The notes under the pieces: model-generated
What the model saw: the letters and a program-made list of their open reading frames with translations, nothing else
The model's database searches: none
What the model was told of the DNA's origin: nothing
NCBI RefSeq assembly: GCF_001466665.1
Contig: NZ_KQ758903.1
Span: 1,609,684 to 1,673,683 of the forward strand
DNA length: 64,000 bases
Direction: 5' to 3'
From: Dehalogenimonas alkenigignens
Lineage (GTDB): Bacteria > Chloroflexota > Dehalococcoidia > Dehalococcoidales > Dehalococcoidaceae
Part shown: positions 1-64,000 of the stretch, piece by piece
Position numbering within the stretch: the stretch's first letter is position 1
Layout: every line of letters starts with the position of its first letter
Made by a program: the position numbers and the translations under genes

Positions 1-657
1 TGCCGCCAATTTCACCAGCGCAGTTCCTTTAGAAACCGCCGGATTTACGACATTGATAAACTTGACGTTTGGGTAGGCCGGTGTTCGGGCAACCGATCCG
101 CGCAGCGAACCGGTAAAATGGTCCAGGAATAGCCTGGCCTTCAATTCCTCATCCTGATTATGAATCATCAATTCGCATTTGATGATAAGTTCACGGCCGA
201 TAATCTCGTCGAAATTCACATGCGTGCTTCTGAGTCCGAAAAATTCCCGATGAATCGCGTCTGCCCAGTTGATCTCCTCGACAAAATACCTGTCAAGCGC
301 ATAGAGTTCCAGGTAAATGCTGTTGGCGCGGGCAAAACGCACCGCGGCGGCAAGTAATCCCGGATCAATCGGTTGCAAGGCAATTGTTGTATTCTGAGTT
401 GGGTTATAAATCAAAGCTCCGTCGAAGAAAATATGCGCTCCGTCCAGGCTAAGATCGGCTATGTATTGGCGGCAGGCGTCGACAACGCGGCCTGTGGATA
501 AGGCTATTGCGATGCCACCAGACTTTGCGGCCGCGATCACTGTTTTATCGGCGCTGGAAATTTGCCCTCTGGAGTTTATCAGGGTCCCATCGAGGTCAAC
601 GACAACAAGCTTGATCTGGCGATTTGTTAACGGGGATCCTTGGGCTTTACAGCTCAT
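1..657 (-). CDS. HAD-superfamily (Cof-type) phosphatase, 3' end cut by window edge
   Basis: A reading frame stays open from 657 down to the window edge, so the C-terminus is missing. Near the N-terminus it reads LVVVDLDGTLINSRG, the HAD motif I with the two catalytic aspartates, followed by ALSTGR, a motif II-like segment. This is the layout of Cof-type hydrolases that dephosphorylate sugar phosphates or flavin precursors. I chose the ATG at 657 because it gives a 4-base overlap with the stop of the upstream cyclase gene (654-1502), suggesting translational coupling on the minus strand. The substrate cannot be told. The short plus-strand frames across this stretch are antisense shadows. Confidence 0.85.
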   Translation of the reverse strand, partial: MSCKAQGSPLTNRQIKLVVVDLDGTLINSRGQISSADKTVIAAAKSGGIAIALSTGRVVDACRQYIADLSLDGAHIFFDGALIYNPTQNTTIALQPIDPGLLAAAVRFARANSIYLELYALDRYFVEEINWADAIHREFFGLRSTHVNFDEIIGRELIIKCELMIHNQDEELKARLFLDHFTGSLRGSVARTPAYPNVKFINVVNPAVSKGTALVKLAA

Positions 658-1502
658 CCGGCCACCAGCTGGATCTCAAATATTAATGGCCAAAGTTTGC
701 CGGTGACAAACAATCGCTTCTGCGCCGCATCATAAGCAATTCCATTTAGAACATCTACATAAATGCCGGCTGCCTGGGCTGGTGTCAGAAGCCCGGTAAG
801 GTCTATCCAACTTTCGACCCGGCCGCTGGCCGGATCAATGATAGCGATGCGGTCAGTCTGCCATACATTGGCATAGATTTTGCCGTCGATAAACTCCAAT
901 TCATTAAGCCTTACTACTGGCGTCGTCCCGTCTTTGACCTCTATCTGACTCGTCCGCTGTAAGGTAACCGGATCAAGGAAGTAAAGATTGGCTGTGCCAT
1001 CGCTCATGATGATGCGGCTGCCGTCATTGGCCAGGCCCCAGCCCTCGGTGACGTAATTGAAATCACTCTCCAGATCAAACGTTTCACGGTCATAAACAAA
1101 GCCGATGCCTGATTGCCAGGTGAGCTGAATGAGAGTGTCCTGCCACATCGTCAGCCCCTCCCCAAAATACTGTTGGGGCAGCGTCTTTGATTGCATCACC
1201 ATACCCGTCGCCAGCTCCACCTTACGAATTGATGACTGACCGTTCAGACCCGTGCTTTCGTAGAGGAATCCATTGAAGTAAACCAATCCCTGGGTGAAGG
1301 CGGTACGGTCATGGGGATAACTGTTAACGATGCGGTAAGTGTAATGGGTAGCCGTCTGGACGGCAGGCGTCGCTGTTGTCGTCGTGATGGTTTGCAATCC
1401 GTCGTTGTTGCAGGCTGCAGGCGCGATGGTAAATGAGATGATGAGGCACGCCGCGACCGTTAAACGCTTTACGTGTTGGGTTATCACTGTTCGATCTGTC
1501 AC
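654..1502 (-). CDS. Glutaminyl-peptide cyclotransferase (glutamine cyclotransferase family), lipoprotein
   Basis: The 282-residue product matches the glutamine cyclotransferase family, whose members form N-terminal pyroglutamate on a beta-propeller scaffold. The typical opening is visible as SYPHDRTAFTQGLVY, followed by repeated blade-like segments (FLYESTGLNG, YANVWQTDRIAIIDP). Residues 14-31 form a hydrophobic export signal ending in the lipobox PAAC, with Cys31 as the likely lipidated residue, so the enzyme should sit on the outer face of the membrane. It overlaps the HAD gene by four bases and both may share a transcript. Family assignment is firm; physiological targets are unknown. Confidence 0.85.
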   Translation of the reverse strand: MTDRTVITQHVKRLTVAACLIISFTIAPAACNNDGLQTITTTTATPAVQTATHYTYRIVNSYPHDRTAFTQGLVYFNGFLYESTGLNGQSSIRKVELATGMVMQSKTLPQQYFGEGLTMWQDTLIQLTWQSGIGFVYDRETFDLESDFNYVTEGWGLANDGSRIIMSDGTANLYFLDPVTLQRTSQIEVKDGTTPVVRLNELEFIDGKIYANVWQTDRIAIIDPASGRVESWIDLTGLLTPAQAAGIYVDVLNGIAYDAAQKRLFVTGKLWPLIFEIQLVAG

Positions 1503-1606
1503 CGATTTATCGCCTATGCCTAATCATACCAGCGTTAAGGTAAAACCGGCGAATAAGACATCACTCGTCCACGGCCAGGTCTGACCTACTATGGTATAAT
1601 ATTTGC

Positions 1607-2065
1607 ATGGGCGAGATTAAGGTCGTCGCTACCAACCAAAAGGCGTACCACAACTACTATATCAGCGACCCGATGGAAGCCGGGCTCGTCCTGACCGGTA
1701 CGGAGATCAAATCACTCCGCGGCGGCCGAGTTAACTTGGGCGACGCCTATGTCAAGCCGGAAAACGGCGAGATGTGGCTCCTGAATGCCCATATTGCTCG
1801 TTATGAGGCTGGTTCCTACATGAGCCATGAACCGACGCGGAGCCGCAAGCTTCTGGTCCATAAGAAGGAGATGCGTACCATGCTCGGGCGCATCAAGGAA
1901 AAAGGCCTGACCCTGGTGCCGACCAAAATCTACATTAAAGGAAATGTCGCTAAAGTGGAAGTCGCGGTCGGCAAAGGTAAAAAGCTCTATGACAAACGCG
2001 AGGTCATCGAGAAAAGAGAGAGCGATCGCGAACTGGGCCGCATTCTGAAAAATCGGCTCGCATGA
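1607..2065 (+). CDS. smpB: SsrA-binding protein SmpB
   Basis: A 152-residue SmpB, full length for the family. It carries the core GLVLTGTEIKSLR, the segment GDAYVKPENGEMWLLNAHI and a basic C-terminal tail (KRESDRELGRILKNRLA) that enters the ribosomal decoding centre. SmpB escorts tmRNA to stalled ribosomes in trans-translation. The stop codon lies four bases before the tmRNA gene, so partner protein and RNA are adjacent, a common bacterial arrangement. The segment YIKGNVAKVEVAVGKGKK is another family signature. This gene marks the core-genome side of the island insertion point. Confidence 0.97.
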   Translation: MGEIKVVATNQKAYHNYYISDPMEAGLVLTGTEIKSLRGGRVNLGDAYVKPENGEMWLLNAHIARYEAGSYMSHEPTRSRKLLVHKKEMRTMLGRIKEKGLTLVPTKIYIKGNVAKVEVAVGKGKKLYDKREVIEKRESDRELGRILKNRLA

Positions 2066-2068
2066 CCT

Positions 2069-2421
2069 GGGGACGCGTGGTTTCGACAGTGGAGGTTAGT
2101 TACGGAATTGCAGGTTGAGCTTGCCGCTAAGCTCACTAATCCTGGTGGCAAAACACAATTGGCGAACGTGAACTCGTTCTCGCCGGCTAAATAAAGCCAG
2201 CGCATCCGCCGCTCCTTACCCCGACGGGAGCGAATCGGGTGCCGACAGTTGGGGTGCCGCTGACCTGACGCCGACATGGGAGGCGAAAGACTAATCGGCT
2301 TGCCCGGCGAGATTCCGCCGGTTGAAGCTCAAAGGGCAAGAACAAAGATCCGGCTAAACCTGTAGCACATTCCGGGCAGTCTCCATTGGACGGGGAGTTC
2401 GACTCTCCCCCGTCTCCACCA
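2069..2421 (+). ncRNA. ssrA: tmRNA (ssrA), 3' end is the island attachment site
   Basis: The 353-nt gene begins GGGGACG and ends with CGTCTCC followed by ACCA, so the tRNA-like acceptor stem closes with one G-U pair and the CCA is encoded. The T-arm is GGGGAGTTCGACTCTCCCC. The tag reading frame is at 2161-2190 and encodes GERELVLAG followed by TAA, which I recall as the Dehalococcoides tag. A mobile island begins directly after the CCA. The 3' 25 bases (2396-2420) recur with three mismatches at 25128-25152, so ssrA is the integration target. Confidence 0.96.
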
Positions 2422-4006
2422 GAAACACAGCCGAGCCTTTGGGAGAAGCTCCCAGAGGCTCGTTTATTATGTGGATCTTAGAATCCTTCTTCGCTGAAGC
2501 TACCTGGAAGATAGGTCTGAAAGGTGGTTTAGGCATCACTGCGATCACCCTCTTCCCAGCTTTGGCGTCGATGTAGACTGCGTCCAGTATGGTGAGGAGT
2601 ATCTTCCTTTGCTCAGAAAGCGTTGCCGAAGCCCATAACTTGGGAAGATCCAGGATAAGTTTACCGGCAGCTTCTGCGGCGTTGTAGTCAGGCACCACCA
2701 ATGATTCAAGGCTGAGTTCAAGCAATCTCTTCTGCCGCTTGTACTCTTCTTCGGGCATGACGTTATCGACATATGCCCTGCCTAGTCGAAGGAGTCTTGC
2801 TTTGACCTCGTCGCGTTCCTTTTTGATCCGCTCAACATCATCTTTAAGACTGATTATTGACAGCACTTCTTCCAACCATTTCGGTCCGAGTTCGATAGCC
2901 GAAACTAACTCTCTCACCTGATTGTCAATAGTAGAACATGTTATGGCACCACCATGACCCCGACAATCCTCGATACTCCTGGTGGCTTTGTGCTCCCGAT
3001 AATATGAATTGCCACTGGTGTAAGTCTGAGCCCACATCGGCATGCCGCAGTAAGCGCATCTCACCAGACCTTTGAGCAAGTATTCCCTTTCAGGATGAGA
3101 CGAAAGCGTCTCGGACCTCCCTGAGTTCTTCTTGAGCAAATCTTGGACGGCAATAAAGACCTCTTTGCTGATCAGGGGCTGGTGAGCGCCGGGTAGAGCC
3201 TTACCCTGATACACGACTTGTCCGGTAAAGAAGGGATTGTGGAGGATTCCTCTGATGGATGCCGTTGTGAAGAGCCTGGGACCTGCTACAAGGTTGCCAA
3301 TGGCGTCGGGTGAGGCCTTGGTGTTCCGGGTGCGGAAACCCTCAGCATTAAGCCACCCAGCAAGGCTGCTTAGGGTGCCGGTGCCTGAGGCGTAGCGCCT
3401 GAATAGTTCGGTTACTGCTGGTCCTTCGGTTGGGTGGATGTGAATACCGCCAGAATGCTCAGGATCACACTGTTTGACCTTCTCTCCCTTGGAACTATCC
3501 CAGCAGGACTGGTATCCGAAAGGGATTGCCCCGTGATGCTTGCCCTCGTAAATCCGCTGCTCCTGCCCTTTCTTCACATGCTTGGCTAGCGATGATGAGA
3601 AGAACTGATTGAAGGCTCCCAGCATGTGCATCGAAAGCATGCCTTCAGGCGTTGAATAGTCGATACTCTCGGTAATGGAGACGAGCCCGACGTGATGTTT
3701 GGCCAAAATCGATAAGGACTCGATGGTTACCTTCATATTCCGGGACCAGCGATCAAGAGTATGGATCACGATGACGTCAAATTGATGTTTTGAGGCATCT
3801 TCCAGCAGCTGCCTGAAGACCGGACGTTTGGCGATGGCGTCGACATGAGCGCTCTTGCCTTCTTCCCGGTAGACGCCGACCGGTTGCCAGCCCCTGTTCT
3901 GACAAAGTTCCCGGAAGAGCCTCTCTTGAGCAGTGAGTGAATGCCCCTGAACCTGGGACACATCCGATACCCGGATGTAGGTGACTGCTCGTTTAGCTTC
4001 AGTCAT
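2354..4006 (-). CDS. Large serine recombinase (site-specific integrase)
   Basis: The 550-residue protein starts with a resolvase-type catalytic domain (AVTYIRVSDVSQ, with the nucleophilic serine in RVS; HTLDRWSRN further on). A Recombinase domain follows, then a zinc ribbon built from CAYCG and a later Cys pair, and then a coiled-coil-like stretch (ERIKKERDEVKARLLRLGRA). This is the architecture of phage-type large serine integrases. It is the best candidate for insertion and excision at ssrA. Its last roughly 22 codons and its stop lie antisense within ssrA, so the C-terminal residues are written by the host gene. It is preceded by two further genes in the same direction (3999-4184 and 4185-4805), almost without gaps. 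Confidence 0.92.
   Translation of the reverse strand: MTEAKRAVTYIRVSDVSQVQGHSLTAQERLFRELCQNRGWQPVGVYREEGKSAHVDAIAKRPVFRQLLEDASKHQFDVIVIHTLDRWSRNMKVTIESLSILAKHHVGLVSITESIDYSTPEGMLSMHMLGAFNQFFSSSLAKHVKKGQEQRIYEGKHHGAIPFGYQSCWDSSKGEKVKQCDPEHSGGIHIHPTEGPAVTELFRRYASGTGTLSSLAGWLNAEGFRTRNTKASPDAIGNLVAGPRLFTTASIRGILHNPFFTGQVVYQGKALPGAHQPLISKEVFIAVQDLLKKNSGRSETLSSHPEREYLLKGLVRCAYCGMPMWAQTYTSGNSYYREHKATRSIEDCRGHGGAITCSTIDNQVRELVSAIELGPKWLEEVLSIISLKDDVERIKKERDEVKARLLRLGRAYVDNVMPEEEYKRQKRLLELSLESLVVPDYNAAEAAGKLILDLPKLWASATLSEQRKILLTILDAVYIDAKAGKRVIAVMPKPPFRPIFQVASAKKDSKIHIINEPLGASPKGSAVFLVETGESRTPRPMETARNVLQV
2396..2420 (+). repeat. Left attachment site (attL-like) in ssrA 3' end
   Basis: This 25-base segment of the tmRNA T-arm and acceptor stem recurs at 25128-25152 with 22 identities (AGTYCGACTCTCCYCCGTCTCC core). 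Such target-gene duplications mark the two ends of an integrated element. The neighbouring large serine recombinase is the obvious candidate enzyme. Vinyl chloride respiration islands of Dehalococcoides are known to use ssrA in this way. Confidence 0.8.
2433..2461 (+). terminator. Hairpin terminator just downstream of ssrA
   Basis: GAGCCTTTGGGAG and CTCCCAGAGGCTC form a nearly perfect stem around an AAG loop, followed by GTTTATT. It could terminate ssrA. It lies inside the island and inside the antisense 3' coding end of the recombinase, so the island supplies this terminator. Confidence 0.6.
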
Positions 4007-4184
4007 GGGAAACCTCTCTTATCGAGTTTCCTCTTGAAGCGACGGACAGAGCGACTTCAGCGATGGTGTTGAAGAAGTGCTGTAACATTATGTCGTCTAA
4101 CTCTCCACCTTCAAAAGTGGCGGGGATTGTATAGCGAAGGGGTATACCCGTCAACGACTTATCGGGCATCTCCTTGGGATCCAT
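3999..4184 (-). CDS. Small hypothetical protein between two recombinases
   Basis: A 61-residue reading frame whose ATG follows immediately after the TAG of the upstream resolvase gene and whose end overlaps the start of the large recombinase by eight bases. This tight packing argues for a translated gene. The protein contains FEGGELDDIMLQHFFNTIAE, with no domain I recognise. It might be a recombination directionality factor or another accessory of integration, but that is inference from position only. Confidence 0.6.
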   Translation of the reverse strand: MDPKEMPDKSLTGIPLRYTIPATFEGGELDDIMLQHFFNTIAEVALSVASRGNSIREVSHD

Positions 4185-4805
4185 CTAGTTGGTCTCCCTG
4201 CCCTTGTCAGCGTCGAGTAACCGCTTGAAAGTGGCATAACCGATGCGGAGCTCTCTCGCTGCCTGGCGTCTTGATAACTCTCCAGCTTTGAGGCGCTCCA
4301 AAACTGCTCCATAAGTCTGATTGAAACCTCGCCTGTCGGTTACCCTTGGTCGCCCTATCTGCATCCCCTGTTTCCGGGCACGGTCCATGCCGGCCTTAAC
4401 CCTTTCTCTCAAGATCGACCTCTCCATTTGGGCATAAGCGACAGTGATGTAATAAAGGACTTCACCAAAAGGCGAGGTGGTGTCCAGCCAGGGCTCGGTG
4501 TAAGAACGAAGACCGACTCCCCAGGTCTTCAGCCTTTCGAGGGTAGTCGCGGCATCAAGCACTGACCGGAAAGCCCGGTCCATTCTCCAGACAAGGATCA
4601 AGTCAAAACGCCGCTTACTGGCGTCACTAAGAAGTTCGCGCCAGGAGGTCCTATGGACAATATCGGTGGCAGACACTTGATCTGAGTATTCATTGTAAGT
4701 CTGCCAACTCTGCGACTTTACGAACTCTCTTAAAGGCATGAGTTGGGTGGCAAGGTCTTGATCCTTGTCCGAGGTCGATACTCTGGCGTAAATCGCGACT
4801 CTCAT
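4185..4805 (-). CDS. Small serine recombinase (resolvase/invertase family)
   Basis: At 206 residues this has the length of gamma-delta/Hin-type resolvases. The N-terminal catalytic domain starts MRVAIYARVSTSDKDQD with the active serine in ARVS. The signatures LILVWRMDRAFRS and AQMERSILRERVKAGM follow, and a helix-turn-helix sits at the end (GELSRRQAARELRIGYATF). It could resolve multimers or invert DNA, or assist the large recombinase encoded two genes downstream. The reading frame is intact and is the first gene of the recombinase trio. Confidence 0.92.
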   Translation of the reverse strand: MRVAIYARVSTSDKDQDLATQLMPLREFVKSQSWQTYNEYSDQVSATDIVHRTSWRELLSDASKRRFDLILVWRMDRAFRSVLDAATTLERLKTWGVGLRSYTEPWLDTTSPFGEVLYYITVAYAQMERSILRERVKAGMDRARKQGMQIGRPRVTDRRGFNQTYGAVLERLKAGELSRRQAARELRIGYATFKRLLDADKGRETN

Positions 4806-4809
4806 GCTT

Positions 4810-5220
4810 TTATCCTTTGGACTGGATCTCCTGCTTCAGGGTATCGATAAGGGCATGCACCTTCGTATCGATCTTCCTGTAAGCTGCAATTGAGACTTCC
4901 AGCTTGTCGGCTTCTTCCTCACAATAAGCAGCGATGTTGTCACTCATGTCCTTTAACTGATCCGCTTCGAGGACAAACCTTGCCTTGCCATGGGTTGTCT
5001 TTGAAGATATCTCAAAGGCAGCGAAGACTTGACCGATATTAGTTGCAGGGATTTCGAGGCCGAACTCTTCAAGTATTCGGTCGGATATCTCTTTGGCGGT
5101 AGCCCGAGTTGTGCCTTCAGAGGCTAGAAGGTGGGCGGTAACCACGACTGCCAGACAGTTTTTAACTGAGATCAGGTGCGATGCCTTATGAACACACTCT
5201 TTGAGTTCATCGTAATTCAT
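4810..5220 (-). CDS. Hypothetical island protein
   Basis: I chose the ATG at 5220 (protein starts MNYDELKECV) over a start 12 codons upstream because GGAGAAACC sits at ribosome-binding distance and the ATGA overlaps the stop of the preceding gene. The 136-residue protein is predicted mostly helical, with a middle section (TAKEISDRILEEFGLEI) that could be a winged-helix-like fold and an acidic C-terminal helix (EEEADKLEVSIAAYRKIDT). I recognise no family. It belongs to a continuous minus-strand operon running from 8948 down to 2354. Confidence 0.7.
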   Translation of the reverse strand: MNYDELKECVHKASHLISVKNCLAVVVTAHLLASEGTTRATAKEISDRILEEFGLEIPATNIGQVFAAFEISSKTTHGKARFVLEADQLKDMSDNIAAYCEEEADKLEVSIAAYRKIDTKVHALIDTLKQEIQSKG

Positions 5221-5468
5221 CTGGTTTCTCCTTCCCCTGTACTCTGTTTGGTACATATATCGGCGGTGGAGTCGCTACCCGTACCCTTCGTACCCGTACC
5301 CTTTTCCTCCAAAACCTTCTTGATGTAGTTCTGGTCGGAGATGAAAGCCCTGAAATGTCTGCCGTCTTTCGGACAAATCAGCATGATGAACGGTTTGTTC
5401 GATTCCCTTCCTTTAGCGGTCCTGATTGATAAAGGACTGCCACAGATCAGGCAATTCACAGTGTTCAT
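5217..5468 (-). CDS. Small zinc-finger-like protein
   Basis: An 83-residue protein whose N-terminus, MNTVNCLICGSPLSI, carries a CxxC pair, with a further Cys at LICPKDGRHF. This suggests a small zinc-binding ribbon. The C-terminal third is rich in Gly, Thr and Ser and looks disordered. It overlaps its downstream neighbour by an ATGA, and its start lies four bases inside the ParB-like gene, so the three are translationally coupled. No function can be assigned beyond possible nucleic-acid binding. Confidence 0.65.
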   Translation of the reverse strand: MNTVNCLICGSPLSIRTAKGRESNKPFIMLICPKDGRHFRAFISDQNYIKKVLEEKGTGTKGTGSDSTADICTKQSTGEGETR

Positions 5469-6097
5469 TCTGGTTGATACCTCTCTAGAAAGAATTTACA
5501 CAGCAGATACATTGCAGTGCCGCGGGTATTGGGATTGTCTTTGCTTGAGTCCTTTGCCACAGGAAGAATCCTCGCAAGAGCCTCCTGCACTGTTTCGAGT
5601 TGAGGCCGAGTGAATTGCAGCTGCATATGAGAAAGCCTGGCGGCTTGCGCCTGCTCCCAGGCCTCAAGATGCTCAGCTAGAGTGCCTTCACTGATGGTGG
5701 AAAGAGTCGAAAGGCTTTGTGAAGTTTCCGGAAGAACAGATAACACTTCACTTTCGGGAATGGACGAGAGAATCTCTTTAAGAAGAGCACCCTTCAGAGC
5801 AAGGTCGTCTTGGCCCCTAAGACCATTGAGTGCCTGTGCCAAAAGCATGGCTTCGGCATCTTTCAGGTCAACAACGACGCAAGGAACCAGCTCGATCCCG
5901 ATGTCCTTGATCACCTTCAGCCGCTGATTTCCAGACAGGACTTCGTATAGGCTTTGTATTGGCCTCACCACCAGAGGCTCAACTAGACCGTATCGGGTGA
6001 GGCTGTTTTTCAGGCGTTCGAATCCAGCTTCGTCCATCTGATTCGGGTTCCAAGGTGCTTCCACCAAAACGGTCAGAGGCAGGGTGATGATTTTCAT
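5465..6097 (-). CDS. ParB/Srx-type nuclease-domain protein
   Basis: Residues 1-90 form a ParB N-terminal-like domain: ITLPLTVLVEAPWNPNQ, then LKNSLTRYGLVEPLVVRP and VLSGNQRLKVIKDIG, where the last is the GxxR box seen in ParB and related NTPase or nuclease proteins. The remaining 120 residues are helical and unassigned. There is no ParA partner nearby, so classical plasmid partitioning is unlikely. Domains of this type are also found beside phage DNA modification genes, which fits the overlapping Mom-like gene upstream (6094-6786). The function is probably recognition or processing of island DNA, but that is inference. Confidence 0.8.
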   Translation of the reverse strand: MKIITLPLTVLVEAPWNPNQMDEAGFERLKNSLTRYGLVEPLVVRPIQSLYEVLSGNQRLKVIKDIGIELVPCVVVDLKDAEAMLLAQALNGLRGQDDLALKGALLKEILSSIPESEVLSVLPETSQSLSTLSTISEGTLAEHLEAWEQAQAARLSHMQLQFTRPQLETVQEALARILPVAKDSSKDNPNTRGTAMYLLCKFFLERYQPE

Positions 6098-6786
6098 TTC
6101 GTCTCCTTTTTGGGGTAGGGTTGAGGGTTTACGGTCAGTTGGGTTTTCAAACTTGGATCTAGAAAATAGATATAGCGATGCTTTCGGGTTTGTGGCACTA
6201 CCCTGACTTCGATGCCTTGCTCCTCAAGATACTTGATCGAGTGCGATCCCAGGGTGTGACTGAGGCTCCGGGAGTGCCTCACTCGTCCGTCACCCAGGTC
6301 AAACATCGGCATAGCCTCAGACAATCCGGTGTAGATCCACCCAGTCGCCTGGTAGATAGTTCCAAGATGACCCTGGCCTGGATCGGCGTAGCTAACAATG
6401 AATTTAGTTTTTGTGTGCTTCTTGAGAGCCCTCAGAGCAATACTGATCACTCGTGATTCCGAGTTGGAAGGCAGTTCATCCGAAAGCCATAAGCGAGAAA
6501 GGGTCATACAGTCTTCGGGATTCGCACCCTGGACCAGGCGATAAGCGTGTGCCGGTCCAGAACCAAATGTAATTGCCCCAAGAAGCCTGTTGCCTTGAAG
6601 CACGCCGAAAGCTAGCTGCGTGCCACCAGGCATCGAGTGAAGGTAGTGGTTTCTGACCAAGATCGACTTGGCAGCAACGAAGGGTATGGGCTTAACCAGA
6701 ATGGATTGGAGCGCCGCCGTCGGGATCGGACCGCGTCTTTCATCCTGGCTGGATGACGTGCTGACCATTACACTCGCGGCGCTCAT
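6094..6786 (-). CDS. Mom-like DNA modification protein
   Basis: The 230-residue protein has the GNAT-like hallmarks of the phage Mu Mom family: NHYLHSMPGGTQLAFGV near residue 45, LSRLWLSDELPSNSESRVI, then SYADPGQGHLGTIYQATGW and YTG. Mom converts adenine in DNA to a carbamoyl-modified base that blocks restriction enzymes. Here it lies between a ParB-like protein and a primase-helicase with 4-base overlaps on both sides, so it is part of the mobile element's own operon. Modification of the island, or of the host chromosome, would be the expected role. Family placement is by motif recognition; the modified base in this host is unknown. Confidence 0.75.
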   Translation of the reverse strand: MSAASVMVSTSSSQDERRGPIPTAALQSILVKPIPFVAAKSILVRNHYLHSMPGGTQLAFGVLQGNRLLGAITFGSGPAHAYRLVQGANPEDCMTLSRLWLSDELPSNSESRVISIALRALKKHTKTKFIVSYADPGQGHLGTIYQATGWIYTGLSEAMPMFDLGDGRVRHSRSLSHTLGSHSIKYLEEQGIEVRVVPQTRKHRYIYFLDPSLKTQLTVNPQPYPKKETK

Positions 6787-8948
6787 GAACCTAGCTCCTC
6801 ATACTCTGGATCGTGGAGGACTTCCCTGAGCATCCACCGGGCATACCTTTCACGCCCTTTGTCGCCAGACGATATGCTGACCTTGAGAATCCGTCGCCAC
6901 TCAGGGATGCTCAAATCCCTCCACTGATCCAATACTTCGGACTCATTTTGTGGCTCAATTTCACCCGGAACCCCTCTTAGGGGGTTTTGATCCGCAACAT
7001 CCGCAACATTACGATTGGCGCAGCTTTGGACACAATCCGCAACATTTTCGGATTTTTGGGCTTCTGTTGCGGATCGAAAAGGCCCATTTTGGACGTTCGA
7101 GTCAAAGCTGGGTGTTGCGGATGTTGCGGATTGACGCACTGTATGAGGCAAATAACGCTTCCATGCATCATCAAAATCAGCCCGATAATACCCCTTCGGC
7201 GTCTGGTTTCCTTCCCTGATCGACTGGCTGCGGATCCCATAACTCTTTAAAAGCGAGGCCATTTTCTTACCATTTATCGGCTTGCCCCGCAGATCGTTCC
7301 ATGGCGATTCATCCAGACTCAACAGACCTTCTATCATGTCAGCCGTGAACATGTAGGTTTGGGTACTGAAAATTTGTTTGAGATCTGTTAGGAGTTGCAC
7401 GCCCATCGAATCGTTTTGGTAATTGTCTTTGACCATAAGAGCGATAGCGGCTTGTCGGGCTTTTTCAAAACAATCCCTGCCTGCCGCATCAGCTATGGCC
7501 AGAAGAGGTTCCCAGCAGTCAGCGGCTCGATCATTAAGTTCTTCAGGCAAAGCAGGGACTGTTACCTCAAGGCTGCTTGCTGCCGTGGCAATGCGCCCCT
7601 TGAGCGCTGTCGCTTCAGGTTCATGGGTACGGCGGCGGAATCGTTCGACTGTCTCATCGGGCATGCGCCTCTTCAGGATTATTAGAATGCTTCGGTCAGC
7701 TACGGTATCAGGCAAGTTACCAATCCCGGCGATGGCTTTCGGACAGTAGGTCGACAGGTCTTTATAACCGATATTGGCACCCTGTCCTGTGCAGATCGAT
7801 GCCTTACCACCACGACGGTAACCGGTGTTCAGGATTCCGCGAAGCGTCTCTGAATATTCTTCGGGACCGCTGAAGGCAGCGTCCGATTCATCGAGCAGAA
7901 GCGTCGGAGATTCGGCATCGATCTTACGGGCTAATACCGCCGGTGTTACCCTCCCCGTGAACCAAGGCTTAGCCACCAGCAGTTCCAGGACTTCCAGTAA
8001 CCTGGTCTTACCCGACCTCTTTTCTGGCGAGGTAATCGATAGATACGGGGTCGTGTCGAAATGATCGAAGGCATGACTATGGATTACCCAGAGCGAGATG
8101 GCAAGTAAATAATGTTCAGGCAAAACGACAAAACGCCTGATAAAACCTGAGACGTCGATGATCAGCTGGTTCAAGTCAACAGGTTTGGGTAGCTCCCATC
8201 GTGGCGAACTCTCCACCAGGGCTTCAAGCTCCGCCCGATTGTGGCCTGAACCGAGCCAGTCATAGACGTCTTCTTTGTGGCCAAGTCCCGGCAGGGCAAC
8301 AACTTTGACCGATCGGGCAACGGTAATAAGTGACTTGGCTACCTGCTCGGCATGGGCTCTGCCAGGATCGTCGTTGTCGGGTAGTATGACGACGGCTCGA
8401 TTCTTAAAGAAAGGTACAAATTCATCGCGCCATTTACCTGCCCCCATTGGCGAGCAGGTGGCAACAAACCCCTGACCGACCAGGGAAAGAACGCCCTTCT
8501 CTCCTTCGGCCACGTAAACCGTCGTTTCGAGAGGTGTTGAGATAAGTTCAGGGAGGCGGAAAAGTACCCGCCGGACGCCCTCCAAGTTATAGATCCAACC
8601 GCCCCTGCCATCAGGACGGCGCTGTCTGAAACCCTTCGGCTGATAACGGACGACCTGGAAAAGAACTTTGCCAGATTCATCTAGGTAATCGTAATTGGCA
8701 ACTTCAACGGATTTCTCGGGATTTGAATCAATTTCAATCCCTAGCTTAGAAGCAAGCTTCTTTAGATTACCCTTTTCACTACAAGCCAGGCACTTGAAGC
8801 CTCGTTCATTGAAGCGAAGATTGGGGTGATTCCGATCATCGTGAAAAGGGCAGAGAGCTGTGTACCAACCGTTTTTATCGGGTTTGGATACTTTCTCCAA
8901 CCGAGAAAGTATTTTAATTAAAATGTCGTTCTGATGAGTGACTGCCAC
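6783..8948 (-). CDS. Primase-helicase (CHC2 zinc finger, Toprim, DUF3631-like ATPase)
   Basis: The 721-residue protein begins with a CHC2 zinc finger (CPFHDDRNHPNLRF, then KCLACSEKGN). A Toprim domain follows (VYVAEGEKG, then VVILPDNDDPGRAHA), and then a DUF3631-type helicase with a Walker A-like SPEKRSGKTRLL and a Walker B-like PTLLLDESD. A low-complexity linker near residues 605-660 is encoded by repeated 9-bp units (see the repeat entry). This combination primes and unwinds DNA in phage and plasmid-like elements, so the island probably replicates after excision. It starts the tightly overlapping minus-strand operon. Confidence 0.88.
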   Translation of the reverse strand: MAVTHQNDILIKILSRLEKVSKPDKNGWYTALCPFHDDRNHPNLRFNERGFKCLACSEKGNLKKLASKLGIEIDSNPEKSVEVANYDYLDESGKVLFQVVRYQPKGFRQRRPDGRGGWIYNLEGVRRVLFRLPELISTPLETTVYVAEGEKGVLSLVGQGFVATCSPMGAGKWRDEFVPFFKNRAVVILPDNDDPGRAHAEQVAKSLITVARSVKVVALPGLGHKEDVYDWLGSGHNRAELEALVESSPRWELPKPVDLNQLIIDVSGFIRRFVVLPEHYLLAISLWVIHSHAFDHFDTTPYLSITSPEKRSGKTRLLEVLELLVAKPWFTGRVTPAVLARKIDAESPTLLLDESDAAFSGPEEYSETLRGILNTGYRRGGKASICTGQGANIGYKDLSTYCPKAIAGIGNLPDTVADRSILIILKRRMPDETVERFRRRTHEPEATALKGRIATAASSLEVTVPALPEELNDRAADCWEPLLAIADAAGRDCFEKARQAAIALMVKDNYQNDSMGVQLLTDLKQIFSTQTYMFTADMIEGLLSLDESPWNDLRGKPINGKKMASLLKSYGIRSQSIREGNQTPKGYYRADFDDAWKRYLPHTVRQSATSATPSFDSNVQNGPFRSATEAQKSENVADCVQSCANRNVADVADQNPLRGVPGEIEPQNESEVLDQWRDLSIPEWRRILKVSISSGDKGRERYARWMLREVLHDPEYEELGS
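6991..7130. repeat. Six copies of a 9-bp repeat in symmetric arrangement (possible origin)
   Basis: TCCGCAACA occurs at 6991-6999, 7000-7008 and 7036-7044, and its exact complement TGTTGCGGA at 7065-7073, 7113-7121 and 7122-7130. The order is tandem pair, single, inverted single, inverted tandem pair. The repeats lie in the linker-coding part of the primase-helicase gene. Iteron-like spacing beside a replication gene suggests a replication origin or a protein-binding array. Confidence 0.6.
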
Positions 8949-9016
8949 GCCCTAAACGATAGGCGTATACAAGGAACTCAGCACGGCGATTTTCGATTTT
9001 TAGAAAAAGCCACCTA

Positions 9017-10072
9017 TCACCGCATAACCCTGCCTGATCTGGGTAGAGTGATCGACAGGATTTTCGCAATTCTAGCCGTGTTTTCTTGCGCTGCTGATTC
9101 CCCAATTCCTTCTCTCTGGGCTGCTGCGATTACTGAGTCGCCAAGGAATATTCGATCAAAAAGGCAATCGAAAGTCGCCCGATCCCAGTGCATTGAGCGT
9201 CTATAACCCCACTGCGACATCGTTTCACAGAAATTCTTGTAATCATCTGCTCCCAATTTTTCACGGGTATCTTGACGTCGCATCGATGCAAGAAAATACT
9301 CGCGATAGACTCTTTTCTTTTCTCTAGGTACGCTCGAATCTGAATACAACCGTTTTATTTGTCCGCTGAACAACGTGCCAAGGACACCATCGATCGTTGC
9401 CCTTGGACGCTTAACGTTGGCAAACGGCCTAGATGCTTCGACCATATCCAGATTGATTTGAAATAGAGGTGCCCACCAGCATTTCAGACCTGCTCGATAA
9501 TGCAAATGAATCGATTTCCTGAGGTAACGCAAGATCGATTCGACATGCGGTTGCACAATCTCGTAGAACCGATTTCTAACCTCAGGTACCAACGAGTCGT
9601 TAACGCTATCGGATAATCGCTTAAGCGGTAAAATGCTACCTAGAGCCTTTTGAGAGTACCTTTCGTTATACTTTTCACGGAACTCTTCGAATTTCTCGAA
9701 GACATCGATGACATCTTTGTCTTTGCAGAATTCTTCAGCTTCAGGCATGTAGGGCGCCGATGACACCGCCAGGTCATAAATATCGACAGGCGAGGCTACC
9801 GCAACAACATTTGAGAAGATTCGTGTTGATCGGCCTCTCGATACCCCAAACATATTCATGCGTAACGAGCGTCTCAGCGTTGAGGTTTTTTCGTAAATTT
9901 CGGTGAACACGGGTAAATACTCTTGCCTCAGTTCGATCCTCGAACTCCTGAAAACAAGAGCTTCAGGCCGTTCCTCGAACAATTCCTGTAATAAGGACAT
10001 GGCAATGACAAAATCGAGTAAATCGTTTGACCATTCGAGTTTGTTTGCGTTTTCAAAGGTTAGGTGGTCCAT
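9017..10072 (-). CDS. Hypothetical protein with a C-terminal HTH-like segment
   Basis: A 351-residue protein I cannot place in a family. It is rich in charged residues and aromatic pairs. The middle section contains HYRAGLKCWWAPLFQINLDM. The C-terminal segment from about residue 310 (FLGDSVIAAAQREGIGESAAQE) reads like a sigma-type helix-turn-helix that could bind DNA. It points the same way as the primase-helicase 68 bases downstream and could be the first gene of that operon, perhaps its regulator or replication initiator. No clear ribosome-binding site precedes the ATG at 10072. Confidence 0.6.
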   Translation of the reverse strand: MDHLTFENANKLEWSNDLLDFVIAMSLLQELFEERPEALVFRSSRIELRQEYLPVFTEIYEKTSTLRRSLRMNMFGVSRGRSTRIFSNVVAVASPVDIYDLAVSSAPYMPEAEEFCKDKDVIDVFEKFEEFREKYNERYSQKALGSILPLKRLSDSVNDSLVPEVRNRFYEIVQPHVESILRYLRKSIHLHYRAGLKCWWAPLFQINLDMVEASRPFANVKRPRATIDGVLGTLFSGQIKRLYSDSSVPREKKRVYREYFLASMRRQDTREKLGADDYKNFCETMSQWGYRRSMHWDRATFDCLFDRIFLGDSVIAAAQREGIGESAAQENTARIAKILSITLPRSGRVMR

Positions 10073-10304
10073 GAAGCGAGATTATACGGAAAAACTCATC
10101 CCGCTCCAAAAAGGGGATGCCTTGCGGTGAAGCTAACCGGCTCTTATAATGAACCGAACCAAAAGGACTTCTTTCAGGTCCATTTTCAGGGAATCCAAGA
10201 GCCTTCATATTGATGAAAAATCGATACCTGGTAATTCTTTCAGGAGGATCTTAGAGAACGTTCTTTTGGCCAGTGAACGCTCTAACTAGATATAACTCAC
10301 AATC

Positions 10305-11252
10305 ATGATACTCAAGTCTATTTTAAAAATACTAGTTCACCAGCATAATTTTATGCTCATTTTTGCCATATTCGCTGGCCTCAATATGGCGCCGTTGGCT
10401 CAACTCACCGAAAGTTGGATCATCCCTTCACTCATCATTGCCATGTCTTTGTCTTTAAGTCATATCGATATAACTAAAGATCTGCTACTACCTAGAAAGA
10501 TACTCAAAGCGACCAGTATGGGTTTGTTGCTCAATTTTATTCTGTTAGGTGGCCTCAATATCATATTGGGTCACCTATTTACGGATGATAAGTATTTAAT
10601 TGCTGGTTTAGTCGTTTTAGCTGGTGCTCCCCCATCACTTTTAATCACACCTTGCACGTATAACATCAAGGGCGATGTATCCTTCTCATTTTTAAGTGCT
10701 ATTGCGTGTTATTTCTTATCCATCTTGATCTTACCGTTATTAATATATGTTTTTCTTGGTAGCACCTATTGGGGAGTAGATCTATTCAATGTAATATTTC
10801 AAATTGTCGTTTTACCGCTCATATTGTCACGTATTATCAGAAATATAAAACAATCTAGACTTATACAACCATATAACGGCCATATCATAAATTGGTGTAT
10901 TGCCATCGTTTGTTTTACCCTAGTAGGATTAAATCATGAATTACTTACTACGTACTCAAACAACCTTTTAATTGCGTTTATCGTTGCTGCGGCCACAATA
11001 TTTCTTCTTGGGGAATTGATTTATCGTACTAGTAGGTTATTAATAATTCCAACGCCAACTGCCATCAGTTATATGCTTCTTGGTTCAATGAAAAAATGGG
11101 CTGGAGCGAGTACCATCGCATACGTAATATTGGGCCCAAAAGCTTCCGTACCTGCGATTGCTGCTTTAATCGTAGGTTTTCTTTACTATTTATTCCTTTC
11201 GATACGTTTTCATAAGAACATTGGGATTGAAACCAAGATTTTCGAAAAATAG
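10305..11252 (+). CDS. BASS-family (bile acid:Na+ symporter-like) membrane transporter
   Basis: The 315-residue protein has about ten hydrophobic helices and little else. The segment LVVLAGAPPSLLITPC and the following KGDVSFSFLSAI resemble the crossover region of the bile acid:sodium symporter and ACR3 superfamily. The substrate is unknown. The gene is distinctly AT-rich compared with core genes, in line with recent transfer. It converges on rdhB with a strong bidirectional terminator between them, so it is not part of the dehalogenase operon. Confidence 0.7.
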   Translation: MILKSILKILVHQHNFMLIFAIFAGLNMAPLAQLTESWIIPSLIIAMSLSLSHIDITKDLLLPRKILKATSMGLLLNFILLGGLNIILGHLFTDDKYLIAGLVVLAGAPPSLLITPCTYNIKGDVSFSFLSAIACYFLSILILPLLIYVFLGSTYWGVDLFNVIFQIVVLPLILSRIIRNIKQSRLIQPYNGHIINWCIAIVCFTLVGLNHELLTTYSNNLLIAFIVAAATIFLLGELIYRTSRLLIIPTPTAISYMLLGSMKKWAGASTIAYVILGPKASVPAIAALIVGFLYYLFLSIRFHKNIGIETKIFEK

Positions 11253-11294
11253 ATAAAGGTCCTCTGCGCCCTAATCGCAAGAGGACCTTTATCT
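11251..11294. terminator. Bidirectional terminator between transporter and rdhB
   Basis: AGATAAAGGTCCTCT at 11251-11265 pairs perfectly over 15 bases with AGAGGACCTTTATCT at 11280-11294. It begins at the TAG stop of the transporter gene and serves two convergent transcripts. Confidence 0.85.
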
Positions 11295-11304
11295 TAGATG
11301 AAGC

Positions 11305-11574
11305 TTATGCTCTTTTGTTTTGTAGCAATGAACGCACAGTCGGAACTGCGATTATGGCAGCCCCTGCTCCAAAAATAAGACCTACAATCCATGCCCCTTG
11401 GGCTCTTTCAACTGCCAAATCAAACGTAATCACAACTCCAATCGCTGTTAATGCTGCTGCTATTGCAACGAGAATGTGATGCCACCAAAATACATGATAT
11501 TTTCTATTTGCCAAAAGCATTAAACCTACCAGAACTGTAAAGACGATTCCCCCTAAAAATACTATCAGGCTCAT
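11305..11574 (-). CDS. rdhB: Reductive dehalogenase membrane anchor RdhB
   Basis: I chose the ATG at 11574 (MSLIVFLGG), which has AAAGGAAAG upstream; a longer frame reaching into rdhA is unlikely. The 89-residue protein has three hydrophobic helices, with the histidine-containing HVFWWHHILVAIAAA in the middle. RdhB proteins hold the exported RdhA at the outer face of the cytoplasmic membrane and may link it to the electron-donating complex. It lies 26 bases downstream of rdhA, in the usual rdhA-rdhB order. Confidence 0.88.
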   Translation of the reverse strand: MSLIVFLGGIVFTVLVGLMLLANRKYHVFWWHHILVAIAAALTAIGVVITFDLAVERAQGAWIVGLIFGAGAAIIAVPTVRSLLQNKRA

Positions 11575-11600
11575 ATACTTTCCTTTCAATTTTTGTTTAA

Positions 11601-13049
11601 CTAAGTTCGCCAGGGTGCCCAGTCCGCAGGTGTGTGCCAAGGTTGCCATTTGTCGGCATTTTCACCCCTAGGATACTTACCATAAGTAATATCTGCCACC
11701 TTGACCATCATCGGAGCAAGCATCGGTATACTAGCTAATACGCGACCAATATCGTGAGTTGGAGTGTTTGGTGAACTCCATGGACAGACACTGACACAGA
11801 ATTGACAGCCGAATGCCGTTCTTTGTTTCATACATTGAAACCCATCATATTCCCACTTATAGGCACCGTTAATCAAAGATGGTTCTGGATCTTTTCCGAT
11901 AACTTGTGATACGCAATTGGCTGAGCACCGACCGCATACTTTGCAAAATTCTCGCAAACCAAAATTTATCGGCTTGTCAGGGACGAGTGGTGCGTTCGTT
12001 GCAACAACTATAGTCCGTAATCCAGCACCCCAAGGTGCAATAGCTAGACCGGATCGCCCAGCCTCAGCTAACCCCGCTCTAATTGCAAAAGGAGTCTCAC
12101 AACAATCCTCATCTGCAATGATCATGCCATAGGCGTCGTAACCCAAGCCTCGGATAGTAGACTCCATGTATTTGGAATAGACATCTTGATCACTGCAAGT
12201 TGTTGCTGTTGATGCATTGGCAAGGGGGCCCACCCCAGCACGGTGGGTTGGTAAACTTGTGAAAATGCCCATTACAATTGCATATTTGTAGGGATAGGGC
12301 CAAGCCACAGGTCTGCCAGGATCTATCCAACCTTTGGGACGGTAACCACGTAAGGTGCCTGAAGTTGCAGCAACTTTGTAAAGAAACGGTTTCATTTTAT
12401 CGTCAATTGCACAGACACGAATTTGATCTACACCAAACCAGTGCGCCACACCTTTTAACTTCACAGTCATCTCTTCGGCAGAAATTTCAACCTTCGCCGC
12501 ATTAATTGGGAGTTTAATCCAATTCTTCTCTGCGGTGTTAACATGCCAATGATCCGAGGCTTGGACTATCGCTGTCCCGAAACGGTAGTCTTGCAATTCC
12601 TCTGGTGTCATGTTGGCTATCCATTCATTACGAGAGGTAACCGCCTCCTGCGCAATTTTACCCCATTCCCCGGACCAGTCTTGATTCGTTGCAGCATTAC
12701 CTACAGCCTGAAAACCGTCTTGTCGCCCGTCGGTAAAGGGTTGGTATTGACCGTTCACTTTTGTTGATCCCAAAGCAAGCTCATTAGGTACTATTTCAGT
12801 TGTACCCAGCGAATTCGCAGTGTCATCTATCTCTTTGACCCACCAAGGATATTCGGTTGGATACTGGGGCAAATAGGGATCTTTAAGACGGCTATTGAAG
12901 AGCATTCCTTCATTAGTTCCTGGCAGTTCTTTAATTGCAGCTACGGCAGCCAAGGAAGCGAAACCGATACCTGACCCACCCGTAATCTTCAAGAAGTCTC
13001 TACGACTATAACCTCTCTCTTTTTCATTCAATTTGTGTTTGACGAGCAT
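11601..13049 (-). CDS. rdhA: Reductive dehalogenase catalytic subunit RdhA
   Basis: A 482-residue corrinoid and iron-sulfur enzyme that removes halogens from organohalides as terminal respiratory reductase. The Tat signal RRDFLKITGGSGIGFASLAA is near residues 16-35. The first cluster motif is CKVCGRCSANC and the second is CMKQRTAFGCQFCVSVCPW, both near the C-terminus, with all eight cysteines present. The first motif lacks the usual proline after its last cysteine. It differs clearly from the other two intact RdhA in the window, so a different substrate is likely. Regulation may come from the two-component system at 15.8-18.8 kb. The substrate cannot be deduced. Confidence 0.95.
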   Translation of the reverse strand: MLVKHKLNEKERGYSRRDFLKITGGSGIGFASLAAVAAIKELPGTNEGMLFNSRLKDPYLPQYPTEYPWWVKEIDDTANSLGTTEIVPNELALGSTKVNGQYQPFTDGRQDGFQAVGNAATNQDWSGEWGKIAQEAVTSRNEWIANMTPEELQDYRFGTAIVQASDHWHVNTAEKNWIKLPINAAKVEISAEEMTVKLKGVAHWFGVDQIRVCAIDDKMKPFLYKVAATSGTLRGYRPKGWIDPGRPVAWPYPYKYAIVMGIFTSLPTHRAGVGPLANASTATTCSDQDVYSKYMESTIRGLGYDAYGMIIADEDCCETPFAIRAGLAEAGRSGLAIAPWGAGLRTIVVATNAPLVPDKPINFGLREFCKVCGRCSANCVSQVIGKDPEPSLINGAYKWEYDGFQCMKQRTAFGCQFCVSVCPWSSPNTPTHDIGRVLASIPMLAPMMVKVADITYGKYPRGENADKWQPWHTPADWAPWRT

Positions 13050-13260
13050 AACATAATTCCTTTCAATACAATTTTTCGGTCTCTGTTGTCCATTTCTTAT
13101 GACTTTCCGAAGATCAATTGTTTATCAAAAAACTCTTTCCTCCTTTCGCATAAGGAACACTTCAACCACCCATGTTTAAATAACTCCTACTTTTCGTTTG
13201 GTTGTAGTGTTATTTTATAAATGGTATCTTCAGTTTCGCTTTTGTGACTTCCATTTGATT

Positions 13261-15054
13261 TCACCTCTCGCTTGTTTGACTTTGGTTAAATAAGTCTTCT
13301 ATTAAATACTTACCTATTTCGTTAATACATAGGGGTTGTGATTGACGGCTCCTGTCCCGATATACCGTAATTCCCTTCAGACCCCACTCCCAGGCCATCA
13401 TAAAGACCCGGGCGATATCTTCACGGCTGGCACTCTTGGGGAAGTTCACCGTCTTACTTACGGCATTATCGATATGCCGCTGGAACGCCGCCTGGATACG
13501 GACATGCCATTCAGGCGAAACACGGTGGGCGGTAACAAAGATTTTCCGAACGTCTTCCGGCACTTCTTTCCGGCTGTGCAGGTGGTTAGAGGTCACTAGT
13601 TGCTCTATAAGCTCACGGGAGTAAAAGCCGCGCTCCCGGGCGATTCGTTCAAAATAAGGGTTGATCTCGAGGAGATTTTCGCCATCGAGGATGTTTCTCA
13701 CAAAAACCGCGGCGAAGATAGGTTCGATGCCTGACGAGACCCCGGCGATAATGGAGATGGTTCCGGTCGGGGCGATGGTAGTGCAGGAGGCGTTCCTCAT
13801 GGGGAGGCCGCGTTTTTCATAGATACTACCGGACCAGGCGGGGAAGACCCCCCTTTCGAGAGCGAGGTTGTAAGAGGCTTCCTTGGCGCGTTCGGAGATA
13901 AACTCCATTATTTCCTCAGCCATTGTGATAGCTTTGGTCGAGTTGTAAGATACACCCAGCTGGATGAGCATATCGGCAAAGCCCATGACGCCAAGGCCGA
14001 TCTTCCTTGTTAGTCTGGTTGTGCGTTCGATCACCGGGACAGGGAACTTGTTGACGTCGATGACGTTATCCAAGAAGCGGACAGCGATCGGGATCAACCG
14101 CGCCAACTTATTAAAATCAATGGAGAGGGTGCCACCCTTCTCTTTAAGCATGGCGGCGAGATTGATGGAGCCGAGGTTGCAGGACTCGTAGGGGAGTAAA
14201 GCCTGCTCTCCACAGCCGGTGATTGTTTCTAACCGGCCCAAGCTGGGCGTGGGATTATCGCGGTTGATGCGGTCTATAAAGACGAGACCGGGGTCGCCGG
14301 TGCTCCAGGCCTGGTCGACGATACGCTTAAACACGGCAGAGGCATTGAGACTACCGACGGCTCGACCGGTGTTGGGGTCGATGAGGCAGTAATCGTCGCC
14401 GGATCTGACTTTATCCATGAAGTCATCGGTTACCGAAACAGAATTATAGAAATTGGTTAGAAGGCTCGGGTTGCTCTTGGCATTGATGAAATGGAGAATA
14501 TCGGGATGGGATACGCTCATAACAACCGAGTTGCAGCCACGCCTGACTCCGCCTTGGCGGATGTAGTCCGCAGCTCCGGCAAAGACGTGGATTAGAGCCA
14601 CCGGACCACCGGCGGCATCAAAGTGTTCACCGACGGCGCTGCCCGTGGGTCTAATATGCGACACGTTGAAGCCGATGCCCCCACCGCTTTTATGGATCAT
14701 TGCAGTATATTTCACAGCATCGAAGGTCTCTTCCAAGGAATCTGGCACCGGGAGCACGAAGCACGATGAAAGCTGCCCAGTCTCGGTGCCGGCGTTAAGA
14801 AGGGTGGGGGAGTTGGGCAGGAATTCAAGAGAAGCCATAGCCCGGTAGAATTCATCGGCGATGGTATCGACTTCAACTTCCGGGCGATATTGTTTCTCGG
14901 CTTGGGCGACAAATCGGGCGACGCGGCGGAACATTTGCTCCGGTGTCTCAGTGATCCGGCCATTGCGATCACGCCTAAGATAACGTTTCTCCAGCACTCG
15001 GAGAGCGTTGGGGGTGAGGGCTGATTCAATTTCTCTGGTTATTTCAAGGACCAT
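13261..15054 (-). CDS. nrdJ: Adenosylcobalamin-dependent (class II) ribonucleotide reductase, C-terminal tail apparently missing
   Basis: NrdJ reduces ribonucleotides using an adenosylcobalamin-generated radical. The 597-residue protein shows FLPNSPTLLNAG near residue 77, MIHKSGGGIGFNVSHIRP, the substrate-site cysteine block TGCGEQALLPYESCNLGSINL split across the active loop, and CTTIAPTGTISIIAGVSSGIEP. After GITVYRDRSRQSQPL the sequence turns AT-rich (CINEIGKYLIEDLF) and ends without the Cys-pair tail that normally recycles the active site. The ATG at 15054 has AAGGAGAG upstream and sits about 30 bases after a structured RNA leader. Its core-like composition inside an AT-rich island suggests separately acquired cargo. 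Confidence 0.9.
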   Translation of the reverse strand: MVLEITREIESALTPNALRVLEKRYLRRDRNGRITETPEQMFRRVARFVAQAEKQYRPEVEVDTIADEFYRAMASLEFLPNSPTLLNAGTETGQLSSCFVLPVPDSLEETFDAVKYTAMIHKSGGGIGFNVSHIRPTGSAVGEHFDAAGGPVALIHVFAGAADYIRQGGVRRGCNSVVMSVSHPDILHFINAKSNPSLLTNFYNSVSVTDDFMDKVRSGDDYCLIDPNTGRAVGSLNASAVFKRIVDQAWSTGDPGLVFIDRINRDNPTPSLGRLETITGCGEQALLPYESCNLGSINLAAMLKEKGGTLSIDFNKLARLIPIAVRFLDNVIDVNKFPVPVIERTTRLTRKIGLGVMGFADMLIQLGVSYNSTKAITMAEEIMEFISERAKEASYNLALERGVFPAWSGSIYEKRGLPMRNASCTTIAPTGTISIIAGVSSGIEPIFAAVFVRNILDGENLLEINPYFERIARERGFYSRELIEQLVTSNHLHSRKEVPEDVRKIFVTAHRVSPEWHVRIQAAFQRHIDNAVSKTVNFPKSASREDIARVFMMAWEWGLKGITVYRDRSRQSQPLCINEIGKYLIEDLFNQSQTSER

Positions 15055-15083
15055 TTACTCTCCTTAAATGGGTTTTATATTGA

Positions 15084-15206
15084 GGCAAGCCCCACAGTGA
15101 ACCCCGATTACACCCAGGGAGCCCACGGGAGGGGTTTCACAGCCTGTTAGGCCGGGCTGGTCGCAACAACCCGGCGGCCCTGGTTTCCCCCACCATGAGG
15201 CTTGCC
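15084..15206 (-). ncRNA. Structured 5' leader of nrdJ (candidate cobalamin-related riboswitch, copy A)
   Basis: Read on the minus strand, GGCAAGC at the 5' end pairs with GCUUGCC at the 3' end, enclosing CAUGGUG with CACUGUG and CCAGGG with CCCUGG. A GC hairpin (GCCGGG with CCCGGC) and the conserved GUGAAACCCCUCCCGUGGGC lie in the centre. AACCCC can also pair with the later GGGGUU as a pseudoknot. A second copy at 33232-33356 keeps every stem, with compensatory changes. It ends about 30 bases before the nrdJ start, as expected of a translation-controlling riboswitch. It does not fit the standard cobalamin box as I know it. Confidence 0.75.
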
Positions 15207-15358
15207 AAAGAACGACTTCCTTGAAAGAGACGGCACCATCGCTACCCAACTGATGCATCAGAATTGTTGATAAGTTGCGCCCCAAAAGCGCAAACGACAA
15301 GAATGGCAGAAGTTATAATGAATTCGATCAATACACTGCCTCCTTTTATAACCACCTA

Positions 15359-15730
15359 TTGTCTAGACAACACAATATTACATAGTGAATGTATTCCCGA
15401 CGGTTACGTGCGATACCGGGATAGTAATTAGGGGTAATACATTAGTGTCTTAGAGTAAATTCGTTATACCCGAGTAGTATTGGTAATTGTGAATTGGAAT
15501 GCTGTCCTTTATGTAGTACCTCTTAATGAATTGAATAAGTTAAGCGGTTAGTAGTGGTAACCATGGGCACCTTGTGATATTGTATTACCAGGGTTAGCGG
15601 CATATTCCAGATGTTGATCGCCTACTCAATCTGGATATAAACGGAGAATGCGTTTCGTCCTCCGAGATTGTCTTTTACCTTTGTATCCGATGGAAATTAC
15701 CGATATTTACCTTATTGGTACATATTGGTA
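15359..15730. promoter_or_regulatory. Control region between nrdJ leader and sensory operon
   Basis: The 559 bases between the RNA leader and the gene at 15766 hold no coding frame. A perfect 12-bp palindrome TTGTCTAGACAA lies at 15359-15370. Nearer the sensory genes, TTACC at 15697 and 15707 and ATTGGTA at 15714 and 15724 are repeated at exact 10-bp spacing, one helical turn, as for OmpR-type regulator sites. These are candidates for autoregulation by the response regulator at 18111-18803. Confidence 0.5.
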
Positions 15731-15765
15731 CTGGGTTAATATCGTTAAGGTTGTAGAATGAATGT

Positions 15766-16350
15766 ATGCTAGAGATTGCTCAGTCTAATACTCCATACAA
15801 TAGACAATTCCAAGCCCTTCTTGAAGAGGTCCACTCGTATGATCGCACTGAGTTAATGTCGTTATTAGATAAGGCTCTGTCTGCATGGCAAAACGATGAG
15901 ATGTTGCCATCTCAACTATTTTCAATAATGAATTCGATTGATAAAAGTGTAGATAAAGTTATCCAAACGTATCGCAATGCACAGCCAGTATTTATATGTT
16001 CTTTCTCGCCGATCATCACAATGGGGGCCTTGCTGAGTAAAGTATTTTTAAAAGTAAGACTGTTTGATGTTAGGCTGATTAATATCACCTCTCCAACCGA
16101 TCTAGGCTTGTTGATCAAGACAATCTCCTCAAACGCCCCATTAGCTGTCATATTTAGTTTTTCGCTGTTTCATTTTATCGAAATGGTTAGTGCTGGCATA
16201 AAAGACTTACTATCACTTAAGACCACTTATTACGCCGGTGGAGTGGCATTTAACCTAAAACCGGAAATGAAGCACCTACTACCGGGAGTGGTGTTCCCAT
16301 TAGATTTATTCAACTTAGTTGATTTATTGGAGATTCAAGTCAATGAATAA
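15766..16350 (+). CDS. B12-binding-fold-like sensory protein (partner of the histidine kinase)
   Basis: The 194-residue protein has a helical N-terminal half (residues 1-75) and a C-terminal Rossmann-like half with FDVRLINITSPTDLGLLIK, APLAVIFSFSLFHF and TTYYAGGVAFN. This order resembles the helical cap plus cobalamin-binding domain of CarH-type sensors and methyltransferase corrinoid proteins. The DxHxxG cobalt-ligand motif is not visible, so cobalamin binding, if any, would be base-on or indirect. Its last eight bases overlap the start of the DUF1638-kinase gene, indicating joint expression. Family placement is by pattern and only moderately certain. Confidence 0.55.
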   Translation: MLEIAQSNTPYNRQFQALLEEVHSYDRTELMSLLDKALSAWQNDEMLPSQLFSIMNSIDKSVDKVIQTYRNAQPVFICSFSPIITMGALLSKVFLKVRLFDVRLINITSPTDLGLLIKTISSNAPLAVIFSFSLFHFIEMVSAGIKDLLSLKTTYYAGGVAFNLKPEMKHLLPGVVFPLDLFNLVDLLEIQVNE

Positions 16351-18136
16351 TAAAATCGGTATCATATCTTGTTCATTCATACTTAAGCATGTTAAATCTG
16401 TGTTACTGAATAACGATGGATTCAAAATATACCCTTTAGTACCAGCCTGTCTGTTCAAGGTATCCCCAACTTTACTCCGACATGTCTTCGATCAAGCAGC
16501 TATCGAAAATCGGGTCTCGCTTGTGGCTTATGGATATTGCCACAAGGATTTACCTGCAATATTTGATGAATATAAAGATCATGTTGTTAAAATCCCAGGC
16601 GATAATTGTTGGGAAATGCTATTAGGTATTAATACTTTCCGAGAATATGTCAATGAGGGAAGTTGGCTTCTAAGGACTGCAGTTTGTAACGAATGGCGTG
16701 GCGAAACCTTTATTGCTTACGGATCTCTTAACCCAAGCTTCAACCTAGTAAAAGGCTGTAACACACAAAAAATTACAGCTTGTAGGTTTGAACCTGAGAA
16801 ACCACGTGATTCTGAAGTTTACTCTTTCGCACAAGCCTTTGATACTCCTCCTCAAGTTGTTGAGTGTAACTTAACGCATTTTAAAGCTTTGATTCAGCAG
16901 GGAATCAATGATGCGCATAAATTAGCTCTTGACAGTTTTGTCGTAAAAACATCTCCCAAATCACAGAAAATAGACAAAACTATGCCAAGTGAAATATGCG
17001 ATATTGGATTCCAATATGATATCTATTCTAAATATATTACTTTTATTAGTCCAAAAGTTACCCAACTATTGGGTTTTACCCCTTCGGAATTTATGAAATA
17101 CTTTATCAATGATCCTGAACACTATTATTACTTCGATAGTGATACTCAAACACAACTTATCTCGCAAAGATACACATTCGTTTCTAATTGTATCTCCAAA
17201 GGCATGCAGTATCCACTATCGATTGAATACAGAGCAAAAAGAAAAGATGGAGAAATTATATGGATCAAAGAACATATATATCCCCGGTATAATGATGATG
17301 GCAGTGTCAGTAACCGTTTTGAAGGAAAGCTAGAAGATATTTCACACTGGAAAAGCGTGGAACTTAATTTAAAACACCTGTATGAACAGGAGGCTGCAGC
17401 AAAGTCAGCGTTACAGAATGAAATTGATAAGCGTGTAGAATTCACTCGGGCTTTGGTCCATGAATTGAAAACCCCTCTAACTCCAATATTACTGGCAAGC
17501 GATACACTTGCCAATAATATTTGCGAGAAACAATGGCTTCCGTTAATTGAGTGTATCAATAAAGGAGCCACCGATTTGAGTGGCAGGATTGATGAAATCC
17601 TTGATTTAGCTCGAGGTGAAGTCGGTATATTGAGGGTAGATTGTTCGCCTTTTAGTATAAATGATTTGATCTCAGAAATAGTGCACTCTTTTGCACTGCG
17701 GGCTAAGAATAATAACCAGCGTCTATTACAAAGACTAGATAAAACTATTCCCTTTGCAATGGCAGATAGCAAACGAATAAAACAGGTCTTGATGAATCTT
17801 ATCGATAATGCCATCAAATATTCTGGTGAACGAACAACTATCACCTTGAGTACCAGTATGTTGAATGAAAAGTTGGCTGTAATGGTACAAGATGATGGAC
17901 CAGGCATTCCTGAGGAAAGACAACCGGATCTTTTTATTCCATATAAATGTACAAATAAACTCAGTGGTCTCGGAATAGGACTCGCACTTTCTAAAAAGAT
18001 TGTCGAGCTCCATGAGGGAAAGATTTGGGTGGTTAATAATCAAAGCGGTGGCTGTGCATTTTATTTTACCCTTCCAGTCATGGTTACACCCAATGCTCAA
18101 AAGGCTACGTGTGAAAGTATTAATTATCGAGGATGA
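16343..18136 (+). CDS. DUF1638-PAS hybrid sensor histidine kinase
   Basis: I chose the ATG at 16343 (MNNKIGIISC), which overlaps the upstream stop. Residues 1-210 read as DUF1638 (LVAYGYCHKDL, then VVKIPGDNCWEMLLG), a family often encoded near corrinoid methyltransferases. A PAS domain follows at about 225-335 (YITFISPKVTQLLGFTPSEF), then a dimerisation domain with phospho-acceptor His373 in LVHELKTPLTPIL. The ATPase domain has Asn489 in NLIDNAIKYS and DDGPGIP, both intact. No membrane segments are visible, so it is a cytoplasmic sensor. It pairs with the response regulator overlapping its 3' end and is a plausible controller of the nearby rdhAB. Confidence 0.88.
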   Translation: MNNKIGIISCSFILKHVKSVLLNNDGFKIYPLVPACLFKVSPTLLRHVFDQAAIENRVSLVAYGYCHKDLPAIFDEYKDHVVKIPGDNCWEMLLGINTFREYVNEGSWLLRTAVCNEWRGETFIAYGSLNPSFNLVKGCNTQKITACRFEPEKPRDSEVYSFAQAFDTPPQVVECNLTHFKALIQQGINDAHKLALDSFVVKTSPKSQKIDKTMPSEICDIGFQYDIYSKYITFISPKVTQLLGFTPSEFMKYFINDPEHYYYFDSDTQTQLISQRYTFVSNCISKGMQYPLSIEYRAKRKDGEIIWIKEHIYPRYNDDGSVSNRFEGKLEDISHWKSVELNLKHLYEQEAAAKSALQNEIDKRVEFTRALVHELKTPLTPILLASDTLANNICEKQWLPLIECINKGATDLSGRIDEILDLARGEVGILRVDCSPFSINDLISEIVHSFALRAKNNNQRLLQRLDKTIPFAMADSKRIKQVLMNLIDNAIKYSGERTTITLSTSMLNEKLAVMVQDDGPGIPEERQPDLFIPYKCTNKLSGLGIGLALSKKIVELHEGKIWVVNNQSGGCAFYFTLPVMVTPNAQKATCESINYRG

Positions 18137-18803
18137 CCAGCAAATTATCGATACGGTCTCACTAGTATTAAGGTTAGTTTGGCCGGATGTCGCTTTATTT
18201 TCAACCCCTTATGGTAAAAAGGGGATTGAATTGGTTGAGAGACATATGCCTGATTCAATTCTTCTTGATCTTGGTCTCCCAGATATCGACGGATATGAGG
18301 TATTAAAACAAATACGTGCCTTTACGAGTATCCCGGTAATTGTAATTACAGTGCGAGATGAAGAGATATCATTGATTAAAGCTTTCGAGATGAATGCGGA
18401 TGACTATCTCATCAAACCTTTTAGACAAATGGAATTGATAGCAAGACTAAAATCTGCGATGAAAAAACGTTCTTTTTTTGAAGAGGATCTCACGATATCA
18501 TGCAACAATATCCACTATGGTTCTTCCATCAATGAGGTTTACATTGGGAATATCAAGCGGGAACTGACCTCTACGGAAGGTAGGTTGTTGTACCACCTGC
18601 TAAAAAAGGCGGGAAAGATCATAACCAAGGTTGAGCTTGCTGAAATGATTTGGGGTGAATTCATTCCAGGTTCCTCAGAAAATATTAAAAATTATATATG
18701 CCGTTTACGGAAAAAAATTGAAGATGATCCCAATAACCCCAAAATTATTGTCAGTCGCAGGGGCATAGGATACACTATCCCTCTATCACGTAATTTCACC
18801 TAA
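18111..18803 (+). CDS. OmpR/PhoB-family response regulator
   Basis: I chose the GTG at 18111 (VKVLIIEDDQQ), which follows AAAAGG at good spacing and overlaps the kinase stop by 26 bases. Earlier ATG codons add residues that do not belong to a receiver domain. The receiver has the acidic pair EDD, the phospho-acceptor in SILLDLGLPDIDG, and KPF. The C-terminal winged helix (residues 130-230) ends with the PhoB-type IKNYICRLRKKIEDDP and RRGIGYTI. Cognate to the DUF1638 kinase. Targets may include its own promoter (10-bp repeats at 15697-15730) and the adjacent dehalogenase genes. Confidence 0.92.
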   Translation: MKVLIIEDDQQIIDTVSLVLRLVWPDVALFSTPYGKKGIELVERHMPDSILLDLGLPDIDGYEVLKQIRAFTSIPVIVITVRDEEISLIKAFEMNADDYLIKPFRQMELIARLKSAMKKRSFFEEDLTISCNNIHYGSSINEVYIGNIKRELTSTEGRLLYHLLKKAGKIITKVELAEMIWGEFIPGSSENIKNYICRLRKKIEDDPNNPKIIVSRRGIGYTIPLSRNFT

Positions 18804-19190
18804 TGTCCTTATACGACTTCGATAATCGCCAGTTATAAAAATTCTTTTATCGACACCCTTCTCTCTTCACCAGCCAAACATTTACCCTGCTCGAGTTTGG
18901 AATCGCGTAAGGGGTGGTGAAGTTCGGAGAAACTTAGCTCAGCACCGACCGGAATTTATTTGCAGATGCCTTTCGCTCCACGCATACTTGGAGCAGTCTT
19001 GGGTACTTCGTCAACCGGTACAATTTTCATCGAGTTGTCTCACTTCGAGAATTGTCTCAATTTTAGTTTTTGGCTAAGTTAAGTGCAATCTGCCATAAAA
19101 AATAGGGTGTTTTTCCGAGGTGGAAGGTAACAACAGATATAGAACGAGATACTCTCTGTCTGTTCTGTGAAGAGCCAAATTAGGATTTTT

Positions 19191-19216
19191 CGTGTTTCCG
19201 GGAGAGTCCGACTCTC
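19191..19216 (+). repeat. ssrA-attachment-like repeat
   Basis: CGTGTTTCCGG, three variable bases and AGTCCGACTCTC match the site at 25114-25139 in 23 of 26 positions with identical spacing. The second half resembles the ssrA T-arm segment at 2396. It likely records an earlier integration boundary at the end of the first dehalogenase module. Confidence 0.65.
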
Positions 19217-19238
19217 TGAGGAGGACGAAGCTAACAAC

Positions 19239-19265
19239 AGACCGGGAGCATTCTGCCCTCGGTCT
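19239..19265 (+). terminator. Hairpin between attachment-like repeats
   Basis: AGACCG and CGGTCT pair around a short loop and are followed by TTTTCGTTT. It fits a factor-independent terminator reading on the plus strand. A diverged counterpart occurs near 25060, since the whole segment is repeated there. Confidence 0.55.
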
Positions 19266-19294
19266 TTTCGTTTCTTAACCACTCCAGGATATAA

Positions 19295-19316
19295 CGTGTT
19301 TCAGGCAGAGTCTGAC
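19295..19316 (+). repeat. Second ssrA-attachment-like repeat
   Basis: CGTGTTTCAGG, three bases and AGTCTGAC repeat the pattern of the site at 19191 with the same spacing, 104 bases further on. Paired sites about 100 bases apart also occur at 25015 and 25114. Confidence 0.5.
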
Positions 19317-19333
19317 CGATTCATACTATATTA

Positions 19334-19364
19334 GAAAGGAGACAGCCTTTGGCTGTCTCCTTTC
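19334..19364. terminator. Perfect 14-bp hairpin terminator
   Basis: GAAAGGAGACAGCC pairs perfectly with GGCTGTCTCCTTTC around TTT. It lies just past the end of the small zinc-ribbon gene (minus strand) and would also stop plus-strand transcription entering from the attachment region. Confidence 0.8.
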
Positions 19365-19389
19365 TTAACCTTGTTAGTTATCACTTTGA

Positions 19390-19566
19390 TCAATAACGCC
19401 TGCCTCGGCGTCTCAACTGTTCAGCCTTAGCTACTTCTATCGAGATGGTTTTGCCGGAATAACCCATATAACCACACTGTATACAGGCTGAATAACAACC
19501 ATACTCATCACTACCATCAAACAAGTCACCGGTACGACATCTAGGGCAGCTCTTGAGATTGATCAT
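19390..19566 (-). CDS. Small zinc-ribbon protein
   Basis: A 58-residue frame with a good ribosome-binding site (GAGGTG six bases before the ATG at 19566). The protein has two Cys pairs, CPRC near residue 7 and CIQC near residue 28, the layout of a four-cysteine zinc ribbon. A basic tail (RRRGRRY) follows. Such short proteins are common and usually unassigned; nucleic-acid binding or transcription modulation is possible. It is followed by a strong terminator. No other gene is visible between 18804 and 19390, which holds only the attachment-like repeats, or between 19567 and 19876. Confidence 0.7.
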   Translation of the reverse strand: MINLKSCPRCRTGDLFDGSDEYGCYSACIQCGYMGYSGKTISIEVAKAEQLRRRGRRY

Positions 19567-19876
19567 TAAATCACCTCACACGTGCATTTTTAAACACAAT
19601 TCCATCCCGAGGTATGTCCGAGGGCAGTAACTCAAGTCACAGACTGACGTTTCATTAAACCCGTTCATCCCCTCTCACATTTAGCCACCCCAATCGGTTC
19701 CAGATGTCTAACTCTCCGATAAGCCCAGGATTTAATAACAGTCCCAAATGCTGTTAGCCTGTTACACTAAATAACCATCTAGTTGGTGTTATAAGTTCAA
19801 GTGAAAGATCAACCTCGATCTATTTATCCACAAGGGTATTGACAATATAGGATTCTTCCTATATTATATAGAACGT

Positions 19877-19990
19877 ATGATGAATTCCCCCACATTGGGA
19901 TTTATCGAAAGAGTCGCGAACGCACTTGGGGTTGAAATCAAAATCAGGATACAACCTGGCCATACTGATGACATATATGGAGGTTCCTAG
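19877..19990 (+). pseudogene. C-terminal remnant of an XRE-type regulator
   Basis: The 37-residue frame reads SPTLGFIERVANALGVEIKI, which is the typical last helix of XRE-family helix-turn-helix proteins, where the recognition helices would come before it. The upstream two-thirds of the domain are absent, so this is a leftover fragment rather than a working repressor. It lies 24 bases before the broken rdhA, and its parent may have regulated that operon. Confidence 0.55.
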
Positions 19991-20013
19991 TTTTAGCTCG
20001 CTAAGGGGTCAAT

Positions 20014-21390
20014 ATGGATAAATATCATTCTCCGATCAGTAACAAGGATCTCATGCAGAGCCTTTCTTCGTCCCAGAAAGGCCAAGGAGAGGCTAACGAA
20101 TTTCGCGATTTAGATGAGATGTTGAATGCTTCGGAGTTAAATAAGCCATGGTTTGTTAAAGAAACTGACGTCCCTACTGTAGAAATTGATTTGAAACTAC
20201 ACAGCCCTTACCCTCAGTCAGCCAACGTATATGATATTAATGCGTTTTTCAGATATCTAGATAATCCCAAAATGGAAGCTGAGATCATCAGCAATAGCAA
20301 ACTCCGTGAAAGAGATGGTATTGTACGCCAATTGCCAGGGAACTCTTTACGTGATATCTCTCTCGTTAAGACCCTAATCTCCGATTATTATTACGACCTG
20401 CCTTCTCCAGTCGGAGGATTTCGTTCAATCCCGTCTCCAAAAGATTATGGGGTACCACGTTGGGAAGGCACACCGGAAGATAATGCCAAGATGATCCGAA
20501 CGGTGGCGAAAGCCACCGGCTGTTCTTACGTAGGGTTTCTCGACCTAAGTGACACCAGATTAGGTCCTGTGACAAACTTATTTTACTCCGAAATGGCTGT
20601 AAAATTTGAGGACGGAATCGAAGATTATAAGCTTCAAGGACTGAATACAATCTGCTACCCCCGTAACTGTAGATATTTGATCGTCCTTGTTCCACAAATG
20701 AAGAGTATCTATAAGAGATTCGGTAACTTCACTACACTGGCAACGGCTGGGCAAGATTCAACGGACAAGGTATTACATTTGGCAAAAATGATGAATTTCT
20801 TGCATGGAATTGGGTACCTGGGATTCGAAATAAGATCACCCCTTCCTCCTCTAGAAATATGAACCGGCATTGGAGAATATAACCGAACCCACGGACCACC
20901 TATCACACCGGCTTTTGGCAACGAATGTTTGTCTGGAACGTTTAGTATTCTCACGGACTTGCCTTTAGCGCCGAGCAAACCGATTGATATGGGGATCCTG
21001 AAATACTGTGAAAATTGCCTGAGATGCGCAGTCGCCTGCCCATCTGGCGCGATTGACAAAAACAAATTACCGAGTTGGGAAATTAACACAGGACCTTGGA
21101 ACGCATCCAATGATCACAAAGGATACAAGAATAATTCTTTTAAATGCATGGAATTCATCGTCAACCATATTGCAACTGGATTCCGGCCAAGATTGATGGG
21201 GCATTGCATGAACTGCGTGTATTCTTGTCCATTTACAAAAGCCAAAATGCTTGATAACCGCCTCAAAGCGTTGCCTAACACCGTACCGTTGAGGATAGAT
21301 CGAGAGAATACCCGACATTTTTGGGAAATTGACATGCCGGAATTTGGAATGATGTCGATCCTTAATCCACCGGAAATAGATAAACCATAA
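20014..21390 (+). pseudogene. rdhA: rdhA interrupted by one in-frame TGA, with degenerate Tat signal
   Basis: Two frames in the same register are separated only by the TGA at 20860-20862. Together they give a roughly 458-codon RdhA very similar to the intact one at 21611. The stop falls where the intact paralogue has leucine (GILSGIGEYNR versus EI-stop-TGIGEYNR). Both cluster motifs are present downstream (CENCLRCAVACP, and CMEF followed by GHCMNCVYSCP). The N-terminus reads SNKDLMQSL instead of SRRDFMKSI, so the twin arginine is lost, and the hydrophobic stretch is replaced by polar residues. The simplest reading is a decaying copy. The rest of the frame is intact over 1.3 kb, which suggests recent loss. 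Confidence 0.85.
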
Positions 21391-21464
21391 CGTTGGGAAA
21401 GAGGAGGTGATTCAATACATTTCACAATAGAAATGATATAGAACAGCAATTCGCCCAAAACGGA

Positions 21465-21490
21465 CTGACGGCTCCTGGCAGAGCCGTCAG
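21465..21490. repeat. Inverted repeat between the two rdhA copies
   Basis: CTGACGGCTC and GAGCCGTCAG form a perfect 10-bp stem with a six-base loop. There is no run of T after it, so it may be a weak terminator or a processing or regulatory hairpin upstream of rdhA. Confidence 0.5.
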
Positions 21491-21610
21491 TTAAGGAAGG
21501 AAAAGTACTGCGTCTTACAACAGTGTCTTGTCGCCTCCCTGTGTTCATTCTAGTAAACAAGGGTCACAGAGTCAAGGAACCAACAAAAATCAAAACATAA
21601 AAGAGGTAAT

Positions 21611-23065
21611 ATGAAATCGCATTCCACAATGAGTCGCCGAGATTTTATGAAATCTATAGGTTTAGGTTCTGCAGCCATAGCTAGCATGGGTGCAACCGCT
21701 CCACTTTTCCATGATCTAGACGAAATGACGGGCATAGGTGCTGCCGAAACTTTTAACTCCACTACATCCATGCAAAAACGTCCTTGGTGGGTTAAAGAGG
21801 TTGACATTCCTACAGTAGAAATCGACTTGAAACTGCGCACCCCTTACGCCGGGCCTAATCCGTGGTCTGGAGTATTAGATTCCATATATGTTACTAAAGA
21901 AGAGACTGCTGCCATCCTGGCTTCTCAACAGAACAATGCTATTGAAGGAGCTAAAAACAACCGGCCAGGTTTTACATTGCGTGATCAAATTGGAGCTTGG
22001 GCTTCACTGGATAGAGGACAAACAGGATATCTAAAATATCCACCTGAAGGTTTTCGAACAATAAAAGTTACTCATGAAACCTTAGGTGTACCGAAGTGGG
22101 AAGGCTCCGAAACGGAAAACGCATTCATGATTCGAACTTTCCTGCGGCAATTTGGTGCAGGGGCAATTGGCTATGCAAGAGTGGATGATAACAGCGTCGG
22201 ACCGCGTAAACCCCTTTTTAATACTCATGTGAGATTGGAAAACAATTCAGATTATAAGTATGATACTAATGGAACATTTGTCATGCCCGAGAAGTGCAAA
22301 TATGCCATCATAATTTATGATAGAAGTCCCCGAGATCCCAATAACTATCGTCGTACTGTCAATAGTCCTCAAGCCTTTGTATCAAACATGGAGAAATGCG
22401 AGTATGGTCATAAGCTCCAAAACTTCCTTTGGGGTTTAGGCTACCAGTCCTATTGGTTTGAAGATGAAACAACTAGCAAATTCACAGGGACTCCGACGAA
22501 TGTTTGGGGTATCCTCTCAGGCATAGGCGAATACAACCGAATTCACAATGCGGTCTCGCAACCCGAAGGTGAGACCGGTAATTTTGCCAGTATTCTCTTC
22601 ACAGATTTGCCTCTACCTACTACTAAACCGATAGACTTTGGAGCTTTAGAATTCTGTAAAACTTGTGGGATATGTGCCGACGTTTGCCCAGCCGGAGCAA
22701 TTCCTACAGTAGAAGAGTATAGAGAGCCAACTTGGGATCGAGCAACTGGTCCCTGGAGTGCTTCCAATGACCATAAAGGATATCCTAATAAATCCATTGA
22801 ATGCGTAAAGTGGTATTTTTCTAATGCAATTACAGGCTTCGCTCCTGCCTCTCGCCCGGTTGGAGTGTGTCGTCGATGTGCCAGTCACTGTGTCTTCAGC
22901 AAAGAGCATAAAGCCTGGATTCATGAAGTGGTTAAGGGTGTAGTCTCCACTACCTCCGTAATGAACCCCTTCTTTACAAAAATGGATAGGCTATCAGGTT
23001 ACAGTGACATCATCTCAGATGAAGGCAGGGCTGAATATTGGCACCAGTACCTACCCGCTGTTTAG
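21611..23065 (+). CDS. rdhA: Reductive dehalogenase catalytic subunit RdhA (intact)
   Basis: 484 residues with a full Tat signal (SRRDFMKSIGLGSAAIASMG, residues 9-28) followed by FHDLDEM, a common RdhA N-terminal feature. Cluster one is CKTCGICADVCPAGAI. Cluster two is Cys in ECVKWYF followed by CRRCASHC; the proline after the final cysteine is absent. AGAGGTAATATG provides a ribosome-binding site. The product should be exported folded with its corrinoid and anchored by the RdhB encoded 18 bases downstream. The close relation to the broken copy just upstream points to a tandem duplication in this module. Substrate unknown. Confidence 0.95.
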   Translation: MKSHSTMSRRDFMKSIGLGSAAIASMGATAPLFHDLDEMTGIGAAETFNSTTSMQKRPWWVKEVDIPTVEIDLKLRTPYAGPNPWSGVLDSIYVTKEETAAILASQQNNAIEGAKNNRPGFTLRDQIGAWASLDRGQTGYLKYPPEGFRTIKVTHETLGVPKWEGSETENAFMIRTFLRQFGAGAIGYARVDDNSVGPRKPLFNTHVRLENNSDYKYDTNGTFVMPEKCKYAIIIYDRSPRDPNNYRRTVNSPQAFVSNMEKCEYGHKLQNFLWGLGYQSYWFEDETTSKFTGTPTNVWGILSGIGEYNRIHNAVSQPEGETGNFASILFTDLPLPTTKPIDFGALEFCKTCGICADVCPAGAIPTVEEYREPTWDRATGPWSASNDHKGYPNKSIECVKWYFSNAITGFAPASRPVGVCRRCASHCVFSKEHKAWIHEVVKGVVSTTSVMNPFFTKMDRLSGYSDIISDEGRAEYWHQYLPAV

Positions 23066-23083
23066 AAAGAGAGAGAATTAAAT

Positions 23084-23311
23084 ATGAAATTAAATATTGA
23101 CTTCAAATGGTATCAATGGCTTTTTGGGGTAATTTCTCTGATTTTGGCATCTTTCTTGACTCATGAAATATTTGCTACCCTAGCAGAATCTCAGCCTGGC
23201 ACTGTCAAGGTACTTTCCTTGCTTATAGGAATCCCATTGATTATCTTCCTGTATCTGACCTTTGGTTTAAGGTCAGCCCTAAAAAAATCCAAATCTAGTG
23301 TGACGGATTAG
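23084..23311 (+). CDS. rdhB: Reductive dehalogenase membrane anchor RdhB
   Basis: A 75-residue protein with two or three hydrophobic helices (WLFGVISLILASFLTHEIF and VLSLLIGIPLIIFLYLTFGL) and a lysine-rich tail. It lies 18 bases downstream of rdhA, the usual place and size for RdhB, though slightly short. It should anchor the upstream RdhA on the outside of the cytoplasmic membrane. A GAGAGAG sequence precedes the ATG, and a strong terminator follows the stop, closing the operon. Confidence 0.85.
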   Translation: MKLNIDFKWYQWLFGVISLILASFLTHEIFATLAESQPGTVKVLSLLIGIPLIIFLYLTFGLRSALKKSKSSVTD

Positions 23312-23327
23312 TAACAGATAACCTATG

Positions 23328-23362
23328 GCCAATGGAGGGGCTTCTTCAGCCTCTCCATTGGC
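23328..23362 (+). terminator. Terminator after rdhAB
   Basis: GCCAATGGAGGGGC and GCCTCTCCATTGGC form a long stem followed by TTATT. It closes the rdhAB transcript. A second GC-rich inverted repeat (GCAAGAGGG with CCCTCTTGC) lies at 23506-23530 before the convergent flavin-protein gene. Confidence 0.8.
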
Positions 23363-23393
23363 TTATTGGACAAACAATCTAGGCGGGCCGAGT

Positions 23394-23414
23394 CCCCGGG
23401 GAATTCTGACTCCC
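23394..23414 (+). repeat. Weak attachment-like repeat after rdhAB
   Basis: CCCCGG, three bases and ATTCTGACTCCC fit the spacing and half of the bases of the other attachment-like sites, and GGGGAATTCTGACTCCC resembles the ssrA T-arm. It separates rdhAB from the flavin-protein gene. The match is partial and could be chance. Confidence 0.3.
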
Positions 23415-23555
23415 AGTCCAAGTAACAACATCTGCCGTTGTGACCTGAACAATCTGTTAGAATGTTGAATTAATCTTTTTATTTGAAGGTAGCCCCTCAA
23501 AACAAGCAAGAGGGATCGGGGCCCTCTTGCATGACCAGTTGGCTCCTGCAAGTTC

Positions 23556-23975
23556 CTAAGCCATTAGCTTCCCCTTATCCTGCGGTGACTGGGAATATAC
23601 GGCATCCACTTTAACCGTGCCGACTCCACTAATAGTCACCCCCATAGCTTCTTTGAGAGCCTTAGCGAATGTATCAAACACTGGCCCAGAAGTTAGGTAT
23701 TTCTGAAAGGTGCCTTTAACCTGGTAAGTGGTGAATGGTTGAGCAACCGGCAATTTCATTGCCACAATCGCCACCTTTTTTGTTTCCTCGAGATTCTTGA
23801 ATGTCCTTGTGGTGCGGCCGTACAAGTCGGCGAAAGCAAGCGTTTCGTCGTCAATTGCTGTCATACTCGTTTTGGGGGTGACATTGAGTTCACCAGCACG
23901 GCTTATCGTTGCCACCATCTTGGGGACTCCGGGATCTTGAAACAGTCCAATAACCTCTTTTGACATCTTGGCCAT
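23556..23975 (-). CDS. Pyridoxamine 5'-phosphate oxidase-like flavin-binding protein
   Basis: The 139-residue protein has the split-barrel pattern of the PNPOx-like superfamily: VPKMVATISRAGELNVTPKTS near residue 17, ETLAFADLYGRTTRTFKNLEE at about 45-65, and YQVKGTFQKYLTSG. Members bind FMN or related cofactors and reduce diverse substrates. True pyridoxine oxidases are longer, so this is a general flavoprotein. Genes of this type are found near dehalogenase loci, but a role in dehalogenation is not established here. A GGAGAA ribosome-binding site precedes the ATG. Confidence 0.82.
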   Translation of the reverse strand: MAKMSKEVIGLFQDPGVPKMVATISRAGELNVTPKTSMTAIDDETLAFADLYGRTTRTFKNLEETKKVAIVAMKLPVAQPFTTYQVKGTFQKYLTSGPVFDTFAKALKEAMGVTISGVGTVKVDAVYSQSPQDKGKLMA

Positions 23976-23993
23976 AACAATTCTCCTTCTTGA

Positions 23994-24161
23994 TTAGTCC
24001 AATAATGAGATGATAGCGAGAGTCATCGCCGTGAGACCCAGCAATAGGTGCACCCAAAAAAGCTTGGCGGTAATGAAACCTTTCAACGGATTGTGAACTG
24101 TTTTGAGAGTAAAACCACAGATGCCAGCCGCCAAAATGAATATGAACGCCCAAGTCGCCAT
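23994..24161 (-). CDS. Small two-helix membrane protein
   Basis: I chose the ATG at 24161 (MATWAFIFIL), which has GGAGGGAT upstream, over a start 14 codons earlier. The 55-residue protein has two hydrophobic helices (WAFIFILAAGICGFTL and FWVHLLLGLTAMTLAIISLL) with a histidine in the second. I cannot name a family. It lies 18 bases upstream of the flavin-protein gene in the same direction, so the pair probably forms an operon and this could be its membrane partner. Confidence 0.65.
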   Translation of the reverse strand: MATWAFIFILAAGICGFTLKTVHNPLKGFITAKLFWVHLLLGLTAMTLAIISLLD

Positions 24162-24285
24162 GAACGATCCCTCCTTTCGTGTTTTGGTCCATTTTGGCAT
24201 CATAATGTGAGCGAAGTCGGTAAAATAGTTTACAAACTTGATGCTATGGCTTGCTGTAAAATAGGCGAGTTACGTGGAGGAATAG

Positions 24286-24990
24286 ATGACGTACTTGAAC
24301 TGTATGGCGGATATGTGGCTATTTGAATCTCTGGAAGAGCGAGAAAAGGGAGAAATCCGTAAACTTTTTCGACGGCCAGAATATCTTAAGGACGAATACC
24401 TGGTGACTAAAGGCAGGGTGAAACTGATAAAGACCTCGGAGTATGGTAAGGAAATTGTCCTTGGGTATTTGACCGCCAATCAATTGTTTGGGGAAGAAGT
24501 TCTCTTCGATGATTCGTTACGCACCTTTGGTGCCGTTGCCGAGGAGGACTCTCGGCTATGTTCCTGTTATAAGAGTGATTTTGAGGGATTCCTTACGCAG
24601 AATAGCCAACTATCGCTAAAAGTGATTAAAACCCTGGGAGACAAGATTAGGCGGATAACCGAGCAACTGGCCGACGTCGCTATTTATGACACCCGCTCCA
24701 GCCTTTGTCGCACATTAGCTCGGCTTGCCACGGAACACGGCCAGGAAACCCTAGATGGGATGAAACTGAACTTCAGGTTGACTCATGATGATCTTGGCGC
24801 CTTGGTTGGGGCCTCCCGGGTCATGGTTACAAACGTTATGAAGTCACTTAAACTTGCCGGCATTGTGAAGGACGATTTCGATCACAAGTTGGTGGTAAGT
24901 AAATGGTTTTTAAGTGAACCTTTGTCAAAAGAAACCCTCCCTATTAAGGGTCACACTGCGAGCTGCGATTGTTTCCAGAGGACTCAATAA
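24286..24990 (+). CDS. CRP/FNR-family transcriptional regulator with shortened sensor domain
   Basis: 234 residues. The N-terminal beta-roll sensor (YLVTKGRVKLIKTSEYGKEIVLGYL, then FGEEVLFDD) is followed by a long dimerisation helix and a winged helix (RLTHDDLGALVGASRVMVTNVM, the DNA-recognition segment). The beginning of the beta-roll runs directly from PEYLKDEYLV to TKGR, about ten residues shorter than usual, so the effector pocket may be altered. The C-terminal tail contains CDCF. GGAGGAATAG precedes the ATG. Divergent from the membrane-flavin pair, it may regulate that pair or the dehalogenase genes. Confidence 0.88.
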   Translation: MTYLNCMADMWLFESLEEREKGEIRKLFRRPEYLKDEYLVTKGRVKLIKTSEYGKEIVLGYLTANQLFGEEVLFDDSLRTFGAVAEEDSRLCSCYKSDFEGFLTQNSQLSLKVIKTLGDKIRRITEQLADVAIYDTRSSLCRTLARLATEHGQETLDGMKLNFRLTHDDLGALVGASRVMVTNVMKSLKLAGIVKDDFDHKLVVSKWFLSEPLSKETLPIKGHTASCDCFQRTQ

Positions 24991-25014
24991 TTGGATGCTT
25001 TTGCATTAAAGGAA

Positions 25015-25035
25015 TTTCAGGCGGAGTTAGACTCC
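25015..25035 (+). repeat. ssrA-attachment-like repeat
   Basis: TTTCAGG, three bases and AGTTAGACTCC follow the same pattern and spacing as the sites at 19191 and 19295. The segment from here to about 25140 is a diverged direct repeat of 19193-19318, including TAACAACA, CTCGGTC and CCAGGA blocks in the same order. Confidence 0.5.
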
Positions 25036-25113
25036 TAGAGGACTATGCATTAACAACAAACCGAAGGTTGTAGACTCTCGGTCCGTTTCATTAACAGCCA
25101 ACCCAGGACCTCC

Positions 25114-25152
25114 CGTGTTTCCGGTATAGTCCGACTCTCCTCCGTCTCCCCC
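25114..25152 (+). repeat. Right attachment site (attR-like) of the island
   Basis: Bases 25128-25152 match the ssrA 3' end (2396-2420) at 22 of 25 positions, and 25114-25139 match the inner site at 19191. It therefore marks the outer right boundary of the composite island. Downstream DNA is no longer bounded by such repeats. Confidence 0.75.
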
Positions 25153-25235
25153 TCCGATTGCACATTCCGTCATTTTGTGTCTTCGGCTTTTTGTCGCTTG
25201 ATTGCGCATACTCAGGGGGCATAAAATCCAGATGA

Positions 25236-25847
25236 ATGGAAACGGTGGATGGGAATACTGCGATGGAGAATCAAGAACGCACTTTCATTGAACCAACCTT
25301 AAAGAAGTTTTTCAGAGCATTCCAAGTCGTTTCTCCCTTGAACCTCGTCACATGGTTGGTCCGCCGTTTTAAGATAATTTGGTCTCCAACACGCCTTGTC
25401 GTTGAGGTCTACGTAACTTTTTGGTTGGTTTGTCTCCTGGTATTGGCTTGGGCTATAGGGATTGCCGGTTCTCTTCCGGCCTTATTACTACTAGTAATCA
25501 TCTGGCGTTTATTAGATATCTCACAAGCTTGGTTCCACACATTCCTAAAACACAGGGTGAAAGCCTTATCGCCTGTTCGAAGCTTAGCACTTGCAACAAT
25601 GAATTACTTCGAATTGTTTATTATATTCGGGATTTTGGCCTATCAATTTAGAACCGATAATTTTTATCCTTCATTCGTCACAATTACTGAAAGCCTCAGA
25701 TATAGCATCGGGGTGATCACTGCGATGGGATCAAAGTTTGACCCAGCCTCGGTTTTGGGGGGATTGTTGTATTACGGTGAAATAGCTTTCGGATTGGGGT
25801 TTCTTGTAGTAATCGTTACCAGGATTCTTACCTTATTTAAGGAATGA
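25236..25847 (+). CDS. Membrane protein with a channel-like C-terminal region
   Basis: The 203-residue protein has four hydrophobic helices starting near residue 55 (FWLVCLLVLAWAIGIAG and LPALLLLVIIW first). The last 60 residues read SLRYSIGVITAMGSKFDP followed by a final helix, an order like the pore loop and inner helix of two-helix ion channels, although no standard selectivity filter is visible. Function unknown. It is the first gene beyond the right attachment site and stands alone on the plus strand. Confidence 0.6.
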   Translation: METVDGNTAMENQERTFIEPTLKKFFRAFQVVSPLNLVTWLVRRFKIIWSPTRLVVEVYVTFWLVCLLVLAWAIGIAGSLPALLLLVIIWRLLDISQAWFHTFLKHRVKALSPVRSLALATMNYFELFIIFGILAYQFRTDNFYPSFVTITESLRYSIGVITAMGSKFDPASVLGGLLYYGEIAFGLGFLVVIVTRILTLFKE

Positions 25848-26013
25848 TTTCCGATTGGCAGTTGTGCAATCGCTTGAGTTGCGACCTCTACCTTGACTAC
25901 TGAAACGGGTCCACAATTCAAGGTTTGATAGGGCCGAAATAAGATAGGATCAGGTCGTAAGACTTTAAATCGTTTGTCTAGAGTTGAGAACCTATTCTTA
26001 TACCAATTAGAAT

Positions 26014-26844
26014 ATGCTTGTGAAACCAATTGGTCCGATCTACACAACCCAACTTTTTCTACCACTTAGCAAAGAACTGCTTGGAGTCCTCAAGTCCCTA
26101 ACTCCAGAAGATTGGGTAAAACCGACCGTATGTTTGCCATGGACTGTGAAAGAAGTTGCCGCGCACCTGCTGGGCGGCAACTTCGGCCGACTCTGGAACC
26201 GAACCGAATCTTCTCCTGCTCCAATCTTGCTCTACGATGAATTGTTGGAACAAATAAATGAGGACAATGCTCTTTGGGTTAAAGCCTCAAGACGGATTAG
26301 TCCGCATATCATCATCGAATTGATTGAACTGACAGATCGTCTCCTCGCACGTCACTTTCAAAGCCTAGATCTACATGGATCGGCAGAAATCACGGTGGCA
26401 TGGGCAAGTGATCAAATCCCACCAAATTGGTTTGACATCGCGCGCGAATACACAGAGAAATGGTTGCATCAGCAACATATTCGCCAGGCTGTTGGCCGCC
26501 CTTTGATGATGGAATCGGTTTGGCTGGCTCCGGTGTTGGATACATTCATCCGTGGCTTGCTACGAACTTTTGGTAACACGGACGCCATTCTTGGCACGAG
26601 CATTGGAGTCCAAATCGTTGGGGAAGCTGGCGGAGAGTGGGCGCTGGTTAGAGGAGAATCGGGTTGGGAATTGTTTGTCGGACACCCATTACACCCGGTC
26701 AGCCAGGTGAAGATTGATCAGAGTGTGGCTTGGCGCTTATTTACAAGAAGCTTGGATCCGAATACCGCTCGGCATCAAGTGGAAATCCTCGGGAACAAAA
26801 CGCTTGGTTATAAGGTTCTTGAGACTGTGTCAATCATGGCATAG
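26014..26844 (+). CDS. DinB-like / maleylpyruvate isomerase N-terminal family protein
   Basis: The 276-residue protein begins with the four-helix metal-binding bundle pattern of the TIGR03083 group: LSKELLGVLKSLTPEDW, then PWTVKEVAAHLLGGNFGRL, where the histidine in VAAHLLG is the first metal ligand. EYTEKWLHQQHIRQAVG, with two more histidines, matches the later ligand helix. Relatives are thiol-dependent isomerases or transferases. The C-terminal 90 residues look like the companion lipid-carrier-like domain of this group. Reaction unknown. It stands alone between islands. Confidence 0.75.
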   Translation: MLVKPIGPIYTTQLFLPLSKELLGVLKSLTPEDWVKPTVCLPWTVKEVAAHLLGGNFGRLWNRTESSPAPILLYDELLEQINEDNALWVKASRRISPHIIIELIELTDRLLARHFQSLDLHGSAEITVAWASDQIPPNWFDIAREYTEKWLHQQHIRQAVGRPLMMESVWLAPVLDTFIRGLLRTFGNTDAILGTSIGVQIVGEAGGEWALVRGESGWELFVGHPLHPVSQVKIDQSVAWRLFTRSLDPNTARHQVEILGNKTLGYKVLETVSIMA

Positions 26845-27003
26845 AAGCACTAACTTCCAATCCCTGCACATCGACTTGCATCCTCATATTCCTTAGGTAA
26901 AATGAGCAGTAACACATTCTCTGCTTTTGTGACCAACTCAGTGTGTCATATTGTTCGCCCAATGCCGGTGGCCGCGTCAAAACTGGGCACCGGCGATAAA
27001 TGA

Positions 27004-27504
27004 TCATCCAACCTGGTTTTCAAACAGTGTCAGACTGGTTGTCTCGATGTCATTGAGACGTTTAGCCACTAACCTGGTCATCGTATCCAGTTGTTCGGCG
27101 CATCGCCGGTAATCCGCATCAGTACCGCCAAGGGGATCAGACACCTGGTCTTCTGAACCGATAAATTCGCCGATGGTGAATACCTTATAGGCTTCCTCCG
27201 GCGAGAATCGTTTGACCGAGTGAGCTCTGCCGATGTCGGTGGTGAGCACAAGATCAGCCGATTCCAGTAATCGGGGACTCAAGGCTCGGGATCTATGATT
27301 ATCCAGGCGAAGCGGGCGGCCAGAAGTGTCCTTGAATCTGGCAATCGCCTTGATCGATCCAGGACTGGCCGGATAGCCGTCCTCGGCGCCGGTTCCACAG
27401 GAAAAGACTTCATCCTGGCGTTCGCCCATGTTAGCTTTGTAGAGCGCCTCGGCCATCGGGCTGCGGCAGGTATTGCCATAGCAGACAAACAGAATCTTTT
27501 TCAT
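27004..27504 (-). CDS. Low-molecular-weight protein tyrosine phosphatase / arsenate reductase-like
   Basis: The 166-residue protein opens with MKKILFVCYGNTCRSPMAEA, containing the CX5R phosphate loop (Cys8 to Arg14) of the low-molecular-weight phosphatase fold. The aspartate in SDPLGGTDADY near residue 130 is the general acid. The fold is shared by tyrosine phosphatases and thioredoxin-linked arsenate reductases, and both are possible. GGAGGAG lies before the ATG. It is grouped with a tandem version of the same fold (28387-29745) and a thioredoxin-reductase-like protein. Confidence 0.9.
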   Translation of the reverse strand: MKKILFVCYGNTCRSPMAEALYKANMGERQDEVFSCGTGAEDGYPASPGSIKAIARFKDTSGRPLRLDNHRSRALSPRLLESADLVLTTDIGRAHSVKRFSPEEAYKVFTIGEFIGSEDQVSDPLGGTDADYRRCAEQLDTMTRLVAKRLNDIETTSLTLFENQVG

Positions 27505-27533
27505 TTCAACTCCTCCTTCTCCATCGATGTTGG

Positions 27534-28007
27534 TTACTCACCGGTTTCCCCACCGGCCCAAACGAAGAATTCTGCAAGGATAGCCCCGAGCTGCAACCCC
27601 GTTACCGTAACCTCCCATGATTTATCCTCATTCGGGTTCCATTCAACGTCGGGTGATTGCTGGACGCCCAGTTCAACGAAAAGTTCGTGAATCGTCTCGG
27701 ATTGGTAAAAGAATTGGAATGGATTTTGCCATCTTTCCCTGAGCCAGGCATGTTCTAGTTCCAAAGTGTCAAGTCTAGTTTCACAGAATAATCCCCAGAG
27801 TCCCCGAAACTTTACTTCGTGGTCGCCAAACCAATTCCGAAGCTGAACGTACGAATCGTTCTCAGTAGGACTCGGTAGACGGCGCTCCGAGGCTGGTTTA
27901 TCGGTGCGTAGAATGTTGATGAAAAGGTCCACCATGTGGCACCAATGCTCAGCCCATTCGCCGACAAAATCCGCATTGTTGACCTCAGTTCCATTTGCGT
28001 TTGTCAT
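27534..28007 (-). CDS. Hypothetical acidic protein in the phosphatase cluster
   Basis: I chose the ATG at 28007 (MTNANGTEVN), which has GAGGAACC upstream; the longer frame reaches into the next gene and has an unnatural, basic extension. The 157-residue protein is acidic and rich in Trp (WAEHWCHMVDLF, NWFGDHEVKFRGLWGLF). The C-terminal part reads SWEVTVTGLQLGAILAEFF. I recognise no family. It lies between two genes of the phosphatase/FTR-like group and is probably co-transcribed with them. Confidence 0.65.
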   Translation of the reverse strand: MTNANGTEVNNADFVGEWAEHWCHMVDLFINILRTDKPASERRLPSPTENDSYVQLRNWFGDHEVKFRGLWGLFCETRLDTLELEHAWLRERWQNPFQFFYQSETIHELFVELGVQQSPDVEWNPNEDKSWEVTVTGLQLGAILAEFFVWAGGETGE

Positions 28008-28068
28008 TCTCGGTTCCTCCTCGGACGAATGCGAGCTTGATCGTCGACCGGGTAGAGTAACCCATCGT

Positions 28069-28332
28069 TTACCGGCCGTATTTCTCTTTAAGGTATACCC
28101 CGTAGTCTTTCCAGAAAAGCCCGCACAAGCAGTGGCCTTTGCTTTCAACTTCCTCTATCGACTGGGGACACGGGCACGCGGGACGCATTTTATCGCACGG
28201 GCAGTGCCCGAACCGTTTCACGCCATTGAGGTAATACTCATACCCCATCGCGTGAATGATGAAACCGTGTTCGTGGGCGAATTTGATGATCGGGATTGCC
28301 TCGGCGTTTTTCACTTTTAGAGCGCTAGCCAC
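28069..28332 (-). CDS. Ferredoxin:thioredoxin reductase catalytic-subunit-like protein
   Basis: The 87-residue protein shows the cysteine pattern of FTR catalytic subunits: GHCPCDKMRPACPCPQSIEE followed by GHCLCGLF. In plants and archaea this pattern holds a 4Fe-4S cluster beside a redox disulfide that passes electrons from ferredoxin to thioredoxin. All six cysteines are visible. Encoded among low-molecular-weight phosphatase-fold proteins, it could supply reducing power to an arsenate-reductase-like partner, which is inference from context. No variable FTR subunit is nearby, as is usual in prokaryotes. Confidence 0.82.
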   Translation of the reverse strand: MASALKVKNAEAIPIIKFAHEHGFIIHAMGYEYYLNGVKRFGHCPCDKMRPACPCPQSIEEVESKGHCLCGLFWKDYGVYLKEKYGR

Positions 28333-28386
28333 GTTGCCCTCCGAGACGAAACGGATTTGGTTCCAACTGATAGGCTTAACCGGCGA

Positions 28387-29745
28387 TCACAGGTGGTCGT
28401 GAGCGTATCTGACAAGTCCCTTGATGTATTCGTATAATTCTTCCGGGGTGTCTTTGCTGACTTCCACTATTTTGTCCCCAGATTTATTCTCTTGAACCAG
28501 ATGCCGCGGATCGGCGTCACCGTACTCGCCCTTTCTCAGGATAATTTTAGATACCGTTTTTCCCCTCGGGATCCCAACCAAGACCGGGCTCCCTTCCGCC
28601 CCCAGGCGCTTGGAAGACATATTAAGATACCGTGTGCCGTCCTTGATAAGACTGGTTTCAAAGTTGTTCTTCACCCAGGCTGCCAGATTTTTCATCCGCT
28701 CATTCTGGACACCGTCGTCCCACGAACCAGCCTTGATCTTCTTCGCCGCGATCCTCGGGCTCATTCTTTCACCATGCACTTTCATTGCGCCTTCTCCTTT
28801 CCCGTTGAAAATGGCTTCCGGGTGATTAAGCCTGAACGCCAGCATCTCAGACGTGTACTCAAGCACTCCGGCCATGTTTCGGTACCAGCCAATGGATTTA
28901 CCGATCGGGTCCTTGAAATCGAGGGACGGGTTGCCCATGAACTCACCGAGCGAAAATACCCGGCAATCGTTTTCAATGGGGAAACCGGCTTTAATCGATT
29001 CGGCGATAGACCTTTCGAGGGCGAGGATCAGATCGAAATCATGAAGATCGCCAATGGTGAGCGGCACCGATCGGTGATTCTTGAGGTTGACACCCTGTTC
29101 TGCCACAACCTGGACTGCTTCGGGGCTGGGCGGCCACCCTTTCGCGGTCGAAATGCCCCTTGAAGCAACGACATCCTTACGGCCGGCAAAGCGGGAGTAA
29201 TGAGCATACAAAGCCGCAGCCATGGGACTCCGGCGGGTGTTTCCAAGGCAGACGAAGAGAATCTTCTGGGGAGTGTCAGGGGTTTTGGGATCATAAGCTG
29301 GCGCCAGCCAGCAAAGGCGCATCCATGCTTCAAGCAGCACGGCGGTAGCGGAATGCGCTCTGAAACGGTTTTCCCCATGGCTTTCATCTCCGGTCGGGTC
29401 AGCAACGTCCCAGAAAAGAAGTCTGGATTTGATATTGGGGAACCACTTAAGGAGATCGTCCCGGCTCTCAGGGTCCAGGACAATGACCTTATCCGCCCAA
29501 TCGACGAGGTTTCGAGACACCTGTTTAGAATGGTGGGCTTGCACCCAGGAGGCGATATTGTCGTAAACCGAAAGCGCATCCGCCGCGTCATATGTCATTG
29601 GAGCGCCTTCGCCGTAATAGGCAGCCTTGGTACCGCACGATTTGGCTTCGTGCTCCAGCTTGTTTTCTCTGGCGAACTTCTTGAATAGCACCTCGGCCAT
29701 GGCGCTGCGGCATTGATTGGCCCTGCAAACGAACAGATAATTCAT
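28387..29745 (-). CDS. Tandem low-molecular-weight phosphatase-domain protein with unknown C-terminus
   Basis: The 452-residue protein carries two phosphatase-fold units. The first has CRANQCRS (Cys7 to Arg13, residues 1-150) and the second has CLGNTRRSPMAAALYA from about residue 170. Both CX5R loops are intact. The second domain also has FKDPIGKSIGWY, a likely general-acid loop. Residues 320-452 form a further basic region with no recognised domain. A fused duplicate is unusual; one domain may regulate the other. GGAGG precedes the ATG at 29745. It heads the minus-strand phosphatase/FTR cluster. Confidence 0.82.
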   Translation of the reverse strand: MNYLFVCRANQCRSAMAEVLFKKFARENKLEHEAKSCGTKAAYYGEGAPMTYDAADALSVYDNIASWVQAHHSKQVSRNLVDWADKVIVLDPESRDDLLKWFPNIKSRLLFWDVADPTGDESHGENRFRAHSATAVLLEAWMRLCWLAPAYDPKTPDTPQKILFVCLGNTRRSPMAAALYAHYSRFAGRKDVVASRGISTAKGWPPSPEAVQVVAEQGVNLKNHRSVPLTIGDLHDFDLILALERSIAESIKAGFPIENDCRVFSLGEFMGNPSLDFKDPIGKSIGWYRNMAGVLEYTSEMLAFRLNHPEAIFNGKGEGAMKVHGERMSPRIAAKKIKAGSWDDGVQNERMKNLAAWVKNNFETSLIKDGTRYLNMSSKRLGAEGSPVLVGIPRGKTVSKIILRKGEYGDADPRHLVQENKSGDKIVEVSKDTPEELYEYIKGLVRYAHDHL

Positions 29746-29920
29746 GAAACCTCCTTTTTCTTTTGTGTTGGCTGCTTCAAAACCTCCTGTTGAAGAAAAT
29801 TTGGGCCGGGCAAGATTCTAAAATTAATGTCCTAAATTTGTCAATTAATGTCAGTTCCGAACCTAGTAGTGCCAGCCACACCTAGACTAGTTAGTATCTT
29901 GGCAACGTAGGAGTTCGGAA

Positions 29921-30118
29921 ATGCCGCGAGAGAAAGTCGATAAGAGCGACAAGGACATGGAGAGGGTATACCTGACCTTTTCCGAAGCCCAGCGATGTCT
30001 TGGCGTGTCTCATGACACGATGTACAAGCTCATCAAGCAAGGACTGCCTTCCCACAAGCTGGGACGGCGCCGGGTGTTCCTTAAAGAAGAGCTAGTTCAA
30101 TGGATCAAGGAACATTAG
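29921..30118 (+). CDS. Excisionase-type helix-turn-helix protein
   Basis: The 65-residue protein has the MerR/excisionase-like winged helix TFSEAQRCLGVSHDTMYKLI followed by LPSHKLGRRRVFLKEELVQWI, which is the typical excisionase-family DNA-binding layout. Such proteins bend DNA during excision of mobile elements or act as small repressors. No integrase is adjacent, so it may be a remnant of another element between 29.8 and 30.3 kb. Its last codons overlap the start of the following small frame. Confidence 0.8.
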   Translation: MPREKVDKSDKDMERVYLTFSEAQRCLGVSHDTMYKLIKQGLPSHKLGRRRVFLKEELVQWIKEH

Positions 30119-30297
30119 CGCTTGGACAGATGTCCCAGCCTACTGGACACCTGTCCGCGCACCGAGACAGGGTTTGGACGGCAGCGGTATACGACCCAAC
30201 CTTGGGATGGGTTTTCGATGACGAAGGGGATGACGAACCAGAGGACATCCCGCCAGGAATGCCCGTCTATCTTATGACCGGTAATAGACTAGATTAA
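30100..30297 (+). CDS. Small acidic hypothetical protein after the excisionase-like gene
   Basis: A 65-residue frame overlapping the excisionase-like gene by 19 bases. The second half is strongly acidic (FDDEGDDEPEDIPPG). It could be a translated partner but has no recognised domain, so it is listed with low confidence. The 434 bases that follow (30298-30731) hold no gene I can support, only AT-rich DNA upstream of the kinase gene. Confidence 0.4.
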   Translation: MDQGTLALGQMSQPTGHLSAHRDRVWTAAVYDPTLGWVFDDEGDDEPEDIPPGMPVYLMTGNRLD

Positions 30298-30731
30298 ACC
30301 AACCGCGTAGAATGTTCCGGGGCGAGGCTGAAAACCAGACTCACGGTTCTGTGTATTGACTGCGAGCGCCCACCATTGTGTTCAGTAGATAGAATTCTAT
30401 CCTCTTCTCCTAACCTTGGACGTAAAAACACGGTGCATCTCAAAACCCTCTTTTGCCAGCCACCTTTATTCTTCACATACTGTTTAATGTAAGAATTCTG
30501 TAAATTTCGATATACCGACGGATTCTGCCGAATGCGTTAATACTAATGATAAGGCTCTAGCATTGTTATTGAGAGTTTGTAGCCTTGATTAGTGTATTTA
30601 TTACACTCTCACCTGTCTACAATTCCGTTGATTTCCCCAGAATGGCACATTATAATAGTTAACGTTCAGCAACTCTATCATAATCTTTTAAAACTCTTGT
30701 CTTAACTTCAGCCGCTAGTTGAGTTGGTGCC

Positions 30732-31829
30732 ATGGAGGGGAGTGAGGATTTGGTCCGCGAATACACCCGAACTGAATCTCTAGGCGGTGTTTTGGGTACC
30801 GGACTAAACCCTATTGATGGACTGGGCATATACGAAGAAAATCCTAATCCTGTAATCCGGGCTTCCAAGGATGGGGTTATCCTTTATTCCAATCCGGGAA
30901 GCCTCGAATTGTGCCGAAAGTGGGATTGCGCTTTCGGAGGACTAGTGCCCAAACCTTATAAACGTCTCATCGAAGACGCGATTCAGACGATGTCCACTCG
31001 ATGGTCCCACGAGAAGGTTGACAATATTACCTATAGACTGCAAATTGTCCCGGTCCCTGGCCATGATTATGTTAATATTTTCGGATTTGCCACAGAAAGC
31101 CCCGATGTATCAGACGGAAACCGGCGGCAACGCCAGTCAAACCTCACTCGAGCCGCCGTCCATGAGTTAAAAAATCCCCTGACTCCGATTCTGGCGGCGA
31201 GCGAGATGCTGGTCAACCGTCTACCCGATGGGACTCCGGCCCGACTCGCAAAACAGATCAACCTCGGAGCCATAGAGTTGAATTCGCGGATCGGTGAGTT
31301 GTTCGAGTTGATACGCGGCGAAATGGGAACGCTGGTACTTGATTACCAGCAGGTAGAACTCAGCGAATTATGCCAGCAGGTAGTTGACTCTCTTCAGCCC
31401 GAGGCTGCAGACAAGGGAATAAACCTCCACGTCGAGTCGACGGACCGCAGTTATGAGGTGACCGGCGACCGGCGACGGCTGCGTGAAAGCATGGGACATC
31501 TTGTGAAATGCGCTATCAAACGAAGCAGCCTTGGAGCGGAGGTTAGGTTGACGCTTGGATTGTTAAACCAGGCAATGATAGTTCGTATTATCACTACCTG
31601 CCTTAACTTTCCTGACCGACTATCTGCGGTTATCTCAGCGCCTTATTCCGTATTGACGCTGGATCGGGATCATTTCAGTACTCTCGGGTTGGAATTAACC
31701 CTGTCCAAACTGCTTATCGAATTACATGGCGGCGATGTGAAGGTTACTGATAATTCCAGAGGCTGCTGCTTTGAGATCACTCTTCCAGTTGAGCCAGCTA
31801 TATCCGCCAACTCGGAGCTTCAAACTTGA
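30732..31829 (+). CDS. PAS-type histidine kinase with degenerate ATP-binding domain
   Basis: 365 residues without membrane helices. A PAS-like domain occupies residues 30-130 (YEENPNPVIRASKDGVILYSN). The dimerisation helix keeps the phospho-acceptor His144 in AVHELKNPLTPILAASEML, closely resembling the kinase at 16343. In the ATPase domain the N-box reads HLVKCAIKRS with Cys260 in place of the essential asparagine, and the DxGxG segment is replaced by IITTCLNFPD. It is therefore unlikely to bind ATP normally and may be a phosphatase, a phosphotransfer scaffold or a decaying kinase. Its stop overlaps the response regulator start. Confidence 0.85.
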   Translation: MEGSEDLVREYTRTESLGGVLGTGLNPIDGLGIYEENPNPVIRASKDGVILYSNPGSLELCRKWDCAFGGLVPKPYKRLIEDAIQTMSTRWSHEKVDNITYRLQIVPVPGHDYVNIFGFATESPDVSDGNRRQRQSNLTRAAVHELKNPLTPILAASEMLVNRLPDGTPARLAKQINLGAIELNSRIGELFELIRGEMGTLVLDYQQVELSELCQQVVDSLQPEAADKGINLHVESTDRSYEVTGDRRRLRESMGHLVKCAIKRSSLGAEVRLTLGLLNQAMIVRIITTCLNFPDRLSAVISAPYSVLTLDRDHFSTLGLELTLSKLLIELHGGDVKVTDNSRGCCFEITLPVEPAISANSELQT

Positions 31830-32500
31830 AAATACTGATAATCGAAGATGACCCAAATGTGCTTGAACTAGTAGAGCTTACCTTCGAACTCGGCTGGCCT
31901 GACATCAAACTCATTAAAGCGGTAACCGGGGAACAAGGTATGAATGCGCTTGAGAGCGAACCCCCGGATGCGGTCATTTTGGATATTGGTTTGCCCGATA
32001 CCAATGGTTTTGAAATTGTTAAAGCCATAAGGCTGTTCTCTGACGTTCCCATTCTCATGTTGACAGTCCGAGTCGACGAACGCGACGTCGTGAAGGCTCT
32101 GACGCTTGGGGCTGATGACTATCTGACCAAGCCATTCCGGCAGATGGAACTTCTGGCAAGGATCAAGGCGATAACCCGTCGAAGCCACCAGGGGGATCAG
32201 GACCTTAAAGTCAGCCATGGACTGTGGCGTTTCGGGAAGACATTAACTGAACTATATCACGGCCAGCAGGTGTTCCATCTGACCCCTATACAGGGACAGA
32301 TAATGCAGACCCTGATAAAACAAGCCGGCCAGTTTGTCAGCGCTGAAACATTGGCGGTAAAAATCTGGGGCGAACACCACGCCGCTACCGCAGACGATCT
32401 CAGAGTCCATATTCATCACATTCGAAAAAAGCTTGATCCAAGCGACTCAAAATTGATCGTCAACAAGCCCGGTCAGGGTTATATGTTTTCGCCTGATTAA
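31826..32500 (+). CDS. OmpR/PhoB-family response regulator
   Basis: 224 residues starting at a TTG that overlaps the kinase stop. The receiver domain has IIEDDP, the phospho-acceptor in AVILDIGLPDTNG, and LTKPFRQME. The C-terminal winged helix ends DDLRVHIHHIRKKLDPSDS and PGQGYMF. It is the paralogue of the regulator at 18111 (KPFRQMELIARIK is shared almost exactly). Four TTAAC repeats at 10-11 bp spacing lie 156 bases downstream of its stop and are a likely binding site ahead of the radical-SAM locus. Confidence 0.92.
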   Translation: MKILIIEDDPNVLELVELTFELGWPDIKLIKAVTGEQGMNALESEPPDAVILDIGLPDTNGFEIVKAIRLFSDVPILMLTVRVDERDVVKALTLGADDYLTKPFRQMELLARIKAITRRSHQGDQDLKVSHGLWRFGKTLTELYHGQQVFHLTPIQGQIMQTLIKQAGQFVSAETLAVKIWGEHHAATADDLRVHIHHIRKKLDPSDSKLIVNKPGQGYMFSPD

Positions 32501-32655
32501 ATAGGTCCTTGAAATCCACACCAGGTTATTTCGGACCGCGACCATAGTATAATTATTTCTTAATATGGTACTAGTACCTATTGTACTTTAGTACAACATC
32601 TGCCTAAGCATTTATACTGATTTTTTGTTTGTTTTAGCTTTGGTCTGCCATCGTG

Positions 32656-32691
32656 TTAACCCATTTTAACTCATCTTAACTGATAATTAAC
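32656..32691 (+). promoter_or_regulatory. Four helically phased TTAAC repeats (response-regulator site)
   Basis: TTAAC starts at 32656, 32666, 32676 and 32687, spaced by one DNA turn. OmpR/PhoB-type proteins bind such tandem repeats. The array lies between the response regulator gene and the radical-SAM locus and is followed by a TGTAAAGTG sequence that could be part of a promoter. Confidence 0.55.
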
Positions 32692-32999
32692 GCTTTTCCA
32701 TTGTAAAGTGTACCCGTGATTAAGAAACCGAAATGTGCTGGTGGATATCAAGAGGGGAAGGGGGATCGGACTTTCTTAAGACTGGCTAATAGACTCCCCA
32801 AAACCTTTCGGGTTGTTAACGAGCCTGCAATTGGATCAGCGGCCGCTTTAACCTGCAGGCTGGGCAGGGAACAAAAACCCCGGCGTGTCAGAGACAGCTT
32901 TTTGTTACCTCATCGGAGCAATGCTATTTGCCCCAAACCTGCTGTCAATCGCCGAACTCATAACCTTATCAGGCCGACCGAACCGAGGAGTCAGTTGTC

Positions 33000-33215
33000 A
33001 TGAAAACAGTCCAACCATCCATTACCTCTGATCTCAATTCCAATACACCTATCGAGGTCGAGGGTCCGGAAAAGCCTTTCGTCATGCGGTTGCCGTTTGC
33101 CTATACCTCGCTAGACGAAGCTTGCATCATGCAGGCTGATCGGATCTGGACGACAAAATGCAGCCACAAGTCAGTATCTAATTACTATTCATTATCGTTT
33201 AATCGTGGGCTCTAA
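33000..33215 (+). CDS. Small hypothetical protein upstream of the RNA leader
   Basis: The 71-residue frame begins MKTVQPSITSDLN after a GAGGAG sequence. The middle reads KPFVMRLPFAYTSLDEACIM, which looks like genuine protein, while the last 15 residues (SNYYSLSFNRGL) turn AT-rich. It may be a truncated gene. It ends 16 bases before the structured RNA. A leader or precursor peptide for the radical-SAM locus is conceivable but not supported by any motif. The rest of 32501-32999 holds only the phased repeats and no gene I can support. Confidence 0.4.
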   Translation: MKTVQPSITSDLNSNTPIEVEGPEKPFVMRLPFAYTSLDEACIMQADRIWTTKCSHKSVSNYYSLSFNRGL

Positions 33216-33231
33216 ACAGCGAATGTATCGC

Positions 33232-33356
33232 GGCAAGCTCTGCGGTGGGGGAAACCAGGGAAAGCTGGTTGCGCGACTCAGCCGGCTTGGAAGGTACTGT
33301 GGAACCCCTCCCGTGGGCAACCCTGGGCGTAATCGGGGTTCACCGCCGGGCTTGCC
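33232..33356 (+). ncRNA. Structured 5' leader of the radical-SAM operon (copy B of the nrdJ leader)
   Basis: This shares with 15084-15206 the blocks GGCAAGC, GGUGGGGGAAACCAGGG, ACCCCUCCCGUGGGC, GUAAUCGGGGUUCAC and GGGCUUGCC in the same order. The second stem is GCGGUG with CACCGC here and AUGGUG with CACUGU in copy A, so pairs change on both sides. The variable hairpin is AGCUGG with CCGGCU instead of GCCGGG with CCCGGC. The 3' end lies 28 bases before the start codon at 33385. Confidence 0.75.
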
Positions 33357-33384
33357 GAACTTAATTAGTAGATAAGAGGGAACA

Positions 33385-34200
33385 ATGCAAACAAACGTCT
33401 ACAACATCGCTTTCGCTGAATCTACCAAGCAGGTCTACCTTCATTTTTGGGGATGCAATATCAAGTGCAAAGGTTGCGTCTGCCAGAAGGTGGTTTATGA
33501 CTTCATGCTGGATCGGAATATGCACCTGCACCTGGCGGAACCCAGGGGTCTGGCGGCGGCCCCGGAACGGTTCATGGCATTTAACGACGTCATCGATACG
33601 CTGGTCGGTTTGGAGGCTAAGTGGGTCCTCTTTGAAGGCCAGGAGGCTTCGCTGGATCCCCAGATGCCGTTCATCGCTGAAGCGCTTCACCGGCATCTTG
33701 GAACTACCAACGTACTCCTGACCAATGCTTTTGTCATGCCCGATCTGAGACATTTTGATAAAGTCGCCGTCGGGCTGAAAGCTTTTAATGAAAACCTCCA
33801 CCGTGAGTATACCGGCGAATCTAACAGAACTATCCTGGAAAACTTCCCCAGAATATTCCACTCCGGTGTTCCGATGATGGCTGAGACGGTGCTCATTCCA
33901 GGCTATATCGATTATCAGGAAATAGAACAAATCGCAAAATTCATCGCAAGTGTTGATAAGAATATCCGATACCAAATTGATGCTTATTTCAAAGCCGGAA
34001 ATAATCCATGGCGAAGGCCGACGGCAGATGAGGTTGACCGGGCAGTGGAGGCAGCCTCGAAGCACCTGAATAATGTATACGCATACAAGGGTTCGGAGCC
34101 GCGGGAGTTCGGAGTGAAAAGCATTTTCCCGACCGAGGCTGAACTAGATGCCGCCGAGTTGGCGCCAGCAGTGGAATCACGCCACCTGGTGTATGCTTAA
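33385..34200 (+). CDS. Radical SAM protein (activase-like), first gene of the operon
   Basis: 271 residues with the radical SAM cluster motif in FWGCNIKCKGCVCQK near residue 28 (CX3CX2C). Further matches are the glycine-bearing LFEGQEASLDPQ and the late TVLIPGYIDYQEIEQIAKFI. The length and early motif resemble pyruvate formate-lyase-activase-like enzymes. AGAGGGAAC precedes the ATG. It lies directly behind the structured RNA and 15 bases before the first B12-radical SAM gene, so it should be made with them. Substrate unknown; glycyl-radical activation is unlikely because no partner enzyme is present. Confidence 0.85.
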   Translation: MQTNVYNIAFAESTKQVYLHFWGCNIKCKGCVCQKVVYDFMLDRNMHLHLAEPRGLAAAPERFMAFNDVIDTLVGLEAKWVLFEGQEASLDPQMPFIAEALHRHLGTTNVLLTNAFVMPDLRHFDKVAVGLKAFNENLHREYTGESNRTILENFPRIFHSGVPMMAETVLIPGYIDYQEIEQIAKFIASVDKNIRYQIDAYFKAGNNPWRRPTADEVDRAVEAASKHLNNVYAYKGSEPREFGVKSIFPTEAELDAAELAPAVESRHLVYA

Positions 34201-34215
34201 CCTGAGTTAAAAACG

Positions 34216-35718
34216 ATGAGGATCCTTCTTGTTATTCCATCCCGGTCTTACGGCACTGTTCCCGGATATACTAAGTTCCCTGATGAAATGCTGTCTATCG
34301 GGGGTATGCTTGAGAGCCGCGGCCATCAGGTCAAACTTGTCGACTGCAACCTCGATAAAAAGCGCCCGGTGGATTTTCTCGATTTTTGTCCCCAGTTGGT
34401 AGGTTTTTGCGTCGCCACAGGCCCAAATATCACCGATGCATTAACTCAATCATCTGAATTTAAAAACCTGTTCCCCGGGGTCAAGATCGCATGGGGCTTC
34501 CGTCACGCCAGCGCCTACCCTGCGGAAGTGCTACGGGAATCTTGCGCCGATTATGCCGTAATAGGACCTGGTGAATTCACCATCGCCGAACTTGCGGATC
34601 ATCTGGAGAAAAACTCCACCGATTACTCTTCCATAAAAGGCTTGGCCTTTAAAAACAGCGACGGCATGATTATCATTAATGAACCACGACCCTTTATGGC
34701 CGATTTGGATAGCCTGCCGGATCCAGCCTGGCATCTTATTGATGTAAATAGATATTCCGATGTGACCTTAAATACCTCACGCGGCTGCCCTTTCAAATGC
34801 ACCATCTGCTCTGATCCCACATTCTACGGCGGCAACATGTGCGACCTTTCGGCAGAACGGATCGTTGCCCAAATGGAGCTGCTTCACAAAAAGTACGGCA
34901 TCCAGCATATCTATTTTTCCGGTGAACGTTTTGTTATTAACCGTGAAAGGCTGCATCAGTTTTGCCGGTTGGTGATCCATAAGAAATGGAAAATCACTTG
35001 GAATGCGCCGGTATCAGGCGCTCTTGATGAAGAAACCGTCCGGCTGATGAAAAAAGCCGGTTGCACCTCCGTGCTCTTTGAGATCGAGACCGGCAGCCAG
35101 AGAATGCTATCCTTCATCAACAAAGGTACTGTCTCAGAGATGGAATCCACCTTCTGGCTGCTGGCGAAGCATCATATCATTCCCACCCTTTTCATGATGT
35201 ACGGGTACCCTACCGAGTCGGTTGAAGATTTCAACGAGAGCCTGACGTTCATGAAGCGCCTCGACTCCCCGCCATATCTGTATATGAAATTTGTGCCTTA
35301 CCCGGGTACCGTCCTTTTTGATTACTGCCTCGAACACGGGCTATTGAAGACCCCCCGGACACTTCAAGAGTGGGCTGATTTCCCCATTCAGTGCGCCAAC
35401 GAAATAAATTTATCCCAGGTACCTCAACAGAAGATGGATGAAGCGATGTCGGATTTCAGGCGCAGCTATGCTACACGCCGGGTCCGTTTCATGCTCCGTC
35501 ATAATCCCGCCTTTTTCTTAGACGCTGTAAAGCGGCCGCGCGAATTTTTCCGGTCGGTCTGGGATCTCGGGAAATATTACATCGATATCATGCTTGATCC
35601 GACCAACGGTTCTCAGTCGTGGCTGTCCAAACTTATAAAGAAGAATAGACACAGCGGCGGGTCTGAAAGTCCCCGCCTGCAAACCAAACAAGTTACCCGA
35701 GGGGGAGAGGTATCCTGA
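34216..35718 (+). CDS. B12-binding domain radical SAM protein 1
   Basis: 500 residues: an N-terminal cobalamin-binding fold (MRILLVIPSRSYG, then LVGFCVATGPNITDAL and YAVIGPGEFTIAELADHL, residues 1-150), then the radical SAM motif in TSRGCPFKCTICSD near residue 196. A TIM-barrel part follows with ETGSQRMLSFINKGT. The DxHxxG cobalt ligand is not visible, as in many class B members. Enzymes of this class methylate or rearrange unactivated carbons. The gene overlaps the next by one base. Its nearest relative in the window is the degenerate copy at 40266, with which it shares RVRFMLRHNP. Confidence 0.88.
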   Translation: MRILLVIPSRSYGTVPGYTKFPDEMLSIGGMLESRGHQVKLVDCNLDKKRPVDFLDFCPQLVGFCVATGPNITDALTQSSEFKNLFPGVKIAWGFRHASAYPAEVLRESCADYAVIGPGEFTIAELADHLEKNSTDYSSIKGLAFKNSDGMIIINEPRPFMADLDSLPDPAWHLIDVNRYSDVTLNTSRGCPFKCTICSDPTFYGGNMCDLSAERIVAQMELLHKKYGIQHIYFSGERFVINRERLHQFCRLVIHKKWKITWNAPVSGALDEETVRLMKKAGCTSVLFEIETGSQRMLSFINKGTVSEMESTFWLLAKHHIIPTLFMMYGYPTESVEDFNESLTFMKRLDSPPYLYMKFVPYPGTVLFDYCLEHGLLKTPRTLQEWADFPIQCANEINLSQVPQQKMDEAMSDFRRSYATRRVRFMLRHNPAFFLDAVKRPREFFRSVWDLGKYYIDIMLDPTNGSQSWLSKLIKKNRHSGGSESPRLQTKQVTRGGEVS

Positions 35719-37196
35719 TGAAAGTCCTGCTTGTAACATCAGCGGATAAAGCATACCGCCATTATTATCAGGCATATACCAACCTGCCTAACGGCCTGTT
35801 GTATATCGCCTCATTCCTCGAACGCCACGGCCACCAGGTGCAGATTTATGATGGGTACGTCGACGACCGTGAACCGAAGGACTTCGTCGATTTCAATCCT
35901 GATGTCATAGGTTTTTCAGTCATCACGGGACCAAACCTGGCGGGATCACTGATCCAATCGCGTGAATTTAAATCATTGTTGCCGGAAACAAAGATTGTAT
36001 GGGGTAACGTCCACCCATCGATCATGACAACCCAAACAATGCTTGAGGATTGCGTTGACTTTGTTGCCATCGGTGCCGGTGAATACACCATGCTCGAACT
36101 CCTGGAACATCTTAGAATCGGCACTCCGGCGCTCGATGAGATTAAAGGACTAGCTTTCCGGCGCGACGATGAAATAGTCGTCAACCAGAAACGTGAATTT
36201 ATCCGGAACCTCGTGGACATGCCTGACCCGGCCTGGCATCTGGTGGACGTAAAGAAATACTCAGGTATAGGCTTAAACACCTCCCGCGGCTGTGCTCACC
36301 GCTGCGCTTTTTGCTACAACAAATCCTATAACAAAGATTATATCGGCTATTTGCCGGCAGAGCGCATCATCGAACAGATCCAGCACGTCCAGAGAGAATA
36401 CGGGGCGAAACATGTCCGCTTCAATGAAGACAACTTCACATTTAACCGTAAACGTCTACGCGAGTTCTGCCGATTGATTATCGACCGAAAAATAAAAATC
36501 AGCTGGTCGTGCGACTCTCGCGCCGACCTGTCAGAATCGGATATCGCCCTTATGAAACGGGCGGGCTGTACTGCCGTCGGACTGGGATTGGAACACGGCA
36601 GTCAGCGAATGCTTGATTTTATCCAGAAGGACATCACCGTTCCCGAGATGGAGAGAACGTTTTGGACATTGGTCAAATACAAGATCCGAACATCAGTGTA
36701 TATCATGTACGGCTTTCCAACCGAAACGCTCGAGGATTTTCAGGCCACCCATGAAATGCTTAAACGGCTTGACAATCCCTATTACATGTATAACCGTTTC
36801 GTTCCTTTTCCGGGTAGCGCTTTATTTGAACACTGTGTTAATCATGGTCTCGTAAATCTGCCGGAAAAAATCGAGGATTGGCCTCAATATTTGATGCGCT
36901 TCTCCAATCAGGTGAATATTTCAGAAGTGCCGGATGATATGATGGCGGAAGCAGCCGCCCGTTGGCGCGTTTCCTACGCGGCGCAGCGGTTCCGTTTCAC
37001 CCTCAAACATAATCCATCTTATTTTTGGACAGCCATCACCGACCCGAAGAAATTTTTCCGTGAGCTCTGGGAGCTTGCCAAGTTCCACATCCAGGTGAAC
37101 GGTTACTACAAGGTTGTTAAAAAGACTTTAGCGGCACCCGAGGCTCCCAAATCAGCAAACGAATATGCCAAATCGGCGGCGGCCGCCGCCCGTTGA
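35718..37196 (+). CDS. B12-binding domain radical SAM protein 2
   Basis: 492 residues with the same architecture: MKVLLVTSADKAYRH and IGFSVITGPNLAGSL in the cobalamin-fold part, FVAIGAGEYTMLELLEHL, and the cluster motif in TSRGCAHRCAFCYNKSYN near residue 195. GLEHGSQRMLDFIQKD follows in the barrel. The C-terminal section (QRFRFTLKHNPSYFW) closely matches protein 3, so these two form a paralogous pair. GGGGGAGAGG precedes the ATG. The product of the pathway is not deducible from sequence; a lipid or natural-product modification is typical for the class. Confidence 0.88.
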   Translation: MKVLLVTSADKAYRHYYQAYTNLPNGLLYIASFLERHGHQVQIYDGYVDDREPKDFVDFNPDVIGFSVITGPNLAGSLIQSREFKSLLPETKIVWGNVHPSIMTTQTMLEDCVDFVAIGAGEYTMLELLEHLRIGTPALDEIKGLAFRRDDEIVVNQKREFIRNLVDMPDPAWHLVDVKKYSGIGLNTSRGCAHRCAFCYNKSYNKDYIGYLPAERIIEQIQHVQREYGAKHVRFNEDNFTFNRKRLREFCRLIIDRKIKISWSCDSRADLSESDIALMKRAGCTAVGLGLEHGSQRMLDFIQKDITVPEMERTFWTLVKYKIRTSVYIMYGFPTETLEDFQATHEMLKRLDNPYYMYNRFVPFPGSALFEHCVNHGLVNLPEKIEDWPQYLMRFSNQVNISEVPDDMMAEAAARWRVSYAAQRFRFTLKHNPSYFWTAITDPKKFFRELWELAKFHIQVNGYYKVVKKTLAAPEAPKSANEYAKSAAAAAR

Positions 37197-37229
37197 GAAT
37201 GCTTGCCAGTTATAGAAAGGCGAAATGAG

Positions 37230-38720
37230 ATGAGAGTACTCCTGGTTAATGCTCCTGCCCTGGACTATATCAAGTATTATAATTCTAATGCCTACACAAC
37301 TTTTGATTACGGCTTGTTGTCAATAGCAGCGGTGCTGGAACAGCATGGCCACAGCGTTCAAGTGTGGGATGGCTTCGTTGATTTCCGGAAGGCTAAAGAC
37401 TTTGTAGCTTTTAATCCCCAGCTAATCGGTTTTTCAGTCATCGCCGGACCGAACATGGAAGGTTCCATTTCGTTGTCGAAAGAATTCAGGGCACTTTTGC
37501 CTGGGGTGAAGATCGTCTGGGGTGACGTCCATGCCAGCGTATTGCCAGAACAGACGGTAACGCCGGACTACATCGATTACGTCGCCGTCGGCGCCGGGGA
37601 GTTCACCATGCTGGAATTGGTGCAGCACCTAGAAACGGGAACGCCGGCCTTAACAGAGATCAAGGGCCTGGGCTTCAAAGTAAACGGTCAGCCGGTTATC
37701 AATGAGCGGCGGCCGTTCATCAAAGATCTGGAAGCGTTGCCCGATCCGGCCTGGCATCTGATCGATGTAAAAAAATATTCCACTCCGGGGCTTAACACCT
37801 CGCGTGGCTGCGTCAATCAATGCACTTTTTGTTATAACAAATCATATAATCAGGGCTACACCGGTTGGGTCTCCGCCCAAAAGATAATCAAACAGATAGA
37901 CCACCTTCAGAATACTTATGGAATCAAATATCTCCGGTTTAATGAGGACAACTTCACCTTCAACCGGAAGCGCCTGCGCGAGATTTGCAATTTGTTGATC
38001 GCCCGCAAGCGCAAGATCAAATGGAGCTGCGACGCCCGGGCTGACCTCTCGGAGGCAGATATAGCATTAATGGCAAAAAGCGGTTGTGTGGATATCGGTT
38101 TAGGCATCGAAAGCGGCAGCCCCAGAATGCTGGAGTTCATAAAAAAAGATGTCACCGCAGAGCAGATGGCGGCAACTTTCTGGAATTTTATCAAATACAA
38201 AATCCGCACCTCGGTGTACATTCTTTACGGAATGCCGACCGAAACCGTAGAGGATTTCGAGACCACCCAAAGATTCCTAACTGAGAAATTAGACAGACCT
38301 TACTACATGTTCCATCGCTATGTACCATTTCCCGGGTCGGCGATGTATGACTACTGCGTCGAACACAATCTTATCAAAGTCCCCACCACGCTTGAAGAGT
38401 GGCCGGAGTACGTCAAATATTACGGTCACAAGGCTAACCTTTGCGAAGTGCCTCAGGAAATAATTGAAGCGGCGGTGCTCAAATGGTCGACGACCTATGC
38501 CATGCAGCGTTTCCGCTTCACACTGAAACACGATAAGTCGTATTTTTGGATTATCTTCAAGAATCCCTTGAAGTTTTTAAAGGAACTTCAGGGTTTGTGG
38601 AAATACCAGGCTCAGGTACACAACTACCATCGGACGGTAGTGAAAGAGCAGCGGCAGAAACTTGTCAATCCTGATGTCCTGTCGCTCTCCCGTTCGGGTA
38701 ATTCAAAGACGGTAGTGTAA
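37230..38720 (+). CDS. B12-binding domain radical SAM protein 3
   Basis: I chose the ATG at 37230 (MRVLLVNAPALDY), which has GAAAGG upstream and a start aligning with protein 2. The 496-residue protein carries the cobalamin-fold blocks IGFSVIAGPNMEGS and VAVGAGEFTMLELVQHL, the cluster motif in TSRGCVNQCTFCYNKSYN, and GIESGSPRMLEFIKKD. It is a close paralogue of the preceding gene (shared NKSYN and QRFRFTLKHDKSYFW), implying duplication and divergence within the operon. A GC-rich hairpin follows the stop, so this may end the first transcript. Confidence 0.88.
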   Translation: MRVLLVNAPALDYIKYYNSNAYTTFDYGLLSIAAVLEQHGHSVQVWDGFVDFRKAKDFVAFNPQLIGFSVIAGPNMEGSISLSKEFRALLPGVKIVWGDVHASVLPEQTVTPDYIDYVAVGAGEFTMLELVQHLETGTPALTEIKGLGFKVNGQPVINERRPFIKDLEALPDPAWHLIDVKKYSTPGLNTSRGCVNQCTFCYNKSYNQGYTGWVSAQKIIKQIDHLQNTYGIKYLRFNEDNFTFNRKRLREICNLLIARKRKIKWSCDARADLSEADIALMAKSGCVDIGLGIESGSPRMLEFIKKDVTAEQMAATFWNFIKYKIRTSVYILYGMPTETVEDFETTQRFLTEKLDRPYYMFHRYVPFPGSAMYDYCVEHNLIKVPTTLEEWPEYVKYYGHKANLCEVPQEIIEAAVLKWSTTYAMQRFRFTLKHDKSYFWIIFKNPLKFLKELQGLWKYQAQVHNYHRTVVKEQRQKLVNPDVLSLSRSGNSKTVV

Positions 38721-38777
38721 CGCTGAACCCCGGTCGCCGCTTCTAAATTTGACAGACAGTGAAACCGTAAATGGATA

Positions 38778-38814
38778 CCCGCGGGCGAATTCAAGGGAAG
38801 CGTTCGCCCGCGGG
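38778..38814 (+). terminator. GC-rich hairpin after B12-radical SAM 3
   Basis: CCCGCGGGCGAA at 38778 pairs perfectly over 12 bases with TTCGCCCGCGGG at 38803-38814. It lacks a T-run, so it is a possible attenuating or stabilising hairpin rather than a clear terminator. Confidence 0.5.
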
Positions 38815-38918
38815 GAACAACCGCTTCGATAAAGCTGGTCCCGGTGATATCATATTCTTTATGTAAGGTTATTCGAGGCTTGAACATGTTTACCCTATGC
38901 CTCAGTTGGAGCCAATAA

Positions 38919-40226
38919 ATGAATCTCGTCCTTATTCGTGAATGTTCCAACTCCTGTCCCTATTGCTTTGAGGCAGCTGAAAGGGAAGACCGAAAGCAGG
39001 GACTGATATCCATGGATAATGTCGGGCTGTTCGCCAAATGGGCTCGCGCTTCACGGCTTCCCTACCTGTCTCTACTGGGTGGCGAACCGTTCCTGCATCC
39101 CAAACTGCCAGACATTGTAAAATTATTCAGGCAACAGTGCCCCGGAACTTCTCTACGCATTTTAACAGGCGGTGTTTTCAACAAAGACATACTCGATGAT
39201 TTATCCCCAGAGGACGCCGCTTTGGTATTCAATGTCAATGAGCCAGTTGATTACCGCAACCCCAAACATTTCACAAAAGTCATCAACAATGTCGAAAACG
39301 CGATGCGAAAAGGTTTCAAAGTATCAATCGGTTTTAATGTCTGGCGACTGGATTTCGACCCAACGTTTATTCCGGGCTTAACACATCGTCTAGGATTGGG
39401 ACACTTTACCTGGACTGTGGCAAACCCGATCAAAAGCTGTGAATCCAGAATCGTCCCGGCAACGGATTTCGGCCTCCTGTCAGACCGTTGTTTCTCGATG
39501 CTCCAGGAAGCAGCCAGACTCGGTGTCGAAGCTACGCTTGACTGCCCACTGCCGTTATGTTTCTTCTCGGATACCCAGCTGGCCTGGGTAAGGCAGTTTC
39601 ACCCCGAAACCGCTTCCGGCATGGGCCCATGCGACCCGGTCCTGGATGTCACTCCGGAGCTGGAGGTAATCCGCTGCTTCGCTCTGTCCAAAGCTTCCAG
39701 GATCAAACTAACAGATTATTCTTCAGAGGAGGCTCTCGAAGAATGGTTCCGAAAACACCTCGATCAGACAATGATGCATGGGGGCTGCTATTCTGCCTGT
39801 ACCGAATGTGCCCATTTTATAAAGGGCCGATGCAACGGCGGCTGCCTGGCCTGGCATCCTGATCCGGGTGAAGAACAAAAAACGAGCCTTGAAGTCCGAA
39901 TGTACCGGGCTATCGAAGCCGGGACGCCTCAGGCTGCGGTTGAGATGTTCAACTCCGCCGGCCTTCTGGAAAAAACCGACATGGCCGCGTTCGCTGCCGC
40001 TGTAGCAGCTTCGCAGTTGGGCGATTGGGATGCGGCATTCCGTTACGCCTACTTCGCCAATGTTCGGGCCCGCAATCCCGAGTTCATGCGCCGTGTCGGG
40101 GCTTTCATAGAAGGTATCCCGGTTAAAGTTCAAATCAGTCCGAGCCAGGCGACAGAAATTCTCTCCACCCGGTTTGTTGCCTGCTCAGCATTCGATCGAA
40201 GCGATACTCAATCAAACAATAGCTAG
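38919..40226 (+). CDS. Radical SAM/SPASM-like protein
   Basis: 435 residues beginning MNLVLIRECSNSCPYCFEAA with the CX3CX2C motif near residue 9, followed by SLLGGEPFLHPKLPDI, the SAM-binding GGEP. The C-terminal region holds several cysteines (GPCDPVLDVTP, then CYSACTECAHFIKGRCNGGC) like a SPASM domain that carries additional 4Fe-4S clusters. SPASM enzymes commonly modify peptides or activate other enzymes. The region after residue 330 is helical and repeat-like. No certain precursor peptide is encoded nearby. It lies between B12-radical SAM genes and probably belongs to the same pathway. Confidence 0.82.
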   Translation: MNLVLIRECSNSCPYCFEAAEREDRKQGLISMDNVGLFAKWARASRLPYLSLLGGEPFLHPKLPDIVKLFRQQCPGTSLRILTGGVFNKDILDDLSPEDAALVFNVNEPVDYRNPKHFTKVINNVENAMRKGFKVSIGFNVWRLDFDPTFIPGLTHRLGLGHFTWTVANPIKSCESRIVPATDFGLLSDRCFSMLQEAARLGVEATLDCPLPLCFFSDTQLAWVRQFHPETASGMGPCDPVLDVTPELEVIRCFALSKASRIKLTDYSSEEALEEWFRKHLDQTMMHGGCYSACTECAHFIKGRCNGGCLAWHPDPGEEQKTSLEVRMYRAIEAGTPQAAVEMFNSAGLLEKTDMAAFAAAVAASQLGDWDAAFRYAYFANVRARNPEFMRRVGAFIEGIPVKVQISPSQATEILSTRFVACSAFDRSDTQSNNS

Positions 40227-40265
40227 GGTAATGCTTATTTTAAGCAGGTATTCTGCGATCAACCG

Positions 40266-41654
40266 ATGAGAATCGCTCTTATTATTCCATCCCGAGCTTA
40301 CCATGGGACGCCCGGGTATGCTGATTTCCCCGATGAACTCCTTTCGGTTGCCGGAGTCTTAGAAAAAAGCGGTCACCATATCACATTCGCCGATTATAAC
40401 GTCAACCTCAGCCCTGACCATGACAAAGTAGCCGCATTCAATCCTGGGCTCGCGGTTTTTTATGCCGGCACAGGGCCGGAAATAGCCGACGCCGCAGCCA
40501 GATCCCAATCGCTGAAAAAGGCCATCGCAAACGTCAAGATTGCCTGGATCGGCTGCCACCCTACTGTTTTCCCAAGCGAAACCCTGCGCGTGGAATATGT
40601 CGATTTTATCGTCATCGGATCCGCCGAAAAGCCGGTCAATGAACTCGCCTCGCGCATTGAACAAGGCAAGGATTTTTCAGCGATACGCGGATTGGGATTT
40701 AAAGACACTTCAGCCGCGATGGCGATCAACCCGCCCGATACCAAGCTCGACCCAGAGGTTTTGCCTGACCCGGCATGGCATTTAGCCGATGTCCGGCGCT
40801 ATCCTGACGTCAACTTGAACACCGCCCGCGGCGGGCTATACGCCTGTACTTTTTTCAGCGACGCCGCCGCTGATACCGGCAAACCTGTCGCTCCATCCCG
40901 CCTCGCCCGTCAGATGCAGGATCTCGCCCGGAACCACAGGGTAAAAAGCGTCTATCTGTCCGGAATGGGCTTTATCGGAATCCCGGACAACCTGCGCAGG
41001 TTCTGCCAGGCGATGATCGGCCTTGGGGTGAAACTACCCTGGCGATTGCCTGTTTCCCGAGAACTTGATGACGAGACGACCAGATTGATGGCGAGAGCCG
41101 GCTGCGCCTCAGTGTTGCTGGATGTCGGCAGCGGCAGCTCAAGGCTCCGGGACTTCATCGGCAAGGGCGACATCGGCGCGGTGGAGCGGACATTTCATCG
41201 GCTTGTCCGCCGCCGAATCATTCCCACGCTATACATCAACTACGACTACCCCGGCGAGACGGAGCCTGATTTTCAAGCCACCCTCGAACTGATTCGCCGC
41301 CTGGATTATCCGCCCTGCCTGTTACTCAAGTTTATTCCCTACCCCGGAACCGATCTGTACGAGTATTGTCGCCGTGAATCTCTCATCCAAATACCGGATA
41401 CCCTGGAAGGCTGGGCGGACTTTACGGCCGACTGCATGCGGCGGAGTTTCAGCCAGGTATCCCGCGAGTTGTTAAACACCACGCTGGCGGATTACCGCAA
41501 ATCTTACGCCGCGCGCCGGGTGAGGTTTATGCTCCGGCATAATCCGCGGTATTTTGTCTCGGTGATCAGCAGGCCGCGGGAATTCTACCGCAGGATGAAG
41601 GAATTGGTCAGCTACTGGCTGGGGATTGTCTCAGAAAAAAGAAAAAGCGGGTGA
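40266..41654 (+). CDS. B12-radical SAM paralogue with degenerate cluster motif
   Basis: 462 residues, clearly homologous to protein 1 (MRIALIIPSRAYHGTPGYADF, then RVRFMLRHNPRYF). Where the others have CX3CX2C, this reads ARGGLYACTFFSD near residue 195: the first and third cysteines are replaced by Gly and Phe, so a radical-SAM cluster cannot form in the usual way. The remaining frame is intact. It may be a non-catalytic partner, perhaps a scaffold or cobalamin/substrate-binding subunit, or an early pseudogene. Its final eight bases run into the 3' end of the tRNA-Gly gene on the opposite strand. Confidence 0.85.
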   Translation: MRIALIIPSRAYHGTPGYADFPDELLSVAGVLEKSGHHITFADYNVNLSPDHDKVAAFNPGLAVFYAGTGPEIADAAARSQSLKKAIANVKIAWIGCHPTVFPSETLRVEYVDFIVIGSAEKPVNELASRIEQGKDFSAIRGLGFKDTSAAMAINPPDTKLDPEVLPDPAWHLADVRRYPDVNLNTARGGLYACTFFSDAAADTGKPVAPSRLARQMQDLARNHRVKSVYLSGMGFIGIPDNLRRFCQAMIGLGVKLPWRLPVSRELDDETTRLMARAGCASVLLDVGSGSSRLRDFIGKGDIGAVERTFHRLVRRRIIPTLYINYDYPGETEPDFQATLELIRRLDYPPCLLLKFIPYPGTDLYEYCRRESLIQIPDTLEGWADFTADCMRRSFSQVSRELLNTTLADYRKSYAARRVRFMLRHNPRYFVSVISRPREFYRRMKELVSYWLGIVSEKRKSG

Positions 41655-41718
41655 CGAGATTCGAACTCGCGACAACCTGCTTGGGAAGCAGGCACTCTGC
41701 CAGCTGAGTTACACCCGC
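41647..41718 (-). tRNA. tRNA-Gly (anticodon CCC)
   Basis: The minus strand folds as a standard cloverleaf: acceptor GCGGGTG with CACCCGC, T-arm GCGAG around TTCGAAT and CTCGT, and anticodon stem CCTGC with GCAGG around TTCCCAA. The anticodon is CCC, reading GGG. No CCA is encoded. Its 3' end overlaps the stop region of the degenerate radical-SAM gene, a common position for island boundaries. Confidence 0.95.
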
Positions 41719-41855
41719 GCATTTTCAATTTTAACTTGACGGAAGACAAGTTGTAAAGCCAACTGCGCAAGGGCAATTTCGGTAGAACGCTACAAATGAG
41801 TTTTTAAGGAACGAATTAGATAAGCCAGCTTTGAGACAAACGTAGTTTTCGTTTT

Positions 41856-42459
41856 TCAGGTCGAATCATTTCCATTGTCGTATTCCGGGCTCCAAGGGTC
41901 CCCAGGTGTGCCAGTTAACGCACCGATGTCTACACCTTGTTGCTGAAGCCTTAGACCCTCTTCGAAGCGCCCACAGTGGCGCCCTGCGATTCCACGCGGA
42001 CACCAAGCCATCCATCTTAAGATCTTACTCACTTTTTCCGCTTTCCCTTCACCGGAATTGTTATCGGTTATTTTACGATCCTTCTCAAGACGGTTGATAA
42101 GATTGATGAGCCGGGCGATAAGGGCAACGTCAGGTTTAGCCGCTCTCAGCATTTCTGCCAGTTTACAACGTAAAAGAATGGTCTCCTGGGAAGTACCCCC
42201 CCAATTCTGAGGCTGATGCGAACAAGCGACGTTCACGGGCATTCATATGTTCAGCATAGAACCCGTGTTTACGAGCATTCTGGTTGCCAGGCTGTCCACC
42301 ACGTTGCCGTGGTGGACAGCCTGATTCTTGTTCTGCCCCTGGTGATGGCGACGCTGGTTGCTTGGCAGCGCGGTCGCGTTGCCAAGCGGCTAATGTGTCA
42401 GGGGAGACCGGGGTATTAGCTAAAGGATCAAGGTTAGACGTGCTGCTGTTTTCATTCAT
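41856..42459 (-). pseudogene. Phage-type GGxPGNxNAxKHG protein, frameshifted at a run of seven C
   Basis: Two overlapping minus-strand frames make one protein if a base is dropped at the CCCCCCC run near 42196-42202. The first (start MNENSSTSNL at 42459) contains RGGQPGNQNARKHGFYAEHM. The second continues GTSQETILLRCKLAEMLRAA and INLINRLEKDRKITD. This combination is typical of small phage or terminase-associated proteins. The frameshift may be a real mutation, programmed slippage or a sequencing error in the homopolymer. Both halves are otherwise well preserved. Confidence 0.65.
42288..42323. repeat. Perfect 16-bp inverted repeat within the frameshifted gene
   Basis: CAGGCTGTCCACCACG and CGTGGTGGACAGCCTG flank TTGC. 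A second, weaker inverted repeat (GCTTGGCA with TGCCAAGC) lies at about 42359-42391. Stems this perfect inside a coding region suggest structured RNA or a recombination target. Confidence 0.6.
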
Positions 42460-42711
42460 GGTGCTATTGTAGCACACGTGTTCCCTCATTCTGTCAAGCG
42501 ACTTTTGTCGTTTTTCCCGATATATTTTTTGTATTTCTAACCGATTAAGTATTGTAACCTATTGCCGGAAAGAGTATTATAATGCAAACCACACCCTAGA
42601 AATTGCGCCCCTGGGCAGTCTCTCCTCTTGCATGCCGGTCGGTCTGGGGCCCTGATAAACCACTTTACTTTGATAATAAATAGGTAACAGAAGTGCTGAG
42701 AAAGGATGGAC

Positions 42712-43170
42712 ATGAAAAAAATAATTTCGGTACTAAGTTTGATTTTAGTGTTAACCGCCGTAATTGCTTTCCCGATGACAACTTCGGCGGATACAACCAC
42801 TGTGACTGGATCTACACTTTCGTCCTATACCATTCAAACAACGGCAGCTTTCGGTTCAATGGCACCAGGTAGCACCAAGACGTTAGCCAATCAAGTGACA
42901 GCTTCATATGCATCAAGTGTTGCTGTGTCAGTAGCCGACGCTAGTGCCAGTTATTACACTGGACGCCTGCTTAAACTTGAATATGTCCTGTCAGATGTAG
43001 CGCAGATTACCATCACAGCGCCATTGGCGGACGGTGCAGGTGCATATAGTGTCTCGGGTTCACCTGCAACTATGGCGGCAACCGATGTTTGGGGTCTGAA
43101 AGCGACCACAGGTACAGTCGCCGGTGCTTGGGATAACGTTGTAATCACACTGACAGTTACACCTACGTAA
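42712..43170 (+). CDS. Secreted small surface protein
   Basis: I chose the ATG at 42712 (MKKIISVLSL), since AAAGG lies six bases upstream; a start two codons earlier would clash with the ribosome-binding site. The 152-residue product has a clear signal peptide ending near TTSADTTT. The mature part is rich in Ala, Ser, Thr and Val with beta-strand repeats (YSVSGSPATMAAT, then VVITLTVTPT). It resembles WxL- or spike-type adhesive surface proteins, but no motif is decisive. Two further exported proteins follow, suggesting a surface-structure gene group. Confidence 0.75.
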   Translation: MKKIISVLSLILVLTAVIAFPMTTSADTTTVTGSTLSSYTIQTTAAFGSMAPGSTKTLANQVTASYASSVAVSVADASASYYTGRLLKLEYVLSDVAQITITAPLADGAGAYSVSGSPATMAATDVWGLKATTGTVAGAWDNVVITLTVTPT

Positions 43171-43183
43171 TAATGCACTATTT

Positions 43184-43216
43184 GTGGGGTAGCCTTAACC
43201 TATAAGGCTACCCCAC
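43184..43216 (+). terminator. Strong hairpin after the secreted protein gene
   Basis: GTGGGGTAGCCTTA pairs with TAAGGCTACCCCAC around a short ACCTA loop. No T-run follows. It lies between the first and second surface-protein genes and may partly terminate, giving more of the first transcript. Confidence 0.65.
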
Positions 43217-43238
43217 GTACAAATCAATCGGAAATAAT

Positions 43239-43685
43239 GTGGTTAAAACGACAGCAATAACAATTGCTATTTTGGTATGTGTCTTGGTTATTGGGGGCGT
43301 TATTCCACTTACTGGATGTAAGTCCCCCTCTCAACCTGTAAGTCAGACCACGACTGTAAGTATTTCAGAGCAACCAAAACTATATCAACAGGATATTAAA
43401 GTAACGATTGGTGATAGCATTATACTAGGCAAAATTACCGACGAACTCGCTGATCTTGGCACAATTAATAAGGGCGACAAAGCTTCTTATACCATCACCA
43501 TCCACAACGCCGCCGAACAAACCATAAAGATTAAAGTAAATACAAACGGTAATATTTCCCAGGTGGCAACATTTACCTATTCAGAAATAATAGCGCCAAA
43601 AGTAAACGGAGTGATAACAGTCGATGTTCGCGGAGAAACGGCAGGATTTTACTCTGGAACAATTACCGTGGAGCGAGTAGGTTGA
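43239..43685 (+). CDS. Exported lipoprotein
   Basis: The 148-residue frame starts at a GTG. The N-terminal 30 residues form a hydrophobic signal ending in the lipobox LTGC, so the mature protein should be lipid-anchored. The mature part has a beta-rich section (ASYTITIHNAAEQTIKIKV, then FYSGTITVERV) like an Ig-type bacterial surface domain. Its stop overlaps the start of the following large surface protein, indicating co-expression. AT-rich like the gene before it. Confidence 0.75.
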   Translation: MVKTTAITIAILVCVLVIGGVIPLTGCKSPSQPVSQTTTVSISEQPKLYQQDIKVTIGDSIILGKITDELADLGTINKGDKASYTITIHNAAEQTIKIKVNTNGNISQVATFTYSEIIAPKVNGVITVDVRGETAGFYSGTITVERVG

Positions 43686-45106
43686 AACGCAGTGGCATAT
43701 TCACGCTGGTGTCATTAGTCTTATTTTTTACCTTACCTTGCATCCGGTTAGAAGCTCAGGATACAGTAGTCACGGGTGAAACTGCGCCATTAACAATAAC
43801 TGACGTAACGGCGAATAATATTACCACCTCGGCTGCCACAATCACCTGGGAGACCAACAGTAACACCACATCACAAGTATTTTTTGATACCATATTGCAC
43901 CCAGACGTCGCCGATTATAGATTTGCTACCACGCTCGACACTAACCACGTCACGATGCACACTGTGAGCTTAAACGGGCTCACTTCTAGCACTACTTACC
44001 ATTATCGGGTAAAATCCGACCTTCCAGATACAACCCTATCTGTTATTTCAGACGATTATACCTTCACAACCACCCAGGCCTCAGGCGGCGGTGGAGGAGG
44101 CGGAGGCGGCGGCTTCGGATCTCAGCTCGTCGGCATCGGGCTTGCTGGCACCTCTCCGTGGATGGACGGCAACGGCAAGGCCATCACCGCCGGTACCGTG
44201 GCCACCCCGGACGGAACCCTCACCCTTAACATTCCCGTCGGCACCTTTGTCTGGAACGCCGCCGGCGCCGCCCAGCCGTTCCTATCGGCGGTACCGCTTG
44301 CCGATCCTCCGGCGAGCCCGGACAAGAACATACTGGTCTTTGCTTACGAAATGGGGCCGACCGGCGTCACCTTCAACCCGGCCATCTCGATGACCTTCAA
44401 GTACACCGATGCCCAGGTGCCGCCAGGGACCCGCGAAGTTGATCTGGTCATTGCCTGGTGGAACGGCTCCCAATGGGTGATGCTGACCGGCGTTGTCGAT
44501 ACCGAGGCCAACACCGTCACGGCAGCTGTCTCCCACTTCACAGCCTTCGCCCTGTTCGCTCCGGCGCCGCCGCCGCCCCCGCCGCCGACGCTTAAGATCA
44601 ATACACCGGCGGCAGGCGCTTCCTTCGAGGCGGGAACCGTCAGCGTATCGATCAGCGCCGGCAACCTGAAACTCATCAGCGGCCAGAGCGCCAACATCCC
44701 CGGCGAAGGGCGGGCGATCTACTATCTCGATGTCAGCATACCGACAACACCGGGGCAGTCAGCGCTGACCGCGCCGGGGACTTACGTCGAGAGCGCCCTC
44801 ACTTCCTACACCTGGAACAACCTGGCGCCCGGAACTCATACCATTGGCGTGCAACTGGTGCAGAACGACCGGACGCCGTTCAATCCGCCGGTCTATGCGT
44901 CAGTTTCGGTGACCATTGCCCAGCCGCCTCCTCCGACGACGACGGCGGCTATCCCGATTCCAACCGCTACCGTTGGACCAACACCGGAACCCGGATCCAA
45001 CTTGATGCCCATCTTGATCGTTTCGGTCGTAGTGGCTCTAGCTCTCGGCGGGTTCCTGTACTGGAGACTGCGCCGGCCGGTGGGGTTGAAATACACTAAC
45101 CGGTAA
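43682..45106 (+). CDS. Surface protein with fibronectin type III domain and C-terminal membrane anchor
   Basis: 474 residues from a TTG start that overlaps the upstream stop. After a signal peptide (to about residue 26), residues 30-135 form a fibronectin type III-like domain (ATITWETNSNTTSQVFF, then TTYHYRVKS). A run of ten glycines links to a second beta-rich region, a proline run and a further Ig-like region. A membrane helix (LMPILIVSVVVALALGG) with a basic tail anchors it. Base composition changes from AT-rich to strongly GC-rich at the glycine run, so the gene looks fused from two sources. Confidence 0.8.
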   Translation: MKRSGIFTLVSLVLFFTLPCIRLEAQDTVVTGETAPLTITDVTANNITTSAATITWETNSNTTSQVFFDTILHPDVADYRFATTLDTNHVTMHTVSLNGLTSSTTYHYRVKSDLPDTTLSVISDDYTFTTTQASGGGGGGGGGGFGSQLVGIGLAGTSPWMDGNGKAITAGTVATPDGTLTLNIPVGTFVWNAAGAAQPFLSAVPLADPPASPDKNILVFAYEMGPTGVTFNPAISMTFKYTDAQVPPGTREVDLVIAWWNGSQWVMLTGVVDTEANTVTAAVSHFTAFALFAPAPPPPPPPTLKINTPAAGASFEAGTVSVSISAGNLKLISGQSANIPGEGRAIYYLDVSIPTTPGQSALTAPGTYVESALTSYTWNNLAPGTHTIGVQLVQNDRTPFNPPVYASVSVTIAQPPPPTTTAAIPIPTATVGPTPEPGSNLMPILIVSVVVALALGGFLYWRLRRPVGLKYTNR

Positions 45107-45130
45107 TTACACGCCGTACCGCAAAAACAA

Positions 45131-45162
45131 GAGAGGGGGCTGATTGGTATCAGCCCCCTCTC
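45131..45162. terminator. Bidirectional terminator between surface protein and rdhA
   Basis: GAGAGGGGGCTGAT pairs with ATCAGCCCCCTCTC around TGGT. It lies between two convergent genes. Confidence 0.8.
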
Positions 45163-45186
45163 ACATATTGACTGTGATGGCAGGTC

Positions 45187-46749
45187 TTACTTGTATCCGC
45201 CGTGCTGGGCGCCGACAATGCTGTTGATGTTGTATGCCGGCAGCGACATATCCCACCACTTCTCTTTTTCCTCGCCTTCGACAACCCCGTATCCGAACGC
45301 CTCATGCATCGAGGCGAAGAAGCCGTTGAAAATGCCGATATTGGCCGAGGTGGCTTTCACGATGTCGTGCACCATCGCCCCTCGAGGGCTGTTGAAGACG
45401 CAGGACGGGAAGCAGCGCAGGCAGTTGTCAACCGTTCTCCGGTAGCCCCAGCAGGTGATCATGTCGGTCCAATAGGTCTTCCGGCCTGTTTTAAAGTAGT
45501 CTGACTCACCGGGTGTCGGCTTGTCCCATCCCAGGCCCGGCAGCGCTGGGTCCTTGGGAGTGATGGATGACGGGTAAGGTTCATAGGAAGGCTCCCGGTC
45601 GCCTTTATGCTCAATTGAGTTCGAGGGGCAGGCGTTGGCGCATTGGCCGCAGCTGTGGCAGAAGTTCCACATGCCGGCGTCAATGGGTTTGCTGGGCGCC
45701 AGCGGCAGATCGGTGATCAGGTGGAAGAAGCCGCACCAGGCGCCGAACTCCGGGCTGAGGGCCATGATGGTATGGCGCCCGTTCTCGGCCAGACCCTGAA
45801 GCACCGCGTCAGCGCCGGTGGGGATGGCGCGGTAGTTGGTGTCGCTGTAGCCGTGATAGCCGAGACCGCGCAGGAATTCCAGGGTGCAGTAGGTTACATG
45901 CTCATCCCGGCGATAGCGGCTGGTATTGGCGGCGCCCATAAGTTGAGAATGAGCCGTTTTAGCCATTTCCTGAGGCATGGGCATGGACCAGGTGACGATA
46001 TAAAGGGGCACCTTGCTCGGCAGCACGTGCTTGCCGGTTTTTTCATCTACATAGCCGACAGGTACGTCTTCGAATACCTGGGGTTTGATAACGGTGTCCG
46101 GCGGGGGAAATTTCGGCGGGTAGAAAGCGGTCGAAACATTGTCGCCGTGGGTGCCGACCAGCTTCAGGTGATCGTCGTGGAGTTCGCCGAAAGACACATC
46201 GGAGGCACCGTAGGCGATCATCGCAGACCGAAGCATTTTGGCCGCCTCGTCGGCGGAGCCGGACCATTTTGGGACGCCAAGCTGCTCCGGCGTTGAGACA
46301 CGCTGGTAACCCACGTAAGCTTTATTCGATGAGGGGCCGCCGGTAACCCGCCAGGAACCGAAACCGAATCCCAGCGGACCTTCCCAAACACCGGCCGCGG
46401 CGGAAAAAGCGACATCGCGGAGCTGGTATCCGGGCTCGTTATTCTTCAACCGCTCGGTCGTGCTGGGCAGGGTTTGAGCATTGTAATCCGACAAGCCGAA
46501 GTATCGGGCGACGATGGCGGCGGACTGGGTGCTGTGAAAGCCGTGATGCCGGGCCATCATCTGCCAGTCAATATCCACCGTTGGGTGATCCACTTCTTTT
46601 ATCCACCAGGCTCGCTTCCGGGTGTTATTGGGGGCAGCGGATAGCTCATCTATGTCGTGAAACGCCGGAGCTACCGCTGAGGCGGCGCCGACAAGACCTA
46701 AACCTTTCATGAAATCCCTGCGGCTGAGTGTTGAATGAAACCTGCTCAT
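45187..46749 (-). CDS. rdhA: Reductive dehalogenase catalytic subunit RdhA without rdhB
   Basis: 520 residues with the Tat signal SRRDFMKGLGLVGAASAVAP near residue 9 and FHDIDEL after it. Cluster one is CHSCGQCANACPS and cluster two is CWGYRRTVDNCLRCFPSC; all eight cysteines are present. Compared with the two island RdhA it is longer, GC-rich and has a distinctive insertion between the clusters. No rdhB follows: the next gene converges behind a terminator, and none precedes it. It must use an RdhB encoded elsewhere or act unanchored. GGAGGGAAA precedes the ATG. Confidence 0.95.
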   Translation of the reverse strand: MSRFHSTLSRRDFMKGLGLVGAASAVAPAFHDIDELSAAPNNTRKRAWWIKEVDHPTVDIDWQMMARHHGFHSTQSAAIVARYFGLSDYNAQTLPSTTERLKNNEPGYQLRDVAFSAAAGVWEGPLGFGFGSWRVTGGPSSNKAYVGYQRVSTPEQLGVPKWSGSADEAAKMLRSAMIAYGASDVSFGELHDDHLKLVGTHGDNVSTAFYPPKFPPPDTVIKPQVFEDVPVGYVDEKTGKHVLPSKVPLYIVTWSMPMPQEMAKTAHSQLMGAANTSRYRRDEHVTYCTLEFLRGLGYHGYSDTNYRAIPTGADAVLQGLAENGRHTIMALSPEFGAWCGFFHLITDLPLAPSKPIDAGMWNFCHSCGQCANACPSNSIEHKGDREPSYEPYPSSITPKDPALPGLGWDKPTPGESDYFKTGRKTYWTDMITCWGYRRTVDNCLRCFPSCVFNSPRGAMVHDIVKATSANIGIFNGFFASMHEAFGYGVVEGEEKEKWWDMSLPAYNINSIVGAQHGGYK

Positions 46750-46924
46750 TTTTCCCTCCTCTTATTGTTTTCCCAAGTCGTCATTGCATTACATTATTTA
46801 TGACTTCGGCTTGAAAGCTACAGCATTTCCCGTTAACCGTAAATTCGTATTTCTACTGATTTATTTTTATTAATCCTCAAACCAATTCGTGTATTAATAA
46901 TCATTAATATTGAAGAATTAACAA

Positions 46925-46971
46925 AGCCCAATATTGGGCTTAAAAAAGAAAAGCCCCTCAAATGAGGGGCT
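46925..46971. terminator. Two short palindromes upstream of rdhA
   Basis: AGCCCAATATTGGGCT (46925-46940) and AGCCCCTCAAATGAGGGGCT (46952-46971) lie next to each other. The second fits a terminator for the initiator tRNA on the minus strand. The remaining 46750-46924 is AT-rich and probably contains the rdhA promoter. Confidence 0.6.
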
Positions 46972-46985
46972 AATGATCAAGAGAT

Positions 46986-47060
46986 TGGTAGCGGGGATAG
47001 GATTCGAACCTATGACCTTCGGGTTATGAGCCCGACGAGCTGCCACTGCTCCACCCCGCG
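46986..47060 (-). tRNA. Initiator tRNA-fMet (anticodon CAT)
   Basis: The acceptor stem is CGCGGGG with CCCCGCT, leaving an unpaired C1-U72, which marks initiator tRNA. The anticodon stem has the typical three G-C pairs (GTCGGGCTCATAACCCGA). CCA is encoded at 46986-46988. Confidence 0.93.
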
Positions 47061-47217
47061 CCGACCGAGATGGCTATTATCCCATTCCTAGCCTTCAGTG
47101 TCAATTCCGAAGGCCGGCGGCGCTGCCGCATTCGTTTGCCGAAAAATGGCCTGAAAGACTATAATTACCCGTCCCGCACATGAAATAGCAGGTTGGCCTG
47201 CCGCCCGGAAGGTAGAG

Positions 47218-47715
47218 ATGGCCGCCGACTTAGGCTCCAGTTCAATTGAGATCCCGCGCCTGCTCGCTGGTTTCCGGCGTGACCGTTCGGCTTTAATTCC
47301 CTTGCTTCAGGCACTGCAGCAAGCCATCGGTTATTTGCCGGCGGAAGCTATCACTGCCGCCGCAGAACATCTCGGGCTGTCGGAAACAACGGTCTTCAGC
47401 GTGGCTTCTTTTTACACCCAATTCAAATTTCAGCCGCCAGGCCGGGACAAGATCAAGGTTTGCCGCGGCACCGCCTGCCATGTCGGCGGCGGCGAGAGGA
47501 TCATAGCCGAGTTGCAGCGCGACCTCGGTATCAAGCCCGGGGAAACCACTCCCGGGGGGGAGTATTCGCTTGATACTGTCGCTTGTGTCGGCGCCTGCGC
47601 CCTGGCGCCGGTAGTCATCATCAACGACGAAATTTTCGGCCGCGCCTCCCCGAGGCAAATCATCGATGAACTGGCAAATCATAAACCGGGAGCCGGTTGC
47701 TCATGCCGGGATTAA
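47218..47715 (+). CDS. NuoE-like [2Fe-2S] subunit of an NAD-linked formate dehydrogenase-type complex
   Basis: 165 residues with the thioredoxin-like [2Fe-2S] motif: KVCRGTACHVGGG (CX4C) and CVGACALAPVV (CX3C). The N-terminal helical part reads ALQQAIGYLPAEAITAAAEHL. This subunit passes electrons between the FMN subunit and the catalytic subunit in NuoE/HydC-type enzymes. GGAAGG lies before the ATG. The three-gene run 47218-52225 overlaps at both joints, so the complex is made in fixed proportion. It follows the initiator tRNA on the opposite strand. Confidence 0.92.
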   Translation: MAADLGSSSIEIPRLLAGFRRDRSALIPLLQALQQAIGYLPAEAITAAAEHLGLSETTVFSVASFYTQFKFQPPGRDKIKVCRGTACHVGGGERIIAELQRDLGIKPGETTPGGEYSLDTVACVGACALAPVVIINDEIFGRASPRQIIDELANHKPGAGCSCRD

Positions 47716-49571
47716 ACGCTTTCACCACGCTCCAGGCTGAAGCCAAGCGTTCCTGGCAGGAGCTGATAGAAAGCCGAACGCCTCATATCCTCATCGGCAC
47801 AGCGACCTGCGGCAAAGTCTCCGGGGCAATGAGCGTCTACGAAGCGATAATCGCCACGCTCGAACGACTGGGCATTAAAGCCACGGTGACCCAGGTAGGC
47901 TGCTTCGGCATGTGCTATGCCGAACCTACTGTGGACATCGCCCTGCCGGGCCAACCGCGCATCAGCTACGGGTTCATGACGCCTGAAAAAGCCAGCCGTA
48001 TCATCGAAGATTATATAATTCATCACAATCCGCGGCCTGACCTGGCTCTGTGTACAATAGGCGACGGCCGAATCGAAGGTATTACACCCTTCGATGACAT
48101 GCCGATGCTCAAGGGGCAGCACCGTATCGCAATACGAAATTGCGGTCATATCAATCCGCTGCGCATCAATCATTATATCGCCCGCAACGGCTACGCCGGT
48201 TTGTCCCGCGCTCTTTCGACAATGACTCCCCAGTCGGTCATCGATGAGATTCTGAAATCCGGGCTGCGCGGGCGCGGTGGAGCCGGCTTTGCCACCGGTC
48301 AGAAATGGCAGTACTGCCGCGACGCTGCGGCCACGCCGAAATACGTGGTATGTAACGCCGATGAGGGCGATCCCGGCGCTTTCATGGACCGCTCCATCCT
48401 GGAAGGCGACCCTCATTCTGTTGTCGAAGGGCTGACGATCGCGGCCTACGCCATCGGCGCCGCCGAGGGTTTCATCTATGTCCGCGCTGAGTATCCCCTG
48501 GCGGTGACCACCATTAAACACGCCGTGGCGCAGGCTCGGGAGCACGGCTTGCTCGGACGGAATATCATGGGCTCAGGTTTCGATTTCGACATTCATATTA
48601 AAGAGGGCGCCGGCGCATTCGTCTGCGGCGAGGAAACGGCGCTGATGGCGAGTATTGAAGGCAAGCGGGGTCTGCCTCGTACCAGACCGCCTTTTCCTGC
48701 CAGTTCAGGGCTCTGGGGGAAACCCACCTGCATCAACAATGTCAAAACGCTGGCCATGGCAGCCTACATACTGGCCGAGGGCGCCGATAAGTTCGCCGCG
48801 ATCGGAACAGAGAGAAGCAAAGGGACGTGCGTCTTCGCCCTGGCCGGGAACATCAATCACATGGGCCTGGTCGAGGTGCCGATGGGCACGCCGCTCTCAG
48901 AAGTCATCTACGGCATCGGCGGCGGCATCGCCGGGAGCAAACCGCTCAAGGCGGTACAGATCGGCGGCCCGTCGGGCGGCTGTCTGCCGGCGAATCTAAT
49001 TTCAACCGGCCTTGATTACGAGTCTTTGGCAAAATCCGGCGCCATCATGGGCTCAGGCGGCTTGATCGTCATGGACGAAGGCAATTGCATGGTCGATGTC
49101 GCCCGATATTTTCTCTCGTTCGTTCAAGCCGAATCCTGCGGTAAATGCACACCCTGCCGGCTGGGAACCAGGCAGATGCTCGATATCCTGGAACGGATCA
49201 CCCGGGGTGAAGGTCATCCGGCGGATATTGACAGGCTTCAAGAACTGGCCAAGCAGATAAAGATTTCATCATTATGCGCCCTCGGCGGGACGTCTCCCAA
49301 TCCCGTCCTGACGACCCTAAAATATTTTCTCAGCGAATATGAAGCCCACATATTTGAAAGACGGTGTCCGGCCGGAGTCTGTAAAGCTCTGATCACCTAT
49401 TCTATCGTGAGCGACAAATGCCCGGGCTGCCGCAAATGCGTCAAACCCTGCCCGGCCGGGGCGATAAGCTTCGTCGCCAAGGGGCAACCGGTGCTCCTGG
49501 ACGAAAAACTGTGTAATCGGTGCGGGGTTTGCCGCGATGTGTGCAAATTGGGCGCGGTGGCCGTGTCATGA
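47703..49571 (+). CDS. NuoF-like NADH/FMN subunit
   Basis: I chose the ATG at 47703, which has GGGAG upstream and overlaps the upstream stop by 13 bases. The 622-residue protein has an N-terminal thioredoxin-like domain (CGKVSGAMSVYEA, QVGCFGMCYAEP). The NADH/FMN domain follows (GRGGAGFATGQKW, DEGDPGAFMDRSILEGDP), then an SLBB part, then a 4Fe-4S site in ESCGKCTPCRLGT. A C-terminal two-cluster ferredoxin has CPGCRKCVKPCPAGAI and CNRCGVCRDVCKLG. This is the diaphorase subunit of soluble NAD-linked hydrogenases and formate dehydrogenases. Confidence 0.92.
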   Translation: MPGLNAFTTLQAEAKRSWQELIESRTPHILIGTATCGKVSGAMSVYEAIIATLERLGIKATVTQVGCFGMCYAEPTVDIALPGQPRISYGFMTPEKASRIIEDYIIHHNPRPDLALCTIGDGRIEGITPFDDMPMLKGQHRIAIRNCGHINPLRINHYIARNGYAGLSRALSTMTPQSVIDEILKSGLRGRGGAGFATGQKWQYCRDAAATPKYVVCNADEGDPGAFMDRSILEGDPHSVVEGLTIAAYAIGAAEGFIYVRAEYPLAVTTIKHAVAQAREHGLLGRNIMGSGFDFDIHIKEGAGAFVCGEETALMASIEGKRGLPRTRPPFPASSGLWGKPTCINNVKTLAMAAYILAEGADKFAAIGTERSKGTCVFALAGNINHMGLVEVPMGTPLSEVIYGIGGGIAGSKPLKAVQIGGPSGGCLPANLISTGLDYESLAKSGAIMGSGGLIVMDEGNCMVDVARYFLSFVQAESCGKCTPCRLGTRQMLDILERITRGEGHPADIDRLQELAKQIKISSLCALGGTSPNPVLTTLKYFLSEYEAHIFERRCPAGVCKALITYSIVSDKCPGCRKCVKPCPAGAISFVAKGQPVLLDEKLCNRCGVCRDVCKLGAVAVS

Positions 49572-52225
49572 TCAGGATAACCATTGATGCACGGGAGATC
49601 CGCGCTGCTGAAGGGCAAACCGTTTTAGAGGCGGCGCGTAAGGCCGGCATTTACGTCCCCACCCTGTGCTCCTCTCCAGATTTGAAACCCTACGGCGGCT
49701 GCCGCCTCTGCGTGGTTGAAATCGATCGAATGCGCGGCTTGCCCACTGCCTGCACCACACCGGTGGCTGAGGGGATGACCGTCCGCACCGACACCCCGGC
49801 GGTAAGAGACGCCCGCCTGGCAGTGCTGGACCTGATTCTGGCCGAGCATCCTTTAGACTGCCTGACCTGTGTCAAGAATCAGCGGTGTGAACTTCAACAG
49901 GTCACGGCGCGGCTCGGCTTTACCGAACGCCACCTGCCCCGCCGCAGCCGCGTCCAGGCGATCGATGATTCGAATCCTTTCTTCCGGCTTGACCGCAATT
50001 ACTGCATCCTCTGCGCGCGGTGTACCCGCGCCTGCGATGAAATCTCAGGCAATAACGCTATCGAAATAACCGGCCGGGGTTACGATTCCAGGGTCGGCAC
50101 CGCCGGCGACCGGCCAATTACCGAAACCAACTGCCGCAGTTGCGGCGAATGCGTCGTCCGCTGCCCCGTGGCGGCGCTGGCGCCCAGAATTGATACTATC
50201 CCGGATAATGAGCAAGCCACCATCTGCCCGTATTGCGGCGTCGGCTGCGGTTTGATCCTGAAAACCAGAGGCGCCAGGATTGTCAGCATTTCCGGCGACA
50301 GTTCGAATCCTGTCTCCAAAGGCCGGCTCTGCGTCAAAGGCCGTTACGGCGTTACGGGTTTTGTTCATCACCCGGACAGGCTTACAGGACCTCTGGTCAG
50401 GAAGAACGGCGTCTACACCCCGGTTCCCTGGGATGAAGCCCTGGAGACCGTCTGCTCACGGCTGGCGCAGTACAAACCTTCCGAGGTAGCGGTCATCTCG
50501 TCGGCCAAGGCCACCAACGAAGAGAATTACCTGATTCAAAAACTGGCCCGGGCGGTTCTGGAAACGAATTCAATCGACCACTGCGCCCGGCTTTGCCACG
50601 CGCCTACTGTAGCCGGGCTGGCCGCCGCTTTCGGCTCCGGGGCGATGACCAATTCCATCGGGGATTTGAAAAAAGCGGCGTGTTTTTTCATTATCGGCGC
50701 CAACACCTCGGAAAGCCACCCCATTATCGGCTTCGATCTGAAACAGGCAATTAAGAACGGAGCCCGGTTGATCGTCGCCAACCCGGCGCCAGTACCCCTG
50801 GCCAGCCGAGCCGACATCTACCTCCAGCACACTCCCGGCAGCGATGTCGTGCTCCTTTCTGCCATGTGCAAAGTGATCATCAGCGAAGGTTTGTTCGATC
50901 GTACGTTCATCGAGGAACGCACCGAGGGCTTTGAGGAACTTGCCGCCTCCCTGGCGGATTTCAGCCTGGACCAGGCCGCCGAGACATGCGGGGTGCCGCT
51001 AACGGATATCAAAGCGGCGGCCAGATTGTACGCCTCCAGCCAGCCGGCTGCCATTCTATATGCTATGGGAATTACCCAGCATTCTCACGGTACCGAAAAT
51101 GTCCTGGCTGTTGCCAACCTGGCGATGCTGACAGGCAACATCGGCAAACCCGGCGGCGGGGTCAATCCCCTTCGCGGCCAGAACAACGTCCAGGGAGCCT
51201 GCGACATGGGAGCCCTGCCCGATGTCTATCCCGGTTACCAGAAGGTCGGCGATGCCGCCACCCGCCGCAAGTTCGAATCAGCCTGGGGGGTGAAATTGCC
51301 TTACCGGCGCGGTTTGACCGTGCCGGAGATACTGGATTCTATAGACCGGGGTAAAATCAAAGCTCTCTATATTGTCGGTGAAAACCTGATTCTATCCGAG
51401 CCGGATAGCGGGAGGGTACGGCAGGCGCTTTCAAAGCTCGAATTTCTGGCAATTCAGGATATCTTCATAACCGAAACCGCAGAACTGGCTCATGTAATAC
51501 TGGCCGCGGCCAGCTTTGCTGAAAAAGAGGGAACCTTTACCAACACCGAACGGCGGGTACAGCGGCTCAGGCAAGCGATTCAGCCAGCCGGCGAATCCAG
51601 GCCGGACTGGTGGATTACCGCCGAATTGGGCAAACGTCTGGGCGGCAAGGGCTTTAATTACTCCGGGCCTGAACAGATTTTCAACGAGATGCGCGCCCTA
51701 ACCCCGTCTTACAGCGGAATATCATATCACAGGCTGGAAAGCGGCGGCCTGCAGTGGCCCTGCCCGGATGAGGATCACCCCGGCACCCCGATCCTCCACG
51801 CGAAACAGTTCGCCCGCGGCAGGGGCATTTTTAAACCGGTCGGCTATCTTCCACCCGCTGAGCAGCCGGACGCTGATTTCCCTTTCATCCTGACCACCGG
51901 CCGCAGCCCGTATCACTTCCATACCGGGACGATGACCCGGCGGGTAACCGGCCTCAAGGCGCTTCAGCCGCGGGAAATTCTGGAGATCGCCTCGTCCGAT
52001 GCCGCCCGTTTGGCAATATCCGCAGGCGATACGGTAAGGGTGACCTCCCGCAGGGGAGCGGTGACCGCCGAGGCGAGAATCAACCGCCGTTTGAAACCCG
52101 GAGTGGTGTTTATGAGCTTCCATTTCCCGGAGACAAACACCAATATCATAACCAGTCCGGCCTCAGATCCATCTTCCGGAACTCCGGAGTTGAAAGTGGC
52201 CGCGGTCCGCCTGGAAAAAGTGTAG
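49568..52225 (+). CDS. NAD-linked formate dehydrogenase catalytic subunit (Cys form)
   Basis: I chose the ATG at 49568 because it overlaps the upstream stop as ATGA and starts exactly at the [2Fe-2S] ferredoxin domain (MIRITIDAREI). The 885-residue protein then has a His/Cys cluster (HPLDCLTCVKNQRCELQQ), two 4Fe-4S sites (CILCARCTRACDE, CRSCGECVVRCPVA), the molybdopterin-enzyme 4Fe-4S site (CPYCGVGCG) and HCARLCHAPTVAGL, where Cys343 would be the Mo/W ligand in place of selenocysteine. A dinucleotide-binding domain ends the protein. It should interconvert formate and CO2 with NAD(H) in the cytoplasm. Confidence 0.9.
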   Translation: MIRITIDAREIRAAEGQTVLEAARKAGIYVPTLCSSPDLKPYGGCRLCVVEIDRMRGLPTACTTPVAEGMTVRTDTPAVRDARLAVLDLILAEHPLDCLTCVKNQRCELQQVTARLGFTERHLPRRSRVQAIDDSNPFFRLDRNYCILCARCTRACDEISGNNAIEITGRGYDSRVGTAGDRPITETNCRSCGECVVRCPVAALAPRIDTIPDNEQATICPYCGVGCGLILKTRGARIVSISGDSSNPVSKGRLCVKGRYGVTGFVHHPDRLTGPLVRKNGVYTPVPWDEALETVCSRLAQYKPSEVAVISSAKATNEENYLIQKLARAVLETNSIDHCARLCHAPTVAGLAAAFGSGAMTNSIGDLKKAACFFIIGANTSESHPIIGFDLKQAIKNGARLIVANPAPVPLASRADIYLQHTPGSDVVLLSAMCKVIISEGLFDRTFIEERTEGFEELAASLADFSLDQAAETCGVPLTDIKAAARLYASSQPAAILYAMGITQHSHGTENVLAVANLAMLTGNIGKPGGGVNPLRGQNNVQGACDMGALPDVYPGYQKVGDAATRRKFESAWGVKLPYRRGLTVPEILDSIDRGKIKALYIVGENLILSEPDSGRVRQALSKLEFLAIQDIFITETAELAHVILAAASFAEKEGTFTNTERRVQRLRQAIQPAGESRPDWWITAELGKRLGGKGFNYSGPEQIFNEMRALTPSYSGISYHRLESGGLQWPCPDEDHPGTPILHAKQFARGRGIFKPVGYLPPAEQPDADFPFILTTGRSPYHFHTGTMTRRVTGLKALQPREILEIASSDAARLAISAGDTVRVTSRRGAVTAEARINRRLKPGVVFMSFHFPETNTNIITSPASDPSSGTPELKVAAVRLEKV

Positions 52226-52231
52226 AATGAA

Positions 52232-52594
52232 TTGGTGAAACAGTATCTGGGCGTTGATATCATTGAAATTTCCCGCGTCGAAGAATCGGTCGCCCGCTGG
52301 GGAAACGGGTTCCTGGACCGCATTTTCACCCCGGTGGAAAAGGAACTCTATAATGATAAAATCGAATCTTTGGCGGCTCGCTTCGCGGCTAAAGAAGCCG
52401 TTGTCAAGGCGCTCGGCTGCCGGGAGATGATCTACCGGGATGTTGAAATCCTGTCTGAATCAGATGGCCGGCCGTCACTCAAGCTTCATGGCCGTGCTTT
52501 GACCATTGCGGGCAATCTCGGCATCACCGAATTCGCGGTCAGCCTGTCGCACGACCGCCAGAATGCCGTCGCCATCGTATCGGCCATCGTCTAA
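52232..52594 (+). CDS. acpS: Holo-[acyl-carrier-protein] synthase
   Basis: AcpS transfers phosphopantetheine from coenzyme A to acyl carrier protein. The 120-residue protein shows LGVDIIEISRVEESV at the start and FTPVEKELYNDKIESLAARFAAKEAVVKAL, the magnesium- and CoA-binding signature, in the middle. The frame can start at TTG 52232 or GTG 52235; neither has a good ribosome-binding site, so translational coupling to the formate dehydrogenase gene six bases upstream is likely. A strong terminator follows, ending the four-gene transcript. Confidence 0.92.
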   Translation: MVKQYLGVDIIEISRVEESVARWGNGFLDRIFTPVEKELYNDKIESLAARFAAKEAVVKALGCREMIYRDVEILSESDGRPSLKLHGRALTIAGNLGITEFAVSLSHDRQNAVAIVSAIV

Positions 52595-52601
52595 AAACAA
52601 A

Positions 52602-52625
52602 GGGGAGGCTCTACCGAGCCTCCCC
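52602..52625. terminator. Terminator after acpS
   Basis: GGGGAGGCTC pairs with GAGCCTCCCC around TACC, followed by GCTTTC. It lies between convergent genes. Confidence 0.85.
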
Positions 52626-52655
52626 GCTTTCAGCCGATTTTTCTAACGCTGAATT

Positions 52656-53501
52656 CTACTTTTTTACCAGGCCGATGACGAACAACACCGCGCCCAGTCC
52701 GACGGCCGCCCAAAAACCATAGACGCTGGCCCACAGGATGAGACTGCGGTTGGATTTGCCTTCCGCCACCGCTTCATCTACCGTTGCCTGGGTGAAGGTG
52801 CTTTCATTTATCAGCACCGGGATCAATGTAGCAGGCGCTACCTGCATCCGAACCGTGGTCTTGGTGGTGGTGTAAATAGGCGTTCCCGAGACCGGTTCAA
52901 CTTTGATGGTGGTAGCTACGTCGACTTTCTGAGGAGCGCCGTTGGCCGCGTTAGGGTAAGCGTTGTCCTTGCTATCTATCTTGAATACGTATACCTTCAG
53001 TCCGTCGATTTCTTCTTCGCCGGCAAAGGCGGCGGGCAAGGCTGTGCCGGTGGTGGCTGACCAGAACTGATATGTTTCCTGTTTGGTATTGGCCGGGAAG
53101 GTGAATTGACCGGTGCGCGATTTGTCGCCGCCGGCTACGTTTTCCCGGGTTGTCCGGTCGATGGCATATGTTTCGGTTGAGTCAAGAGCGGCGAGTGCCG
53201 GATTGGCGGCGGAAAGCGGGGCGCCGTTAGCTGTCATGGTGAACTTGATGGTCTGCGCCACGATGAGAGCATCGGCATCATTGACATCGGTAGCCTTCAG
53301 AGTCCGGTCCATCTTCGTGCCGCCGGGTATAGCTACCAGCGAGCCGGTAGCTGGGTTCAATACCTGAACCGTACCCTCGAAATGATAGACCTTCTCGTAA
53401 TCAGCCGGCAATTTTGCCATCCCGGGAAAGATAAGGTACAGCCAGACCAGTGCCAGGGCGATGACTGCGATTCCGGAAAACATCAGGCCGCGTTTTGCCA
53501 T
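52656..53501 (-). CDS. DUF3068 family membrane-anchored protein
   Basis: I chose the ATG at 53501 (MAKRGLMFSG), which has AAAGGGG upstream. The 281-residue protein has one N-terminal helix (LMFSGIAVIALALVWLYLIF) and one C-terminal helix (ASVYGFWAAVGLGAVLFVIGL) around a large exported beta-rich domain. Matches to DUF3068 include DYEKVYHFEGTVQVLNP and ETYAIDRTTRENV near residue 110. This family is common in Actinobacteria and Chloroflexota; its role is not established. It stands alone. Confidence 0.8.
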   Translation of the reverse strand: MAKRGLMFSGIAVIALALVWLYLIFPGMAKLPADYEKVYHFEGTVQVLNPATGSLVAIPGGTKMDRTLKATDVNDADALIVAQTIKFTMTANGAPLSAANPALAALDSTETYAIDRTTRENVAGGDKSRTGQFTFPANTKQETYQFWSATTGTALPAAFAGEEEIDGLKVYVFKIDSKDNAYPNAANGAPQKVDVATTIKVEPVSGTPIYTTTKTTVRMQVAPATLIPVLINESTFTQATVDEAVAEGKSNRSLILWASVYGFWAAVGLGAVLFVIGLVKK

Positions 53502-53606
53502 AGGTGCCCCTTTCATCCCTGAACAGGTTGAATATCTGTTCAAGATAATATAATGACGACCATATTAGGCCTAATATGTCTCACTGTCAAGACATTCAAT
53601 GAACTG

Positions 53607-55193
53607 TCATTCAACACGTTCGATGAATCGGACGGCGGTCGGTTTGAAACCGGACGCCCGCGGATGGTATTCAATGAACAAAGCTGTCAATGCGCCCAGC
53701 GCTGCCGCGACGGCAGCCCCTTGCAACGCGGTGCTTAAGGCGCCGACGAACTGTTCGCGCATTACCTGGGCAATCATGTCCTGGACGAATGAAGGAGCGT
53801 TGCCGCTAAAGGCACCGTTCATTCCCCCGCGGCTGACGCCTTCTAAAATCGATTCTTTGGCCGCCTGAGGCATAAACGGGATGAGTTCAAAAAATGCCCG
53901 CAGGTTAGCCACCAGCTTGAACTGCATGATGGCCCCCAAAACCGAAACACCGAGCACCGCCCCGGTCTGCCGGAGCGACGTCAGAACGCCGGAAGCCGAA
54001 CCGGATTTTTCAACCGGCGCCGACGCCATGACTACTGCCCCCAGGGGCGCCATGACCATTCCCAAGCCCAAACCGGCCGCCGCCAGCGGCAACGCCACCA
54101 GCGGCCACGCCGTGTCCAGGGTAATCTTGCTGAGTATTAAAAAAGAGCCGCTGACGAGAGCCAGAGCACCGGCCATGATCCACCGCATAGGGACGCGATC
54201 TGCCAGCCTCCCGGCGAAAGCCGATACTGCGGCAAGCGCCAGAGGCAACGGCAGTATCATCAACCCGGTGACCAATGGCGTAAACTGCCGCACCACCTGG
54301 AGATACATGACTATCAGAAAAACGACCCCGACCAGGCAGAACATCACCAGCAGCCCTAACGCATTGCCGGCGCTGAAGGAACGGCTGCGGAAGAGTGAAA
54401 GATTCACCAGCGGCGCAGGACTCCGGGACTCGGTGTGAATAAAAATGACGAAGGCTACCGCGCTGGCGCAAAATAAACCGACAATTATCGGCGACGTCCA
54501 ACCCAGACCCTGCCCTTCCACCAGGGCAAAGGTGAGCGTTCCCAGCGCCGCTGATATAGCTAAAATGCCTCTAAGGTCGAGCTTCCGGCTGGCATTCGGT
54601 TCTTGAGATTCAGGAACCACCTTCAGTCCGGCATAAACCGCCGCCGCGCCTACCGGCAGATTCACCAAAAATATCGACGGCCAGCCGAAGGCGCCGACCA
54701 GCAGGCCGCCTAGAATCGGCCCGATGGCCGCGGCAGTCCCGGCCGCCGCGCCCCAGATGCCCATCGCCAGGCCTCGCTGGTTTTCCTGGAAGGTAACGTT
54801 GAGGATCGAAAGAGTCGCCGGCATCATCGCGGCGCCGCCGGCGGCCTGCAGCGCCCGGGCGCCTATCAGCCAGCCGACATCCGGCGCCAGACCGCACAGC
54901 GCCGATGCCACGGTGAACACGGAAATACCGCTGATAAACAATTTTTTCCGGCCTATAACATCTCCCAGCCTCCCCATTGGTATCAGCAGGACGGCGAATA
55001 CAAGAATATAGGCGTTCAGCACCCATTCGCCCGCGGCAAAAGAGGTGTAGAAATCATCGATGATATTCGGCAGGGCGATATTGACGATGGTGACATCGAG
55101 ATTGACGATGAAAACCGCCGAAGCGACAACCGCGAGTATCTTCCATCTTTGGTCGGGCTTCCGAACGGGACTGCCTGATATGTGGTGTTGCAT
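53607..55193 (-). CDS. MFS multidrug exporter (EmrB/QacA type, 14 helices)
   Basis: 528 residues with 14 predicted hydrophobic helices. The signatures are IVNLDVTIVNIALPNI in helix 1, WVLNAYILVFAVLLIPMGRLGDVIGRK, and ARALQAAGGAAMMPATLSI with motif C-like GGAAMMP. DHA2-family transporters export drugs or metabolites by proton antiport. No partner membrane-fusion protein or regulator is adjacent, so substrates are unknown. Only the final part overlaps antisense frames, which are shadows. Confidence 0.9.
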   Translation of the reverse strand: MQHHISGSPVRKPDQRWKILAVVASAVFIVNLDVTIVNIALPNIIDDFYTSFAAGEWVLNAYILVFAVLLIPMGRLGDVIGRKKLFISGISVFTVASALCGLAPDVGWLIGARALQAAGGAAMMPATLSILNVTFQENQRGLAMGIWGAAAGTAAAIGPILGGLLVGAFGWPSIFLVNLPVGAAAVYAGLKVVPESQEPNASRKLDLRGILAISAALGTLTFALVEGQGLGWTSPIIVGLFCASAVAFVIFIHTESRSPAPLVNLSLFRSRSFSAGNALGLLVMFCLVGVVFLIVMYLQVVRQFTPLVTGLMILPLPLALAAVSAFAGRLADRVPMRWIMAGALALVSGSFLILSKITLDTAWPLVALPLAAAGLGLGMVMAPLGAVVMASAPVEKSGSASGVLTSLRQTGAVLGVSVLGAIMQFKLVANLRAFFELIPFMPQAAKESILEGVSRGGMNGAFSGNAPSFVQDMIAQVMREQFVGALSTALQGAAVAAALGALTALFIEYHPRASGFKPTAVRFIERVE

Positions 55194-55347
55194 GAACCGC
55201 CATTCTATCGACGAGGCTGGTATTATGTCAAGAATACGAACAGAAATTAACCGTTAATACAGTCGAAAACACGGGTAAAAAGCGTTTAATTCACCCGCCC
55301 GACATGTTAGAATAGCGTCATCGTTGAATTGAAGTACCAGGAGATAT

Positions 55348-56097
55348 ATGTCCGGACATTCAAAATGGGCTACCATAAAACACCAGAAGGGCGCTGCCGA
55401 CGCCAAGCGGGGCCAGCTCTTTACCAAGCTGTCCCGCGAAATTATTTTCGCCGCCAAAGAAGGCGGGCCCGACCCGGACATGAATGCCCGGTTACGCCTG
55501 GCGGTGCAGAAAGCCAAAGACGCGCGCATGCCCTCGGACAATATCGAGCGGGCCATCAAAAAAGGCTCAGGTCAGCTTGAGGGGGAGATCCTAACCGAAC
55601 TCAATCTGGAAGGCTACGGGCCGGGTGGTGTGGCGGTACTGGTGCAGGGAGTATCCGACAACCGCAACCGCACTATCGCCGATGTCCGCCACATTTTCAC
55701 CAAAGCCGGAGGCGCCCTGGGCGAAGCCGGCTGCGTGTCGTGGATTTTTGAAACCAAGGGCAGCATCGTCGTCAAAGGCGGCGGCCGCGATCCGGATGAA
55801 CTGACGCTCGAAGCCATCGACGCCGGAGCCGACGACGTCAAAATCGACGAAGACGTACTGGAAATTCTCACTACTCCCGATCAGTTGGAAAAAGTAAGGA
55901 AAGCGCTCGAAGCCAAGAAGATCCCGGTCGAGAGCGCCGGCATTGAAAAGCATCCCAAAACCCTGGTTGAGCTTGATGAAGAGACGGCGTTACAGGTTCT
56001 CAAGCTGCTGTCCAACCTTGAAGATCTGGATGACGTCCAAAACGTTTATTCTAACGCTGACTTTGATCCCGGCGTAATTGATAAATTCCAGGCTTGA
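55348..56097 (+). CDS. yebC: YebC/PmpR-family protein
   Basis: 249 residues, full length for the family, beginning MSGHSKWATIKHQKGAADAK, the nearly universal YebC start. Members act as translation factors for difficult sequences or as DNA-binding regulators. Further conserved blocks are RLRLAVQKAKDARMPSDNIE and EGYGPGGVAVLV. AGGAGATAT precedes the ATG. It precedes ruvC by 55 bases, an arrangement seen in many bacteria where yebC and the ruv genes form one unit. Confidence 0.97.
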   Translation: MSGHSKWATIKHQKGAADAKRGQLFTKLSREIIFAAKEGGPDPDMNARLRLAVQKAKDARMPSDNIERAIKKGSGQLEGEILTELNLEGYGPGGVAVLVQGVSDNRNRTIADVRHIFTKAGGALGEAGCVSWIFETKGSIVVKGGGRDPDELTLEAIDAGADDVKIDEDVLEILTTPDQLEKVRKALEAKKIPVESAGIEKHPKTLVELDEETALQVLKLLSNLEDLDDVQNVYSNADFDPGVIDKFQA

Positions 56098-56152
56098 CCC
56101 TGATACCTTCAAAAAATAAGACGAGGAGCGACGCCGGCTCGCGTCATGACTG

Positions 56153-56653
56153 ATGAGAATTCTGGGTATTGACCCCGGCACCAGGCACCTCGGGTATGGC
56201 ATTATTGATTCCAGCGGACCGGAAACCACGTTTGTTTCATGCGGCGTGATTAACTGCCGTGAAGCTTTGGCCATGACCGACCGGCTGGTCCGCCTTTACG
56301 AGGAGCTGGGTAAAGTCATCAGGGAATTCAGGCCGGACTGCGCCGCCGTTGAGAGCCCGTTTTTTTCGGAAAACGCCCGCTCGGCGATGGCCATCGGCAA
56401 AGCCCAGGCTGTTGCCATTCTGGCCGCAGCCAATGCCGGTCTTTCGGTTTTCGAGTACCCTCCGGCAAAAATCAAAGCCCGCATCTCGGGATTCGGTGCT
56501 TCTGCCAAGGATCAGGTCGCCCGTATGGTCGCTTTGCAATTGGGCATGACGGAAGCTCCTGCCTCCGCTGATGCCGCAGATGCCCTGGCTTGCGCGCTGT
56601 GCCACATACAAGAAGTACAAACCGCGGCCGTGTTTGAGCGTCGTTCTGACTGA
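56153..56653 (+). CDS. ruvC: Holliday junction resolvase RuvC
   Basis: 166 residues. RuvC cuts Holliday junctions during homologous recombination. The catalytic acidic residues are visible in MRILGIDPGTRHLGYGI (Asp7), in AAVESPFF (Glu near residue 66), and in the C-terminal ASADAADALACALCH. It follows yebC closely and is probably co-transcribed. No ruvA or ruvB is present before the next unrelated gene, so these lie elsewhere. Confidence 0.96.
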   Translation: MRILGIDPGTRHLGYGIIDSSGPETTFVSCGVINCREALAMTDRLVRLYEELGKVIREFRPDCAAVESPFFSENARSAMAIGKAQAVAILAAANAGLSVFEYPPAKIKARISGFGASAKDQVARMVALQLGMTEAPASADAADALACALCHIQEVQTAAVFERRSD

Positions 56654-56776
56654 GCCCGCCGCCGGATCTTGAACCACTTCGAAGGCCGGATTAAAAATTA
56701 GTCCTGAATTAACTCCTGGATGCGGCGATTATCAAGTTAGCCCAGAAACAGGCTACAATCTATTCAAGGTACAGTG

Positions 56777-57034
56777 ATGACGCAGCCGACCAGGCTCTAT
56801 GGCACTTCATGGTGCCCCCATACCCGCCGGTCGCGAGGCATTCTCGATCGGAATCGGATCGACTATTCCTGGCTGGATATTGAATCGGACCGGGAGGCTT
56901 GCGCTTTCGTCGAAAGAGTCAACCGCGGCAATCGCAGCGTGCCCACCATCGTTTTCCCCGACGGTTCGATAATGGTCGAACCGGACGATGACGAACTGGT
57001 TGCCAAGTGCCGAACTTTTACCAAATTTGATTAA
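56777..57034 (+). CDS. Glutaredoxin/mycoredoxin-like protein
   Basis: I prefer the ATG at 56777 over the GTG one codon earlier because AAGG is then at better spacing. The 85-residue protein has a thioredoxin-fold active site SWCPHTRR with a single-cysteine CPHT motif near residue 12, and the cis-proline loop RSVPTIVFPDGS. This is the form of mycoredoxin-like proteins that reduce mixed disulfides. The physiological thiol in this lineage is unknown. It stands alone between ruvC and a protease gene. Confidence 0.85.
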   Translation: MTQPTRLYGTSWCPHTRRSRGILDRNRIDYSWLDIESDREACAFVERVNRGNRSVPTIVFPDGSIMVEPDDDELVAKCRTFTKFD

Positions 57035-57096
57035 CCTCTGTGGAGACGGAGGACCAGCCACATAGCGCGAGACCAATAAACAGGGGGAATGACCCG

Positions 57097-57936
57097 ATGA
57101 ATAAAATTGCAGCCAGATTCGCTTCGGTGATAATCGGTGTTTTTCTGTTCATGTCATCTGCGATTCCCGCCGGGGCGATACAGAACGGCGAGTTTGATTT
57201 CAATGAGCACCCGTATGTTTGCCTGGTGGTCTTTTATGATCAGGCCGGCCGGCCGCTGTGGCGTACCACGGGATCACTGCTGTCCCCCACGGTGGTATTA
57301 ACCGCCGGTCACGGCACTTCTGGTACCTCAACCGCTAGAGTTTGGTTCCTGAACCGGATCACCGCTGGTTCAGGATACCCTAACGGAGGAGGTATCAACG
57401 CTTACGCGGGCGTACCCAGGACGATCGAAGGCTACTCCAGCCAGAATTCGGGAGGACTGCCGCGATTTGACTATCACGATGTCGGATTGGTGATTCTAAA
57501 CTCACCGGTGCCGGCACGTGTCGTTTCCCAATACGCGGCGCTGCCGGCTGAGGGTTTGATTGACACCCTGCCGATGATGTCAGCGGTGGATCTAGTGGGA
57601 TACGGGGTCACTTCTCAAGAGAAAGGAAAAGGCATCGCTCCGGCTGATTCATGGCTTTGGGACCGGCAGAGGAACAGCGCTCCGGCCAGCCTCGTCACAT
57701 CAAACGGCGTTCTGAATTCCGAATTCCTGAAAATAACAGCTAACCCGGCGAAAAACCGCGGCGGGGCGACTTTCGGCGATTCCGGCGGCCCGGTGCTCTT
57801 TGCCGGAACGAACGTCATTCTGGGCATCAATTCGTTTGTCACCAACCCTAACTGCGACGGGGTCACTTATGCGCAGCGGTTGGATCTGCCGGACATTCTC
57901 GACTGGATCCATGAGTTTCTGGACCCATCCGGATAA
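57097..57936 (+). CDS. Secreted trypsin-like serine protease
   Basis: I chose the ATG at 57097 (MNKIAARFAS), which has GGGGGAATG upstream and begins a proper signal peptide cleaved near SAIPAGA. The 279-residue product has the catalytic triad of chymotrypsin-type proteases: His in VVLTAGHGT, Asp in FDYHDVGLVIL and Ser in FGDSGGPVLF. It should act outside the cell. Compared with regulatory HtrA proteases it lacks a PDZ domain. Targets are unknown. Confidence 0.9.
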   Translation: MNKIAARFASVIIGVFLFMSSAIPAGAIQNGEFDFNEHPYVCLVVFYDQAGRPLWRTTGSLLSPTVVLTAGHGTSGTSTARVWFLNRITAGSGYPNGGGINAYAGVPRTIEGYSSQNSGGLPRFDYHDVGLVILNSPVPARVVSQYAALPAEGLIDTLPMMSAVDLVGYGVTSQEKGKGIAPADSWLWDRQRNSAPASLVTSNGVLNSEFLKITANPAKNRGGATFGDSGGPVLFAGTNVILGINSFVTNPNCDGVTYAQRLDLPDILDWIHEFLDPSG

Positions 57937-57974
57937 CCGTTCGGCATGGAGGCATAGCCCGGCCTTTGCCCCGG

Positions 57975-58436
57975 CTAGACTCCCAGGAACACGACGGGAA
58001 TAGCCACGGCCAGCACGCCTAAAATCAGAACGATATTCTTATACAGTGCGTATCGGGACTGGTAACCCTTGACAATTTCAGGATCGTAGTATTTATCCAG
58101 CCCTTCCTCCTGGTACATTTTTACCAGGCCTTCAGTCAGTTTCACCCGCCGTTCCGCTCCTTTTGACAATGCCCGAACGACCATCACATCGAAGACTATC
58201 GTCACGCCGAGGAGTATCAAAAACGCCGCCAACAGGCTGAAGTTCATCTCGGTGGAGGTAGTATAAGACCCGTCCGGGCGGTAATCATATCTCGTTGACC
58301 AGGCGCCCGCCGCAAACGCCATGTTTGCCAGCATGAAGACCACGTTCAGTAAAATGGCTACTACCACTGTTGTTTTATCTGTTTTGGTCGTCTGCTCCAA
58401 TTCGGCTGATATTTCGCCATGCAGTCGGTCTTTCAT
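57975..58436 (-). CDS. Hypothetical membrane protein
   Basis: The 153-residue protein has three hydrophobic helices (TTVVVAILLNVVFMLANMAFAAGAW region, then FSLLAAFLILLGVTIVFDVMVV, then NIVLILGVLAVAIPVVFLGV). Between the last two helices is a charged section (EGLVKMYQEEGLDKYYDPEIV). I recognise no family. GGAGCGG lies before the ATG at 58436. It is followed by no near neighbour in the same direction. Confidence 0.72.
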   Translation of the reverse strand: MKDRLHGEISAELEQTTKTDKTTVVVAILLNVVFMLANMAFAAGAWSTRYDYRPDGSYTTSTEMNFSLLAAFLILLGVTIVFDVMVVRALSKGAERRVKLTEGLVKMYQEEGLDKYYDPEIVKGYQSRYALYKNIVLILGVLAVAIPVVFLGV

Positions 58437-58466
58437 TTCCGCTCCTGATTCAATCGGTTCAATAAA

Positions 58467-58494
58467 CGATTGAGAGGGTAAACCCTCTCAATCG
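58467..58494. terminator. Hairpin upstream of the membrane protein gene, after the DUF4332 gene
   Basis: CGATTGAGAGGG pairs perfectly with CCCTCTCAATCG around TAAA. It lies just downstream of the DUF4332 gene on the minus strand and probably terminates it. Confidence 0.75.
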
Positions 58495-58519
58495 CAGGCT
58501 AACGCGTCCTAGACGAACC

Positions 58520-58924
58520 TTAGTATTCAACAACCCGGGGCAGTTCTTTGGCCTGTTTAACCCAGTCCGCAACCGCCGCGGGATACGGCATCCGGCGGAC
58601 CAGTTTCTTCTGCTCATTGACTTCAACCAGCTTCAGCATCAGGTTGTCCGGCTTGCGCTGGGCCAATTCCTTGACGGTATCAACGCCCGCGGCTTCCAGC
58701 AGGTCGCTGAACTCTTCACCAATGCCTTTAACTCGGAATAAGTCAGCCCGGTTGACCCATTCAAGGATTGAGGCTTCACTGATGCCGGTCCTTTCAGCCA
58801 GGTCCTTGCGTCCCTTCCGGCTGGCGCCTTTCTCAAGCAGGACCTCTACAGTTTTTACCCCGGCCATATTCAGTTTTTCGGTATATTTGGCTCCGATGCC
58901 TTCAATCTTTGCTATGTTCGCCAT
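58520..58924 (-). CDS. DUF4332 (helix-hairpin-helix-type) protein
   Basis: I chose the ATG at 58924 (MANIAKIEGIG), which has AGGAGG at ideal spacing. The 134-residue protein has two HhH-like repeats typical of DUF4332: IEGIGAKYTEKLNMAGVKTV near residue 6 and VKGIGEEFSDLLEAAGVDTV near residue 70, each with GIG. Such modules bind DNA or mediate protein contacts. No partner is apparent. The gene lies 29 bases downstream of mscL in the same direction. Confidence 0.88.
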   Translation of the reverse strand: MANIAKIEGIGAKYTEKLNMAGVKTVEVLLEKGASRKGRKDLAERTGISEASILEWVNRADLFRVKGIGEEFSDLLEAAGVDTVKELAQRKPDNLMLKLVEVNEQKKLVRRMPYPAAVADWVKQAKELPRVVEY

Positions 58925-58953
58925 AATTCCTCCTAACCTTTTGTACGCAATTG

Positions 58954-59418
58954 CTAAAGTCCAGAGGTACAATTAGGACATTTTTTAGCTTTAACCGGAA
59001 TAGAAGTCGCGCAGTACGGGCAGTCTTTAGTTGTCGGTGCGGCTGAAACCGCAGCGGCTTCCTTGGCCTTTTGTTTGGCAGCCATCTGATTCAAAGGCCG
59101 AACGATAAAGAAGAAAATGGCCGCGGCGACAATGAGAAATGAAATCAGGGCATTGATAAAGACACCATAATTGATAGTCACCGCACCCGCGGCTTTGGCA
59201 GCGGCTAATGAATCGTATGGAGCTGAGGTCGCCCCTTCTTTCAACACCACGAACAGGTTGCCGAAATCAACATTGCCAAGAAGTAAACCGATCGGAGGCA
59301 TCAAAACATCTGAAACAAACGAGTTAACGATTGCCCCAAAGGCCGCGCCTATTACTATGCCTACCGCCAGATCGACAACGTTGCCACGCATGATGAAGGT
59401 CTTGAATTCTTTGAGCAT
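58954..59418 (-). CDS. mscL: Large-conductance mechanosensitive channel MscL with zinc-ribbon tail
   Basis: 154 residues. MscL opens under membrane tension to release solutes during osmotic downshock. The N-terminal amphipathic start MLKEFKTFIMRGNVVDLAVG and the pore helix IVIGAAFGAIVNSFVSDVLMP are visible, and the second helix is FINALISFLIVAAAIFFFIV. Past the usual end there is a zinc ribbon of two Cys pairs (CPYCATSIPVKAKKCPNC), an added module seen in some MscL. GGAGGGG precedes the ATG. Confidence 0.95.
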   Translation of the reverse strand: MLKEFKTFIMRGNVVDLAVGIVIGAAFGAIVNSFVSDVLMPPIGLLLGNVDFGNLFVVLKEGATSAPYDSLAAAKAAGAVTINYGVFINALISFLIVAAAIFFFIVRPLNQMAAKQKAKEAAAVSAAPTTKDCPYCATSIPVKAKKCPNCTSGL

Positions 59419-59560
59419 ACCCCTCCTTTCAAACCAAGAGTTAGTTCAATACTACTCTCAAACTTATAGTAAAACAAGATATACTATCCTAACTTAAACT
59501 CACTAGACCCCGCATTTTCTCTAATACGTCAAACGAAGAAAATGGGAGTATAATTTTGGA

Positions 59561-59923
59561 GTGATAGAAAGATCACCAGCGACAATTGATGAATTTGTGA
59601 GAGGATTTCCTGCTGCCACGCAGGAAATCCTCAAGAAGTTGAGGCGGCTCATCGGCAAACTTGCCCCGGAAGCCACCGAGGCGATTGTCTACGGCATACC
59701 TACATTCCGGCTAAACGGCAACCTGGTCCATTTTTCCGCCTTGAAAAATCATATCGGGTTTTATCCGACACCTTCAGCCATTGAAGCTTTCAAGGAAGAA
59801 CTTAAGGCCTACGCCACCTCAAAAGGCGCCGTTCAGTTCCCTCTCGATCAACCCATTCCCTATGACCTTATCGAGCGGATGGTGCAATTCAGAGTCAGCG
59901 AACAGCGCAAGAAGGCTGTTTAG
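59561..59923 (+). CDS. DUF1801 (YdhG-like) domain protein
   Basis: The 120-residue protein from a GTG start has the DUF1801 pattern: FVRGFPAATQEILKKLRRLI, then PEATEAIVYGIPTFRLNGNLVHF and SALKNHIGFYPTPSAIEAF, ending GAVQFPLDQPIP. The function of this small family is not established; relatives have been linked to iron-binding. It lies 20 bases before a cysteine-rich gene in the same direction and may share its transcript. Confidence 0.88.
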   Translation: MIERSPATIDEFVRGFPAATQEILKKLRRLIGKLAPEATEAIVYGIPTFRLNGNLVHFSALKNHIGFYPTPSAIEAFKEELKAYATSKGAVQFPLDQPIPYDLIERMVQFRVSEQRKKAV

Positions 59924-59943
59924 CATTCAGTCAGAGCGATTTG

Positions 59944-60156
59944 ATGGAACCTTCCGACGCCGAGAATATCTGCCTGTGCCGGATATGCCCGTCTTACGTC
60001 GAGTGCGGTGAACCGACCGCTTTTTGCCTCGGCACCAACCCCAGTAAATGCATCAATGCTGAAGCCGGCTGCCTGTGTCTCGGCTGCCCGCTTTGGGTTA
60101 AAAAGGCTTTCCGGCACGTTTACTTCTGTACTCGAGGGGCGGAAATTGCTCAATGA
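59944..60156 (+). CDS. DUF2769 cysteine-rich protein
   Basis: The 70-residue protein starts at the ATG at 59944. It is packed with cysteines in a regular order: ENICLCRICPSYVECGEP, then FCLGTNPSKC and AGCLCLGCPLWVKKAFRHVYFC. This fits DUF2769, a small family common in anaerobes and thought to bind metal or iron-sulfur clusters. Function not established. Confidence 0.8.
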   Translation: MEPSDAENICLCRICPSYVECGEPTAFCLGTNPSKCINAEAGCLCLGCPLWVKKAFRHVYFCTRGAEIAQ

Positions 60157-60204
60157 AAGCCCCGGCGATTGACCGACGGCGTCTTCTAACGTATAATTGT
60201 TTAA

Positions 60205-61692
60205 GTGACAGGGCTGTTCAACCGGCTGACTGACACGCCGCGCGAGGAATGCGGCGTCTTTGGTATATACGCCCCTGCCGAAGAAGTTTCCCGCATCTCA
60301 TTCTTTGCTCTCTTTGCCCTTCAACACCGCGGCCAGGAATCCGCCGGAATAGCTACCGCCGACGGCTACACCATACGCTCCTATTCCAGAATGGGACTGG
60401 TATCCCAGGTCTTCTCGGAATCAGCCTTATCACAGCTGACCGGTCACATGGCGATCGGCCACAATCGCTACTCCACTTCGGGTTCCAGCATCTCCTGCAA
60501 CGCCCAGCCGGTAGTTGTCGGTGAAGGCGAGAGGCAGATTGCGCTGGCTCACAACGGCAATATCACCAACGCGCTCGCTCTGCGCCGGGAACTTGATGAT
60601 CTTGGCTACACCTTCAAAGGCAGCACCGATTCCGAGGTCATAGCCAATCTTATATCATCGGCTCCGTTTTACGACATGGAAGAGCGGATTCGTTACGCCA
60701 TGGGCCGGCTGCAAGGCGCTTACTCTATAACGATGCTGACCAGGGAAACCCTGTACGCTTTCCGGGACCCACTGGGTGTCCGGCCGCTGTGCCTGGGTAA
60801 ACTCGGCGACTCCGGCTGGGTAGTCGCCTCAGAGACATGCGCCCTGGGGCATATCGGCGCTGATTTTATCCGAGAGATAGAACCGGGAGAGATCGTCCGC
60901 ATCGATCCCAACGGTGTTGAAAGTTTCAAAGAAGATTCCGGCCGCCGGGCACTCTGTATTTTTGAATACATCTATTTTGCCCGGCCGGACAGCATCATGA
61001 ATAACCGGCTGCTCTACACCGCCCGCCAGGCAATGGGCGCGGAGCTCGCCAAAGAACACCCGGTGGAAGCTGACCTGGTGGTAGGCGTGCCGGACTCCGC
61101 CACTGCCGCCGGCGCCGGCTATGCCCTGGCAAGCGGCATCCCGCCGGCTGAAGGTCTCATCAAGAACCGCTATATGGGCCGGACATTCATCGAACCAACC
61201 CAGCGTATCCGCGACCTTGGGGTCAAACTCAAATTCAATCCTCTCCAGTCGGTGCTGGAAGGCAAGCGGGTGGTACTGGTGGACGATTCGATCGTCCGGG
61301 GTACCACAACCCCGCAGGTCATTAAACTGCTGCGCAAGGCTGGAGCCAAAGAAGTCCATATGCGCGTTTGCGCCCCGCCCATCCGCCACCCCTGTTTCTT
61401 CGGCGTGGATATGGCCACCCGGCGTGAACTCATCGCCGCCCGGATGACCGTTCCGGATATCAAGAATTATATCGGTGCGGACTCGCTGGGTTACCTGTCG
61501 GTGGAGGGATTAATCCGCGCCGTGGGCGCCCCCAAGGAAAACTTCTGCCTTGCTTGCTTCACCGGTGATTATCCGGTGCCGGTGCAGCTGGAACTGGACA
61601 AGCTAGCCCTGGAGGACAGCACGCAAATACGGCTGCCGGAGAGCTTTTCCCGCTCGATGGATGCCGAGGAAATTCCGGCCGTCAGTCTTTAA
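60205..61692 (+). CDS. purF: Amidophosphoribosyltransferase
   Basis: PurF catalyses the first step of purine synthesis, moving the glutamine amide to PRPP. The 495-residue protein starts at a GTG and has a 15-residue propeptide before Cys16 in REECGVFGIYAP, the catalytic N-terminal nucleophile freed by self-processing. The PRPP loop is VVLVDDSIVRGTT near residue 355. Cysteines in CIFEYIYFARPDS and CLACFTGD fit the 4Fe-4S-bearing Bacillus-type enzyme. No other purine genes adjoin it in the window. Confidence 0.96.
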   Translation: MTGLFNRLTDTPREECGVFGIYAPAEEVSRISFFALFALQHRGQESAGIATADGYTIRSYSRMGLVSQVFSESALSQLTGHMAIGHNRYSTSGSSISCNAQPVVVGEGERQIALAHNGNITNALALRRELDDLGYTFKGSTDSEVIANLISSAPFYDMEERIRYAMGRLQGAYSITMLTRETLYAFRDPLGVRPLCLGKLGDSGWVVASETCALGHIGADFIREIEPGEIVRIDPNGVESFKEDSGRRALCIFEYIYFARPDSIMNNRLLYTARQAMGAELAKEHPVEADLVVGVPDSATAAGAGYALASGIPPAEGLIKNRYMGRTFIEPTQRIRDLGVKLKFNPLQSVLEGKRVVLVDDSIVRGTTTPQVIKLLRKAGAKEVHMRVCAPPIRHPCFFGVDMATRRELIAARMTVPDIKNYIGADSLGYLSVEGLIRAVGAPKENFCLACFTGDYPVPVQLELDKLALEDSTQIRLPESFSRSMDAEEIPAVSL

Positions 61693-61887
61693 CGCTCGTT
61701 GAGCTGATCTCCGCTCCAGGCGGTTTCCTCTTCTTCCATGCATCCTTCACAGTACTATCTTTACAACAGCGCCCAGACGCCTTTGACATTTGCCCATTTT
61801 TCCACCGGTATATTGACGTAAGGGGTATAATCTCATCAGGTATTTGGATGGTTCTGACCTTTCTTTCCGGTAGCTTCCGGAGGCAGT

Positions 61888-62202
61888 ATGATCAAAGTGA
61901 TGATAGGGTTTCACAAAAAGCCGGACAGCGATATTCAACCTGTACTGCAAAAACTCCGTTCTTTCGCCATGACTTTTCAAGGTTTTAAAGGTATGGAGAG
62001 TCTCGAAAGCGACGAAGGAGGCTCGATCATCGTCATGGAGTTCAACTGGGAAAGCCTGGACCATTGGAAAGCCTGGAAAGCTTCACAGGTACAGAAACAA
62101 ATCCTGGAAGATGCCGCCGGTTTACTGCTGGACCGCCCTAAGATGAGCGTTTATAAAGTGGTGCCTCTGAGCGGCTGGCCGACGGGAGGTTCGTTGCCTT
62201 GA
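61888..62202 (+). CDS. Antibiotic biosynthesis monooxygenase (ABM) domain protein
   Basis: The 104-residue protein has the ferredoxin-like ABM fold pattern: MIKVMIGFHKKPDSDI, then FQGFKGMESLESDEGGSIIVM and WESLDHWKAWKASQVQKQIL. Members include haem-degrading enzymes and small monooxygenases; the family name says little about the reaction. GGAGGCAGT precedes the ATG. It is followed by a terminator shared with the convergent hydrogenase operon. Confidence 0.85.
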   Translation: MIKVMIGFHKKPDSDIQPVLQKLRSFAMTFQGFKGMESLESDEGGSIIVMEFNWESLDHWKAWKASQVQKQILEDAAGLLLDRPKMSVYKVVPLSGWPTGGSLP

Positions 62203-62280
62203 TCTCCACCGAGTACGCGCCGCGGTCGGCAAACCGGATTTAGCCTGGCCGCACATGGGTTGCATTTTGTTTGAAAACCA

Positions 62281-62309
62281 AACAGGCGCCTCTTAAAGAG
62301 GCGCCTGTT
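62281..62309. terminator. Bidirectional terminator between ABM gene and hydrogenase
   Basis: AACAGGCGCCTCTT pairs with AAGAGGCGCCTGTT and is followed by TTTTTG on the plus strand. Strong, factor-independent form. Confidence 0.9.
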
Positions 62310-62333
62310 TTTGTTCCATAAGGCAGCGCTGCT

Positions 62334-63605
62334 TTAGTGCACCGAACAGGAGATACAGGGGTCGTATGCACGCACCAGCATTTCCAGGGTGTGCCTGATT
62401 TCATCCACCGGCTTGTCCAGGATGGCCGGGGCTAAAGCGTCGAAATCATGCTGGATAGAGGCGTGGTTCTGGCCGGTAGGGATGATGCAGTTAGCCGAGA
62501 CAATCTCACCGGCATCGTTATAAGTGTAGTCATGGATGAGCATGCCGCGCGGCGCTTCGACGATACCCACGCCGCGGCCGGCGCGAGGCTTTACCTTGAC
62601 CTCTTCATCATGCAGACCCCGTGCCAGCAGCCTGTCGATGATGTTGATGGCATCTTCAACGCAGTGAACCGTTTCCACCGCCTGGGCAACAGAGATGAAG
62701 AAGGGATTGTGGATGGGGGCTTTCATGCCCAGGGAAGCAGCCGCTTTTTTGGCGCGAGGCAGCAGTTGTTCCGAACTCAGGTTGAAGCGAGCCAGCGCGC
62801 CGACCTGATATGACGCCCGCGCATGCCTGGTATATTTAGCCGAGGACTGAGGCACGCAGAACTCGTTGGTGATCTTCTGGTAGTCCTCCAGCGGAAAGGT
62901 GCCGCCGTCGGAGGAGGCGATCTTGCCGGTGATAAAAGCGTACTCCTTGGAATCCTTGAGCGCTACGTATTCGGTGGGACGGTTGAAGTTGGGGATCATC
63001 GGGGCGAGCGATTTAACGACGGCCACCATGGTTTCGGCGTCGTCCAGGCACTTGACCAGTCTCTCGCGGACATCACGCAGGGCGTCGGCGTCGGGAAGCT
63101 TGCTCCAGCCGCCGACAATGGGAGTGATGGGGTGGGTCTTCCGGCCGGCCAGTATCTCGGCCAGGTTATAGGCCAGCTTTTTCATCCTGACGGCCATGAC
63201 GATAACATCACCGTGGGTCGCGACAAGCGGGATGACCGAGTCTGCGCCAAGGAAATCCGGGGCGATAAGGAAAAGCACGTGCAGAACATGACTCTCGAGC
63301 AGTTCGGCATCGTAAAGCAGCTTCCTGAGGAGCCAGGCTTGCTCCGTCAGTTTGATACCAAAGGCGGCTTCGGTAGCCTGGAGCGACGCGGTAGTATGGG
63401 CGATTGAGCAGATGCCGCAAATACGCGATGAGATGGTGGAGACGTCGTCATAGTTGCGGCCCTTAAGCATCCATTCAAAGAAGCGGGGGGATTCGGTAAC
63501 TTCCCAGAGGACCTTTTCAAGCTTGCCGTCTGAAGCCTCCAGGTGGATGTTGCCGTGTCCCTCGACGCGAGTAAGCTGGTTGACCTTGATCTTTATTTCT
63601 GGCAC
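62334..63605 (-). CDS. mvhA: [NiFe] hydrogenase large subunit (group 3c, F420-non-reducing type)
   Basis: 423 residues. It oxidises or produces hydrogen at a Ni-Fe centre. The first nickel-ligand motif is SRICGICSIAHTTAS near residue 60 and the second is DPCISCSVH at the extreme C-terminus. The frame ends in the histidine where the maturation protease would normally cut, so no removable tail is present. The length and sequence fit MvhA/VhuA-type enzymes, which in Dehalococcoidia supply electrons in the cytoplasm. Its start overlaps the small subunit stop by 13 bases. Confidence 0.92.
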   Translation of the reverse strand: MPEIKIKVNQLTRVEGHGNIHLEASDGKLEKVLWEVTESPRFFEWMLKGRNYDDVSTISSRICGICSIAHTTASLQATEAAFGIKLTEQAWLLRKLLYDAELLESHVLHVLFLIAPDFLGADSVIPLVATHGDVIVMAVRMKKLAYNLAEILAGRKTHPITPIVGGWSKLPDADALRDVRERLVKCLDDAETMVAVVKSLAPMIPNFNRPTEYVALKDSKEYAFITGKIASSDGGTFPLEDYQKITNEFCVPQSSAKYTRHARASYQVGALARFNLSSEQLLPRAKKAAASLGMKAPIHNPFFISVAQAVETVHCVEDAINIIDRLLARGLHDEEVKVKPRAGRGVGIVEAPRGMLIHDYTYNDAGEIVSANCIIPTGQNHASIQHDFDALAPAILDKPVDEIRHTLEMLVRAYDPCISCSVH

Positions 63606-64000
63606 TGCGATACCTCCGAATAGGAGTTGTAGATTTTAAAGCGCTCGAGAATCTGGTCAAGCGTCAGACCGTAGCGGGCAAGGACGTCCTTGGCCGAGTT
63701 AGTGTTGGGGTCATCTACCAGACCGCGACAGCCCCAGCAGAAGCGTCCGGATGATACGCACAGGGCGTCACAGCCGGCGCGGGTTACCGGGCCGATGCAG
63801 GTGCCCCCCCGCTGAAAGACGCAGACGTTACCGGCGATGCGGCACTCGGTGCAGACGGGGTAATTGGGAATATCCGGCCGTTTGCCTAAAAGGGCTGCTT
63901 TGACCACTTTGAGAAATTCTGAAGTCGTCGGGGGGCAGCCGCGAATATAGGCGTCCACCGGTACGACGGCGCTGACCGGCCGGGCTGGAATGGTGTTGTA
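63593..64000 (-). CDS. mvhG: [NiFe] hydrogenase small subunit, 5' end cut by window edge
   Basis: The frame is open to the window edge, so the N-terminus is missing. The visible 135 residues contain the small-subunit cluster-binding part: VDAYIRGCPPTTSEFL, then YPVCTECRIAGNVC, GTCIGPVTRAGCDALCVSSG and FCWGCRGLVDDP, enough cysteines for the proximal, medial and distal 4Fe-4S clusters that relay electrons from the Ni-Fe site. It belongs with the large subunit downstream; the third subunit (MvhD type) would lie beyond the edge or elsewhere. Confidence 0.92.
   Translation of the reverse strand, partial: YNTIPARPVSAVVPVDAYIRGCPPTTSEFLKVVKAALLGKRPDIPNYPVCTECRIAGNVCVFQRGGTCIGPVTRAGCDALCVSSGRFCWGCRGLVDDPNTNSAKDVLARYGLTLDQILERFKIYNSYSEVSQCQK

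Follow-up and report, generated by a model that had tools for sequence, protein, structure and literature searches.

A distinctive tRNA-Gly-like RNA nested in mom of a Dehalogenimonas ssrA island as a candidate glycine donor for DNA modification

Introduction

To our knowledge, the donor of the glycinamide that Mom adds to DNA has been an open question ever since 1983, when the base was identified. Staphylococcal FemXAB offers an example of a GNAT-like enzyme fed by glycyl-tRNA that is kept out of translation (non-proteogenic tRNA-Gly); in that case the glycine is passed to a cell-wall precursor instead of DNA, and the tRNA is not nested in the enzyme gene. The product of phage Mu Mom has been named purin-6-yl glycinamide, or adenine glycinamide (Swinton 1983). 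A literature search, with preprints and most subscription papers outside its scope, returned no paper tying Mom to glycyl-tRNA.

The closest described relative of the locus studied here is the ssrA island module of Dehalococcoides (McMurdie et al. 2011, PMC3146451). Its reported gene order is the same (dsiB, dsiA, a gene of ~150 aa, ParB, Mom and a gene of ~700 aa), and there, too, a tRNA-Gly-like element lies within the first part of mom. In the passages of that paper describing the module, Mom is predicted to be a methylation enzyme, restriction resistance is proposed for the same gene and the tRNA is given no function; a bulge, viral relatives or a donor idea are not mentioned there. The gene module, the element in mom and the restriction-resistance idea were already published in 2011. 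What is new here is the placement of the nested element in a distinctive class of tRNA-Gly, whose members accompany Moms in various genomes and viral contigs.

Results and discussion

The window, i.e., the whole analyzed stretch of 64,000 nucleotides from Dehalogenimonas alkenigignens, contains the following module.

2069..2421, plus strand: tmRNA gene ssrA (ARAGORN), integration target of this island class (PMC3146451, PMC13390414)
2354..4006, minus strand: large serine recombinase, dsiB-like (Resolvase 5.1e-32, Recombinase 1e-17, PHROG 95 integrase 1.2e-97)
4185..4805, minus strand: small serine recombinase, dsiA-like (Resolvase 3.9e-34)
4810..5256, minus strand: 148-aa module protein (open reading frame)
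5465..6097, minus strand: ParB N-terminal-domain protein, 210 aa (ParB_N E 2.3e-12)
6094..6786, minus strand: mom, Mom-family DNA modification protein, 230 aa (PF25680 4.2e-68; Z 23.1 to 8bv8)
6783..8948, minus strand: primase-like DUF3631 protein, 721 aa (DUF3631 E 7.7e-48)

The 3' end of the dsiB-like gene overlaps ssrA, and this overlap and the gene order match the module as described in PMC3146451. Pfam/PHROG-type profile searches returned no family above the cut-offs for the 148-aa protein, and the primase-like protein showed DnaG zinc ribbon (24.4 bits) and Toprim_2 regions, both slightly below their cut-offs. A preliminary description of this DNA had placed mom between ParB-fold and replication-protein genes with 4-base overlaps on a mobile island; the three reading frames indeed share ATGA at both junctions, and the tmRNA gene with two serine recombinases alongside bears out the island context. 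A 482-aa protein at 11601–13049 gave a 4Fe-4S domain match below its cut-off, and it is identified as a dehalogenase through the dcpA island published for the same coordinates (PMC13390414). The coordinates of that IP3-3/NSZ-14 island fit window positions 2535–25726, and the word "mom" occurs 0 times in the paper.

By profile, fold and active-site residue, the 230-aa protein is a true Mom homologue with a GNAT-like fold, and it is predicted to modify DNA. It covered positions 2–202 of the 202 in PF25680 (score 229.5, cut-off 27.1 bits) and matched PHROG 1384 "Mom-like" (2.8e-52). Phage Mu Mom (8bv8) was the best structural match (rmsd 3.0 over 186 aligned residues; Foldseek 1e-15), and the next GNAT reached only Z 13.8. 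Identity to Mu Mom was 29–31% across almost the full length (29% in the 186-residue structural alignment), and the two proteins have in common the fold, a C-terminal PYPK and the essential serine, located in Mu by comparing 8bv8 with the wild-type sequence.

6454..6456, minus strand: codon of Ser111, equivalent of the serine changed in the inactive Mu Mom mutant (S124A, 8bv8 title)

In an alignment of 28 Moms, 27 had the equivalent of Ser111. Profile, fold and serine agree; therefore, the protein does not fall into a different acetyltransferase group, and the Mom-family assignment of the preliminary description stands. CoA-dependent GNAT acetyltransferases carry an R/QxxGxG/A pyrophosphate loop. 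This loop was absent from the window Mom and from 25 of the 28 aligned rows, and 3 of the 28 matched the motif a few residues further on, in the next helix; the essential serine occupies the place that the loop has in CoA-type GNATs. Phage Mu has Com and no tRNA-Gly was found near its mom, unlike in the window, where the 5' end of mom holds the following features.

6707..6782, minus strand: tRNA-Gly-like RNA (relaxed ARAGORN, model R1, covariation)
6720..6720, minus strand: bulged A of the T-stem that serves as the class signature (structure parse)
6747..6749, minus strand: anticodon GCC in a contracted loop (relaxed ARAGORN, structure parse)

This element tells more than any other part of the locus and was absent from the preliminary description. 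Default ARAGORN and Rfam missed it, relaxed ARAGORN detected it, and model R1, of which it is a training member, scored it at 82.7 bits (E 2.5e-17). Its first base directly follows the primase-like stop codon and its 3' end is an encoded CCA. The anticodon arm has a 6-bp stem and a 5-nt loop, AGCCA, with A at 33; the intact T-stem and 7-nt anticodon loop with U33 of a translating tRNA-Gly are missing from the window copy. The identity set of tRNA-Gly comprises G1:C72, C2:G71, G3:C70, U73, C35 and C36. Each of the three pairs and U73 was present in at least 52 of 56 distinct R1 matches, and nearly all copies had a Gly-type NCC anticodon. The class thus retains the acceptor end, U73 and anticodon of tRNA-Gly, but its anticodon loop is shrunken and an A bulges from the T-stem, the region bound by EF-Tu. 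The three tRNA-Gly of the host (GCC, UCC and CCC anticodons) have the same acceptor end and U73, but their T-stems are intact and their anticodon loops have 7 nt. EF-Tu binding is reported to depend most on the T-stem pairs 49-65, 50-64 and 51-63 (PMC8219837).

The element is conserved as RNA and covaries strongly. In 26 sequences, 91.3% of cloverleaf cells were paired, compared with 70.4% in shuffled and 36–49% in slid alignments, and two-sided changes in the stems numbered 106 versus 35.6; 97.9% were paired among 81 distinct viral copies. Across 17 loci, third codon positions were identical at 58% in the tRNA versus 33% in the Mom domain, and amino acids at 40% in the tRNA part versus 57.5% in the Mom domain. 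Copies located 3' of mom were spread over three reading frames (18/27/9). Coding constraint was therefore rejected as the cause of conservation, as third positions were conserved above the Mom domain and the 3' class lay in three frames.

The class is also linked to mom. Among 64 loci retained after 90% clustering, default ARAGORN found 10 tRNAs no more than 150 nt away from the Mom domain (19,030 bases), all on the mom strand (8 Gly and 2 of undetermined type, with cc/ac anticodons), versus one tRNA (Pro) in 263,770 bases farther away. Relaxed ARAGORN gave 19 Gly calls in 127 zones versus 0.03 per shuffled replicate (100 replicates). Conversely, in viral contigs, Mom lay within 300 nt on the same strand at 113 of 120 sites with the bulged signature versus 0 of 16 sites with a matched unbulged pattern, indicating that the linkage is nearly exclusive in the contigs scanned. 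The Mom search of these contigs returned no relatives with a single protein query and 44 with an alignment query. When R1 was run on 393 genomes from the class to which the window belongs, each of the 11 matches listed at 72 bits or above, training members included, abutted Mom; matches from 69 bits down were inspected in the window's own genome, where ordinary tRNA genes reached up to 56.8 bits.

The link between Mom and ParB noted in the preliminary description extends beyond this island: a ParB homologue lay within 700 nt on the same strand at 115 of 222 Mom loci, and the association exceeds chance. ParB and the tRNA were themselves associated among 79 representatives (39/9/3/28; Fisher p 2e-10, uncorrected for shared ancestry), and a ParB gene usually completes the Mom–tRNA cassette.

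In the viral contigs scanned, this peculiar tRNA-Gly hardly occurs anywhere but next to mom, which points directly to glycyl-tRNA as the donor. We consider it probable that Mom takes its glycine from glycyl-tRNA and that the elements carry a dedicated non-ribosomal tRNA-Gly for this purpose. The island would then hold a cassette of three parts, i.e., a GNAT-like Mom, a ParB-domain partner and a tRNA-Gly nested in mom. As the nested tRNA agrees with ordinary tRNA-Gly in its acceptor end, U73 and C35-C36, the host glycyl-tRNA synthetase may charge it, whereas the bulged A and the contracted loop without U33 may make the charged tRNA a poor substrate for EF-Tu and the ribosome. We infer that Mom would move the glycine onto an adenine of the element's DNA, that N6-glycyl-adenine would rearrange to the glycinamide known from phage Mu, and that the modified DNA may resist restriction during movement of the excised island. 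The preliminary description likewise suggested that a Mom-type device might shield the island on transfer and leave an unusual base in host DNA. Against the donor reading, many Moms had no such tRNA nearby: 37 of 79 representatives retrieved via Mom itself, a Mom in the window's own genus (L005), and those of 17 among 20 reference phages and plasmids, Mu and Listeria A511 being two of the 17. In the tabulation used for this last count, loci L210–L229 and L276 stand as tRNA-less solely because R1 was not run on them. Moms of this kind, that of Mu included, would have to use host tRNA-Gly.

An unlikely alternative is that the tRNA-like fold is an operator or RNase P site controlling translation or processing of a toxic mom message. 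Mom over-expression is toxic and translation of Mu mom is described as tightly controlled by an RNA hairpin and Com (PMC4461284, PMC6483171), and the tRNA overlaps a mom reading frame that stays open through it in 84 of 85 5'-class and 57 of 75 3'-class cases (with L210–L229 and L276 again entered as tRNA-less). However, the tRNA also occurs 3' of mom and therefore cannot be a start-site operator there, and regulation alone leaves the conserved NCC, U73, G1-C72/C2-G71/G3-C70 and encoded CCA unexplained.

It is quite unlikely that, as in the published view, acetyl-CoA (with iron) or glycyl-CoA supplies the group and the tRNA is incidental, for instance left over from an earlier integration site or simply a spare copy. 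In 2020, Karambelkar and colleagues reportedly described binding of acetyl-CoA and iron by Mu Mom, and are said to have proposed radical chemistry from acetyl-CoA. Glycyl-CoA is named as a possible donor in a review, which also counts for this view. However, an incidental tRNA would hardly be complete, on the same strand and beside Mom in many viral contigs, and the host already owns tRNA-Gly with GCC, UCC and CCC anticodons. An integration-site remnant was rejected, as the islands integrate at ssrA, not at mom, and the tRNA is complete.

GNAT toxins acetylate glycyl-tRNA; that Mom likewise acts on charged tRNA, with the nested tRNA as a decoy or antitoxin, would fit the GNAT-like fold and the NCC anticodon of almost every copy, but is very unlikely given the near full-length identity to Mu Mom, the kept serine and the DNA-replication and partition-type genes adjoining Mom relatives.

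Glycine donation by tRNA may define a class of tRNA-dependent DNA modification, and we slightly favor the reading that many viruses and islands carry a translation-disabled tRNA-Gly in or beside mom, with a ParB partner. If true, tRNA-dependent chemistry would be extended to DNA and the missing donor for the glycinamide adenine of phage Mu would be named. The bulged tRNA-Gly provides a signature by which momylating phages and islands can be recognized from sequence, and the class explains how a momylating phage may be reported without tRNA genes.

Seven bulged sites lacked a Mom match: three were 24, 23 and 87 bases from an end of the available DNA (L181, L212 and L215, respectively), L195 had no recognizable 5' half, L184 and L223 were complete copies with no recognizable Mom alongside, and L130 was the seventh. 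Like the complete copies L184 and L223, Mom-adjacent copies without the bulge count against the donor reading; such copies occurred in L013, the L074 family, Arthrobacter phage Zartrosa and Microbacterium phage Antuna, where the copy was also on the opposite strand. The tRNA lies either 5' or 3' of mom, and a quickly built tree of 141 rows, in which 61 of the 138 inner branches stayed open, weakly supports repeated rearrangement, with at least five changes for the 3' and at least four for the 5' arrangement on starred branches.

Mom and its neighbours in the dcpA island

In the genome of 1,851,576 bases, the window occupies positions 1,609,684–1,673,683. The dcpA island of Dehalogenimonas alkenigignens IP3-3 is placed at 1,612,218–1,635,409 in the available text of PMC13390414; this interval would fall on window 2535–25726, and the gene content agrees, so IP3-3 is taken as the source of the window. 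From ssrA inward, the minus strand carries two serine recombinases, a 148-aa ORF, an 83-aa ORF, and ParB-domain, Mom and primase-like DUF3631 genes, in that order. The features are as follows.

5465–6097, minus strand: ParB-like gene
6094–6786, minus strand: mom, 230 aa
6707–6782, minus strand: tRNA-Gly called by relaxed ARAGORN, in the 5' end of mom
6783–8948, minus strand: primase-like DUF3631 gene
9017–10072, minus strand: 351-aa ORF without a Pfam or NCBIfam match reaching cut-offs; weak PHROG match (E 0.14)
13261–15054: ribonucleotide reductase large chain, inside the published island interval

The preliminary description had proposed a Mom-like gene joined by 4-base overlaps to ParB-fold and replication genes; the ORFs, the domain matches and an ATGA overlap at both the ParB/Mom and Mom/primase junctions bore this out. 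Membership of the Mom family was likewise confirmed by the profile match (E 4.2e-68), by sequence similarity to PDB 8bv8 (3.8e-20) and by the predicted structure (pLDDT 90.2), which scored Z 23.1 to 8bv8 versus 13.8 for the next GNAT. According to its title, 8bv8 is an inactive S124A mutant; comparison of its sequence with wild-type Mu Mom placed the altered site at the second serine of NSESR. Its counterpart in the window protein is Ser111, and the serine is present in 27 of 28 aligned Moms. The acetyl-CoA loop motif typical of GNATs was not found at the corresponding place in the window protein.

A tRNA-Gly nested in mom

Default tools made no call of the nested tRNA in the window; with relaxed ARAGORN, 6 of the 7 family loci gave the call at the matching position. 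The tRNA begins at the base immediately following the stop codon of the primase-like gene, and its CCA end lies 4 bases ahead of the Mom profile match. The Mom residues that it encodes were predicted with low confidence (residues 1–14 below 50; block means 42 for residues 1–10 and 53 for residues 11–20). Across 17 related loci, third-codon-position identity was 58% in the tRNA stretch versus 33% in the Mom domain, and amino-acid identity was 40% versus 57.5%. Because third positions are more alike and amino acids less alike than in the Mom domain, these codon patterns indicate that the stretch is conserved as RNA. The host tRNA-Gly genes (GCC, UCC and CCC) share its acceptor end and U73, but their T-stems are intact and their loops have 7 nt. 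With these genes in the host, the island copy is not required for decoding.

The fold was supported by a 26-sequence alignment, in which pairing reached 98.3% in the acceptor, 100% in the D, 96.9% in the T and 72.7% in the anticodon stem, the last being misaligned in some rows. Two-sided changes numbered 106 versus 35.6 expected from shuffles, and slid alignment left 36–49% of cells paired. In 81 distinct viral copies, aligned by fitting to the model and covering 100 of 120 loci among the matches listed, the acceptor (99.3%), D (97.9%) and anticodon (94.6%) stems were paired; the viral search pattern itself constrains no more than the T-arm and some of the 3' side of the acceptor. R1, a model of the class, was built from 26 copies. 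Its 56 distinct matches include host tRNAs and chance matches; 43 have all five T-stem pairs plus one extra A, always in the same position, and 45 have an anticodon loop of 5 or 6 nt, in which CC was imposed by the search. The bulge lies between T-stem pairs 50–64 and 51–63; pairs 49–65, 50–64 and 51–63 influence EF-Tu binding most, according to the available part of PMC8219837.

Variants were also seen. Viral copies at L049, L055, L059, L062, L066 and L069 span 66–70 nt, with the D-arm reduced or missing and the T-arm bulge and acceptor end intact. At L013 (2137–2214) and L078 (3610–3684), a tRNA-Gly adjoins mom downstream and the T-stem bulge is absent.

The bulged tRNA accompanies Mom

In viral contigs, a pattern of the bulged T-arm and acceptor end matched at least 120 sites. 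Among the matches listed, 113 of 120 had a same-strand Mom homologue no more than 300 nt away, the tRNA lying 5' of mom at 60 and 3' at 53. The same pattern minus the bulged A matched only 16 viral-contig sites, with Mom at 0 of 16; a second bulged pattern matched one site, with Mom present. Of the 7 Mom-less sites among the matches listed, six fall into three groups: 3 at a sequence end, 1 without its 5' half and 2 complete. The complete copies, L184 (1183–1258) and L223 (near 4074–4150), have no recognisable Mom neighbour; their partner may be a different enzyme or a Mom encoded farther away. Across 393 genomes from the class to which the window belongs, each of the 11 R1 matches listed at 72 bits or more abuts a Mom; most are training members or close to them.

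The association was also approached from Mom. Loci were taken from relatives, genome contigs (24 loci), viral contigs (44 loci) and 20 reference phages and plasmids, hand-picked from match lists (matches occurred in 324 phage and 63 plasmid records). For a set of 87 loci, grouped into 64 clusters, ARAGORN at default settings called 10 tRNAs within 150 nt of Mom (8 Gly and 2 of undetermined type), every one on the mom strand, and one in the fourteenfold larger remainder. R1 added matches directly 3' of mom in viral contigs outside its training set (for example L048, L049, L052, L054, L056, L057, L058, L062, L066, L069 and L071). The tRNA stood beside mom in 42 of 79 representatives found through Mom itself.

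Three of the 20 reference loci had a tRNA near Mom, namely Psychrobacter phage Y8A, Arthrobacter phage Zartrosa and Microbacterium phage Antuna, the last a tRNA-Gly(ccc) on the opposite strand annotated by its depositors; none was found near Mom in Mu, A511 and the 15 others. In Y8A, tandem short tRNA-Gly-like copies with the D-arm almost absent (2659–2726 and 2731–2799 of locus L091) directly follow Mom; the Y8A paper found no tRNA genes and lists a further Mom (ORF69) elsewhere in the genome. L005, from the window's genus, has Mom and a nearby ParB; no tRNA was found at the locus, and its genome has a single R1 match at E 1e-7.

Discussion

The mom frame is open across the tRNA in 84 of 85 cases where the tRNA is on the 5' side of mom and in 57 of 75 where it is on the 3' side; 57 of the 85 have no usual start codon past the tRNA. 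A single transcript may therefore yield either Mom or the tRNA, a choice that could restrain a toxic enzyme.

The Mu Mom product is, by the title of Swinton (1983), an N6-linked glycinamide of adenine, and the available text of PMC7824862 proposes an acyl-CoA such as glycyl-CoA as donor. We favour glycyl-tRNA, which better fits a dedicated tRNA-Gly that seems chargeable yet ill-suited to translation. Glycine would move from glycyl-tRNA to adenine N6, and the N6-glycyl-adenine would rearrange to the observed glycinamide of the same mass; charging, transfer and protection are all putative steps. Such a rearrangement has been described for glycyl-adenines. Staphylococcal Fem enzymes, also GNAT-like, are fed by non-proteogenic tRNA-Gly. 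Acetyl-CoA, with iron, has also been proposed as the Mu Mom donor. The work on Mu Mom with acetyl-CoA and the many Moms without a nearby tRNA, Mu included, are the main evidence against glycyl-tRNA as donor.

The module itself is known: McMurdie et al. 2011 (PMC3146451), in the available text, describe it in islands of Dehalococcoides, 16 in all, where they identify the Mom homologue and expect it to confer resistance to restriction "via methylation". They also note, where mom begins, a tRNA-Gly-like locus of 76 bp (anticodon DCC, 5-nt loop) with no function assigned. The 2026 Dehalogenimonas paper (PMC13390414) contains no occurrence of Mom. As far as the searched literature shows, two things are new: a bulged, non-ribosomal tRNA-Gly that accompanies viral Moms as a class, and the hypothesis on the donor.

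Of 222 Mom loci, 115 have a same-strand ParB homologue no more than 700 nt away; in islands it lies downstream, in viruses mostly upstream. DNA loading or targeting would be a speculative role for it. ParB tends to occur where the tRNA does: among 79 representatives, 39 have both ParB and the tRNA, 9 ParB only, 3 the tRNA only and 28 neither.

Follow-up and report, generated by a model that had tools for sequence, protein, structure and literature searches.

In a 64,000-nucleotide stretch (the window) of the 1.85-Mb Dehalogenimonas alkenigignens genome, positions 1,609,684 to 1,673,683, we identified a cassette of three overlapping genes that forms one operon and encodes a small protein (P1), a DUF1638-PAS-histidine kinase and an OmpR-type response regulator. 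The anatomy of the cassette, the B12-binding fold predicted for P1 and the linkage to dehalogenase (rdhA) genes can be stated with high confidence. More tentatively, we propose that the cassette is a cytoplasmic sensor for the neighbouring rdh operon, derived from a pair of corrinoid-handling proteins; the involvement of a cobamide is likewise plausible and just as tentative. The cassette addresses the question of how Dehalococcoides and Dehalogenimonas choose among their many dehalogenases, and offers a concrete sensor candidate, with a corrinoid-linked domain and a B12-fold partner, for deciding when a dehalogenase is made. The features are as follows.

10305–11252, plus strand: SBF-like transporter gene; loci L046–L049 also have one next to the cassette
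11305–11649, minus strand: rdhB, membrane anchor of the following rdhA (open reading frame as listed; the true start is probably further in)
11601–13049, minus strand: rdhA, most likely the cognate dehalogenase; in other genomes its orthologues lie with the cassette
13261–15054, minus strand: nrdJ, adenosylcobalamin-dependent ribonucleotide reductase, linked to the cassette in several copies
15715–15731, plus strand: direct repeat TTGGTAC-N3-TTGGTAC upstream of P1, candidate regulator site
15766–16350, plus strand: P1, ATG start, 194 amino acids; predicted helical cap at residues about 1–70 and Rossmann domain at residues 74–194
16343–18136, plus strand: sensor histidine kinase DUF1638-PAS_3-HisKA-HATPase_c, ATG start, 597 amino acids
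16346–16891, plus strand: DUF1638 sensor domain with four conserved cysteines, 9, 35, 65 and 88 (numbered from codon 2)
17039–17308, plus strand: PAS_3 domain (Pfam)
17432–18079, plus strand: HisKA and HATPase_c kinase core (Pfam)
18111–18803, plus strand: OmpR/PhoB-type response regulator (receiver and Trans_reg_C), GTG start inferred from the sequence
21611–23065: dcpA, a further rdhA (dcpAB, 21611–23311)

The P1 and kinase genes overlap by 8 bp. The regulator most plausibly starts at the GTG at 18111 (MKVLIIEDD...), and its overlap with the kinase gene is then 26 bp. Because the same genes recur in the same order beside rdhA in related genomes, the set is not a chance arrangement, and its overlapping members are inherited together. 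According to a comparative study, the dcpA genomic island of D. alkenigignens IP3-3 spans 1,612,218–1,635,409 behind ssrA (PMC13390414); the tmRNA gene at 2069–2421 of the window matches this position, and a 228-bp dcpB-sized open reading frame (23084–23311) directly behind the rdhA at 21611–23065 agrees with the description given there.

The initial annotation had proposed that the gene upstream of the kinase encodes a cobalamin-binding fold lacking the cobalt histidine, and both parts of this proposal held. P1 alone had no Pfam match and found nothing significant in a PDB sequence search, so a family profile and a fold prediction were needed. The model of P1 (AlphaFold with 14 relatives, pLDDT 87.7) comprised helices followed by a Rossmann-type domain. 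The best 50 rows of a Foldseek search with it were all cobalamin proteins, including photocobilin, AerR, MetH, CarH and MttC, and VIA-align superposed the predicted model on photocobilin with Z 15.0 over 181 residues and on a Desulfitobacterium cobalamin protein with Z 14.2 over 173 residues. The profile of the P1 family matched CarH-type B12 domains in a profile-profile comparison (E 7e-14, 162 columns). A P1 profile search also reached other proteins of Chloroflexota, at E 2e-9 to 7e-4, that have an ExH motif and in many cases are MerR-type; all four that were scanned carried the Pfam domains B12-binding and B12-binding_2. PF02310 (B12-binding) was matched by 4 of the 14 P1 family members, below the cut-off (best E 3e-5). 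P1 is thus homologous to B12-binding domains (PF02310/PF02607), yet outside the family by the curated cut-off, and profile and predicted fold together identify it as a B12-binding-fold protein of CarH/AerR ancestry. A response-regulator receiver fold was also tried for P1 and rejected, as it accounts for the Rossmann half only (about 112 residues) and not for the cap.

In the second gene, hmmscan placed DUF1638 (PF07796) at 26.6 bits (E 6e-6), just below the cut-off of 27, and a genome search at 29.2 bits, above it; the DUF1638 of a relative at locus L055 scored 40.2 bits. Matches to PAS_3, HisKA and HATPase_c were clear, and the fusion of DUF1638 to a PAS-histidine kinase noticed earlier was found in the 16343–18136 product. 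According to PMC13390414, Dehalogenimonas kinases of this kind are without transmembrane helices. The DUF1638 model reached pLDDT 93. A fold search with it gave no confident solved relative, LacI-type proteins being found at Z 9.7 only, and a PDB sequence search with the domain returned no relative. Cysteines 9, 65 and 88 were invariant in all 24 aligned DUF1638 sequences, and position 35 was cysteine in all 14 kinase-type sequences and histidine in nearly all stand-alone ones.

That DUF1638 occurs elsewhere near corrinoid methyltransferases, as stated in the initial annotation, was confirmed: in the examined set, stand-alone DUF1638 genes of other Dehalococcoidia mostly lie between genes for an MttB-family methyltransferase and a RACo corrinoid activase. 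In another Dehalococcoidia genome an MttB-family methyltransferase is itself fused to DUF1638 (L031, 262–1989). Among papers that mention DUF1638, one deals with methionine synthesis and another with glycine betaine demethylation. In Phaeobacter, a DUF1638 gene comes after one for a B12-binding protein, and B12-dependent methionine synthesis requires it along with a RamA-like activase (PMC5764234); in Ruegeria, the abundance of the DUF1638 protein is raised on glycine betaine (PMC12478193). The company of DUF1638 with MttB and RACo elsewhere, together with the B12 fold of P1, suggests that a corrinoid-handling pair has been rewired as the input of an rdh two-component system. The DUF1638 domain of the kinase shares the Pfam family and the invariant cysteines with the stand-alone proteins of MttB and RACo/RamA operons; it differs from them in its fusion to a PAS histidine kinase and in having Cys35 in place of their usual histidine.

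In the mechanism that we propose, P1 would dock on the DUF1638 domain of the kinase, just as corrinoid proteins and stand-alone DUF1638 probably come together when corrinoids are reactivated. Kinase activity would be set by the state of this complex (cobamide bound or not, redox or ligation), with an organohalide perhaps altering that state, and the PAS domain would relay the signal. Once phosphorylated, the regulator might bind the direct repeats ahead of the operon that encodes it and turn on the neighbouring rdhAB, here with rdhA 11601–13049, and possibly nrdJ too. The TTGGTAC repeats lie 10 bp apart where the intergenic region upstream of P1 is best conserved, and TGKTAC words were enriched upstream of P1 homologues; upstream of rdhA genes no enrichment of these words was found. 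The word was picked after looking and serves as a lead only.

To examine the pocket of P1, 14 family members were aligned to CarH-type domains. The axial histidine was present in none of the 14, its place being taken by isoleucine, leucine, valine or glutamine (Ile84 in P1); no member had a cobalt-ligating histidine in a DxHxxG or ExH context, and the upper-ligand histidine and the EH pair were absent from the family. The cap aromatic was kept as Trp or Tyr in 14/14 (Trp41 in P1), the tail-binding position was Ser or Thr in every member (Ser131), and GG was kept throughout (Gly158-Gly159); the AerR counterparts are Trp94, Thr189 and Gly220 (PMC9144470). The CarH/AerR signature, both axial histidines plus Wx9EH, was therefore not found in the P1 family, which keeps an aromatic at the W position alone. 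Since the cap aromatic, Ser/Thr and GG are retained while the histidine is gone, the cobalt ligand has been lost selectively.

As the axial histidine is missing from all members, P1 may bind nothing. It could be an apo adaptor that uses the B12 fold as a scaffold, with organohalide or redox state read by the PAS domain or the cysteine set of DUF1638 and no cobamide taking part, an alternative that we consider rather unlikely but the strongest of those weighed. The loss of both histidine ligands agrees with it, the four conserved cysteines might bind a metal or serve as a redox switch, and the kinase does have a PAS domain. The retained cap aromatic, Ser/Thr and GG, however, are more than a bare scaffold requires. 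Moreover, a cobamide is held without a protein histidine by some B12-dependent radical SAM enzymes and by RdhA, so the loss of the histidine in P1 does not exclude binding. A bolder form of the cobamide-based sensor, improbable in our estimate, has P1, alone or with DUF1638, holding a cobamide whose cobalt has no ligand from the protein beneath it, as in RdhA, with the organohalide reacting with or binding that cobalt; if true, the cell would sense its substrate through a silent imitation of the active site of the dehalogenase.

Of the 11 Dehalococcoides and Dehalogenimonas genomes examined, 9 carried P1 together with a kinase-type DUF1638, at 17 places in all and with the two adjacent at each; the remaining two genomes, both Dehalogenimonas, were without the pair, and no other among 400 Chloroflexota genomes had a comparable match to both proteins. 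The fusion, taken at first for an unusual one, is therefore real but not a one-off, being recurrent in Dehalococcoidaceae. An rdhA gene lay within 3 kb at every place. The initial annotation had named a lack of conserved rdh linkage, and of structural similarity between P1 and B12 domains, as refuting its reading, and on both points the outcome was in its favour. Under random placement such proximity has a probability below about 10^-14, calculated for 16 places whose copies are homologous and not independent. Contig scans returned no relative and also missed known Dehalogenimonas copies, and so say little about other phyla; a plasmid collection gave no match. A P1 + DUF1638 pair also occurs elsewhere in the same genome (L055, 7562–8754, at about 20.6–21.8 kb), with an rdhA and a CRP/FNR gene as neighbours. 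In this copy and its twin L060 in genome G200, the kinase part is lost next to an insertion element and P1 and DUF1638 are kept; in one Dehalococcoides copy (L052) the kinase is split.

The presence of P1 near rdhA in all copies would also suit a factor for cobamide delivery or RdhA maturation whose place in the kinase operon is incidental, and RdhA does need base-off cobamide. We regard this as quite unlikely, because P1 lies immediately ahead of the DUF1638-kinase gene in every case, often with an overlap, and the numerous other rdhA genes in these genomes are without P1. In addition, P1 distances track those of DUF1638 and the kinase (r 0.95) more closely than those of RdhA (0.79); across P1, DUF1638, kinase and regulator the distance-matrix correlations were 0.92–0.98, and between these and RdhA 0.66–0.79, values that are partly due to shared descent. 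Binding of haem or another tetrapyrrole by P1 is very improbable: the SCHIC domain of AppA, a haem-binding B12 fold (PMC9144470), resembles P1 in being part of a regulator with altered cofactor ligand residues, but the 14 P1 members have no conserved histidine at the shifted SCHIC position or anywhere in residues 74–97.

The sensor proposed here belongs to a known class. Two-component systems linked to rdh genes, RdhS/RdhP, are described in Dehalococcoides and Dehalogenimonas (PMC13390414, PMC5574268), and the cassette, with a soluble histidine kinase and a response regulator adjoining rdhAB, has the gene arrangement that defines them; the system of this locus is drawn as regulatory genes in PMC13390414. 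In the available text of both papers, neither a DUF1638 sensor nor a B12-fold partner gene is described for RdhS/RdhP, and our literature search found no description of a DUF1638 sensor domain or a histidine-less B12-fold partner beside rdh genes. P1 resembles CarH and AerR in its cap and Rossmann fold, cap Trp, tail Ser/Thr with GG and GG-x-x-F motif, but differs in having neither lower nor upper histidine, no EH pair and no DNA-binding domain, its partner being a kinase. Which cue the rdh-linked kinases sense is a question posed by the 2026 comparative study (PMC13390414); the sensor module is expressible, and its response to cobamide, organohalide and redox state can be probed.

The corrinoid-dependent rdhAB that the initial annotation had noted next to the cassette (11305–13049) is distinct from dcpAB (21611–23311). 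RdhA 11601–13049 scored 131.7 bits against an NCBIfam cut-off of 160.35 and is an atypical dehalogenase by this measure. Its orthologues in genomes G200, G178 and G189 (100, 90 and 78%) each lie beside the cassette, as do 45% relatives in three Dehalococcoides genomes. The orthologues of dcpA (92–95%) are found in G113 and G135, which have no cassette, and in G178, where a unit made up of a small HTH gene, an rdhA and dcpA stands about 950 kb away from the cassette. Synteny thus does not support dcpA as the cognate dehalogenase. The window is 99.97% identical to G200 up to 19,881 and 95.8% identical beyond, with the junction at 19871–19881, which indicates that two modules of different history meet between cassette and dcpA; the dcpA module joined the cassette by recombination near 19.88 kb. 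Synteny and junction together point to the left rdhA (11601–13049) as the most likely partner, so that the two-component system beside dcpA in two strains, this one and G200, probably belongs to another dehalogenase. Control of dcpA by the cassette after the joining is possible. The rdhA upstream of dcpA is split into two open reading frames here (20014–21390) and is an intact 458-amino-acid frame in G200 (L045, 12040–13416).

Among the other neighbours, the B12-dependent nrdJ adjoins the cassette in the window, as the initial annotation had it, but is linked to it in some copies only. No riboswitch or other Rfam family was found upstream of nrdJ; a GC-rich 330-bp leader on that side (15084–15406), which shows 82% conservation with G178, may form a structured RNA. 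Not all rdh-linked kinases carry DUF1638 and P1, as those at 30732–32500 of the window and at L094 and L099 are without them; the former is a second soluble kinase paired with an OmpR-type regulator, upstream of paralogous radical SAM genes (34216–41654). An SBF-like transporter gene recurs alongside the cassette or its rdhA (the window, L046, L047, L048, L049 and L098).

Follow-up and report, generated by a model that had tools for sequence, protein, structure and literature searches.

Cobalamin-dependent radical-SAM enzymes such as BchE, HpnJ, OxsB, TsrM, TokK, CysS, and MgmA/Mmp10 combine a B12-binding domain with a radical-SAM domain and its CxxxCxxC motif; enzymes of this type are, like SPASM proteins, frequent in peptide maturation. 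To our knowledge, no modification of the reductive dehalogenase RdhA has been described. The nearest functional analogy to the locus considered here is MgmA, a B12-radical-SAM C-methylase that acts on a glutamine of methyl-coenzyme M reductase, an anaerobic tetrapyrrole enzyme (PMC11796369).

Composition of the island and its closest described relatives

The locus lies in a 64,000-nucleotide stretch of Dehalogenimonas alkenigignens DNA, the whole of which is referred to as the window; its sequence agrees with strain IP3-3. Six radical-SAM-related genes stand together at 33385-41654, all intact, on the forward strand, and located where the sequence-only reading had put them. The first, act (33385..34200), contains Radical_SAM (PF04055) and the motif CNIKCKGC. 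It is followed by the B12-binding radical-SAM enzymes B1 (34216..35718; CPFKCTIC), B2 (35718..37196; CAHRCAFC), and B3 (37230..38720; CVNQCTFC; alternative TTG start possible at 37203), in each of which a B12-binding domain (PF02310) is fused to PF04055 and both Pfam cut-offs are exceeded. A SPASM-like radical-SAM protein (38919..40226; PF04055; CSNSCPYC) has no SPASM Pfam match at E 0.001; its invariant cysteines are spaced as C238-x14-C253 and C294-x2-C297-x7-C305-x3-C309, off the canonical CX9-15GX4C ... CX2CX5CX3C. The last gene, Bdeg (40266..41654), encodes a B12-radical-SAM paralogue that retains PF02310 with a PF04055 score under the Pfam cut-off; it is the exception to the CxxxCxxC motif found in 5/6 island proteins, the motif being missing from Bdeg in both G000 and G178.

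The right-hand boundary of the cassette is a tRNA-Gly(ccc) gene (41646..41718, reverse strand) that shares 9 bases with the end of Bdeg, as it also does in G178; a role as integration site was rejected, its 3' end having no repeat within the window. Upstream and on the strand of the island are an adjoining two-component system, comprising a histidine kinase (30732..31829; HisKA and HATPase_c) and a response regulator with receiver and winged-helix domains (31826..32500; Response_reg and Trans_reg_C; 99% identity to G178 and 83% to G189), then a 71-aa small ORF, P0001 (33000..33215), and an RNA leader of family R1 (33225..33358) ending 27 nt 5' of the act start. The order of the regulators is shared with G178 and the orthologous island of G189. 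The nearest rdhA (45187..46749, reverse strand; PF13486 E 2.7e-218; TAT signal) lies outside the cassette and serves as context only; its length and the absence of rdhB agree with DEALK_17450 (PMC4918011). The two-component system, the small ORF, the tRNA-Gly overlap, and the link to reductive dehalogenases had all been missed by the sequence-only reading.

The predicted fold of B2 is nearest to AprD4, OxsB, MgmA, CysS, and TsrM, and TokK also matches. The MgmA structure 9ccb is matched by both fold and sequence; however, identity in the structural alignment is only about 18%, and all NCBIfam models of known cobalamin-dependent radical-SAM enzymes stay under cut-off, BchE coming closest with 159 of 481 bits. 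Unlike these systems, the island brings together three to four paralogues per operon with act and a SPASM protein, in a cassette linked to rdhA. Similarly, act shares its predicted fold, nearest to PFL activase, and its CxxxCxxC motif with glycyl-radical-enzyme activases (PFL activase, YjjW), but its relatives are located in cobalamin operons. All 13 NCBIfam activase-type models score far under cut-off against act (best 48.3 of 430 bits), and no glycyl-radical enzyme occurs in the cassette or among the ORFs read at 26-50 kb of the window. The earlier description of the gene set as undescribed holds, in that no curated NCBIfam family is reached at cut-off and no account of the cassette was found among the open-licence papers searched; the word "radical" is absent from the IP3-3 genome paper (PMC4918011), and "radical S" from PMC13390414.

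Linkage to rdhA and nrdJ across the genus

Across eight genomes of the same genus, 55 relatives of B1-B3 were surveyed. These occur as repeated cassettes, many of which include act and share operons with rdhA or with nrdJ, which encodes the B12-dependent ribonucleotide reductase. Of the 55, 30 lie within 5 kb of an rdhA gene, which for 28 of them is no more than 3.5 kb away and on their own strand; an even spread of rdhA would give about 19% (nominal binomial P 3e-9, for copies that are not independent). Same-strand tandem runs include act-B-rdhA-rdhA, act-rdhA-B-B, act-B-B-rdhA-rdhA-rdhA, and rdhA-act-B-nrdJ. One G189 cassette with an rdhA as operon-mate lies at 1173959-1183215; strains BL-DC-9 and W carry few genes of this kind. 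On the gene tree, B2 and B3 fall in one clade of 19 rows, all members of which, except for the island copies, adjoin rdhA; half of the B1 clade is also rdhA-linked, and SPASM relatives adjoin rdhA in G189, G200 (two), G178, and G068. The association of the cassette with rdhA is well supported. The characterization of the island as a self-contained pathway is not supported, as its genes are met again alongside rdhA or nrdJ in many places across the genus and act occurs with cobalamin genes in distant phyla. Nor is the suggested lipid substrate borne out: neither the surroundings of the island nor those paralogous cassettes that were inspected showed a lipid gene.

Several narrower accounts of the linkage were rejected. 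The rdhA genes linked to radical-SAM genes are dispersed on the RdhA tree (22 changes vs. a shuffled mean of 38), which argues against a single RdhA partner clade. Replacement of the membrane anchor rdhB by radical-SAM genes is likewise not supported: a B12-radical-SAM gene stands near 3/19 rdhB-paired rdhA genes and near 37/127 unpaired ones (Fisher p 0.28). Strong raw associations of RdhA residues with neighboring radical-SAM genes, at p 6e-11 for K/R ahead of the first Fe-S motif and at p 3e-9 for W/F, disappear in phylogenetically independent pairs (median p 0.18).

Linkage to rdhA can mean co-regulation without a shared reaction. The genes may form a regulon for corrinoid availability and nothing more, in which B12-dependent enzymes answer to a common signal and the product of B1-B3 and the SPASM protein (for example, a modified tRNA, a nucleotide, or a lipid) has no relation to dehalogenases. 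Consistent with this, act-B pairs read straight into nrdJ, R1 stands ahead of many nrdJ genes, the linked rdhA genes are dispersed as described above, and a conserved B12-radical-SAM pair occurs in six genomes without a neighboring rdhA. However, the B2/B3 clade tracks rdhA specifically, as does half of the B1 clade, and the SPASM protein, which is not a B12 enzyme, also goes with rdhA; we therefore regard a regulon without a shared reaction as rather unlikely. Our preferred reading, to which we assign a probability of roughly one half, is that the island is a copy of a multi-copy, corrinoid-linked radical-SAM cassette associated with rdhA in Dehalogenimonas that has lost its local rdhA, and that the cassette tailors the dehalogenase or its cobamide. 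Telling against it are the absence of an rdhA from the island's own operon and fourteen B12-radical-SAM relatives that have no rdhA, act, SPASM, or nrdJ gene nearby.

Probable loss of the local rdhA and retention of the island

No same-strand rdhA is present in the island of the window, whereas paralogous cassettes have one. In the orthologous island of G189 (identities: act 81%, B1 74%, B2 77%, B3 86%, SPASM 59%), the interval from B3 to SPASM retains a C-terminal piece of an rdhA gene (E 1e-11). An island rdhA is absent in G000 and G178, and no remnant was detected in the corresponding 38720-38919 gap or in the rest of 30-47.5 kb of the window, the intact gene at 45187 aside.

Together with the missing cluster motif of Bdeg, these observations are compatible with a decaying remnant, in which rdhA has been lost, one enzyme has degenerated, and the island has no present function. 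Yet none of the six reading frames is interrupted in G000 or G178, and dN/dS values of 0.03-0.21 for island genes against strain G178 indicate purifying selection, hence more than chance; leader, regulators, and gene order are also conserved between island copies. Decay thus appears improbable. Bdeg itself has a dN/dS of 0.21, and its CxxxCxxC is lost in the G178 copy too; from these sequence data, Bdeg would be a maintained pseudoenzyme.

On the tree, Bdeg, at the end of a branch of 1.92, joins B1 at a support of 90. The proposed related pairs, 34216 with 40266 and 35718 with 37230, consequently stand as phylogeny (B1-Bdeg and B2-B3) but not as local duplicates, because each gene has nearer relatives at other loci; both pairs are old paralogues.

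The RNA leader, P0001, and the corrinoid connection

Outside the genus, 12/26 act loci, archaea included, have at least two cobalamin uptake or salvage genes within 5 kb. Within the act paralogues, RF00174-like leaders lie upstream of four and R1 upstream of eight; R1 occupies the place of the RF00174-like leaders. The RNA leader that had been noted ahead of the island is a real structured RNA: 31/31 copies preserve a long-range helix of 6 bp, with compensatory changes. Copies of R1, found in 23/393 genomes of the class, precede not only act and nrdJ but also rdhA and a cbiZ operon. R1 has no match in Rfam. No copy is at or near threshold with the RF00174 covariance model, and none is listed at E ≤1 with RF01055, for which canonical copies score 59-78 bits; these models exclude R1 as a cobalamin or molybdenum-cofactor riboswitch, and these genomes carry canonical members of both families at other places. 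R1-like leaders of distant genomes stand ahead of molybdenum-hydroxylase and apparent molybdate-transporter genes, so the R1 ligand may not be a corrinoid. We propose only tentatively, as somewhat doubtful, a radical-SAM maturation system in which B12-radical-SAM and SPASM enzymes modify RdhA or its cobamide under the control of a corrinoid-linked riboswitch class that is new to the catalogue and common to nrdJ and cobamide-salvage genes.

P0001 carries the motif R-[LI]-P-x-x-Y-T-[SA]-[LM]-[DN]-x-x-C, with five copies in three genomes, restricted to rdhA or radical-SAM loci; its dN/dS of 0.39 over 71 codons is weak evidence on its own. The substrate had been suggested to be, among others, a peptide made elsewhere, an idea for which the dehalogenase or its cobamide is now the more specific candidate, though this conserved ORF makes a peptide substrate possible. 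In a ribosomal peptide pathway, P0001 would be the precursor modified by the radical-SAM enzymes; its identical position in G178 and G189 would fit, as would the prevalence of SPASM and B12-radical-SAM enzymes in peptide maturation. Against this, the middle of P0001 is conserved between G189 and the window but the C-terminal half, where the core would be expected, is not; the other copies adjoin rdhA rather than act; the cassette has no peptidase or exporter; and peptide-maturase models, ApyD among them, fall far short of their cut-offs. A peptide pathway is therefore very improbable.

For a cassette that tailors RdhA or its cobamide, we infer the following mechanism. The structured leader, as a corrinoid-linked element, and the two-component system would switch the cassette on; act, given its family's place in cobalamin uptake and salvage operons, may handle or activate a corrinoid; with SAM and their bound corrinoid, B1-B3 would carry out a radical C-methylation, or some related step, with the RdhA polypeptide or the cobamide as substrate; the SPASM protein could supply a second radical step; and Bdeg may act as a non-catalytic partner or corrinoid-binding subunit. 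Protein and cobamide are not separable as substrates and receive about equal weight. The island cassette may still serve dehalogenases encoded elsewhere.

For most Dehalogenimonas rdhA genes, neither a function nor a membrane anchor is known (PMC4918011, PMC13390414). Dehalogenimonas relies on salvaged cobamides (PMC13390414). R1 represents a separate candidate riboswitch class. If the preferred reading is true, some dehalogenases or their cofactor would require chemistry that has so far not been looked for, which could bear on the failed production of active RdhA in other hosts.

Integrity, setting, and origin of the island

All six radical-SAM-related genes named in the sequence-only reading are present, intact, and on the same strand (+), running from act (an activase-like radical-SAM gene, 33385-34200) through three B12-radical-SAM genes (B1-B3) and a SPASM-like gene to a paralogue, Bdeg, ending at 41654. 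B1-B3 each contain B12-binding and radical-SAM domains with CxxxCxxC. The degenerate B12 paralogue of that reading is likewise borne out: Bdeg retains its B12-binding domain and lacks CxxxCxxC, both here and in Dehalogenimonas strain 4OHTPN. All six genes are under purifying selection (dN/dS against 4OHTPN: act 0.05, B1 0.10, B2 0.07, B3 0.03, SPASM 0.08, Bdeg 0.21); Bdeg is therefore a maintained pseudoenzyme rather than a fresh wreck. Two paralogous pairs had also been proposed (34216 with 40266; 35718 with 37230), and the tree agrees with them, but B2 and B3 are each nearer to genes elsewhere; because these closer relatives sit at other loci, B2/B3 paralogy predates the island.

An orthologous island in strain GP has the identical order (kinase, regulator, small ORF, leader, act, B1, B2, B3, SPASM), and its B3-SPASM gap holds a 95-aa frame that aligns with profile positions 436-482 (E 1e-11), the last part of RdhA, the reductive dehalogenase encoded by rdhA. 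No such remnant was found in the window or 4OHTPN islands. The simplest account is that an rdhA-containing cassette lost its dehalogenase, and that the line of the present genome and 4OHTPN gained or kept Bdeg, the end of which overlaps tRNA-Gly in both. In the window, the gap that carries the rdhA fragment in GP contains a strong GC-rich inverted repeat (CCCGCGGGCGAAT / GTTCGCCCGCGGG, 38780-38815).

The window (G000:C1:1609684-1673683) belongs to a single 1.85 Mb contig, with tmRNA at 2069. For D. alkenigignens IP3-3, an ssrA-associated dcpA island has been published at 1,612,218-1,635,409 (PMC13390414); these coordinates map onto window positions 2535-25726, and the rdhA at 45187 matches DEALK_17450 in length and absence of rdhB (PMC4918011). 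Given these agreements, the genome is taken as IP3-3. The strain names given to the related genomes are probable assignments; that of GP also fits its 52 rdhA genes. Between tRNA-Gly and this rdhA (42706-45106, +) lie three putative exported or membrane proteins: secreted-looking (154 aa), Ig-like (148 aa), and fibronectin-type (474 aa).

Linkage of island-type genes to reductive dehalogenases

Approximately 1.29 Mb was fetched around genus act, B12-radical-SAM (B), and rdhA genes, with ORFs called simply, by length, and classified using profiles built in this analysis. Among the 55 B12-radical-SAM relatives in these stretches, 30 have an rdhA no more than 5 kb away, and 30 have an act gene at up to that distance. 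Evenly spread rdhA would give ~19% (nominal P 3e-9, with copies non-independent and rdhA clustered); for these reasons the tree is the better argument for linkage, since all members of the B2/B3 clade (19 rows) sit beside rdhA save the island copies of IP3-3, 4OHTPN, and GP. Observed orders include act-B-rdhA-rdhA (THU2, 4OHTPN); act-rdhA-B-B-rdhA, act-B-B-rdhA-rdhA-rdhA, and act-rdhA-B (all GP); and rdhA-act-B-nrdJ (4OHTPN, NSZ-14). SPASM relatives occur beside or between rdhA genes in GP, NSZ-14, 4OHTPN, and WBC-2.

Dehalogenimonas genomes each contain several matches to nrdJ (B12-dependent class II ribonucleotide reductase), many behind R1 leaders and some sharing operons with act and B12-radical-SAM genes. 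Separately, a conserved tandem B12-radical-SAM pair of the present genome (G000:C1:853826-856895), with equivalents in WBC-2, THU2, 4OHTPN, GP, and NSZ-14, has no rdhA, act, SPASM, or nrdJ nearby, and probably serves a separate core function.

The upstream small ORF and R1 leader

A 71-aa ORF (33000-33215) is conserved in 4OHTPN (86%), and its middle part in three GP loci; each of the five copies is found close to rdhA or to an island-type cassette. It could encode a small regulator or accessory protein; its variable C-terminus does not fit a peptide with a conserved modified core.

The structured RNA leader R1 (33225-33358) stops 27 nt short of act. With a model made from 18 copies, R1 is detected in 23 of 393 class genomes; an Rfam search returned no matching model, and single-sequence folding is unremarkable (z -1.87). 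A CCAGGG/CCCUGG helix, complete in 31/31 sequences with compensatory changes at 4/6 positions, pairs the segment after GGGGGAAA with that before GUAAUC; because this pairing crosses the predicted GGGG/CCCC helix, a pseudoknot is implied.

Within Dehalogenimonas, R1 copies are found upstream of act cassettes, rdhA, nrdJ, and the cbiZ operon. R1-bearing genomes also have canonical members of RF00174 and RF01055 at other sites. Among distant Dehalococcoidia (L119, L122, L123, L124, L127, L140), R1-like leaders precede genes resembling molybdenum-hydroxylase (xanthine-dehydrogenase-like) subunits (Pfam-checked in L122 only) and, in L140, by appearance of the sequence, a putative molybdate-type ABC transporter. 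A corrinoid ligand within the genus is a guess, weakened by this molybdenum context, and the family may not be limited to a single ligand.

A second copy (15076-15209, -), directly upstream of nrdJ, falls inside the dcpA island; the NSZ-14 dcpA island carries an identical trimmed copy, and the leader thus travels on a mobile element.

The act family and the proposed target

As a glycyl-radical activase, act is unconvincing: all models of this kind score far under cut-off, and a partner enzyme is absent. Outside the genus, 12 of 26 act relatives have at least two cobalamin genes (counting btuF, btuC, cobT, cobU, cbiB, cobD, cbiP, cobS, cobA, and cbiZ) within 5 kb, including loci in Methanocellales archaea, Aquificota, and Omnitrophica; this context was Pfam-checked at three act loci. 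IP3-3 has three act paralogues within a cobA-cbiB-cbiZ-nrdJ locus, and four paralogues in 4OHTPN and GP start 94-110 nt past short RF00174-like leaders (24-30 bits, just under the Rfam cut-off). These neighbors and leaders indicate that act is a corrinoid-associated radical-SAM family.

We favor, at about even odds, a reading of the island as a corrinoid-dependent accessory cassette that would serve reductive dehalogenases. The B1-B3 fold resembles the B12-radical-SAM enzymes OxsB, MgmA, CysS, TsrM, and TokK, as well as AprD4; MgmA, which methylates a glutamine of methyl-coenzyme M reductase (PMC11796369), offers the closest parallel for an enzyme that would tailor a tetrapyrrole protein of anaerobes. 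Searches for an RdhA partner clade and for RdhA residue marks, as possible signs of an RdhA target, were negative or non-significant. The target of the cassette would be either RdhA or its cobamide: the nrdJ and cobalamin contexts lean toward the cofactor, and the occurrence of SPASM relatives beside rdhA toward the RdhA protein.
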